Below, piece by piece: positions 1 to 36,204 of a stretch of DNA of 36,204 nt; position 1 is the stretch's first letter; the number at the start of each line of letters is the position of its first letter. Origin of the DNA: a virus; the IMG/VR virus record IMGVR_UViG_3300017710_000019, positions 1 to 36,204 of that record; one strand, written 5' to 3'. The position numbers and the translations under genes are program-made. The notes beneath the pieces are model-generated. The model was not told the DNA's origin and ran no database searches. It saw nothing but the letters and a program-made list of their open reading frames with translations.

Positions 1-237
1 CACAATAGACCCGCTACCAGTTCTAATGTCTATACCAGAAGAAGCAGAAGTGTGGAAAATCTGCATGATGCTTGCGCTAGGGTGTGTTATTACAAGACCA
101 CCTGTAGTTGTAATATTACCATTGACTTCTAGTGGGGCTCCGGGACTACTAGTTCCAATACCTACGTTGCCATCAATATAAACATCGTTTCTAAATCTAG
201 CGGTAAAGTTTTGTATGTACTCTCCTATAAATTTCAT
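1..237 (-). CDS. Tail fibre protein, N-terminal fragment (runs off the window)
   Basis: An open frame starts at the ATG at 237-235 and continues to base 1 without a stop (79 residues visible). The start reads MKFIGEYIQNFTARFRND, and about 22 residues in comes DGNVGIGTSSPGAPLEVNG. The V-GIGT-x-SP-x-x-x-LEVNG signature is very common at the base of phage tail fibres and tail-spike shafts, many of which end in an intramolecular S74 chaperone domain; that end lies outside the window. The ATG overlaps the stop of the preceding gene as ATGA, so it is probably translationally coupled. Role (inference): trimeric host-recognition fibre. The short hydrophilic stretch before the GIGT motif would be the virion-attachment part. 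The identification is good at the family level; receptor specificity cannot be told. Confidence 0.72.
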   Translation of the reverse strand, partial: MKFIGEYIQNFTARFRNDVYIDGNVGIGTSSPGAPLEVNGNITTTGGLVITHPSASIMQIFHTSASSGIDIRTGSGSIV

Positions 238-2039
238 TGAACAATTATTATAGTCGTAAAGTTAACTTTATCATTTGATACTTTAATATAATTAATACCT
301 TTGCTAAGCTTTATTCTTCTAGTATCTAAGTACAACTTATGTTTTCTACCGTAATTGTCTACAACTAAAACATCTACGTTTTCATTAAAGTTTATATAAT
401 CTTTCGTTGGGTTTGGATATGGTGCATACTTAGTTCTTTTGTACATATCTATGCTAACAGGACCAGTCCAACCCTCTTCGCAATAGTTGTATAGCTCGTA
501 GCAAGTATTGTCCCAGCTGTCGTCACAACAGTAAGGATCAACTTGTATTACCCACTCGAAACAAGCATTAGGTAAAGTATAGACATCACCAACAGCGCAA
601 CCAGCAGAATACTCACACGACGAGTCAGGTACATTAACAAACGGATCGTAGTTAATAGCAGACGGATCGTTGCAGCCATACACAGGGTAAATACAAGAGC
701 CATTATCAGTATTTGCAAGAGCATAATAATTTAGTGCTGTACTATCAGTACAACCGTTAATAACTTCAATACAGCTACCGTTGTCTGTATTACATGTGTC
801 ACAGTAATTAAACGCTAAAGGATCAATGCAACCAAACACAACGGATATGCAGCTACCATCTTCTACATTCGCATTAGGATTATAGTTAAACGCGTCGTCG
901 TCCATGCACCCTAGTACTACTTCAATACAAGATCCCTCAAGCTCTACATTTGCTTCAGGATTATAATTAAAAGCTGTAGTGTCCATGCACCCAAGAACAA
1001 TTAGTGTTTCGCAAGAGCCGTCGTCAAAGTCAGCCTCTTCGTTATACTCAATAAAACTAGGGTTAGTACAACCAGCTATATAATAACAGCTACCATCATC
1101 TGTATTAACACTATCATTGTAATTTAAAGCTGTTTCATCTATACAGCCATATGTTTTTTCTATACAGTTATCGCCACAGCCAGGTTCGCCATATAAAATA
1201 ACAAATGGTGGTATTGGATTTACAAAACCACCTTCTATTTCTATAGCTACGTTTTCTTCAGAATATAAGCTGTAACCACATTGTACAGCTGTAAAGTCTG
1301 ATTGTTGTGTTATATTAAACTTAACGCCTACAGGCTCTGATATACTTAAATCAAAAGTAAACGTAGTATCAAAGCCATCATCTAAAGTAAATATACCTAA
1401 GAAGTTGTCGCCTTGAAACACTTGTAAATAAGATCCAGCCCAACCATTACCAGCTAAATCTGTAAGTCTTAGTGTATGAGTACAGCTGTCAACTAATATA
1501 TCTGTATTAGCTATGCTATCGTAGTTAAATGCTTCTGCATCTGTGCACCCGAATATCTTTTCTGTAAAACACATGCCTGTGTCTACAGTAGCTTGTGGTA
1601 AGAACTCTACAAAGTTATCGTCCATACAACCAAACACAGGTGGTGGTGGCGCGCAGTCTTCTAATGTAAAGCCGTGGAAAGCAGCAAAGCCAAAGTCAGC
1701 AGAATCTGCTTGCACTAAAGTATCACCGCAATGCACTACATAGTACGAACCATCTTGACCACCCCATAAACTACCAGCAACACCATCTCCATACTGATCA
1801 GCTATACTAAATATATACTCGCCATTAGGTATACACAATTGTGTTACTTGAGGTGAATAATCTACTATGTCTATATAAGGTCCACCTGAAATAATAGTGT
1901 CTTCTAACTCTGTAATAATAGCCCAAGAAGTTTCCTCTGGATATTGATCAGGATTAATAATTATATTTACAAATGTACCGTTAGGACACTGTGCAAACGC
2001 TATGTTAATACATAGTAATAGTGTTAATAAATACTTCAT
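234..2039 (-). CDS. Secreted Cys-rich repeat protein with a type IX secretion C-terminal sorting domain
   Basis: A 601-residue protein. Residues 1-16 are a signal peptide (MKYLLTLLLCINIAFA, then QC). Residues 17-130 and 185-275 look like two Flavobacteriia-type extracellular beta modules, with phrases such as EETSW, ADQYGDGVAGS and LTDLAGNGWAGS. Between 137 and 475 there are nine short Cys repeats of the form GC-x-D-x2-A-x-NY ending in DGSC. Residues 481-520 hold a Cys cluster with DPYCCDDSWDNTC. The last ~64 residues (538-601) fit the type A sorting domain of the type IX secretion system: YPNPTKDYINF, then a VVDNYGRK strand, then GINYIKVS and a final TIIIVQ strand. Known of the family: such tails direct export through the Bacteroidota outer membrane, with cleavage and often surface anchoring. 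The start overlaps the upstream stop (TAATG) and the stop overlaps the fibre start (ATGA). Role in the phage is unknown; surface display in the infected cell is inferred. Confidence 0.85.
   Translation of the reverse strand: MKYLLTLLLCINIAFAQCPNGTFVNIIINPDQYPEETSWAIITELEDTIISGGPYIDIVDYSPQVTQLCIPNGEYIFSIADQYGDGVAGSLWGGQDGSYYVVHCGDTLVQADSADFGFAAFHGFTLEDCAPPPPVFGCMDDNFVEFLPQATVDTGMCFTEKIFGCTDAEAFNYDSIANTDILVDSCTHTLRLTDLAGNGWAGSYLQVFQGDNFLGIFTLDDGFDTTFTFDLSISEPVGVKFNITQQSDFTAVQCGYSLYSEENVAIEIEGGFVNPIPPFVILYGEPGCGDNCIEKTYGCIDETALNYNDSVNTDDGSCYYIAGCTNPSFIEYNEEADFDDGSCETLIVLGCMDTTAFNYNPEANVELEGSCIEVVLGCMDDDAFNYNPNANVEDGSCISVVFGCIDPLAFNYCDTCNTDNGSCIEVINGCTDSTALNYYALANTDNGSCIYPVYGCNDPSAINYDPFVNVPDSSCEYSAGCAVGDVYTLPNACFEWVIQVDPYCCDDSWDNTCYELYNYCEEGWTGPVSIDMYKRTKYAPYPNPTKDYINFNENVDVLVVDNYGRKHKLYLDTRRIKLSKGINYIKVSNDKVNFTTIIIVQ
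615..1631 (-). repeat. Nine-copy Cys repeat inside the T9SS-tagged protein
   Basis: Protein-level tandem repeat, residues 137-475. Units begin at C138, C165, C299, C324, C351, C378, C404, C430 and C456 and end in a second Cys about 19-21 residues later, usually in DGSC or NGSC. Central units (351-470) are nearly adjacent with 26-27 residue spacing; the first two are separated from the rest by a beta module. The first and fourth units are degenerate (FVEF and FIEY in place of AFNY). The period and conserved acidic residues suggest small disulfide- or Ca-stabilised modules; this is inference. The DNA copies are divergent, so this is an old protein repeat and not a recent DNA amplification. Confidence 0.85.
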
Positions 2040-2380
2040 TAAAATTTACTTATAATTAATTCGTCAATATATTCTTGTATCTCTTCACGAGTAGCAACCA
2101 TTTTAAAACTAAGATCTGCTTGAAAGCGTTTTACTTCTTCACCTTCATCAAACACAATGATAGTAGGTACAATAGCAATAGCATATTTTTTTTGTATTTC
2201 TTGATCGTCTATACTTAAACTTTTTTTACCAGCGTCTGATAATTTATCGAACCACTCAACGTCATTGGCTTCATTCCAACCAGCGTTAAAGTGTATTACT
2301 TTAACTTGACCATAAGCTACACCTATAGTAAACGCTGCTATAATTAGCAACGCATACAAAAATTTAGTAAATTTATTCAT
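2039..2380 (-). CDS. Exported thioredoxin-fold protein lacking the CxxC active site
   Basis: 113 residues. Residues 1-24 are a signal peptide (K near the start, hydrophobic core LYALLIIAAFTIGVAYG, then Q25). The mature part follows the thioredoxin order: strand VKVIHFNA, helix after GWNEANDVEWFDKL, the stretch SIDDQEIQKKYAIAIVPT with the cis-proline motif VPT (P72), strand IIVFDEGEEVKRF and a C-terminal helix ATREEIQEYIDELI. Where thioredoxins have WCGPC this protein has GWNEAN (34-39), and the mature chain has no cysteine at all, so it cannot do thiol-disulfide exchange. It is more likely a binding or folding partner in the periplasm; T7 use of host thioredoxin as a non-redox partner is only an analogy. 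It overlaps both neighbours at their stop/start codons (TAATG at each end), suggesting coupled synthesis with the membrane protein before it and the T9SS protein after it. Confidence 0.72.
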   Translation of the reverse strand: MNKFTKFLYALLIIAAFTIGVAYGQVKVIHFNAGWNEANDVEWFDKLSDAGKKSLSIDDQEIQKKYAIAIVPTIIVFDEGEEVKRFQADLSFKMVATREEIQEYIDELIISKF

Positions 2381-2658
2381 TACTTATAAAGTTTATCTTC
2401 AATTTTTTCAAGAGTTACTTTAATCTCTTGAACATCTTCTTGAGTGTTCATGATAGTGTTACGTATCATCTGATCTTTCATGTCAAACTCCATGCGCGTA
2501 ACCTCTGGGTCTGGCGCTAATGGTAGTTCTTTCGCTTCAGCTATTTCAGCTTGTAAAGAAAACCACATACCTGTTCCCATCACTAACACTACTCCTAAAG
2601 ATATAATAGTTTCTAAACTTAATTTTACTTTTGTGTCTTTACCTATTTCAGTTGCCAT
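2380..2658 (-). CDS. Small single-TM, coiled-coil membrane protein (possible lysis accessory)
   Basis: 92 residues. A short polar N-terminus is followed by one strong transmembrane segment at about 16-35 (ETIISLGVVLVMGTGMWFSL), a proline-containing linker (LPLAPDPEV, 45-53), and an amphipathic helix of heptad character to the end (FDMKDQMIRNTIMNTQEDV, then EIKVTLEKIEDKLYK). The design, one N-terminal anchor plus a coiled coil, is seen in inner-membrane spanin subunits and in small phage membrane proteins of unknown role; I see no lipoprotein partner of the o-spanin type immediately beside it. The gene starts 2 bases after the beta-barrel gene ends, and its stop overlaps the start of the thioredoxin-fold gene. 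Function is not established. Confidence 0.6.
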   Translation of the reverse strand: MATEIGKDTKVKLSLETIISLGVVLVMGTGMWFSLQAEIAEAKELPLAPDPEVTRMEFDMKDQMIRNTIMNTQEDVQEIKVTLEKIEDKLYK

Positions 2659-2660
2659 TG

Positions 2661-3704
2661 TTAAAATATAATGTAGTTTATACCTGCTTTAAAATCGTAC
2701 CACTCACGATTCCAATATTTGTTATACTTACCTTCAGCAAACACGCCTAAGTTTCTGTTTAGCTTATAACCAAATATTAAGCCGCCAGAATAATCGTACC
2801 ATTGTTCGCCGTCGTTAAAATTGTGGTATGAAAAGCTACCGCCATCATCATAGTGATATGGCATTAAATTTGCCCAGCTGTGTAGCCAAAAGTTTTTGGT
2901 ATAATGGTAAAAGTCAAAACCAACAACAAGACTATACTGCCATTGATTGTCTAACTCGTTACGCTTTTTATCTACATAGTTTTCTAAAACTGTAGGTATT
3001 ACTATTTGATTCCAAACGTCAGAACTTGTAGCTACTACATTTCCATTTGGATCTTTATATTCTGACTCATACACGTCTACGCTATAACCCTCTTGTATAG
3101 CTAGCTGTGTATAGTGTATATCGCCTGTAGCCATAGTCCACTCTTCTAGCGGATCATAGCCATATGGCTCGGCTAGTCTTTGAACCGCACCTAGATTAAA
3201 TGATAACTTCTTGTTGCCAAGTAATCGTAGTCTTTGCGTGCTTTCAAAATATTCAATGTCTGCAAAACCATCTTTAATATATTCTACTTTTGTAAACCAC
3301 TTTGGCTTAACATATCTTAAAAAGTGATGTTGATCAAAGTATTCTACACCTTCTTGTCTTTTATAATCAACTTCAAATAAATACTCAAACGGAGATCGTC
3401 CAACGTTTGCGGCGTCTGAGAACGATGTTTCGGTACCATCTTTAAACGGCGTACTACCTTCATATTGAAATCTTTGTATTTTACGTATACCCATAGTCAA
3501 TGAGTAATCATAAGGCGTTAATATAGTATCGTAATCTAACATGCTACCATCAACAGAATATACATCTTGATCAGACAATGATGTACCACCGTTTGTTGCT
3601 ACATAAAACGTAGAAAACTTAAATGCTTTTTTAATTTGTGAGCAACACTCTTTTGGCGAAGCGCAAGATATTAAAAAAACTGCTATTAAAATTATATACT
3701 TCAT
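2661..3704 (-). CDS. Putative outer-membrane beta-barrel with lipoprotein signal
   Basis: 347 residues. The N-terminus MKYIILIAVFLISC is a lipoprotein signal with lipobox L-I-S-C, so Cys14 would be acylated; the following ASPKECCSQ holds two more cysteines. The rest is rich in alternating aromatic/polar strands (for example WQYSLVVGFDFYHY, YDYSGGLIFGYKLN, LGVFAEGKYNKYW) and ends in FKAGINYIIF with a terminal Phe, as expected for an outer-membrane barrel recognised by the BAM machinery. A lipid anchor plus barrel in one chain is unusual; alternatively the protein is a surface lipoprotein with a beta-rich domain. It lies just after the giant internal-protein gene. Possible roles (inference): altering the host surface, blocking superinfection, or lysis. 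No family is recognised with certainty. Confidence 0.55.
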   Translation of the reverse strand: MKYIILIAVFLISCASPKECCSQIKKAFKFSTFYVATNGGTSLSDQDVYSVDGSMLDYDTILTPYDYSLTMGIRKIQRFQYEGSTPFKDGTETSFSDAANVGRSPFEYLFEVDYKRQEGVEYFDQHHFLRYVKPKWFTKVEYIKDGFADIEYFESTQRLRLLGNKKLSFNLGAVQRLAEPYGYDPLEEWTMATGDIHYTQLAIQEGYSVDVYESEYKDPNGNVVATSSDVWNQIVIPTVLENYVDKKRNELDNQWQYSLVVGFDFYHYTKNFWLHSWANLMPYHYDDGGSFSYHNFNDGEQWYDYSGGLIFGYKLNRNLGVFAEGKYNKYWNREWYDFKAGINYIIF

Positions 3705-3721
3705 AAGTAAATTATTACATA

Positions 3722-6700
3722 TTAATCATGATAGTAACAAAGCCCTGACTTACTATTAGTTGTCATGCCACATCTTTTGCCATCTGATTTAATTTTTTTA
3801 CACTGTTTCATTTCGCCAGACTCACTCTTTTCTACTTTTTCGTGTACAGTACAAAAGCCACCTTTAACAGGCTTTCTTTTACATCTTTTTCCAGAGCTAG
3901 TTATAGCAGCGCAGGTAGCTTTTTCACCTTCTTCTTTTTGTTTTTCTTTATTAGCTTCTACTTCAGCTTGTTGCTCTTTTTCTTTTTGTATTTTCTTTTC
4001 TTCTTTTTTACGAATCGTCTCTTGCTTCTTCTCTTCTTTTATTTCAGTCTTAACGTCTTCAACAGCTTTTCTTCTTTTATCTAAAAATACTTTGTATTCA
4101 TTATCTTTGCCTTCGTTACGTATAACTTCTTCACCAACGTTTAAATCCCAACTACTCCAACCTAATGATAAGAATAGTCTTTGTAGATTTGTATTATCTT
4201 GATTCATAGCTTCGCGTAAGTTATCTATTTTACGTATAGCTCTAGCCATAGGTATGTTTGTTGTAGCTTCAACAGTGTTACCAACAGCTAGCCACAGTGG
4301 ATTATCGTAGTCTAACAAATCCATACGTTGCATAACTTCTTTATTAAACTTCACTGTTTTACCCGCGCTAGATAATTTTCTAGCTTTAGAACCTAGTGGT
4401 GGCGATACTTGTAAGGCTTCAATAACGACCTCGTTATAATCAGCTCTATAGCCTTTTTCACTTTGTTCAATGTATTCGAGTATGGCATTTTTAACGGTAG
4501 CAAGAGTAGCGCCAGCTATACCAGAACCTCTAAGTATAGAATCTAGCATACTGTTAACCACTCGCGTTTGCTTAAGTTCCTCTTTCTCTTCATCGTCTTC
4601 AAATGCCATAGCAAATAAAGCGTTTTGTAACGATGCAAATATAAAGTTTTGTACAGCGCCATAATAAAGTATACGTGATATATTAGACCTCCAGTCGCCC
4701 CTTTTATTTATTAAATCACCAGCTGCTTTTTTAATAAGTCTATTATACTGCATTGGTGTATTAGCAAAGGCAAGTATTATACGACCTAAGTTTGAAGCTT
4801 GTTGCTGTGATATACGATCAGGTCTAGCAGACTGTTGTGTTTCTTCTGCTATTTCTTGAAAGTCTAACATAGCCTGAGATTCAGCCTCCGCTTGACTCAT
4901 ACCTTCTTTTAAATATCTATTAATCCTGTTTCTGTAGTATGTAGCACCACCGGAAGCAATAGCAAAGCTATCTGCTATTTGTGTTGGCGTAAAACCTATT
5001 TTTAATAAATAACTCAAAGCTGCTTTAGCTTTGTTTTTAGCTCCAGCTACAGCACTAGCAAGTTCAGCTTCGTTTATATTAGTGGCAAGCCCAGCTCTTC
5101 TATTTTTCAAAAAGCTAGAATTAAATAAAAAGCTAAAGTCAGACCAATATTGTTTTTGATTAGCAAATGCTCTACCAGCTTTAAATATATTATTATCTTC
5201 AAAGTTAATAAAGTTAACTGTAGATAACGTTTGTAGCACGGCTGATCTAGCGTTAAAGAACATAATAGCACCAACAGAGTTGTTAACCCAGTTGTTCCAT
5301 TGATTCTCAAACTTAGAAGCACCTCGTCTACGATTTTGTCCGCTTTCCATACGATAAAGTATATCTTCTAAAGCAGATCTAAAATCACTACCGTAAACAG
5401 CTTCAATTTTATTTAAGTTTGTTTCTGAGAACGCTATATCAACATTGTTTTTCCACTCAGCTAAAAATTGTTTTCTACTAACTTTATTTACTACGTCTTG
5501 AAGATCTTGAGCTATATTACCAACGTTCCAATATTCATCAGGCGCTATATAACCTTCTTTTTGTTTTGTTATACGACTAACAGACTCTGCATAAGCAAGT
5601 GCTTGAGGATCTGATTTAACTATATTTATTAGCTTTGATTTAGCTGATTTTGATAACCCTGGTATTTCGTGTCCAGCTTTGTCGAACAAATACACACGTA
5701 TAGCGTTGTCTAGAGTAAAGCCCTTTAGTGTTGTGAGTTTACCAAGCTTTTTCTTAACGTCAGGAAACTGTTTGTTTATAGCTTTATACTCATCTCTAAT
5801 TTTTTGTTTCATCTCTGCCATTTCACGGTCAGCTCTAGCAAAAGGCTTAACTAAAGCTTCTTCAAAAAACTTTATATCAGCATCACCTTGAGCGCCTGTG
5901 CCAGCAAAGTATCGTAATAAACCTGTAAAGTCTTCAGCTGAAGGCGGAACAAAAAGCTTAAAACCACCTACGTTTTTACCACGCTTCATAGCTTCAACTC
6001 TTGAAAACGTTTTAAACTCACCAATACCTTTTGTTCTTTCAAGCATTTTGTTAAATTCTACGCTGATTCTCTCACTTTTTAGCGTTATGGCTTGCTGAAC
6101 ATCAGATTTAATATCTAATTGATCTAGGACGTTCTTAACAGCTTTTACGTTAGGCAGGGCATCATCAACAAAATACATATCGTTGTAACCTTCCTCGAAC
6201 TTTTTAAGCATCCACTCTGCTTTGGCTTCGCCTGTGCTGTTACCAAGACCTGTTATATTTGCTAAAGGTATTGTTAGCCCTTTAGATTTTAGCCAACCGT
6301 GTATAGCTTCAGCAGACTGTTGAGGTCTAGCTGTCAATACATACATGTTTTCAGGACCAAACTTCTCTAGTCGGTTTTTAAACTTAGTTAGTAGTGGTCC
6401 ATTAACTCCGCCTCTAACATTTACAAAATCTGAAAAGTCAAAGTTATAGCCTTGATCTGCTAATACAGGTCCGTCAATAGGCCATCTACCTGAGCTTATC
6501 TTTATTTCTTCATCACCTTTTCTAGCTACTATAAAGTTTTCGCCATCAATAATTAATGTCTCATCAAAGTCAAACGTAGACATACCTCTAGCTGACTTTA
6601 ACGTTGTTGATCTAGCATTTAATACAATTTGACTATTTAGTATATTGTAATTAAACTCTTGTTCAGTGTCAGTTATTATAGAATTAACTCTAGCCCACTC

Positions 6701-9700
6701 AAATGTTTTTGGCTCAATAGCTTTTGTTTTTAAATCAAAAAGAGCTGTGTCCCAAAAACCTAAAGTTTTACCGTTAGCATATCTGTTTATATCATTGATA
6801 TTATCTAAATTCCAACCCGCTTGCATATTTGATTGAAGACCAGCCTTAGTTAATCCATTATCTGTAGACTGTGGTATTATTGCCACATGATAATTATCAA
6901 GTAATTTTTTTAAATCTTTTTTACTTACTTTACCGTTTATGTAAGCAGCCATATAACTTGCTATTATTTTTCTAGGTATAGTATGCTCATATCTAAACGG
7001 ACCTTTTATATCTGCAGCTGGAACATACCTTACTGGCGCTGCTTTAGCTATTGCTGTATTCATGCCAGCGTTAGCCATAGACATAACAATCATTGCGGCG
7101 TCGTTTCTACTTATTTTTTTGTCTTTTACTAGTTTTATTAAAATATCAGAAAACTCTAACAAAAAGTCTTGCTCAACTTTAGCTTTTGAAGATATATCGT
7201 TGTAGTCTAAGTTAGCTTTATTTCTCATGTATGGCCCAACAGTCTGTGAGTTAGACTCTAAAAAACTTACATTATCTTGAGCTACATCTTCATTAGATAA
7301 AAAATTGCTTTCAAAGTCATTAGTACCGTCAAGCAAACCGTATCTTTTGTCAAGCTTTGTAACTTTTTCAGCTATTCTAGTTTTATATTCTTTTATTTTT
7401 CTTTTATCTCTACTTGTTCTTTTATTTTCTGGTTTAGCTAGTAAAGCGTCTAGTTTTCTTTGTGTTTTGCCAACTTTTAAAACATCAACACCTATAGCCA
7501 CAAGATCTGTAGAACCTATTTGAGAAGAAGTAGTTAAGCCTCTTAAAAATCTATCAGCTTTACTTCTACCTAAGACTTTAATAACTTCAAGTAAAGCTTT
7601 TCTACTATTAACTATTTGATCTTTATTACTAAAGTCAACCATATCTTTATCTAAATCAAACACGGCTTTAGCGCTTGTTGATTCAAACTCAGCGGCTGGT
7701 TGCGTCTGTTCGTTAAAATAATCTAACAGTGTAGTTTCATCTAATATACCTTGAGACTTTCTTATAACAATCAAGTCGTTATAATCTCCTAGTATTTTGC
7801 TAATATCTTCTTTAACACCTTTTCTTTGGCCGTCAAAGTTATAATAATTTTTACCTTTTGGAAAAACAAATTCAAAAGCTTCGTCAAAGTTTACACCTGC
7901 TTGTATTCGACTTAATAGTTCATCTAATTTGCTCGCTATATATTTTTGACCAAAAACATCTAAGTTACTTATTCTTTTACTAAACAAAGTTATATCTTGA
8001 TCTGTATTTATCCTAGCTTTTAAAGCTTTAATGCCAGCTTCACCACCAATAGCTTTTTTAACTTTATCATTTTTATTGACTACAGGGAATACAGCGTCTC
8101 TAGATATGTTAAAAGCTAAAGCTTTTGCTAAAGCGTTTTCTCTACCTCTCTTTGAAAAGAACTGTACAAACTGATCTTCATTAACGTTTGTTTTCTTTTT
8201 ATATATATTGTTTCCAGCTTCTAAGTTTTGTACTTCAAACGGCTGTATTAACCCGTCGTTTATAGCTTGTTTTATTACTTCTGGGCCTTGGTTAGTAGAA
8301 ACTAAATCTGCAAATATTTTGTTTGTTTCGTTTTTTTCAAGCTGAACAAGAGTAGCTGTGTTAACAATACGCATTATATCGTTTTTATGCTTTCGTAGAA
8401 ACTGCTCTCTACCTTTAACACCTTTACCCATCATAGACTTTATCTTTTTATAAAGAGCGTCTTCAACTTTGTTTTTAAACTTTTGCGTAAACTCAAACTT
8501 AGATATATCAGTTATATCAGATTCAATTAATATTTCTTCTACTACATTTTCTATTTCTGCAGCAAAGTTATCGTCAATGCCTATAGCTTTTCTTGAGTTA
8601 TATTCTGTAGCTTTCTCTAATAAAGTTTGCTTTTGTTTTTCTCTAGCTAATATAGCATCTATGTCTTGATCGCTTTCTATTTCTATGACTCTACCAGTTT
8701 CTGTTTCTGCATCTAGCGCTACAGTTTTCATGCCTAGTTTTGGAAACTTACGGTCTATAATACCGTCTTTAGCCATAAGCCTAGTGTTTATCAAGCCAAA
8801 AATATGCGAGTTTAAAGATCTTATATTGCCAGAAGCCATACTTTCGTCTAGCCAAGATCTAACAATGTAAGGTATACCGTTTTCGCCAGGCTGTATACCT
8901 GTAGTTAACATGTCAAGTATATCATCTTTTAACAAGTCGTAGTTTGTAGCCTTGTCTCTTTTGCTTAAATAGTTTACTTCAGAGAAAGTTCTCCACACAG
9001 GGCCTAACGAGCTTCCAAGCCAAAGCTTTGAGTCACCTAAGTTGTTCCAGTCTTTAACCATTTTATTAAAAACTTCTGGTTGATTTTCTCTTATATTAGT
9101 TAAACCTTCAGCGTCTAGCGCAAACAAGTCAGCGTTTTCTAAGCCTAACATTTGCAAACCTTCTATCAAAGCATCGTTGCTATCTTTAAATACGCCTTGT
9201 TGGTTTCTACTAGATTTTAAAGTAGACTCTTCTTGTAGTTTTGTATCTGGAAAATTACGGCTAGCAAATATTTCTTTTATTCTTTGCTTTACAACTACGT
9301 CATCACCTTCAAGATTAAGAGTGCCATTTTTAATTTTTGTAGCTAAACCTATTAAAAACTTAACAGCATCTTGTTCGCCTGCTAAATCTATGTTCATGCC
9401 TTTCTTTTTAGCGCCGTTTCTAACAAAAAAGCCTAACAAGCCAGCAAATCTACTATCATCATTTAAATTTACTCTACCAGCAGCAACTTCTTCAAAAAAT
9501 ACTGCTAAAACTTCTTGAGGTTTTCGTGGGCTATTTATATCGGTAGGATCAAATCTTTCTGCATAAGCTTGTACTCTTTCAAAAGATTTTTTATTGTTTA
9601 CTTCAAGCCACTTCATAACTTGATCAGCCATATCTTGATAAACTTCAGGCTCACCACCGATTATATCAACAAAAACTTGATGTTTAAGTTCATGAGTTCT

Positions 9701-12610
9701 TATATCAAGTCTATCATCTAAAACCATGTTTTCTATTACAATCAAAGACTTTCTACCATCTACAGTTTGTAAATTAAGGCCATGACTGCCGTTACGTAGC
9801 GATTGTATATCTTCGTCTCTTTGAGCATTTATAGCATCAGCATTGTTTGGGTCTTGCTGTATTTTAGCCTCAGCAACTTTATTTAAATACACTTCAGCTT
9901 CATCTACGTTATTAAAATCTACTAAAGTTTTACTTAGATTAGTTCCTTTAGATCTATTTAACTTTATGTCTGCTTGTATTTGCTCGTAATTATATAAATA
10001 TCTAGCTCTTTCTTCTATTTTAGTAGGATCTACTTTAGTACCCTCTTGTTCTAATTGCTGCTCTGCTAAATCTTTAATTCGTTTTACTTCAGCTTTGTTT
10101 TCTTTTTTAGTGCTGTATAAAGCCCAGTGGTTGTTAAAAGTTTTAGACTTCTTAAATGTTTTTATACCTCTTTCTGCATCAATATATTCAGCTTCTATAG
10201 CGTTTAACAGATCTTGTTTTGCTTGAGGATTAGTGTCAAAACTTTTGTTATTGTACACGTCAATATAGTTAGCTCTAAGCTGAGTCAATCTTTGTATACT
10301 TTTTACTAAAAACTCTGACGCTGCTCCGTCAAGTTGAAGTACTTTTGACTCAACAGCTTTTATCTCTTCGTCGATTTCGTTTTGCAGATCTGTAGCTCTT
10401 TGAGTGTTTTGAGATATAAGTTGATTTTTTCTTTGTTGAATATTTTCAGAAGTAGATCTAAGGCTTAAACTTCTATTAACTTCAAACAACCTATTAATCT
10501 CAAGCTTTTTATTAGTTATGTTATTATATTGATCGGCTGTTGAAAAATACTTTAAAACTTGTCCTTTTATAACAGGCACGCTAGCAAAACCTGTACCGAA
10601 GAAAAGACCAGAGAACATAGCATGATCTACATTTTCCATTAAATCTATACCATTTATTCCGTTTTGAGTGATTATAGTTAATCCTTCACCAACACTTTCA
10701 GCCCCAGCTCCAGCTATACCTTTAAGTGATTGATTTACTCTCCACTTTTTAAACTGACCTTTCATTATAGCAGACTGCACAGAGCTTCTACCAAGACCTC
10801 GTAATAAAAAGTATGTAGGTAAAGATCCAAAAACTACTTCAGCACTACCATATCCTAAAGAAGCAAAAAACTTTTCCATGTCACTATATTCTGCTCTAAT
10901 TTTAGGATCTAATTCTTGAGATGTCATGTTAGAATATTGTTCACCAAAACCACTCATACCTATAATACCAAATCCAGCGCCGCCAGGTGCAGCTAAAGCA
11001 AGAAATATAGGAAGTTGATTAGCTGTTTCTTGAGCAATAAAAGTAAAAAAGTTTTCAGCAGAGTCAAAAGCATTATCAAAAGCTACGTCTTTTTCAAATT
11101 GATTTCTTATTGAGTTGTAAAGATTTTTACGCTCTATAAATTTTTTATCTTCCTCAAGAGTATTAGCCCCAGTAAAAGCACTTAGCCCATAGCTAGCTCC
11201 ACCCAATAGCTCTGCAGTTCTAAGACCTGTAGTAGCAAAAAACTTGTGAACTCCGTTATAATTTCTTTTTAATAAATCTAACTTTAAATCTACACCTTGA
11301 GCTGCATCAATGCTTGTGGATAATTCTTCTTGTAGTTTGTTGTAGTGACTTATATCAATACTATAATTTTTTTGTAAATCTTCAAGCTCTTTTACTAGAT
11401 TTGCTGGTATAGCTCTACCGTCTTGCAAAAACAAAACATCTTCATCTTCTTCAATGTTAAAGTTGTAGTCTGGATTTATTATTTGACTATCTATTTCTTT
11501 TAATCTTTTTAGTTTATCACCCTCTAGCAGCTCGTTTTCTAAAACGTCGCGAAGTTTTATTTTAGAAGAAAACTGGTTGGCAAATTCTTTTGCACCTCTA
11601 TCTAGTAAAAATTGATACTCTTCGCTGTTATCTATTATATCGTCAGCTATTGCTTCTCTTTTAGCTATTATGTCTTCTTGCATTAACTTTTGCACTACAT
11701 AGTTTTGAAGCTGCTCTACCGTAGCTTTATCACCAAGATCTTTTTTAGCTTGAGCTAATTCTTTTTCATAAGGTGTTATTGTTTTTGTTGTTTGAACACC
11801 ACCCGCACCAGATAATATACCTGTTGAAGTTTCTGTTACTTCGTAAGGTTTAAATATATCTTTATTAGTTATTTTTCTAGGATTGCTTTTACTTTCCGGC
11901 TTGCTAAAATCAAAAGCAGGGTTATCAATTAAATACTTTTCTTCTATGCTTTGCTTGTCTATAGCCTCTTCTACTTGAGCACTAAATATTTTATATTGAT
12001 TAATGTTAGACTGAACGCTCTTTTGATACGCTTGCAGTTCTTGTGTTCCAGAGTGTTTATCTATAAAAGAAGTAAGCTTGTTAAAAGTTTCTTCTTGCTC
12101 TCTAAAAATATCTTCAGGAGCAGTTGAGCCAAGACCTATTCTAACTTGAAAAGCATCAGACTCAGTTCCATCTGGAGCTGTAACCTTTATCATATTCATG
12201 AACCTATGGCTATCATCTTCTAAGCCACCAAAAATACCACCTCCAACAGTTCTAAATATATTACCTGTTGTTTCAAATTTAAAGTTAGGATAATATATCT
12301 CTAAAGCTTTTGCGACATCACTATCTGTTTTTTCAAAAAGACCATATCCTATTACGTTTCCTTCCTCATCTTTGTCTTTTAAAAACTCATGACGCTCAAA
12401 TCCAGACGCCGAAGAAATATCGTCCAAGCTGGATGCCATATCTATTTCCGACGGTGCAGGCGCATCCTCTTCCACAACGTCTATCGGCTTTTCCACGACT
12501 TCTTCTTCTTGTACAACCTTAACAGCCGTGTCGCCATGTATCTTTAAAAAATCATTTAATCTGTGCGGAGCAACGTCATATAGCTGCCCGTCTACATTAT
12601 ATCTTTCCAT
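3722..12610 (-). CDS. Giant multidomain (polyvalent) internal virion/ejection protein
   Basis: 2962 residues. In order: an acidic Pro/Glu/Asp-rich N-terminus (about 30-70); long helical stretches; hydrophobic, Gly-rich putative membrane-inserting segments at about 532-552 and 580-700; a zincin-like site H973-E-L-K-H977 with a possible third ligand E1033 in QEVLAVFFEE; helical regions; a YEHTIP motif near 1875; a HAD phosphatase domain at about 2005-2175 (D2014-F-D2016-E-T, LTARP at 2092-2096, K2130, and VDD with D2149/D2150); a C-terminal helical region with hydrophobic segments near 2446 and 2640-2668; a highly charged Lys/Glu helix (~2840-2895); and two Cys3His knuckles (2900-2923, 2937-2961). 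Such arrays are known as large polyvalent proteins, thought to enter the cell with phage DNA. Its place after two smaller internal-protein candidates, and the lack of a tape measure, support an ejection role. Individual activities are inferred from motifs. Confidence 0.75.
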   Translation of the reverse strand: MERYNVDGQLYDVAPHRLNDFLKIHGDTAVKVVQEEEVVEKPIDVVEEDAPAPSEIDMASSLDDISSASGFERHEFLKDKDEEGNVIGYGLFEKTDSDVAKALEIYYPNFKFETTGNIFRTVGGGIFGGLEDDSHRFMNMIKVTAPDGTESDAFQVRIGLGSTAPEDIFREQEETFNKLTSFIDKHSGTQELQAYQKSVQSNINQYKIFSAQVEEAIDKQSIEEKYLIDNPAFDFSKPESKSNPRKITNKDIFKPYEVTETSTGILSGAGGVQTTKTITPYEKELAQAKKDLGDKATVEQLQNYVVQKLMQEDIIAKREAIADDIIDNSEEYQFLLDRGAKEFANQFSSKIKLRDVLENELLEGDKLKRLKEIDSQIINPDYNFNIEEDEDVLFLQDGRAIPANLVKELEDLQKNYSIDISHYNKLQEELSTSIDAAQGVDLKLDLLKRNYNGVHKFFATTGLRTAELLGGASYGLSAFTGANTLEEDKKFIERKNLYNSIRNQFEKDVAFDNAFDSAENFFTFIAQETANQLPIFLALAAPGGAGFGIIGMSGFGEQYSNMTSQELDPKIRAEYSDMEKFFASLGYGSAEVVFGSLPTYFLLRGLGRSSVQSAIMKGQFKKWRVNQSLKGIAGAGAESVGEGLTIITQNGINGIDLMENVDHAMFSGLFFGTGFASVPVIKGQVLKYFSTADQYNNITNKKLEINRLFEVNRSLSLRSTSENIQQRKNQLISQNTQRATDLQNEIDEEIKAVESKVLQLDGAASEFLVKSIQRLTQLRANYIDVYNNKSFDTNPQAKQDLLNAIEAEYIDAERGIKTFKKSKTFNNHWALYSTKKENKAEVKRIKDLAEQQLEQEGTKVDPTKIEERARYLYNYEQIQADIKLNRSKGTNLSKTLVDFNNVDEAEVYLNKVAEAKIQQDPNNADAINAQRDEDIQSLRNGSHGLNLQTVDGRKSLIVIENMVLDDRLDIRTHELKHQVFVDIIGGEPEVYQDMADQVMKWLEVNNKKSFERVQAYAERFDPTDINSPRKPQEVLAVFFEEVAAGRVNLNDDSRFAGLLGFFVRNGAKKKGMNIDLAGEQDAVKFLIGLATKIKNGTLNLEGDDVVVKQRIKEIFASRNFPDTKLQEESTLKSSRNQQGVFKDSNDALIEGLQMLGLENADLFALDAEGLTNIRENQPEVFNKMVKDWNNLGDSKLWLGSSLGPVWRTFSEVNYLSKRDKATNYDLLKDDILDMLTTGIQPGENGIPYIVRSWLDESMASGNIRSLNSHIFGLINTRLMAKDGIIDRKFPKLGMKTVALDAETETGRVIEIESDQDIDAILAREKQKQTLLEKATEYNSRKAIGIDDNFAAEIENVVEEILIESDITDISKFEFTQKFKNKVEDALYKKIKSMMGKGVKGREQFLRKHKNDIMRIVNTATLVQLEKNETNKIFADLVSTNQGPEVIKQAINDGLIQPFEVQNLEAGNNIYKKKTNVNEDQFVQFFSKRGRENALAKALAFNISRDAVFPVVNKNDKVKKAIGGEAGIKALKARINTDQDITLFSKRISNLDVFGQKYIASKLDELLSRIQAGVNFDEAFEFVFPKGKNYYNFDGQRKGVKEDISKILGDYNDLIVIRKSQGILDETTLLDYFNEQTQPAAEFESTSAKAVFDLDKDMVDFSNKDQIVNSRKALLEVIKVLGRSKADRFLRGLTTSSQIGSTDLVAIGVDVLKVGKTQRKLDALLAKPENKRTSRDKRKIKEYKTRIAEKVTKLDKRYGLLDGTNDFESNFLSNEDVAQDNVSFLESNSQTVGPYMRNKANLDYNDISSKAKVEQDFLLEFSDILIKLVKDKKISRNDAAMIVMSMANAGMNTAIAKAAPVRYVPAADIKGPFRYEHTIPRKIIASYMAAYINGKVSKKDLKKLLDNYHVAIIPQSTDNGLTKAGLQSNMQAGWNLDNINDINRYANGKTLGFWDTALFDLKTKAIEPKTFEWARVNSIITDTEQEFNYNILNSQIVLNARSTTLKSARGMSTFDFDETLIIDGENFIVARKGDEEIKISSGRWPIDGPVLADQGYNFDFSDFVNVRGGVNGPLLTKFKNRLEKFGPENMYVLTARPQQSAEAIHGWLKSKGLTIPLANITGLGNSTGEAKAEWMLKKFEEGYNDMYFVDDALPNVKAVKNVLDQLDIKSDVQQAITLKSERISVEFNKMLERTKGIGEFKTFSRVEAMKRGKNVGGFKLFVPPSAEDFTGLLRYFAGTGAQGDADIKFFEEALVKPFARADREMAEMKQKIRDEYKAINKQFPDVKKKLGKLTTLKGFTLDNAIRVYLFDKAGHEIPGLSKSAKSKLINIVKSDPQALAYAESVSRITKQKEGYIAPDEYWNVGNIAQDLQDVVNKVSRKQFLAEWKNNVDIAFSETNLNKIEAVYGSDFRSALEDILYRMESGQNRRRGASKFENQWNNWVNNSVGAIMFFNARSAVLQTLSTVNFINFEDNNIFKAGRAFANQKQYWSDFSFLFNSSFLKNRRAGLATNINEAELASAVAGAKNKAKAALSYLLKIGFTPTQIADSFAIASGGATYYRNRINRYLKEGMSQAEAESQAMLDFQEIAEETQQSARPDRISQQQASNLGRIILAFANTPMQYNRLIKKAAGDLINKRGDWRSNISRILYYGAVQNFIFASLQNALFAMAFEDDEEKEELKQTRVVNSMLDSILRGSGIAGATLATVKNAILEYIEQSEKGYRADYNEVVIEALQVSPPLGSKARKLSSAGKTVKFNKEVMQRMDLLDYDNPLWLAVGNTVEATTNIPMARAIRKIDNLREAMNQDNTNLQRLFLSLGWSSWDLNVGEEVIRNEGKDNEYKVFLDKRRKAVEDVKTEIKEEKKQETIRKKEEKKIQKEKEQQAEVEANKEKQKEEGEKATCAAITSSGKRCKRKPVKGGFCTVHEKVEKSESGEMKQCKKIKSDGKRCGMTTNSKSGLCYYHD
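3725..3913 (-). repeat. Tandem Cys3His zinc knuckles at the C-terminus of the giant protein
   Basis: Residues 2900-2923 and 2937-2961 are two copies of the pattern C-x9-C-x9/10-C-x2-H. Copy 1 has C2900, C2910, C2920, H2923; copy 2 has C2937, C2947, C2958, H2961. Both share GKRC around the second Cys. The pattern resembles the short C-x-A-x-T-x-x-G-x-x-C...C-x-x-H motif grouped, from memory, as DUF5763 in bacterial and phage proteins. The spacing is right for one zinc per copy. A DNA- or RNA-binding role at the very end of the chain is plausible, not shown. Confidence 0.7.
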
Positions 12611-12613
12611 AAT

Positions 12614-14152
12614 TTAATTGCTAAATTCCGTGTTAACGTTAGTTTCTTCTATAGATTTACCTACAGTACTACTCGTAATGTCTTGTTTTTGAGTGAGGTA
12701 GTAATAGTATTGCTCACTAGTTCTAGCGTAATAATTAACTAATTCTTCACGTATATAATCTCTAACTGTCTTTATAATTGGCTGTCCATTTGCGTTAGTG
12801 CCAGCAATTAGTTCAACATCCCAGTCTCTAGTGTCAGTATCAAATAAAGCATCTATAGCCTTTTGATTCATCACTACAGGCGCTCCATCTTCACCTATAG
12901 CTAAAGGTTTACCTTTAAAGTATTTTTCAAAATCTTGGTAAAAAGATGTATTAGAGTACATGTTGTACGGCTTGTCATGAATCCAAGATAATAATTCACC
13001 GTCAAAACTTACGCTTTCTTCATCAGGAGCTATAAGTGTATTCCAAAAAGTTTTATTACCATCTTTATTGAAGCCTAGATTATCGTAATTGTTTTTACGA
13101 ATCATCGTATGGTAATCGTTTATTTTTTGCCCTACGTCTAATTCAACTTTTAAATATAAATCTTTGTTTAGATCGTCAAAACTTATTTTCTCTATTATTG
13201 TAGGATCGTCTAATCTTGCAACATTAAAAACAACTTGACCATTTTCATCTAACTCCATACCAGCAGTTTGACTCATGACTTGCTTTAAATAATGCATAGT
13301 AGTTTTTGAAGAGCCTTTTGAGTATAGATTATTTTTAGAAGATGTTCCCCACTCTTTTTTTAAGTTTGCAAGACGCATCTTTTCCATGTTTAAAGTTTTA
13401 GTGCTTTCAACTAACGAACTTATTTTACCCATAGTTTCTTTGTACCTCGTAGAGTACGGATTAAGACTTAAAGCAATATTTTTTTGCTCTGCTATCTGCT
13501 TCTTTAAATCAATACCAAAATTTGTAACGGCTTGTTTACCGTTCATAAAACCGTTAAAACCTTCTAAGTCTACAACTTTTGGAGAAAAGTCTTGTAATTC
13601 TTTTTCAACCTTTTTTTCAAGAACTTTTAGCGTGTTCTTTCTAATAGTTTCAGCTGCTTTAGCTATAGCGTCAGAAAAACCACTAGCTTTTTTAGTGGTA
13701 TCTCTAAATCCTCCAGCTGCAGCAAAAGCCGCACCATATAAACTTTTCATTGGGCTACGCATTTTACCTGGACTTTCTGGCGCTCTAAATATACTTCTAT
13801 CTGCTGGATCTGGAGGTTCTGGAAGCGAATATTCTATACTGCCGTCAGGATTTTTTATTAACCCTGCTTCATCGCTGTCAAATTTTTTATCTGCTTTTCT
13901 AAATTTTCTAGCCGCTTTATTTTCTTTACCTTCGCTTAAAGCTTTAAAACCTTTGTCAACTTTATTTTCTCCTTTTCTATATTTTCTCTCTGCTTCTCTT
14001 TGAAGCGCGGCATCAGCCATTTGCTCAGAATACAAACTAAGCGCTTCATTGGCAGCATCAGCTAAAGCGTTGTTACTACTTTTTATACCACCACCAGCGG
14101 CAGCATAAGCCATATCTCTTAAACTTGGCCCTGTGTTTCCTGCGTCTGCCAT
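12614..14152 (-). CDS. Putative internal virion (ejection) protein
   Basis: 512 residues, no family recognised. The first third is rich in Ala, Gly, Lys and Arg, with a low-complexity helix (EREAERKYRKGENKVDKGFK) and AAAGGG-like stretches (AYAAAGGGIKSS, YGAAFAAAGGFRD). The middle is helical (ETIRKNTLKVLEKKVEKEL). The C-terminal third is more globular (LLSWIHDKPYNMYSNTSFYQ). The gene sits between a 220-residue protein with a hydrophobic N-terminus and the giant protein, with gaps of only 2-3 bases. In podoviruses, three consecutive genes of rising size after the tail genes often encode the internal proteins that leave the head with the DNA. The assignment rests on position and composition only. 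Confidence 0.5.
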   Translation of the reverse strand: MADAGNTGPSLRDMAYAAAGGGIKSSNNALADAANEALSLYSEQMADAALQREAERKYRKGENKVDKGFKALSEGKENKAARKFRKADKKFDSDEAGLIKNPDGSIEYSLPEPPDPADRSIFRAPESPGKMRSPMKSLYGAAFAAAGGFRDTTKKASGFSDAIAKAAETIRKNTLKVLEKKVEKELQDFSPKVVDLEGFNGFMNGKQAVTNFGIDLKKQIAEQKNIALSLNPYSTRYKETMGKISSLVESTKTLNMEKMRLANLKKEWGTSSKNNLYSKGSSKTTMHYLKQVMSQTAGMELDENGQVVFNVARLDDPTIIEKISFDDLNKDLYLKVELDVGQKINDYHTMIRKNNYDNLGFNKDGNKTFWNTLIAPDEESVSFDGELLSWIHDKPYNMYSNTSFYQDFEKYFKGKPLAIGEDGAPVVMNQKAIDALFDTDTRDWDVELIAGTNANGQPIIKTVRDYIREELVNYYARTSEQYYYYLTQKQDITSSTVGKSIEETNVNTEFSN

Positions 14153-14154
14153 AC

Positions 14155-14817
14155 TTATTTCTTTTTAGTTCGTTTAACTTTCTTGATTTTAGGGTTTTTC
14201 TTCATAGTAGCTGGACTTCCGCCGAAGTATTGCATACCAGCGCCAGCTACAGTTCCAATACCACCCATGATCATATCGTTAGATTGATTTAATCGATCTT
14301 GTTGAGCAGCTGTCTCACCCATACGCATGCCTAATATAGCTTCGTCTCTTGCTAGTAACCTTTGTTGCATTGATTGTTCACCCGCAGCTCTTTGTGATTG
14401 TACGCTAGCAGCACCTTGAGCTCTCATACGTTCGTTAGCAGACTCTTGCTGGCCTATGCTAGCTGAAGCTCTAGCGGCATCTTGTGTAGACTTATTTGCC
14501 ATAGCTTGAGCAAGGCCCGCAATACCAGAACTACCAGCGGCGCCTTGAAGATTACCCATTATATCTGCTTGAGCTTGTTGATTTTGTCGAGCCTCAAACT
14601 CTGCTTGCTGTGTATTTACTGTTAGATCTTCAAAAGTATTTTCTAAATCTTCGTATGGATTACTTATTTTTTGATCTTGATAATCTTTCAAAGCGTCAGC
14701 TTGGTTATCTTGGGCGGTTTCTAAATCACCTTTAGCTTTCTTTCTTCTACCTAAGCCAATACCTATTTGAGCTAAACCAGCTGCTGCACCTATTATTGCT
14801 ACTGTTGCGAATGACAT
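14155..14817 (-). CDS. Small internal virion protein candidate with hydrophobic N-terminus
   Basis: 220 residues. Residues 1-25 are hydrophobic and Gly/Ala-rich (MSFATVAIIGAAAGLAQIGI), followed at once by a basic patch (GRRKKAKGD). A long Gln/Ala/Met-rich helix (about 70-185, with AAGSSGIAGLAQAMANKSTQ and many QQ pairs) leads to a second Gly-rich hydrophobic patch (MIMGGIGTVAGAGMQYFGG, about 183-201) and a very basic tail ending KIKKVKRTKKK. This design fits small podovirus internal/pilot proteins that insert in the membrane during DNA entry, similar in style to T7 gp14, though no homology is claimed. It is packed between the cupin-like gene (1 base) and the 512-residue gene (2 bases). Confidence 0.5.
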   Translation of the reverse strand: MSFATVAIIGAAAGLAQIGIGLGRRKKAKGDLETAQDNQADALKDYQDQKISNPYEDLENTFEDLTVNTQQAEFEARQNQQAQADIMGNLQGAAGSSGIAGLAQAMANKSTQDAARASASIGQQESANERMRAQGAASVQSQRAAGEQSMQQRLLARDEAILGMRMGETAAQQDRLNQSNDMIMGGIGTVAGAGMQYFGGSPATMKKNPKIKKVKRTKKK

Positions 14818-14818
14818 A

Positions 14819-15292
14819 TTATTGTTTTTTAATGTATTGTTCGTATTCTTCGTAGTCTTTAGCTACGTTGTATTTTTCTAGTTCTATTAAGTCTTGAGTA
14901 TTGCTAGGATTTGGATGTATATTAACGAATATACTATCTTCAAGAGCTAATATAACTCTTTTGCTGCCACCAGATGAAACTACGTAGCATGGAGCTTCGT
15001 ATTCTTCTATTTTATCTTCTGTAGCTACACCAATACAACCTTGTAGTAAAAACCAAACATGTTCTCTTTTATGTATCTTGCCTACAACAGCGGTATCTTT
15101 AGGCATGTACATTTGCCTAACGTAAACACCATCTGCAAAGGTATGCTCTAGTGGCGCTAGCTTATTACCAAGACCATTGTTATCACCAGCCACTATATTT
15201 TTATCGTCAGCCGCGGACAACAAGTCTTCTTCAAGCTTTTGTATTTTACTTCGCATAGCTAATGCACGCTCAGTCTTTTGTAATTCACTCAT
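14819..15292 (-). CDS. Cupin-like beta-barrel protein
   Basis: 157 residues. A helical N-terminus (1-35) precedes a cupin-type jelly roll (about 45-130): HTFADGVYVRQMYMPKDTAV, then G-K-I-H74-K-R-E-H78-VWFLLQGCIGV, which resembles cupin motif 1 (G...H...H...E..G) with H-x3-H in place of the usual H-x-H, and a second motif ending VNIHPN (H126). A short acidic helix closes the chain. If H74, H78 and H126 bind a metal, this would be a metal-containing barrel; many phage cupins are purely structural instead. It lies among tail and internal-protein genes, which suggests a virion or assembly role, but no substrate can be inferred. The leader before the ATG is A/T-only. Confidence 0.6.
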   Translation of the reverse strand: MSELQKTERALAMRSKIQKLEEDLLSAADDKNIVAGDNNGLGNKLAPLEHTFADGVYVRQMYMPKDTAVVGKIHKREHVWFLLQGCIGVATEDKIEEYEAPCYVVSSGGSKRVILALEDSIFVNIHPNPSNTQDLIELEKYNVAKDYEEYEQYIKKQ

Positions 15293-15322
15293 TTAATTAA
15301 ATTTATATGTTTACTATTACAC

Positions 15323-15697
15323 TTATTTGCTACTTTCAAATACGTCTGTAGCTATGTTAAATAGTTCTATACTTTGCTTACTGTCGTTTTCAAACTTTAT
15401 CTCTGCAAAATACCCTAGCATGTGAGAGTTGTTAGCAGAGGCCTCTTTGCTAAAGAATATAAAACTCCCATCACTAGGAAGCGCAACTACTACATCTTGG
15501 TCAATAACTATCGTACCACCACCTGAGGTCCTATTTACAGCTGTTATTGTTCCAGCTTTTTTAATAGCATCGTACGAAGATACAGTGTCTACGGGATTGT
15601 TCGTTGACTCAGCGTCAGCATAGTATAGCGTGTCACCTATTTGTACAGATCTATTTATCGATGTATTAAAGCTATATGTTACTTCAGATGTTGCCAT
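15323..15697 (-). CDS. Small tail-associated structural protein
   Basis: 124 residues, mostly beta: NTSINRSVQIGDTLYYADAE, then KAGTITAVNRT, GGGTIVIDQD, a GSFIFFSKEASANNS turn, and GYFAEIKFENDSKQSIELFNI with a terminal ESSK. The pattern (Q-x-GD-x-LYY ... FIFFSK ... GY-AE ... ELF) is familiar from uncharacterised virion proteins of marine phages. It starts 2 bases after the 2036-residue tail protein ends, so it is probably made with it and may bind it. No enzymatic motif is visible. Exact role unknown. Confidence 0.55.
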   Translation of the reverse strand: MATSEVTYSFNTSINRSVQIGDTLYYADAESTNNPVDTVSSYDAIKKAGTITAVNRTSGGGTIVIDQDVVVALPSDGSFIFFSKEASANNSHMLGYFAEIKFENDSKQSIELFNIATDVFESSK

Positions 15698-15699
15698 AA

Positions 15700-18600
15700 T
15701 TAAATGCTAGTTGTTATACCCTCGGTAAACTTACCGCCCAAGGTGATAGTTGTTTGTTGATTGTCAAAGTCGCTAGGAGGGTTTATCGCTATCGTTATCT
15801 TTAATGTTATTGGCCTACTGCTACCGTCATTTATAAACTCTTGAGAAACACTCACAAAACTAGAGTGAGACGCAGGCTGTACTTGTAGCGTATTAAACCC
15901 GCCGGCGTCGGTAAACCCTTCAGCGCCCGCCACTGTAGAAGAGGCAAACTTTCTGTTTGTACCAGCGGAAACTTGTATCACGCATATATTGTTTGAAGTA
16001 TCAACGAAAGGCGAGCCTGTTGTATTAACGCTAAAAGTTTTAAGCTGAGAAGACCCTGTTTGTAAGCCATTGCTTGTACCTATTGAAGTATATTGATCTC
16101 CAGCTGTTACACCGCTGAAGGATATTGTTGTGTTGTTAGATATTGTATCAGCTGAGCTAAGCTCAAACGTAGTAGCGTTAGTTATACTAGCTACAGTTTG
16201 ACCAGCATCTACACCTGTTCCAGTAACGTTATCTCCAGCGCTAAAATTACCAAGAGTGTCACTTGTAACGCCTGTGCCAACCGGTGATTCATCTACAACA
16301 ACTGTAGCGTCGCTAGAAACGGCGCCGTTAACTAAAGCTGTAGACTCTATAAAAGGAAATACAGTGTTAGCTGAATCATAAAAGTTGATGTTAATGTTAG
16401 CCAAGTGATTATCTACAGGAATTGTTCTAGCTTTACCTTCGGTTCTTTTTATAGGTATTATGTACTCTAAGTCTGAAGACAAAGTAGTATCAGCAAAAAC
16501 TACAGACATTTTAACAGTGTTAGTAGGGTCGAAAGCAGTGCCATTATCAGTGAATATTACAGAGTGCAGTGGCTTATCACCTCCAGTGCTATTTAAAGTT
16601 ATACTATTAGTTCCATGTGTAAAAGTAGTTCCTGAAGCCGCGTCGGCAACCGAGCCTGCGCTACCGTTTCTAACAAAAAACTCAGAAGCTGCTATACCAA
16701 CACCTTCTGTAGGAGATATAGTTAAAAACGTTGAAGGCGATTGAGAAGGTGTAAAAGTTATTGTTCCCGTTGAAGTGTCATTGCTATTGGCTATAGAAAC
16801 AACACCATCCACGCCAAAGTTGTTTGCCGTATAGACGTTAGTTTCACCAGCAACGTCTGGTGCTTCGTCGGTAGTCACTTTTATGTGATAAACTGTTCCT
16901 GGCGTAGTGTCGCCTACCTTGACAGTTGGAACACCATTAGATCTTGCTATACCTTGAACAGAAAACTCTTGTGAATCAATATTTCCAGAAGCTGCAGTAT
17001 CAAAAGTTTTATTTGTAAAAGAAGATGTTACGCCTTTAAAATAGTTAAACCACTTACCTTCTTTGTTTATAAACTCTAAAACTTTTCCACTTTGCAAGTC
17101 AGTTTCTACAGAAGAAGCAAACCAGCCTTTTTTAGCAGAGTTATTGTAATACTGTTGGTCCACAAAAGACAAAGTAGCACCAGCACCAACCGTAGTAGCT
17201 ACATTAGCTGTTAACGACAAAGCGGTACCACTTATAGCTGCTACAGTACCTACTTCTACACCAGCACCTACCAGTACGGTTTGGCCTACGGCTATAGCAT
17301 CGTTTGATGCTGCTAGCGTAATATGCGCGCTAGATCCACTACTAACCGCGCTACCACTATTAAGAGCGGTTGTGTCTGGCTTTAATATTCTAGACTGAGT
17401 ACCTTCATATTTTAAGTATTGAAAACTTTTAACAGAGCTAGGGGCGTCGTTAAATATAGTTGTTACCGTGCTGTTGGAAAACAAACCTTCAGTTACAACA
17501 ACTCCAGCGGAACTAGCTCCAGTTGTATTGTTAGATATAGTTATAACGTTATTACTTATATTAGTTATAGTCGTATCGCTAGGTATTATACCGTTGCTAG
17601 TGTAAGCGTCTCCAGCGCTTTGATTTGAACAGAAAACAGTATCACCAACAAATATATTAGGATTTATTGGGCTTTGTAAAGTTATAGTACTAGCGCCGCC
17701 AGATATTCCAGAAGCTGTAAATGAGACTACACCATAGAAACTATTTCTTATAGAGCTTAATGAGTGTTCGTATATATTGCCAAATTTAAAAGTGTAATAC
17801 TCTCCGTCTAAACTTAAGCCTGATTCAGGAGCGTAAGATCTAAAGCTTGACCAACCGTTAGATTTTTCGTTAAACGAAAGTGTATTAACAGTTTTAGTGA
17901 GACTAGAAGATGGCCTGCTATGTATTGATAGATCGTACTCACCTAGTCTGTCATTAAAACTACCTATACACGCTCCAGCATCTTTTAAAGTGTCTTTAAA
18001 ATAATCAGACATGCCATATTCAGATATTGGCGTTAGCCCGTCGTTAGATAATCTCAACACTGCGCCTCTAACTTTATCTGTAAAATATACTCTATAACCA
18101 CTTTGAACTATAGACTCAGGGTTAAACGCTACGCCAAACTCTCCAGAGAAAGGTATAGCTGTGCCAAGCACCGCTGTATTGGAAGTTATATTTGTGTTAC
18201 CATCAGCGTTAAATAAAGCGTTTTTGTTAGCTAAAACCTTAATAACTTTATCTTCACAGAAAGCAACTATATCGCTATCTCTAGCCACTAAGCCTTGTAT
18301 GCTACCATATATTGGGTTTAAGTCTTTTGTTATTGGCTCTGCCTGTATAAATTCATTTAATCTATTTACGCCTGAGGTAGAGTTGTATATTCCAGAGAAT
18401 ATAAAACCGTGCTGTCTTTTTTCTTCTTTGTAGTTTTCAAACACAGTGGAAGCTTTAACACCGTTAGCTAGAGTAGGAGCGTTGAAATCATCTCTTATTC
18501 TATCAGACTCTACGCCGTTACCAAAGCTATAACAATTAAACCAAGATAACACTACGTTGCACACTATGGTAGGATCTACAGCGTTAGCGTGTGTAAATCG

Positions 18601-21600
18601 TTTTATAAATATCGTAGCATTGTCGTGGCCGTTGGCCGAAGATCCTGACGATACACCTGGGGTCGTATAATCATCGTAGGAACCGGTGCCATTTTCAAAA
18701 TGTATTTGAGATATATTAAAAGAACCATCTTTTTGCTTAAAGTGTAAGGTTCCTAAATAAGCGTCTTCTTGAAAGTCAAAAGTAACGGCGCCACCATTTT
18801 GCCTTTTAAAAGTTAAGCCCCAAGCTTGCTTGTTGTGATCGTAAACTATAGTATCAACAAAAGCGTCATCGCTAGAACTTAACCTTACAGATCCGCTAGC
18901 ATTAGCTACATAGTCAAATCCTATAACTTGATCACCTGGGTTAACCCACTCGCATATAGTGTCTTCTGTCAGCTCTATAGGATAGCATTGACTTGCTTCG
19001 TAATACAAGTTGATGTCTCTATCTGGCGAAGGTAGTACCTCAAAAACAGCTGGATCAGAACTTGTGCCTGTAGCTGGAGAAGCATTTGTAGTTATACCAC
19101 CACCTGTTCCAGAGGTCAGTGTATCTATATCTTTAATCTTAACAAAAAACTTACCTTCTTTTTCTTGAGTGTTAGCGTCTATTTCGTCTGGAGCTTCATT
19201 AAATATATCTAAAACTTTTATTTTGTTAGTAACAGCCGCATAAGTCATTGCGCTGCCTCCACGCTTCTTTTTTAAAGATATAAAATCACCTTCTTGTATT
19301 TTGTTTCTATCTGATGACTGAAAAGACAATATAACAAAATCTTGGTTTGTCTCACCTTCTGATACTCCGTAAGACCTATGCAAAACTAAATTGTAATACT
19401 CGTTAGAAGTTTCTTTAACATATATCTTATAGTGCGTAGACCAAGTTGGCGCTTGTGAGTTTATAGTTGTAGCAAGCTTTAGTTGTTGGTCAGATAAATC
19501 TATAGATGAGGTAATAGAAGTGTTTCTGTCTATTAGCACGGAGGTTTCTCTTCCGTGAGGACCTTTGTAAATCACACCAACTTGATATGTTCTTTGGCTT
19601 TTTATAGAAGTTTGAGGCTGACTAGTATCTATAGCCGCAACATTTCTAATTGAAAGATCTATACTTGGCCTTAGCGGCTTTGGTGAGCCGTCACTAACGT
19701 CAATTTCACCGGTGAACAAATCATAAGCTTGAGTATAGTTTGCGTATATTAACCTGTTAGCGCTTATAGCTTGAGCTTTAGCTGTTTTAGGAACGTTGTC
19801 GTATGATCGTAAAAGTTGATTAGAGGGTATTGTAGAGCCAAATTGCTCTGAGTCCATAGTTATACTACCCTTGTTAACAGGAGTTACCCAGTCGCTATAA
19901 GCCGCGTGTGTAAATAAATCTTCGTTTATAAAACCTGGATTATTAAACTCTTTATCATTAGATGAATCTGGAAGTAATTTACAGCCTTTTATATTTCTAA
20001 CAAAATATATATTTGTAGATACATCTTCTTTATAAAATATATCTACACCAACAGCATCAAGAGGCATGTTTTGAGGCGCGAAGTTTTGAAGCTTTAATAA
20101 AGCAACATCATTTTCCATGCCTTTATTAAAAGCTTCTTTAGAGTCGTAGCTGTAAGCTCTTGGTAAAAACGCAGGATTTGAAAAAGGCGAAAGAGACGAA
20201 ACTTCACCGTCAGCATAGACGTATCTATATGCAAATCTAACAAAGTTTTCTTTAAACAGCTTTTCGTCTTCGCTTTGTATTCTATCTATGTTGTGTGCTT
20301 CTTCAACGGTGGGTAACGCTGACAAAGGATCAACAAAAGTAATGCTAGTTACCTGAACAGTTATACCTGGTGCTGTTCCACTAGGTGTTGTGCTAGTTAT
20401 AGTACCTCTAATACCATGCGAATTACTACTACTATCTAGAACAGTAACATCGTCACCAATTACAAACTCATGAGTAGCTGTTGTTGGTATATTTATTTCA
20501 GTACCTACCGTAGCGTTCTTAGCGTTTGTACCGCTGGCCCCAAGATTTATATTGCCTGTAGTTATATTAGTAGTAGATGAAAATATATCTGTGTCTCTAG
20601 CGTCGTTAGACATAAACAGTCTTGGCGGCATCAGTGGAGCTGGCCTAATAACAGTAACGTGTTTTTCTGTCATAGGCTCATTGATGCCCGTGCTTTCTGA
20701 CGAAGGATCATAGCTAGTGTTCCAAGCTGTAGACTCGAGCGTAGAAGCACTAGTTTTAGGTATTTTTAATTTAGTAGTTGCAAATATACCTCCAAAACTA
20801 GTTTGTATACCACCAACATTGTGAGTACCTTTTATGCTTCGCAGTATGTTTATTTTCTTTGGCTCGTTTCTACCGTCTGTAAAAAACAATAAACCATCAA
20901 AAACATCTATAGCAGTTATCATAGAGTTAGAAGGCGTTGGAGAAAGAACGCTATTGCCATTAGCGTCTGTATAAGTAGCTTCTTGACCTGAAGTAAAATT
21001 TAATATTCTAGGCTTTTTAAAAACCAAAACAGCGCCTTCGTTGACTTGAGCAGACGTTAGCGCCACATCTTTATTAAACGTAAGTCTAAGTTTGTGATAG
21101 TCTGAATCACTAGTGCTATTGGTCAAAAATCTAATAGTAGCATCAGTAACTATCACGTTGTCATAAGTTCCAGACCAGACGCTATTACCGCTTGAGTTTA
21201 TAGCATCAACTGTCATACCTGGTTCTATACCGGTAAGTTTTTCACTTGTTCCGTTAGCAAAGGTTACAATTTTAGAAGAAGTAGAAAACGCTGCTACAGA
21301 AATTCTAACTTCATACGCATCGGTAAATACAGGTATTATAGATTGACCTTCAAACCTATAGTTTAAAGGATTAGGTGTTGCTTCTATAATAGAGTCTGAT
21401 CTAATACCAGTATATATAGTATTACCATCTGAGCTTGTACTAGCTACAAAACCAGCGGCGTCTTTTACAAAGTAGTATATTCTGTCTTCTGTAGTATCTT
21501 CTTTAGATCCTACAACTTCAGCCGGAGGATATTTGTAAGTTAATCCATCTGAATTTTTTATACCCGCGTTTAAATAACTAGATCTATCAAAACTAAATCT

Positions 21601-21810
21601 TCCGCCGTTTTTTGTGTTTTTAGGTCTAAGATATACTTTGTTGTCTAAAAACTTAGTGCTCAGCAAGTTTTCAATAGCGCCAACATCAGAGTCTTCTGAA
21701 GTTGAAACGCTAATATTCATAGCGTCTCTATATTCATTGGGCGGCAATAACCTTTCGTCAAGGTCTTTATTCATTTTGCCTTTAATAAAACTTCTATTTA
21801 ATTCAGGCAT
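15700..21810 (-). CDS. Very large tail protein (nozzle/tail-tubular-B-like) with repeated beta modules
   Basis: 2036 residues. The N-terminus (FIKGKMNKDLDERLLPPNEY, then RDAMNISVSTSEDSDVGAIE) is a signature of large tail proteins of marine phages. The central part, to about residue 1355, has propeller-like strands and phrases such as VIKVLANKNALF, YRVYFTDKVRGAV and SFNEKSNGWSSFRSYAPESG, reminiscent of the T7 gp12/P22 nozzle family. From about 1358 onward the chain becomes Ser/Thr/Gly-rich and repeats a beta module of the form ITL...VGDTV...G...I..I....I.IS (near 1365-1430, 1485-1550 and 1825-1900), with Ig-like stretches between; weaker copies occur near 170-226 and 430-490. It follows the connector gene after 3 bases. 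Likely role: distal tail tube with host-facing appendages. Two to three times longer than T7 gp12. Confidence 0.68.
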   Translation of the reverse strand: MPELNRSFIKGKMNKDLDERLLPPNEYRDAMNISVSTSEDSDVGAIENLLSTKFLDNKVYLRPKNTKNGGRFSFDRSSYLNAGIKNSDGLTYKYPPAEVVGSKEDTTEDRIYYFVKDAAGFVASTSSDGNTIYTGIRSDSIIEATPNPLNYRFEGQSIIPVFTDAYEVRISVAAFSTSSKIVTFANGTSEKLTGIEPGMTVDAINSSGNSVWSGTYDNVIVTDATIRFLTNSTSDSDYHKLRLTFNKDVALTSAQVNEGAVLVFKKPRILNFTSGQEATYTDANGNSVLSPTPSNSMITAIDVFDGLLFFTDGRNEPKKINILRSIKGTHNVGGIQTSFGGIFATTKLKIPKTSASTLESTAWNTSYDPSSESTGINEPMTEKHVTVIRPAPLMPPRLFMSNDARDTDIFSSTTNITTGNINLGASGTNAKNATVGTEINIPTTATHEFVIGDDVTVLDSSSNSHGIRGTITSTTPSGTAPGITVQVTSITFVDPLSALPTVEEAHNIDRIQSEDEKLFKENFVRFAYRYVYADGEVSSLSPFSNPAFLPRAYSYDSKEAFNKGMENDVALLKLQNFAPQNMPLDAVGVDIFYKEDVSTNIYFVRNIKGCKLLPDSSNDKEFNNPGFINEDLFTHAAYSDWVTPVNKGSITMDSEQFGSTIPSNQLLRSYDNVPKTAKAQAISANRLIYANYTQAYDLFTGEIDVSDGSPKPLRPSIDLSIRNVAAIDTSQPQTSIKSQRTYQVGVIYKGPHGRETSVLIDRNTSITSSIDLSDQQLKLATTINSQAPTWSTHYKIYVKETSNEYYNLVLHRSYGVSEGETNQDFVILSFQSSDRNKIQEGDFISLKKKRGGSAMTYAAVTNKIKVLDIFNEAPDEIDANTQEKEGKFFVKIKDIDTLTSGTGGGITTNASPATGTSSDPAVFEVLPSPDRDINLYYEASQCYPIELTEDTICEWVNPGDQVIGFDYVANASGSVRLSSSDDAFVDTIVYDHNKQAWGLTFKRQNGGAVTFDFQEDAYLGTLHFKQKDGSFNISQIHFENGTGSYDDYTTPGVSSGSSANGHDNATIFIKRFTHANAVDPTIVCNVVLSWFNCYSFGNGVESDRIRDDFNAPTLANGVKASTVFENYKEEKRQHGFIFSGIYNSTSGVNRLNEFIQAEPITKDLNPIYGSIQGLVARDSDIVAFCEDKVIKVLANKNALFNADGNTNITSNTAVLGTAIPFSGEFGVAFNPESIVQSGYRVYFTDKVRGAVLRLSNDGLTPISEYGMSDYFKDTLKDAGACIGSFNDRLGEYDLSIHSRPSSSLTKTVNTLSFNEKSNGWSSFRSYAPESGLSLDGEYYTFKFGNIYEHSLSSIRNSFYGVVSFTASGISGGASTITLQSPINPNIFVGDTVFCSNQSAGDAYTSNGIIPSDTTITNISNNVITISNNTTGASSAGVVVTEGLFSNSTVTTIFNDAPSSVKSFQYLKYEGTQSRILKPDTTALNSGSAVSSGSSAHITLAASNDAIAVGQTVLVGAGVEVGTVAAISGTALSLTANVATTVGAGATLSFVDQQYYNNSAKKGWFASSVETDLQSGKVLEFINKEGKWFNYFKGVTSSFTNKTFDTAASGNIDSQEFSVQGIARSNGVPTVKVGDTTPGTVYHIKVTTDEAPDVAGETNVYTANNFGVDGVVSIANSNDTSTGTITFTPSQSPSTFLTISPTEGVGIAASEFFVRNGSAGSVADAASGTTFTHGTNSITLNSTGGDKPLHSVIFTDNGTAFDPTNTVKMSVVFADTTLSSDLEYIIPIKRTEGKARTIPVDNHLANININFYDSANTVFPFIESTALVNGAVSSDATVVVDESPVGTGVTSDTLGNFSAGDNVTGTGVDAGQTVASITNATTFELSSADTISNNTTISFSGVTAGDQYTSIGTSNGLQTGSSQLKTFSVNTTGSPFVDTSNNICVIQVSAGTNRKFASSTVAGAEGFTDAGGFNTLQVQPASHSSFVSVSQEFINDGSSRPITLKITIAINPPSDFDNQQTTITLGGKFTEGITTSI

Positions 21811-21813
21811 GTA

Positions 21814-22716
21814 TTAGTGTTTTATATGTTTAGCTTTACCTCTTAATTGTTGTACTATTTCCTGCAGCTTAATATTTGATAATCTAAGCTTAGCAGTTCT
21901 TTTTGTAGCAAAAGCTTCACGTCTAAATCTTTGTATTATATATTCTTGAACATTAGCTCTAGTTGAAAGTATAGCGTAAGCTATATACTTGTACATTGCT
22001 TCTTCAGCAAATTTATGCACTTGCATTTCAGCGTCTGTACCTAAGCTGTCGCTAATATAATCTAGTATAATTGTTTGACCGGATAAGTTAGAGCTAAAGT
22101 GTATTTTACCTTTTTTCTCATCTATATAAAAGCTACCGTTTACTTGAGCTTCACTTGGATCTATACCGTAGCGCTGGCCAACAATATCATTATATATGTC
22201 GTCGTCATAATCGTAATTAGCTGACTCATTTTCCGCAGGAGTTTCTCCTTTATAGGCGGTCCAAGTGTTAGAGTCTGACGTTTGTATTTCATCAGTGCTA
22301 AGCGTGTAGCTACCGTCAGCTCCTTGAGTTATAGCATCTGGATTGCTAGTAAGTCTAGTTGGATATATTACTCTTTTAATACCAGCGCCGTCAGAAAAAG
22401 ATAGCTTAACATAGTTAACATAATCATGTGGTAGCACCATCTGCAGAGTTGCAGGTACTTCTATTTCTTGCGCTTTAGTAGATTTAAAAACATCAAAGCT
22501 AAATTCTTGTAGTGCTCTTTGAGCATGATAAGCTACGTCAGCTCTTCTAATTTTACTTATTAGCTTTTCTTCACCAACGTAAGCTAATATAAATTGATTT
22601 ATAATATGCTCTAATGAAGTAAACTGATAATTCCCGTATTGAGTATCATCAGCTGTGTTTTGAGTATTATCTGCTCCTTGATAATAATTTCCTGTTGTTC
22701 CTTCAAATAATCCCAT
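21814..22716 (-). CDS. Head-tail connector / tail-tubular-A-like protein
   Basis: 300 residues. After a polar N-terminus comes a helical region typical of connector proteins (HIINQFILAYVGEEKLISKI then RRADVAYHAQRALQEFSFDV), a beta domain starting IEVPATLQMVLPHDYVNYVK, an insertion with acidic Tyr-rich sequence (ANYDYDDDIYNDIVG) and a C-terminal helical bundle (KFAEEAMYKYIAYAILSTRA). The 'bundle, L-P-x-D-Y-V-x-Y-V-K-L, bundle' order matches gatekeeper/tail tubular A type proteins of podoviruses. It begins 1 base after the upstream connector gene ends and is followed after 3 bases by the large tail protein, the expected neighbour. Confidence in a neck role is fair; a precise homologue was not determined. 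Confidence 0.62.
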   Translation of the reverse strand: MGLFEGTTGNYYQGADNTQNTADDTQYGNYQFTSLEHIINQFILAYVGEEKLISKIRRADVAYHAQRALQEFSFDVFKSTKAQEIEVPATLQMVLPHDYVNYVKLSFSDGAGIKRVIYPTRLTSNPDAITQGADGSYTLSTDEIQTSDSNTWTAYKGETPAENESANYDYDDDIYNDIVGQRYGIDPSEAQVNGSFYIDEKKGKIHFSSNLSGQTIILDYISDSLGTDAEMQVHKFAEEAMYKYIAYAILSTRANVQEYIIQRFRREAFATKRTAKLRLSNIKLQEIVQQLRGKAKHIKH

Positions 22717-22717
22717 A

Positions 22718-23473
22718 TTATTGTGCTATTTGTACGTTTCTATTATCTTTGTCTTTACCCGCTGCTATACCTACTAAACCTGGTTTGTTTAATAATATAC
22801 CTGCAAGTTCTAGTATTTTAAATACTAATGTATCTTCTTCAGATGGGTGTAGTTCAAAGTTTACGGTATTAGTTGAATCATGTAAAGGATATTCGTTACC
22901 GCCAGCAGACTGTGGCACAACAACATAGTTCCAATAAGGCGTAGTAGGTTTAGCTATATAATTACACGTAACATTAGATGTAGAATAGTTACCGGTAACA
23001 CTAGCTGGAAAAAGTTTTATAACTGAGTTTGATTTGTAAACGTATACAGGTCGAGACTCTACAGGTCTTAACAAAGCTGTACGCTCCATCATGTGTAAAT
23101 CGTTAATCTCTATGCGTTCTACTTCAACATCGTAAGTAGTTCCACTTTGATTAAAAAATACTGTACCTAGTCTGTGTACAGCTGTCGTTGTTGGAAGTGT
23201 TAATTCATTTGTATTTGCAACAGCAGACATTGCAACTTTAAATTGTTGAAACGGTGCTATTTTAGCAGCTAATGTGTCTACCATATCGCCGTATTCTGTA
23301 GATACACCTTTAGTTAGTTGTGCTTGATCTAAATCTGCAAAGTAGTTTTCAAATACATCTAACTGCGCTTGTTCTGCAAACAAGTTAAATTCTATCGGCG
23401 TAATATAGCCTCTTTGTTCTTTGTTAGCTATTGCTAAAACTTTTTGATATACCGTGTCTATACTTACTGCCAT
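22718..23473 (-). CDS. Neck/ring (adaptor) structural protein
   Basis: 251 residues from the ATG at 23473-23471 (MAVSIDTVYQKVLAIANKEQ). An in-frame TTG 24 bases upstream would add LNYKNIT, but it lies in the hairpin region and the ATG has a typical A/T leader. The N-terminal helices (VYQKVLAIANKEQRGYITP, FNLFAEQAQLDVFENYF) are followed by a beta-rich body (TNELTLPTTTAVHRLGTVFF, EVERIEINDLHMMER, RPVYVYKSNSVIKLFPA) and a C-terminal helix (DTLVFKILELAGILLNKPGL). This is the layout of adaptor/ring proteins found between capsid and tail genes in Bacteroidota podoviruses and crAss-like phages. Position between capsid and connector genes agrees. Family-level call only. Confidence 0.58.
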   Translation of the reverse strand: MAVSIDTVYQKVLAIANKEQRGYITPIEFNLFAEQAQLDVFENYFADLDQAQLTKGVSTEYGDMVDTLAAKIAPFQQFKVAMSAVANTNELTLPTTTAVHRLGTVFFNQSGTTYDVEVERIEINDLHMMERTALLRPVESRPVYVYKSNSVIKLFPASVTGNYSTSNVTCNYIAKPTTPYWNYVVVPQSAGGNEYPLHDSTNTVNFELHPSEEDTLVFKILELAGILLNKPGLVGIAAGKDKDNRNVQIAQ

Positions 23474-23492
23474 TGTTATATTTTTATAGTTA

Positions 23493-23522
23493 AGCAACCA
23501 CCCCGTAGAGTGGCTGCTCTAC
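23493..23522 (-). promoter_or_regulatory. Two mutually exclusive hairpins in the leader of the ring-protein gene
   Basis: On the minus-strand RNA, AGCAGCCAC (23518-23510) can pair with GTGGTTGCT (23501-23493) in a 9-bp stem with one G-U pair. The overlapping segments GUAGAG (23522-23517) and CUCUAC (23510-23505) can instead form a 6-bp stem. Both cannot form in full at once. No U-run follows, so this is not a standard intrinsic terminator. It occupies most of the 56-base gap between the 279-residue gene and the ring-protein ATG. It may be a processing site, mRNA stabiliser or weak attenuator. Confidence 0.45.
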
Positions 23523-23529
23523 TATGTGA

Positions 23530-24369
23530 TTAATTTAATCGTTTTTCAATGTTGGAGTAAATCTCCATGCCTTCGTCTGTTTTAAACCAAGCGGCTAAAG
23601 CAGAATATGGGTGCTCATCAAACGGTACGGTCATAATTTTTCTATCGTTAGATACCCACGTAAAGTGACGTTGATCACCTGATAGTTTTATTATGTTAGC
23701 TTCTACAGCTTTAATACCAAAGTTTCTAAGCATTACGTTGTCGTCCGTAGTGAGTTCTAAGAACAGTTTAGGATTTTTCTTAGCAAACAGTAATAAATCT
23801 CGTTTAAGCTCTTTAGAACTTAAGTTAGCTACTTCAGATCCTTTTTCTACTCTCATGATAGCTTCGGCCATATCAATATCCATGTCTTTAGCTATCATCA
23901 ACGCTTGTACTTCAAACTCTAACCAATCAAGTTGATTTTCTGCAACTTCAACAGGTTTATGTTCGTGAAATATTTTATTTCTATCTGGGTGATATAAAGA
24001 TAAAAACTTTTGTAAAATAGTTTTTTCTTTAGGAACAAACAAAGATCCGCTTCTAAAAACAATATGAGAAAGTCTTTGATCGCCTTTCATCTCGTCAACA
24101 AAAGGTGTTATTTGATTTTCACAATATTTTACTTCTCTTTCGTAGCCTTTTTCTTCATCAAACCAATATACGTTTGCAGATCTAATAGATCGAGATAAAG
24201 GCTTTTTGTTTCCTTTTAAATAGTAAACTCTATCTTTTATCTCCCACTTAGGTTTTTTAGGTTGAGGTTTTTCAATAACTACTTCAACCATTTTATTTGT
24301 AGCTTTAACTTCTGGTTGTTCTACCTCAACTTTTGGTGCAGCTTTTGCTGCGGCTTGTTTCTTTGCCAT
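23530..24369 (-). CDS. Conserved-looking protein of unknown function next to the capsid gene
   Basis: 279 residues, no recognised family. Residues 1-40 are Lys/Ala/Pro/Val-rich and probably disordered (MAKKQAAAKAAPKVEVEQPE). A globular part starts with VYYLKGNKKPLSRSIRSANV and YWFDEEKGYEREVKYCENQ, continues with FVPKEKTILQKFLSLYHPDR, then a helical stretch (NQLDWLEFEVQALMIAKDMD) and ends YSALAAWFKTDEGMEIYSNI. No enzymatic motif is evident; the YHPDR string looks like a J-domain HPD, but it lacks the surrounding four-helix J context. It is separated from the capsid gene by a strong terminator, so it may be made at a different level from the capsid. A minor head protein or an assembly factor would fit its place. 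Confidence 0.45.
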   Translation of the reverse strand: MAKKQAAAKAAPKVEVEQPEVKATNKMVEVVIEKPQPKKPKWEIKDRVYYLKGNKKPLSRSIRSANVYWFDEEKGYEREVKYCENQITPFVDEMKGDQRLSHIVFRSGSLFVPKEKTILQKFLSLYHPDRNKIFHEHKPVEVAENQLDWLEFEVQALMIAKDMDIDMAEAIMRVEKGSEVANLSSKELKRDLLLFAKKNPKLFLELTTDDNVMLRNFGIKAVEANIIKLSGDQRHFTWVSNDRKIMTVPFDEHPYSALAAWFKTDEGMEIYSNIEKRLN

Positions 24370-24393
24370 AATATAATATAATAAAAAATTAAT

Positions 24394-24423
24394 AAAAAAC
24401 TACCCCACCCGAAGGTAGGGTAG
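24394..24423 (-). terminator. Intrinsic terminator after the major capsid gene
   Basis: On the minus-strand RNA, CTACCCTACC (24423-24414) pairs with GGTGGGGTAG (24409-24400) in a 10-bp stem with one G-U pair, closed by the extra-stable tetraloop C(UUCG)G, followed at once by six U (24399-24394) and more A/T sequence. It starts 13 bases after the capsid stop codon. Only this site in the window shows the full stem plus U-run form. It probably limits read-through so capsid mRNA exceeds that of downstream genes, and may protect the 3' end of the capsid transcript. Confidence 0.85.
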
Positions 24424-24435
24424 CTTAAAAGTGAT

Positions 24436-25938
24436 TTACTTCATTAACATAAAGTTGTTTGCACCTTGTACAATTAAACATCTTTCTGATAACATGTGAA
24501 TCTGCATTGCGTCTAAAGCAGATGTAGCAGCTCCAACTGAACCAGTAGTCCAAGTCTTCATTCTACGATCATCTGTTTGAGAAGCTCTGTATCGAACGTG
24601 TAAGAAAGGACGCTTAAGGTTCTTTCCTAATTGCTGATCGTATACAGTAGAAGTACCAGCAGGAATAATGACTCCACGGATAGCGTTAGCGCCAGCCGCA
24701 TCATTAATACCACCACGAGTAGCTTTATCGTTTAAGTAACGGAAGTCAGGCTTATAGAAGTCGTAAGATCCTCTACGGAAACCAGAGAAGCCTAAGTTCA
24801 ATGCCATATCCTCATCGTTTTCGAATACTCCGTAAGAAGTACCACCAGCACCATAAGAGTTCATAGAAGCTAACATATCGTCAAATGCTAAAGATGTAGC
24901 ACGGTTAACGAATAGCATGTTTTCTTCAATAGCACCTTGTTTGTCAAACTCTGCTAGTATAGCGTCAAACTCAGCTAAGTCAGTAGCAGCGTTAACACCA
25001 GTAACACCAGAAGTTACGTTACCTCTCTTTTCAATAGCAGAGAATAAACCTTCAGTACCAACGTTTCCAGCGCCAGCTGAAGAACCATCGATAAGGTTAC
25101 TACCATCAACTTGAGAATCAGCCAAGTTTAACTCAGACTCTATCATTGACATTTCTAAATAGTCAGTGAAACGAGCTCTAGTATCAGCTTCAGCTTTTAA
25201 GTACCATAAGTAACCTGATTGTCCTTCTTCACCAGTAATTTCAACCCAACCAATTCTAGATGTATCAGATCCTGATACTTCGTAGTAATCTTTTAAAATA
25301 ATTGGCTTGTTAGAAAAAGTTTTGAACGAAGGCTCGTTAGCACCTCGTCTATCAGTGTCAACACCGTTTTGCCCAGCAGAAGTTGTATAGCTACCACCTT
25401 TTCCAAACTCAGAACCATAAACTAATATAGTAATGTTTTCAGCGTCTGTCGAAGTAATACCAGCAGTATTCAAAGATGCAAAATCATAAGGTAGCACGTC
25501 TATTTTGTCAGTTGTGTCAGTAGCTTCTACTAAACACTTAGTAACACCTTGAGAGTTAGCAACGATAATAGTATCGTTAACTCTAATACCGTGATTTGAG
25601 CCTATGTCGTTTCCATCAATATCTTTTTCGATTTCGATTTGACCACCAGAAGCAGTACCACCTGTTGCACTTACAACTTTTCCTTTGTAAGATAAATGTA
25701 AACGACCTTGTTCAGACCAAATAACTTGATCAGAAGTCATCGCTTCTTCAGCTCCAATTTTTGATAAGAAACCTGAAATAGTTCTCGGTCCGAAAACTTC
25801 AGCTTCTTTTTCCATTAGATCTGGTAAATATTGTTGAGCCCAACCCATGTCTTGGTTGAAGTCTAAATAGTTTGTAGCTAGCGTTTGGGGCTTTGAAGCA
25901 GGAACGCTATTCAAACTATTACCTGGAGTAATTGCCAT
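24436..25938 (-). CDS. Major capsid protein
   Basis: 500 residues. It follows portal and a scaffold-like gene and precedes a strong terminator, the standard place of the major head protein. The sequence has the features of an HK97-fold capsid of marine phages: an N-terminal arm (ATNYLDFNQDMGWAQQYLPD), a long helix with LMEKEAEVFGPRTISGFLSK, a beta-rich middle (HGIRVNDTIIVANSQGVTKC), a spine-like helix (DYLEMSMIESELNLADSQ), an AADLAEFDAILAEFDKQGA-like segment (residues ~325-345) and a C-terminal domain with KRPFLHVRYRASQTDDRRMK. Codon choice near the gene looks more evenly distributed than in neighbours, as for a highly made protein, but this was only judged by eye. Identification is by context plus sequence style; no fold prediction was run. 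Confidence 0.8.
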   Translation of the reverse strand: MAITPGNSLNSVPASKPQTLATNYLDFNQDMGWAQQYLPDLMEKEAEVFGPRTISGFLSKIGAEEAMTSDQVIWSEQGRLHLSYKGKVVSATGGTASGGQIEIEKDIDGNDIGSNHGIRVNDTIIVANSQGVTKCLVEATDTTDKIDVLPYDFASLNTAGITSTDAENITILVYGSEFGKGGSYTTSAGQNGVDTDRRGANEPSFKTFSNKPIILKDYYEVSGSDTSRIGWVEITGEEGQSGYLWYLKAEADTRARFTDYLEMSMIESELNLADSQVDGSNLIDGSSAGAGNVGTEGLFSAIEKRGNVTSGVTGVNAATDLAEFDAILAEFDKQGAIEENMLFVNRATSLAFDDMLASMNSYGAGGTSYGVFENDEDMALNLGFSGFRRGSYDFYKPDFRYLNDKATRGGINDAAGANAIRGVIIPAGTSTVYDQQLGKNLKRPFLHVRYRASQTDDRRMKTWTTGSVGAATSALDAMQIHMLSERCLIVQGANNFMLMK

Positions 25939-25958
25939 AATAAATAGTTTTTAAATTG

Positions 25959-27143
25959 TTAATTTCTTTTTTTAAATTTAAACGAAGGCGTGCTATCCTC
26001 CATCGCTCTTACTTTAAGTCCACCTGTGCTTTCATTACTAAAAGACTGTCTAGCATCCATGTTTACATTTTTTGCGTTAGCAACAGAACTTTGTATAGCA
26101 TCAGCTTTACCTTGTTCGTAAAAGTGTCTAGCGATAACGTCTGGATTCATAGCAGCATATAAAGCTTTGTGGTAACCTTCAATGTCTTTAATAGTATTAT
26201 CTTTGTTTAAAAACTTATTGATAAAATTATTAATATCACTTTGGTTCCTCGCAACTTCATTTGGATTAGGTACTTTAACATTTAATTTTTTACCATCAAC
26301 ATTGTATTCAAAACCTTTGAAATTTTCGTTTAAAACTTGATTAGTTTCGTTGATAAAATAATTAGAACGTTCTTTCGCTAATTGCTCCTGCGCTTCCGTT
26401 TCTTCGTTATATTGATTAAAGAACTGTATCGCTTCTTTCTGCTCAGCAGTAAGATTTGATCCAGCTTTAATCTCATCATAATACTTAGACTTTTGCCCGT
26501 CTAAATAGGCTTTAGCCTCTGCAACCTGCTCTTTTAAGGCTATTTTTTTTCTTCTAACTTCTCTCTCTTCATCAAGCTCTTCGTCGAACTTAAAGTTTTC
26601 TTCCATGAGAAATTGTCGTTCCTCAGCATCTAAGTGAGGTTTAGTTGTTCTATAATATTCGTCAAGCGCTGTTAGATTATCCATTTCTTCGTAGTTTCGG
26701 TTTAACCTAACATAATCTTCTACGCTTCCGCCAGTATCATTTACAAAATCAACTAGCTTTTGTATATTTTCTGGTAATGCCTGACCAGTAGCAGCTGCTT
26801 GCCCTATGGCTTCGTTCGCTGCTTCTACAGTGTTGCTTACTTCTTGTTGGACACTTTGTTCGGCAACTTCTTCATTTGTTGCTTCGACGTTTTCTTCGCG
26901 TACTTCTTCGCTAGCTGCGGATTCGTCGCGAACAGGTACCTCATCTGTGTTTTGCTCCTGAACGGCATTTTCTAATTCATTTATTTTGTTCATATCAAGA
27001 ACAATAGTACCATCATCTTTATAAGACACTGGAGACTCTTGCTCTACTACTTCTTCTTGTGGTTGCTCGTTTTGCGGTTGCTCCACTTGTTCTTCAGCAG
27101 TCTCTACGCTTTGAACTTCTTCAACGTTTTCGTTTTCTTCCAT
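25959..27143 (-). CDS. Capsid scaffolding protein (putative)
   Basis: 394 residues. Residues 1-125 are extremely acidic and Gln-rich (MEENENVEEVQSVETAEEQV, then many EE/EQ/QP pairs), probably disordered. A helical middle follows (about 130-260: ALPENIQKLVDFVNDTGGSV, VRRKKIALKEQVAEAKAYLD). The C-terminal part contains NPDVIARHFYEQGKADAIQS and ends in a basic FKFKKRN. Tailed-phage scaffolding proteins are acidic, helical, lie between portal and capsid genes and end with a basic capsid-binding helix-turn-helix; all of these are seen here. No separate prohead protease domain is visible in it. The gene has an A/T-only leader of 20 bases. Confidence 0.7.
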   Translation of the reverse strand: MEENENVEEVQSVETAEEQVEQPQNEQPQEEVVEQESPVSYKDDGTIVLDMNKINELENAVQEQNTDEVPVRDESAASEEVREENVEATNEEVAEQSVQQEVSNTVEAANEAIGQAAATGQALPENIQKLVDFVNDTGGSVEDYVRLNRNYEEMDNLTALDEYYRTTKPHLDAEERQFLMEENFKFDEELDEEREVRRKKIALKEQVAEAKAYLDGQKSKYYDEIKAGSNLTAEQKEAIQFFNQYNEETEAQEQLAKERSNYFINETNQVLNENFKGFEYNVDGKKLNVKVPNPNEVARNQSDINNFINKFLNKDNTIKDIEGYHKALYAAMNPDVIARHFYEQGKADAIQSSVANAKNVNMDARQSFSNESTGGLKVRAMEDSTPSFKFKKRN

Positions 27144-27165
27144 AATATATAATATAAGTTAATAG

Positions 27166-29604
27166 TTATCTAGGGTCAAAACCACCCAGTCCCATGCCAC
27201 CTCCAAGTATATCATTACCTGATGACTCAAACTTTTTAGGTGGTGCACCTGTTTTTCTTTGCTCTATAAGTTCACTTTGCTGACTAGCTTGTATTCTAGT
27301 TCTTTCATCTTTACGATCTTCTTTTTCTTTTTCTTTGTTACCAATAGACTGTAAATCCATTTGTTTTAATCGCATGTTAATTTGAAACTCATGATCCATA
27401 AGCTGCTTCTTAACATTAGCTTCGTGACTTATTATTTGAGTTTTAGCTTGAGTACGTATTTGTTCAAGCTGCGCATTCATCTGCGTCATGGCTTGCTGCT
27501 TCTGTACTTCTGCTTGAGCAGCAACTTGCTGTGCCTGTGCGTTAGCTTCAGACTGTGCTTTTATATTTTCTTGCTGACGTTTTTGATCATCGTCAAGCTT
27601 TTTCTTACGTCTGATCTTTAACATTTGATTAGCAAGTCTAACGTTTCTAATCTCACGCAGGTCTATAGCATCAGACAAGTCTATACTGTTTTGCTGTAAT
27701 GCTTGCTGTATGTTATTTTCTAATAGTTGCTTTTGCTCATCATCTGGCGCAAGCTCTATAAATATACCAAAGTCATACAAATGTAAATTAGCCATCTCTT
27801 CAAGCGTGCCCACATTATGAGCTCCAATCGCTTGAATAAACGCATCTTTTGTAGGTGAATATTCTATTATATCAGATATTCTTAACGATAAACTTTCAGC
27901 CACAGATTTAGTTAAAAATAATCCCGCTTGTAGTATATGCCTTGTTGCTGTGTTACTGTTTGCAGCTGCTAATTTTTGCACTCCAACTAAAGCATCTTTT
28001 GAAGGCGTACTACCATCTCTAGCTTCGTTAAGCCCGGTTGTATCACGTATCATCTGCATATAATAGTTGTATGTACCTATTAAGCTTTGCATCTTAGCAC
28101 CACCATTACCACTTTGTATCTCTTGTATTGGTACACGACCTGGATTACCTTCGCCTAGCTCGTTCATTGATCTACCAATAACACTACCTGTTTGGAAGAA
28201 CATATTTAAAGCTTCCTGCGGATTATAGTTTGTACCGTTACCTAGGTCTATCTCAGCTAAACCATCAGCGTCAAGATAAATACCATCAGGTATAAGTCTT
28301 GACATAACTTGCTGTAGTTTTAAATGCGTAAGCTGTATCATATCTGCAAAACCAGTTATACGACCAACTAAACTTTCTATACGACCGTTGTACATACGCG
28401 GAGCTACAATAGAGTAATTCATTTTAACTTTATTAAAATCACTCTTAGGCCTCATCATGTTGTCAACTTTTTGCCATTGTATAAGCATGTCAGTTCCAAC
28501 TATAAACGCGCCCTCAAACAAGCACTCTACAGTCTTTTGCAGCTTTGTAAAGTTAACTTGCACATCTTTAGGTGGGTTGAAAGTATCATCTTTTTCTATA
28601 ACCTTCATGGCGCCAGTAGCAGTTTCTTTAACCTTGTATACGTTGTTCATATACGTCTTGTAGTTAAAATATAAAACTTGCACTTTGTTATTGTCTGTCT
28701 CCCTACCGTAAGAATATTTTCTAGAATATCTACCTGATGTTTGATTGTTAGAATTTAGTATCTTTTTTATTTCGTCTTCTTGTAGATCTGGAAATTGCTT
28801 TACAAGCTCGTTAATAGGTACATCTTTAACTTCACCAACGTAGTATATATCATCAAAGTATGGTGAGTCTGTGTATGAATATACTAAATCAGCTGGATCA
28901 ACATATTCTACTACTACGCCTTCAGATCTATTAAAGTTTGTTTTTACAGCTCCAATACCTAATACGGTTAAGTCATAGTTAACTCTTTTTCTTATAAGAT
29001 CATAGTTACTACCATCAAGCAGTACGTTTATAGCCTGTTCTTCTGCTAGCTCTACGGCTTGCTTATATGTTAGCTGCATGTGCAACTCAAGTTCTTCTTC
29101 TGTTTCTGGTAGTTTATCTTCTGGAACAGTTGATAAGTCTACGTTAAAAGTCTCTTTGTAAAACTTATTAAAATCTTTAGTACGCATTTCATCTAGCATA
29201 CGCTGCATGTAGTCAGTACGTTTTTGCACGCCGTAAGGATCTTGTGAATAAGCTTTTATATCAAAAGTTCTTTCACTCATACCGTTTACAACAATATCAA
29301 CAAACTTAGGTATAATAGGTACAGGCTTCCAGTCTAGATTTAAGTAGCTTAAGTCACCGTTTACTGAAAGCTCATCTTTGTATTTTTGTATACCTTGTTC
29401 GCCTCTAGCGTATAATCTTAGTTTATGAAACGTGTTCTTGTTGTTGTAATATCTACTACTAGAATAATTGTTACCCATAGTGTTCGACTCAAACCACTCT
29501 TTTTCTATAGCTTTTGCTATTTTTAATCCATAGTCAGGTAACATTTTTTCTAAGTCACTTACAGCTTGACTAGGAAAATAATTTTTATATACTGATTCAG
29601 CCAT
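27166..29604 (-). CDS. Portal protein
   Basis: 812 residues. It forms the dodecameric channel through which DNA enters the head. It directly follows the large terminase (2-base gap) and precedes the scaffold and capsid genes. Portal-like features: an N-terminal helical region (YGLKIAKAIEKEWFESN), KFVDIVVNGMSERTFDIKAY, the wing/stem segment VNYDLTVLGIGAVKTNF followed by VEYVDPADLVYSYTDS, and the clip/crown-side region DTTGLNEARDGSTPSKDALV with GVQKLAAANSNTATRHILQA. Residues about 665-790 are a long Gln/Lys-rich coiled coil (QANAQAQQVAAQAEVQKQQA style), likely the barrel that projects into the head, and the chain ends Gly-rich (GGGMGLGGFDPR). Length is at the upper end for podovirus portals because of this barrel. 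Confidence 0.88.
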   Translation of the reverse strand: MAESVYKNYFPSQAVSDLEKMLPDYGLKIAKAIEKEWFESNTMGNNYSSSRYYNNKNTFHKLRLYARGEQGIQKYKDELSVNGDLSYLNLDWKPVPIIPKFVDIVVNGMSERTFDIKAYSQDPYGVQKRTDYMQRMLDEMRTKDFNKFYKETFNVDLSTVPEDKLPETEEELELHMQLTYKQAVELAEEQAINVLLDGSNYDLIRKRVNYDLTVLGIGAVKTNFNRSEGVVVEYVDPADLVYSYTDSPYFDDIYYVGEVKDVPINELVKQFPDLQEDEIKKILNSNNQTSGRYSRKYSYGRETDNNKVQVLYFNYKTYMNNVYKVKETATGAMKVIEKDDTFNPPKDVQVNFTKLQKTVECLFEGAFIVGTDMLIQWQKVDNMMRPKSDFNKVKMNYSIVAPRMYNGRIESLVGRITGFADMIQLTHLKLQQVMSRLIPDGIYLDADGLAEIDLGNGTNYNPQEALNMFFQTGSVIGRSMNELGEGNPGRVPIQEIQSGNGGAKMQSLIGTYNYYMQMIRDTTGLNEARDGSTPSKDALVGVQKLAAANSNTATRHILQAGLFLTKSVAESLSLRISDIIEYSPTKDAFIQAIGAHNVGTLEEMANLHLYDFGIFIELAPDDEQKQLLENNIQQALQQNSIDLSDAIDLREIRNVRLANQMLKIRRKKKLDDDQKRQQENIKAQSEANAQAQQVAAQAEVQKQQAMTQMNAQLEQIRTQAKTQIISHEANVKKQLMDHEFQINMRLKQMDLQSIGNKEKEKEDRKDERTRIQASQQSELIEQRKTGAPPKKFESSGNDILGGGMGLGGFDPR

Positions 29605-29606
29605 AT

Positions 29607-31823
29607 TTAATTTTTAATTATTGTCGATGAATAACCATCGTTTTTATATCTAGCAATATTTATATTTACTTTTGGTCTTTCTATTTTAGCGTTTGGCGCG
29701 TATAAATGTCTGTTGCAAGCCATTATAGCTAGACCAGAACTTATAGATGCATCAAACTTAGTTCTTCTATTTATATCAAACTTAGCCCAGTCGTTTAACG
29801 TTTCGTTAAAATACATTGACCCATATCTTCCACTTTCTATATGACCAACATGATCGTTGATATACATTTCAATAGCAGCAGCGTGAGCTTGTTTTATGTC
29901 CTCGCTAGAGTTAGGTATACCACCTACTTCTTTTTCAGCAACAGATAATTTATTCCAAACTTTATCAGGTCTGTTCATACTAAAACCTCTATAGCCTCTA
30001 CGTCTCAAGTAGTATAGTAATCTTGGTTTGTTGTTTTCAGCTAATATTGGCATGCCATAAAATACTAGTGCCATTAGCACATCTTCAAAAAACATTTCAG
30101 CGGTTTGTGGTCTAGCTATATATTCTAGAAAAAAAGCGTTAGCTGGAGCGTCTTCCATAGAAAACTTTGTTAATCCATGAAGAGATCCGTTGGATCCTCT
30201 ACCATCAACAGTACCGCTAATATCATAACTATCGCAGCCAAAAGCGCCCATATGCTCATTTCCAGGATATTTTATTCCGTTCTTAATTATAACTTTATTC
30301 TGTAGGTGTGGTTGTGGTGTCCAAGATATTTTAAACCTACCTTTTGGGTTTGGGTGGAATATTACGTGGGTATCTTTAACTCCGTTGGCCCACTGAAAAT
30401 TACCAGTGTTAACAACTGCAGAGCTAGTTATTCCTTCGTTGTAATCTATTTGCTCGTATATTTTAACTAAGTTAAATATACTGTTTTTTGTTTCATCTCT
30501 AAACGCATGCTCTTCAGTTCTTGGAAACTGTCTGTAAAACTCGTTTAACGCGTCTTGATCTGACTTTAATCCTTCAACTTCGTTTTCCCAGTGGCTAATA
30601 ACACCTTGATCTATTAATTCACCGTGTGGTCCGTGTACATCATCGCTAGGGTTATTAAATGTAGGTTGTCCGTATTCGTCAATAAATCCTTCAAAGTTCC
30701 ATTCCATTGGCATAAACAAAGAATATAAGCCAGACTTTGTTTGTCCATTTCTATTTCTACTTGTGACGTCTGAGTCATTGTATAGTTTTTTAAAGTTATC
30801 ACCACCTTTATCTAGCGAGTTACTTGTAGAGCCCATCATACACTTACCAACTATACGAGCACCTAGCCTTAAACAAGTTTTAGTTACTCGCCAGTTGTTT
30901 AGAATATTATCAGGTCTTTCCCACTTACCACTTTCATCGTGAACTAGCAAGTTAAGTTTTTCACCGTCATAGCTGTTATCACCAGTGTTTTTCCAATCAA
31001 TAGTAGTGTCAAGTCCAACCAGCTCTTCCTGCTTTTCGTTTGCAGTAATTTTTTTACGCGTAAACTTACTTGCAGGAACCCTATAAGCAAGCTCACTTTT
31101 AGGTCTGTCCATACCGTCTTGTATCGGTTTAAAGAAAAACGGATAGTTGACAGATATTGGTACAACTTTATCGGTAAACATCTTTTTAGCATCAGCACCA
31201 CTTTTTGATAGTATTCCATATCTAGCATCACTCGATATTGTAGCTAAGTTAACAGTTTCAGCTGAGCTCATGAATGAAAAACCACTACGTCTGTTTTTTA
31301 AATAACACATACCGTAGCATCTATTATCAGCTTTACAAGCTTCCCAAAATATAAAGAACAGTCTGTTAGCTTCTCTAAAATCTGGAGCGCCAACGTCAAT
31401 TTTACTCCATTGCAAATACATATAGTGGCTACCTGTTATATACGTAGGTTTGTTGTTGTTGTAAAACCAAAAACCTTCTTCTCTACGTTTAAACTCTTCG
31501 TCGATATAGTCGTACCACTGTTCTTTTGCTTCTTCTGGATAATTTCTCCAGTCAAATATGTTTTTTAATTTACTTAATTCTTTAGGATAGTCTACTCTTT
31601 GCCATTTGTTTTTGTCGAACATATGCACTGATTTCGGTTCACTCGGCAACCCAATTCGCAAACCTTGAATCTCCACCACTTGTCCAATTTTTCCAGTTTT
31701 GCTAATAACGACAATATCGTTTTCTTTATCATATCCATATTTCCATAGACGTTTTTTGTTAAGTCGACTTATAGTAGTCCTCTTAACTGGTTCAACAATT
31801 TTATATAGTGCTTGCTCGTACAT
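29607..31823 (-). CDS. terL: Terminase large subunit
   Basis: 738 residues. It pumps DNA into the prohead and cuts the concatemer. ATPase: a variant Walker A region, LKNRRSGFS at 175-183 (no classical GK[ST]); Walker B with LLVHDES, D296-E297; coupling motif MMGSTSNS at 329-336. Nuclease: first acidic residue D531 in AFGCDSYDISG, then the beta-strand LEYIARP (566-572) and further acidic residues (FFEDVLMAL, 578-586). About 120 residues precede the ATPase core, more than in many terminases. The start overlaps the stop of the putative small subunit (TAATG). The fold order, the neighbours (small subunit before, portal after) and the length all agree. High confidence. Confidence 0.93.
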   Translation of the reverse strand: MYEQALYKIVEPVKRTTISRLNKKRLWKYGYDKENDIVVISKTGKIGQVVEIQGLRIGLPSEPKSVHMFDKNKWQRVDYPKELSKLKNIFDWRNYPEEAKEQWYDYIDEEFKRREEGFWFYNNNKPTYITGSHYMYLQWSKIDVGAPDFREANRLFFIFWEACKADNRCYGMCYLKNRRSGFSFMSSAETVNLATISSDARYGILSKSGADAKKMFTDKVVPISVNYPFFFKPIQDGMDRPKSELAYRVPASKFTRKKITANEKQEELVGLDTTIDWKNTGDNSYDGEKLNLLVHDESGKWERPDNILNNWRVTKTCLRLGARIVGKCMMGSTSNSLDKGGDNFKKLYNDSDVTSRNRNGQTKSGLYSLFMPMEWNFEGFIDEYGQPTFNNPSDDVHGPHGELIDQGVISHWENEVEGLKSDQDALNEFYRQFPRTEEHAFRDETKNSIFNLVKIYEQIDYNEGITSSAVVNTGNFQWANGVKDTHVIFHPNPKGRFKISWTPQPHLQNKVIIKNGIKYPGNEHMGAFGCDSYDISGTVDGRGSNGSLHGLTKFSMEDAPANAFFLEYIARPQTAEMFFEDVLMALVFYGMPILAENNKPRLLYYLRRRGYRGFSMNRPDKVWNKLSVAEKEVGGIPNSSEDIKQAHAAAIEMYINDHVGHIESGRYGSMYFNETLNDWAKFDINRRTKFDASISSGLAIMACNRHLYAPNAKIERPKVNINIARYKNDGYSSTIIKN

Positions 31824-32101
31824 TACTTAGATCTTCCTTCAGCAAAGCCTTTAAACACTCTTTCTTTTTTTTCTTCAGGCTCTTTGCCTTCTAATATATT
31901 CTCTTCTTCTTGTATACGGTTAAGTATTTCAAAAGCGTCGAATATAGCTAGCTTTTTTGTAGCCGCAGCATTTTTTAATCTATCTGCAGATACATCATCT
32001 TCGCTGTGAGTAATAATCTGTTCTTGAGCTACCTTTATTAGCTCTTCAACAGCTTTATGCCCAGCTTGGATTATACTCTTCTTCGTTTCCTTGATATTCA
32101 T
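31823..32101 (-). CDS. Putative terminase small subunit
   Basis: 92 residues from the ATG at 32101-32099 (MNIKETKKSIIQAGHKAVEE). A longer reading from 32164 adds 21 hydrophobic residues and overlaps the previous gene by 110 bases; the shorter start has the usual AATTAAAT leader and 47 bases of overlap. The protein is all-helical (ELIKVAQEQI, SADRLKNAAATKKLAIFDAF, EILNRIQEEENIL) with a charged C-terminus. It ends in a TAATG overlap with the large terminase gene. Small terminase subunits are small helical DNA-binding proteins encoded just before terL. No helix-turn-helix can be pointed out with certainty, so the call rests on position, size and helical content. Confidence 0.6.
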   Translation of the reverse strand: MNIKETKKSIIQAGHKAVEELIKVAQEQIITHSEDDVSADRLKNAAATKKLAIFDAFEILNRIQEEENILEGKEPEEKKERVFKGFAEGRSK

Positions 32102-32660
32102 ATTTAATTGTAATAAATTTAGAATAAACTCTATATAGTCTTTCACTATCAATAACAAACTCATATTCTGAATTAGGCGTAAATCCTACGAGATCACCAA
32201 CATCATGTAATCCATCAGAGTATTTAACTATACCAACTAACGGCTTTTCTACGTCTTGAGAAAACTTGTCAGTTGACTTTATAGGTTTAACAAAACAAAA
32301 GCCCTGCATTGGTTTCCAAGACGACAGTTTAAGTCTACTCCAGTTTGCTACTTGCTTGTAAGCAAATATTTGATCTTCACTTACAAAGTATTGATCTTCT
32401 TTAAAAAAGCTTTTACTGTTTCTCTCTTTACCTCTAGCATCGTTCCATCTTCTAAATACGTTGTGATGAACAATAACAGTATCACCTTCTTTTATATCTG
32501 TATCAAATGCTTTAGGAGTAGCTAAAACTATAGCCTCTCTGTTAACGTGCTTGTGATCAAATATATCTGTATTAGTAATTAATGATTTATCGCCAACACT
32601 CACAGTGTTATTATATCTTTCACCTTTAGGCTTTATTATGTAGTTATACGGCGGCTTCAC
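32055..32660 (-). CDS. Protein with two GroES-like halves (possible phage co-chaperonin-like protein)
   Basis: 201 residues, GTG start overlapping the previous stop (TAGTG). The first half reads NREAIVLATPKAFDTDIKEG then DTVIVHHNVFRRWND and VSEDQIFAYK, the 'variable-V...P...GD-V-V.....ED-I-A' pattern of a GroES barrel. The second half repeats the order: MQGFCFVKPI, GIVKYSDGLHDVGDLVGFTP, then EFVIDSERLYRVYSKFITIK. Both halves show the basic GroES strand plan with GD turns, and each has its own loop. Phage co-chaperonins such as T4 gp31 replace host GroES so that capsid protein folds; a two-half chain encoded before terminase and capsid genes could play that part. The resemblance is by pattern only, and a non-chaperone beta-barrel protein is also possible. 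Confidence 0.5.
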   Translation of the reverse strand: MKPPYNYIIKPKGERYNNTVSVGDKSLITNTDIFDHKHVNREAIVLATPKAFDTDIKEGDTVIVHHNVFRRWNDARGKERNSKSFFKEDQYFVSEDQIFAYKQVANWSRLKLSSWKPMQGFCFVKPIKSTDKFSQDVEKPLVGIVKYSDGLHDVGDLVGFTPNSEYEFVIDSERLYRVYSKFITIKYEYQGNEEEYNPSWA

Positions 32661-32881
32661 TAATACTCTAAATTATACTCAACAGATACCGCCATGTTTT
32701 TATTAAAGTCTTTCCAAGGCATAACATCTTTATTTTTTTTAATGTAAATGCTATACTTTTCTTTTTCTTCAACTATATCACATATAGTATGACCTCCGTA
32801 AACCTCTTGTCCTACAGAATAGTGCATAGCATCTATTTTATAATCTTTACCTATAGTTATTTTACGAATCAGCTTGCTCAT
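32660..32881 (-). CDS. Small conserved-looking protein of unknown function
   Basis: 73 residues from the ATG at 32881-32879 (MSKLIRKITIGKDYKIDAMH). A start 8 codons upstream exists but would lengthen the overlap with the previous gene from 20 to 44 bases. The chain has the pattern RKITIG-x-DYK-x2-AMHY-x-VGQ, then GGHTICDIVEEKEKYSIYIK, mostly beta strands. I recall this sort of N-terminus in uncharacterised genes of marine phages but know no function. It is squeezed between a coiled-coil protein and the GroES-like gene and ends by overlapping the latter's GTG. Confidence 0.5.
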   Translation of the reverse strand: MSKLIRKITIGKDYKIDAMHYSVGQEVYGGHTICDIVEEKEKYSIYIKKNKDVMPWKDFNKNMAVSVEYNLEY

Positions 32882-33143
32882 CTTGTAAGTATTTAATAGC
32901 GCCATCGCTTATGTTAATATCGATGTTACCATATTCTTCTTTTAGTTCTTGCTGAATTTTGCCGATTACTCCCTGAAGCTGCATCACCTCATGTAGCATC
33001 GCGTGCTTTTGTGACTCGAGCATACCAAGCTGTTGTTGGCCTTCGTTAATAGCCCTAACAACGTTTTGCATTTTGCTAAGTTGTTCTTTAGTAATTTTTT
33101 CTGGTCGAAGGTCTTTCACCTTCGGTGTTTTTCTTTTTGCCAT
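32862..33143 (-). CDS. Small coiled-coil protein
   Basis: 93 residues. A basic N-terminus (MAKRKTPKVKDLRPEKITKE) is followed by a single long helix with heptad hydrophobics (LSKMQNVVRAINEGQQQLGM, LESQKHAMLHEVMQLQGVIG, KIQQELKEEY) and a short acidic end. It probably forms a coiled-coil dimer or higher oligomer. No family recognised. The gene overlaps the next one. A perfect 7-bp inverted repeat (33106-33124) lies within its first codons. A role in head assembly or packaging is suggested only by its neighbours. Confidence 0.55.
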   Translation of the reverse strand: MAKRKTPKVKDLRPEKITKEQLSKMQNVVRAINEGQQQLGMLESQKHAMLHEVMQLQGVIGKIQQELKEEYGNIDINISDGAIKYLQDEQADS

Positions 33144-33167
33144 TTTATTTAATTTAATTAGTTAATA

Positions 33168-33521
33168 TTATCTACAGCCTGCCAACCCTGACACTCTCCC
33201 ATTAGAGTCAATAGTCATTGCTGCGTAGCCGCCACGGCCGTCACTTACCTTATACTCACCTGCTTGCAATAAATATCTATCGCTAACTCTTTTTCTTGCG
33301 TAAACTTTATCTCCAACTCTTGGTACAGGACTAGCTCCGCCAGAATAATAAACTCGAGTTACCGAGCTAGAATTAACAGCACAAGCATCTCTACCTTGAA
33401 CAGTACTAGACGTCACCGTGCCATAACCTTTAGCAGCAACAACTTGTCTACGTCTCTTGACTATAACAGGTTTGTTTTTACCTCTAGACTGCGCTTGTGT
33501 ATTTGCGTTGCCTAACGCCAT
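33168..33521 (-). CDS. Small basic protein, probably virion-associated
   Basis: 117 residues. A basic N-terminal arm (MALGNANTQAQSRGKNKPVI, then VKRRRQVVAAKGY) is followed by a small beta domain: VGDKVYARKRVSDRYLLQAG, EYKVSDGRGGYAAMTIDSNG and the end RVSGLAGCR. The arm plus beta barrel is common in small phage structural proteins. The start overlaps the previous stop (TAATG). No catalytic motif. Called as structural because of context and style; a nucleic-acid-binding role is also possible given the RRR patch. Confidence 0.5.
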   Translation of the reverse strand: MALGNANTQAQSRGKNKPVIVKRRRQVVAAKGYGTVTSSTVQGRDACAVNSSSVTRVYYSGGASPVPRVGDKVYARKRVSDRYLLQAGEYKVSDGRGGYAAMTIDSNGRVSGLAGCR

Positions 33522-33883
33522 TAAAATCCGAAATAAGCGATTATACCTCCATCAGTGTCTGCAGCATTTAAGCTAACTACAGTCCATCTTCCATATATAG
33601 TCATACCAGCTGGAAACTCTATACTAGTGTCTACGGCTTCACTGTTTCCGCCAGTGTTACCGTTTGTAATACCAAAATATGTATTATTACTTTCAGTGCC
33701 ACTATATACTACAGAGTTGCTAGTGTCACAAGTTAACTTATCAAAAGTAGTAGCGCCAAGCATAGTTACAGCTACTATCACCATGCCATCTGGTGGAGTT
33801 AAATCTTCGCCGTTGTCGTTGTGCATGTGAGCACTACCTAACTGACCAAAGTTATAAGCTGTTGCAGTTGAATTCATTCCCAT
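33521..33883 (-). CDS. Small beta-rich protein, probably decoration or minor virion protein
   Basis: 120 residues, no recognised family. Begins MGMNSTATAYNFGQLGSAHM and is dominated by beta strands: GMVIVAVTMLGATTFDKLTC, then NTYFGITNG, a SIEFPAGMTIYGRWTVVSLN strand pair and a closing GGIIAYFGF. The Gly/Thr/Asn-rich composition and the IYGRW ... GGIIAYFG ending are typical of small exterior virion proteins; marine phages carry similar genes of unknown role. The first Met is used here; Met3 is an alternative. It ends in a TAATG overlap with the next gene. Confidence 0.5.
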   Translation of the reverse strand: MGMNSTATAYNFGQLGSAHMHNDNGEDLTPPDGMVIVAVTMLGATTFDKLTCDTSNSVVYSGTESNNTYFGITNGNTGGNSEAVDTSIEFPAGMTIYGRWTVVSLNAADTDGGIIAYFGF

Positions 33884-33884
33884 T

Positions 33885-34307
33885 TTATTTTTCTTTTATT
33901 TGTTCGTTTTTCTTTGAACTTCCACCGAAGAAGAAGTCTATTATTGTATTTACTTTAGCACTCATAGCGCCAAATATAGTTGATATAAAGCTTATTTCAA
34001 ATTCACCTAAGTTTATAGACTTTGTAACAAAGTAATTAAACATTACAAACGTAATACCAAAATACGCTACAGTAAACAACGTTGCTAATACTTTTTGTAT
34101 AATAGCATCGTCTTTATACATATCACGCGCAGATTTACGATCTTCAACTTCTTTTGCAAAAGCTTCACGCTCTGCGTCAAGAAGCAGCTTTTTAAGAGCA
34201 AGCTTTGCTTCGTCTCTCTCTTTGTCTGTAGTAATTACTTTGTCAAGTATACCTTCAGCATTATCTACGATCTTACCGAATAAACCTCCTACTAAATTAT
34301 TTATCAT
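33885..34307 (-). CDS. Holin of the 3TM (GTA-holin) type
   Basis: 140 residues. An N-terminal amphipathic helix (MINNLVGGLFGKIVDNAEGI), a charged helical region (DKERDEAKLALKKLLLDAER, then EVEDRKSARDMYKDD), two clear hydrophobic segments (72-93, KVLATLFTVAYFGITFVMFN; 103-127, EISFISTIFGAMSA) and a C-terminal FFFGGSSKKNEQIKEK. The order 'EDRxSARDMY...DxxxQKxLA', membrane segments, then FFFG-S-S-K is the hallmark of the phage/GTA 3TM holin family. The role is to permeabilise the inner membrane for lysis; no endolysin is visible next to it. The start overlaps the previous stop as TAATG. Confidence 0.78.
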   Translation of the reverse strand: MINNLVGGLFGKIVDNAEGILDKVITTDKERDEAKLALKKLLLDAEREAFAKEVEDRKSARDMYKDDAIIQKVLATLFTVAYFGITFVMFNYFVTKSINLGEFEISFISTIFGAMSAKVNTIIDFFFGGSSKKNEQIKEK

Positions 34308-34744
34308 TACTTAGGGTTTGAAAGATATAAACGCCCACCTGCTTTAGGTCCTTCGACGTACTCTACGTATTTTCTGTTAGTTCCAGATTCTACTTTAATT
34401 TTACTTAAATTACCTTCATCAATATTATTAGTATTGATTTTCTTACCGTCTGCGTTAAACAAGTTTTCAGGTATACCAGCGCCAGTGTATTGACCTTCTT
34501 TAGTTCCTTGTCCAGGTCCTTTTTCTTCTTGCATCTTAGCTGGTGATAATCCTGGCAACAACTTGTCTTCAAGTCTACTCATCTTATCGATTTTTCTTTG
34601 AGCCTTTTTATCTTTACCTTGCTTATTAGCTTTTTCAGCTTTATCCTGAAGCTTGTTCATGCGGTTAATTATTCTGTTTTGTTTTCTTTCGCTAACTTCT
34701 TTAGCTAATTTAGCCATTGAAGCGTTCTTCATTTTAAATGCCAT
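34307..34744 (-). CDS. MAFKMKN-leader protein, basic coiled coil
   Basis: 145 residues. The first 16, MAFKMKNASMAKLAKE, are almost the same as in the next upstream gene (34765-35442). The following part is a very basic helix (RKQNRIINRMNKLQDKAEKA, KQGKDKKAQRKIDKMSRLED), then a Gly/Pro-rich linker (KGPGQGTKEGQYTGAGIPEN) and a small beta end with NRKYVEYVEGPKAGGRLYLS. No family or catalytic motif. Since the leader is conserved while the rest differs, it may be a targeting or processing signal. It overlaps the holin gene by one base and has an A/T-only leader. Function unknown; a head-internal or DNA-binding protein would fit its charge. Confidence 0.5.
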   Translation of the reverse strand: MAFKMKNASMAKLAKEVSERKQNRIINRMNKLQDKAEKANKQGKDKKAQRKIDKMSRLEDKLLPGLSPAKMQEEKGPGQGTKEGQYTGAGIPENLFNADGKKINTNNIDEGNLSKIKVESGTNRKYVEYVEGPKAGGRLYLSNPK

Positions 34745-34764
34745 AATATTTAGTTTGTTTTGTA

Positions 34765-35442
34765 TTAAACGTCCCCGCCTTTTCTTTTTGTATTTTTTCT
34801 AACTCTATTACCTGCTCTTGCCTCTATCACTTTTTCAGCTGCAGCTTGTCCAGTTCTTCTTCCTTTTCCAACGCCAACTGTAACACCTGCAGCTTTTCTT
34901 AATCCAAGTCTACCACGTCTATTAGATACTCTTTTTATAGATCCGTCTTTATTATATTTAACTTTAGTTGTGATTTTCTTTTTACCTTTACCTGTTTGTA
35001 ATTTTATCTTTTTTACATCTTTAAGATTAGTTGTGCCAAATTGTTTACTTCCATCACCTGTTGATAAATTAGCTATACCTTCTCCTTTTTTTGGTTTTCT
35101 TCCTTTAACTGTTGCGCGTACTGTTCTTTCATCAGTATTATCATAAAATTGATCTGTATTAGGATTATACTTAAGACCAGGATAAACTTTTGAATCTCTC
35201 TCTACGTTTTTTCTAGCAGCCGTTTCATTATCATCGTTAGGATCATCTCCTAATTTCATGTCTGATGTTACTGTTTGATTTTCAATTCTGGTCTTAACTA
35301 CTTCTTTTTGCTCATCTGTTAAGAAATCTTTTTCATTTTTTGAAAACTTAAACTCATCTTTAGCTTTCATAGGTGAAACTCTATTGTTGCCAGCTTCTTT
35401 AGCTAGTTTAGCCATCGAAGTATTTTTCATTTTAAACGCCAT
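34765..35442 (-). CDS. MAFKMKN-leader protein, strongly basic C-terminus
   Basis: 225 residues from the ATG at 35442-35440 (MAFKMKNTSMAKLAKEAGNN). A longer frame from 35475 overlaps the previous gene and hides the leader; the start two bases after that gene's stop is preferred because it reproduces the leader shared with its neighbour. After the leader come an acidic/polar part (about 30-90), a middle with KVYPGLKYNPNTDQFYDNTD, and a Lys/Arg/Gly-rich end (GKGKKKITTKVKYNKDGS, NRRGRLGLRKAAGVTVGVGK, NRVRKNTKRKGGDV). No family recognised. The basic end suggests nucleic-acid contact. Unknown function. Confidence 0.5.
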   Translation of the reverse strand: MAFKMKNTSMAKLAKEAGNNRVSPMKAKDEFKFSKNEKDFLTDEQKEVVKTRIENQTVTSDMKLGDDPNDDNETAARKNVERDSKVYPGLKYNPNTDQFYDNTDERTVRATVKGRKPKKGEGIANLSTGDGSKQFGTTNLKDVKKIKLQTGKGKKKITTKVKYNKDGSIKRVSNRRGRLGLRKAAGVTVGVGKGRRTGQAAAEKVIEARAGNRVRKNTKRKGGDV

Positions 35443-35444
35443 AG

Positions 35445-35801
35445 TTATTCTGCTTTTTTTGCTCTTTGCTCCCAAGGAAAAACCATGCTACCTTCTTCGT
35501 GGAACTTACCGTTATACTTTATTTTACCGTCCTTTCTTGGATATGTTTTACCTTTGTATCTAACGTAATCATCTCCGTATGACAAACCTATTTTAGGATC
35601 TTCCATATCTTTTAAATGTTGCTTTTCATGGCGTATAGCTCTTTTTTCAAGAGCACTACCAGGCTTTACATTTTTATTTATAAATATAGATCCATCTAAG
35701 TTAGCTTCAGCTACAATACCTTTATCTAGCTTTTTTCTAAATATAGGTGTTGTTTTTGAATTTTTTATATTTCTTTTTTCGTTACCTAATTTAAACGCCA
35801 C
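35445..35801 (-). CDS. Small zincin-like protein with an HEKQH motif
   Basis: 118 residues with a GTG start (35801-35799), beginning MAFKLGNEKRN, a variant of the leader in nearby genes. Residues 58-62 are HEKQH (HExxH) in a helix (LEKRAIRHEKQHLKDMED); a possible third ligand is E111 in FPWEQRAKK. Between them lie beta strands DDYVRYKGKTYPRKDGKIKY and NGKFHEEGSMVF. A helix with HExxH, then a downstream 'PWE-x-RA' helix, is the minimal layout of small metallopeptidase-like zincins. Whether it cleaves proteins is not known; a maturation protease is a tempting idea, because no other prohead protease is visible near the capsid genes. It ends two bases before the next start. Confidence 0.55.
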   Translation of the reverse strand: MAFKLGNEKRNIKNSKTTPIFRKKLDKGIVAEANLDGSIFINKNVKPGSALEKRAIRHEKQHLKDMEDPKIGLSYGDDYVRYKGKTYPRKDGKIKYNGKFHEEGSMVFPWEQRAKKAE

Positions 35802-35803
35802 GT

Positions 35804-36139
35804 TTAGTCTTTTGTGTTTTTCATTAAATCATACTTATCTTTATCTAATGTAGTAGAGCCTGTGCCAGCGGAAAAGCCATCTAACATAGCTAACACACCC
35901 GATGATCTAGCTCCAAGCTTTAAAACTTTACTTCCACCTTTAATAAGGTTTTTTAACTTTGAAGCTACTCTTTTCTTTTCACTAGAGCTAACAGTCTTTA
36001 TACTTTTAATTTCTTTAAGTATTTTCTTACCAGCTTCGGTACTAACATCTACTGTGCCTCTTCCTCCAAACACTGAAACTTTTTTTGGAGAAGTTGCGGT
36101 ACTTAGCTTAAAAGGATTGTTCTTTTGTTTATACGCCAT
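35804..36139 (-). CDS. MAYKQKN-leader small basic protein
   Basis: 111 residues. The start MAYKQKNNPFKLSTATSPKK resembles the MAFKMKN leader of nearby proteins. It is basic throughout, with a helical middle (AGKKILKEIKSIKTVSSSEK, KRVASKLKNLIKGGSKVLKL) and a Gly/Ser-rich segment (GARSSGVLAMLDGFSAGTGS) before a charged end. No family or catalytic motif. It lies 3 bases from the partial gene upstream and 2 bases from the HEKQH gene downstream, so it is part of the same transcript. Function unknown. Confidence 0.45.
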   Translation of the reverse strand: MAYKQKNNPFKLSTATSPKKVSVFGGRGTVDVSTEAGKKILKEIKSIKTVSSSEKKRVASKLKNLIKGGSKVLKLGARSSGVLAMLDGFSAGTGSTTLDKDKYDLMKNTKD

Positions 36140-36142
36140 AAT

Positions 36143-36204
36143 CTATCTGTTTGGATCTTTAATCATATCATCGATAGCCTTATTAAAGACTTTATCTGTA
36201 TATG
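36143..36204 (-). CDS. 3' end of an upstream gene
   Basis: Only the last 20 codons of an open frame are inside the window, reading YTDKVFNKAIDDMIKDPNR and ending in TAG at 36145-36143. It is in the same direction as all other genes and ends 3 bases before the next ATG, which is the usual spacing here. Too short to name. Confidence 0.6.
   Translation of the reverse strand, partial: YTDKVFNKAIDDMIKDPNR

Follow-up and report, generated by a model that had tools for sequence, protein, structure and literature searches.

In phage T4, diverse internal proteins share only a capsid targeting sequence, which directs them to the scaffolding core and is then cleaved off (PMC3012670). In phage P22, electrostatic contacts hold the C-terminus of the scaffold on the coat protein (PMC9965877), and a cargo becomes encapsidated when it is joined to a truncated scaffold (PMC9962691). 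Phage crAss001, a podovirus of Bacteroidota, stores phage-encoded cargo in its head; the cargo described in the sections of that report drawn on here consists of large proteins, and no common N-terminal tag was found in those sections (PMC10172136).

The phages analyzed here carry a tag of the form [FY]K[MLQ]K that opens about 120 unrelated protein families in a single clade, usually several per genome. As in T4 (PMC3012670), one short N-terminal sequence is found on small, basic, diverse, and fast-changing proteins that are encoded in polymorphic cassettes. In contrast to T4, these phages are podovirus-like, the tag can be shifted inward, a metallopeptidase is among the tagged proteins, and the motif recurs at the end of the putative scaffold. 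A tblastn search with a 29-residue tag against 50,697 phage records yielded one chance-level match, in a Roseobacter phage, and none in T4. In outline, this system appears to work like T4 capsid targeting, but by sequence it is not a member of it. The likeness to P22 lies in a small basic terminal element that anchors the scaffold to the coat and in the fact that part of the scaffold, placed on a cargo, suffices for encapsidation (PMC9965877, PMC9962691). However, the P22 element is a C-terminal helix-turn-helix of one protein and its cargo fusions are man-made, whereas here a motif of 4 to 6 residues occurs naturally on many proteins.

The window, i.e., the whole stretch of DNA that was analyzed, is a 36.2-kb fragment (36,204 nt) from an IMG/VR record of an uncultured podovirus-like phage, with all head and tail genes on its minus strand. 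These include the genes for the terminase large subunit (TerL; 29607..31823; PHROG 6681, E 4e-177), which defines the tag-bearing clade, the portal protein (27166..29604; PHROG 6547, E 2e-156), and the major coat protein (24436..25938), assigned by its position and by a match to PHROG 13704 (virion structural protein, head and packaging; E 2e-94). The TerL is 64% identical to that of MW202828, a spring-water phage assembly, 46% identical to those of Flavobacterium Elemovirus phages, and about 38% identical to those of Cellulophaga phages. From these identities, a host from the class Flavobacteriia is likely; no crAss-like phage was found with the window TerL as the query. The tag-bearing viruses are uncultured and mostly marine, with flavobacteria-type hosts. 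Tagged genes are absent from the late regions of the cultured relatives Elemovirus, phi38:1, phi46:3, and Gundel_1, as well as from the assembled MW202828. Elsewhere in the window, a 601-aa protein (234-2039, minus strand) with a signal-peptide-like start contains repeated GCxDxxAxNYxxxAxxxxGSC units and a sub-threshold match to a type IX secretion sorting domain (PF18962, E 0.04), which is unusual in a phage and would imply a flavobacterial host. The 2,962-aa product of 3722-12610 (minus strand), probably an ejection protein, contains a phosphatase-like FDFDETLI stretch and two cysteine/histidine-rich zinc-type units at its C-terminus.

Four tagged genes lie next to each other just upstream of the terminase gene. 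A preliminary description of this region had noted four consecutive genes with a shared leader, without naming the strand; all four are on the minus strand and share the start M-A-(F/Y)-K. Gene 2, listed there as MAFKLGN, begins with GTG, and gene 1 carries a distinct flavor of the tag. Gene 1 (35804..36139) encodes a 111-aa protein (pI 10.2) with the start MAYKQKNNPFK (tag MAYKQKN, 36119..36139) and an unknown body that has homologues in loci L003, L005, and L133. Gene 2 (35445..35801; 118 aa, pI 9.9) encodes a putative minimal gluzincin zinc metallopeptidase whose tag (35781..35801), MAFKLGN in the family, reads VAFKLGN in the window. Gene 3 (34765..35442; 225 aa, pI 10.2) is absent from the near-identical relatives L002, L003, and L005 and starts with MAFKMKNTSMAKLAKE (35395..35442). 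Gene 4 (34307..34744; 145 aa, pI 9.9), whose body family was found in 15 loci, starts with MAFKMKNASMAKLAKE (34697..34744). A second type of start, M[AV]YIQ(K/S)(N/S)NP, opens several neighboring proteins in another locus (L114:9797-11786), and the start of gene 1 (MAYKQKNNPF) looks intermediate between this type and the main tag.

The tags of genes 3 and 4 agree in 15 of the 16 opening residues. Six codons differ among codons 2 to 16. Five of these changes are synonymous (GCG/GCA, AAA/AAG, AAT/AAC, TCG/TCA, and CTA/TTA), as the preliminary description had stated, and the single replacement is ACT/GCT. The identity is gone from codon 17, and there is none upstream of the ATG. The bodies, likewise described as unrelated, proved to be so: blastp recovers the 16-residue tag alone (E 2e-6), and nothing below E 0.09 remains among the bodies once the tag is removed. 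On their own, these codons favor the peptide as the selected unit and are silent on its role.

Tag DNA also works as a recombination joint at which bodies are swapped. In L003, L004, and L005, which do not have gene 3, codons of the gene 3-type tag are joined to the body of gene 4; the tag DNA of the joined gene matches gene 3 from codon 6 through codon 13 in L003 and L004 and through about codon 9 in L005. Gene 3 is also missing from L002, with a different joint, and in L005 an additional tagged gene is inserted between genes 1 and 2. This turnover of cassettes among near-identical phages resembles the diverse set of internal proteins in T4 (PMC3012670). Another body, GLGD...CGC...FPY, has the tag in L082 but not in MW202828. 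Since both this body and the peptidase occur elsewhere without the tag, the tag is a detachable module.

The raw number of IMG/VR matches to the tag was discounted as evidence because a scrambled motif filled the list of matches just as well, and the frequency of the tag was determined instead in 80 viral loci picked by TerL homology and not by the tag. These loci contain 878 genes with complete starts, 31 of which open with M[AG][FY]K[MLQ]; the same type of residues never follows an internal Met (0 of 5,678). Starts of the M[AG][FY]K form were found in 33 of 857 genes in the TerL loci versus 2 of 1412 in control viral loci chosen with the scrambled motif (Fisher p 2e-12). Among 34 long contigs bearing the pattern, 28 are confirmed tag carriers with TerLs at least 73% identical to that of the window, and the other 6 look like isolated chance matches. 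The strict pattern marks up to six genes per contig, always on one strand, while the reversed control pattern had zero matches in 49 contigs. De novo ranking of 4-mers was dominated by orthologues. The starts MAFKMKHGDF... and MAFKMKWFNQ..., as well as the MSYKQ... start of a TerL, were set aside as chance matches.

The pooled loci yielded 281 unique tag-like proteins; of these, 261 have the stricter start and make up 123 body families (about 120, given that a few are weak singletons) with no similarity between families. The tagged genes are on the same strand as the head genes and form two late-gene islands, one within about 9 kb upstream of the TerL gene and the other about 27-38 kb downstream of it. 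Their products are small (median, 122 aa), and the preliminary description of the tag as a mark of varied basic proteins holds across the clade, with a median body pI of 9.34 versus 6.23 in other small proteins. When 115 tagged proteins were compared with Pfam and PHROG, the matches were almost exclusively to unknown families. A true N-terminal tag was not found in 257 Gb of bacterial and archaeal genomes, where a 20-base version of the tag matched 27 times but never in a tagged phage gene. The strings MAFKMK, MAFKMKG, MAFKLG, and MAYKQKG had no hits in the open literature searched, which comprised 5.39 million papers. The pattern is real and strong and is apparently undescribed in that literature.

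The core [FY]K[MQ][KR]G also occurs outside the tagged set: there are 13 occurrences in 504,382 aa, all of them at residues 4-23 of the respective proteins, as in MSIPFKMKGFSGFK and MSYKPFKMKGHTLPG. As all 13 shifted cores are in this range, the tag is an N-terminal peptide motif that is not tied to the start codon, and the retention of the peptide in the shifted variants argues strongly against a translation-start or DNA signal. Residues 8-40 are enriched in another, less strict element, S[PA]xK, which reaches 10.6 per 1000 aa there, compared with 1.8 in the remainder of the bodies and 0.6 in other genes. The claim that selection acts on the peptide and not on the DNA is thereby upheld in its main part, by the synonymous changes and by the shifted copies; it needs the qualification that the tag codons are A-rich, like those of other gene starts, and that the tag DNA serves in recombination.

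The gene between those for the portal and the coat protein (25959..27143, minus strand) encodes a 394-aa protein that, judging from gene order, acidity (pI 4.4), and a helical structural model with disordered ends, is the putative scaffold. The gene order, the pI, the helical model, and the residues 365-394 being mostly below pLDDT 50 are all traits of HK97-lineage scaffolds. This protein had no PHROG match, and its model matched no solved structure, scaffold or other (Foldseek, PDB, E <= 0.001), and only unnamed or uncharacterised proteins in a viral structure library. It ends with SFKFKKRN (25962..25985; family consensus, FKFKIKN), which has F-K-x-K in common with the tag. The motif [FY]K[MFVILQ][KR] was sought at both ends of the proteins in 44 families with at least 8 members. 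Terminal F-K-x-K is frequent only in the tagged families, at the N-terminus, and in the putative scaffold, at the C-terminus; it is not frequent at either terminus of the GroEL, portal, TerL, or tail families. The C-terminal motif is found in 41 of 56 putative scaffolds versus 14 of 2,620 other complete proteins, counts that include homologues and are not independent events. One 101-aa protein, in L164, also carries the motif at its C-terminus (SSGFKMKRK).

Basic scaffold tails are also found in the untagged relatives Elemovirus, phi38:1, and MW202828; a phage can thus have the tail without the tag. In Elemovirus and phi38:1, the proteins in the scaffold position (L141:13810-14829 and L142:30621-31823), annotated as 'structural protein', start with MFKMKLEG or MAFFKKQG and end with KFKLV or LRFKRKK. 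Within the tagged clade, the tag of the peptidase varies with the type of scaffold tail: where the tail is of the F or Y type, the tag is FKLG in 16 of 17 clear cases, and where it is of the L type, the tag is FK[LM]K in 5 of 5. This concordance is confounded by shared ancestry, which could explain it.

The most constant tagged protein is the putative peptidase encoded by gene 2, found in about 90 loci. Its zinc-binding motif is predicted to be HEKQH (residues 58-62; 35616..35630), with E111 of a PWE motif (35469..35471) as the putative third ligand, i.e., the HExxH and downstream Glu pattern of gluzincins. An alignment of 79 members shows no variation at M1, K4, E59, H62, and E111 and at least 90% conservation at F3 and H58, so that the tag residues equal the putative active site in conservation. 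Because many of these 79 sequences had been collected through the tag, more weight is carried by the TerL-selected loci, where the tag is found on 25 of 26 complete homologues. The Pfam matches are weak (M90, M91, and M78), and for the model (pLDDT 80) the best Foldseek matches were selecase, IrrE, abylysin, and jannalysin, with probabilities up to 0.93 and E values of 0.19 or worse. Similarly to the minigluzincins abylysin, jannalysin, and selecase, the gene 2 product has HExxH and a downstream Glu, and it may share their zinc peptidase scaffold of about 110 residues; it differs from them in the phage tag and the conserved PWE motif, and the structural scores are weak. Distant relatives with unrelated N-termini are encoded by the T4-like phages Melnitz, phiM12, and Cr30 and by the Tenacibaculum phage pT24.

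Because the same motif ends the putative scaffold, the tag looks like an address label for loading into the head. We put at roughly 0.47 the probability that it is a head-targeting docking motif that mimics the scaffold tail. According to this reading, the leader would be a short linear docking motif with the core [FY]-K-[MLQ]-[K/G] that directs unrelated small basic proteins, as well as a single putative metallopeptidase, to the phage head during its assembly. Its most likely partner would be a site on the coat protein to which the C-terminal tail (FKFKIK) of the putative scaffold would bind as well; by mimicking the scaffold, the tagged proteins would gain entry to the procapsid, and some of them may later be ejected with the DNA. 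We infer the binding of the tail to the coat, the docking of the tag at the same site, packaging, and any roles after entry into the cell. The mimicry has a weak point in that the shared core is only four residues long; also, the commonest tag of the peptidase, FKLG, has one lysine fewer, and some scaffold tails are of the LKIK type while the tags remain FKxK. The preliminary description had suggested a capsid-packaging or processing signal; packaging gains support from F-K-x-K at the end of the putative scaffold, whereas processing by cleavage does not, as up to about 20 additional residues can precede the motif and no cleavage site is conserved downstream.

Several other explanations of the shared start have to be weighed against scaffold mimicry, the least probable of which dispense with a role for the peptide. 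The common start could be a nucleic-acid device, such as an A-rich translation enhancer or a recombination joint. The joints in L003, L004, and L005 and the preference for A at third positions of the tag codons fit this idea. However, this codon choice is largely that of other gene starts, five of the six differing codons in genes 3 and 4 encode the same residue, the peptide is retained away from the start codon, and positions 3 and 4 remain F and K irrespective of the codon used, so that we regard such a device as very improbable. No better are the chances of common descent only, with a recent burst of duplication and divergence of the bodies that left the start by chance: it would account for the extended 16-residue start shared by genes 3 and 4, but not for the retention of the same 4 to 6 residues by about 120 families without detectable similarity, nor for homology between these two genes that is confined to the stretch from the ATG to codon 16, and the peptidase and GLGD...FPY families occur elsewhere with different starts.

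Somewhat better placed, yet still improbable, is the view that the tagged metallopeptidase uses the tag as its recognition or cleavage sequence and would trim or digest the tagged proteins at head maturation or after injection. The constancy of this enzyme, its usual co-occurrence with other tagged genes, and minigluzincins as its nearest folds speak for this option; against it, the peptidase is itself tagged, the motif can be shifted as described above with no cleavage residue conserved past the core, and the relatives of the peptidase in T4-like phages are untagged. The strongest competitor, although an unlikely one, has the tag docking to another phage or host partner (phage GroEL, the portal or tail, RNA polymerase, or the membrane), so that tagged proteins would have in common a partner and not a location in the head. 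The motif is of a docking type and near the N-terminus, tagged proteins have almost no recognizable domains, and one of the two islands adjoins phage groEL/groES in several relatives. However, the second island is remote from groEL, on the far side of the giant ejection-type gene, the leaderless MW202828 and Elemovirus also encode GroEL/GroES, and in the 44-family scan the terminal motif is shared by the putative scaffold and not by the GroEL, portal, TerL, or tail families.

A further extension of scaffold mimicry, which we consider doubtful, is that one scaffold-mimicking peptide serves as a general cargo code for more than 100 fast-changing injected proteins, for example anti-defence proteins, with the tagged zinc peptidase acting as a protease in the head or after injection. 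If scaffold mimicry is right, the tag would predict head-cargo genes in abundant uncultured phages and turn more than 100 unknown families into candidate injected proteins, it would represent a natural encapsidation tag of 4 to 6 residues, and capsid targeting of the T4 type would have arisen separately by copying the docking tail of the scaffold itself. A search of the literature for virion proteomics of Flavobacterium phages gave nothing relevant.

Two more features of the tagged loci can be mentioned. In L111, L101, L131, and L030, genes for phage GroEL and GroES, assigned by eye, lie within the upstream tagged-gene island or next to it. Several short tagged proteins (L037:3827-3991, L054:333-482, L086:704, and L162:4095-4295) share a C-terminal YTDY, as if they carried a second terminal signal.
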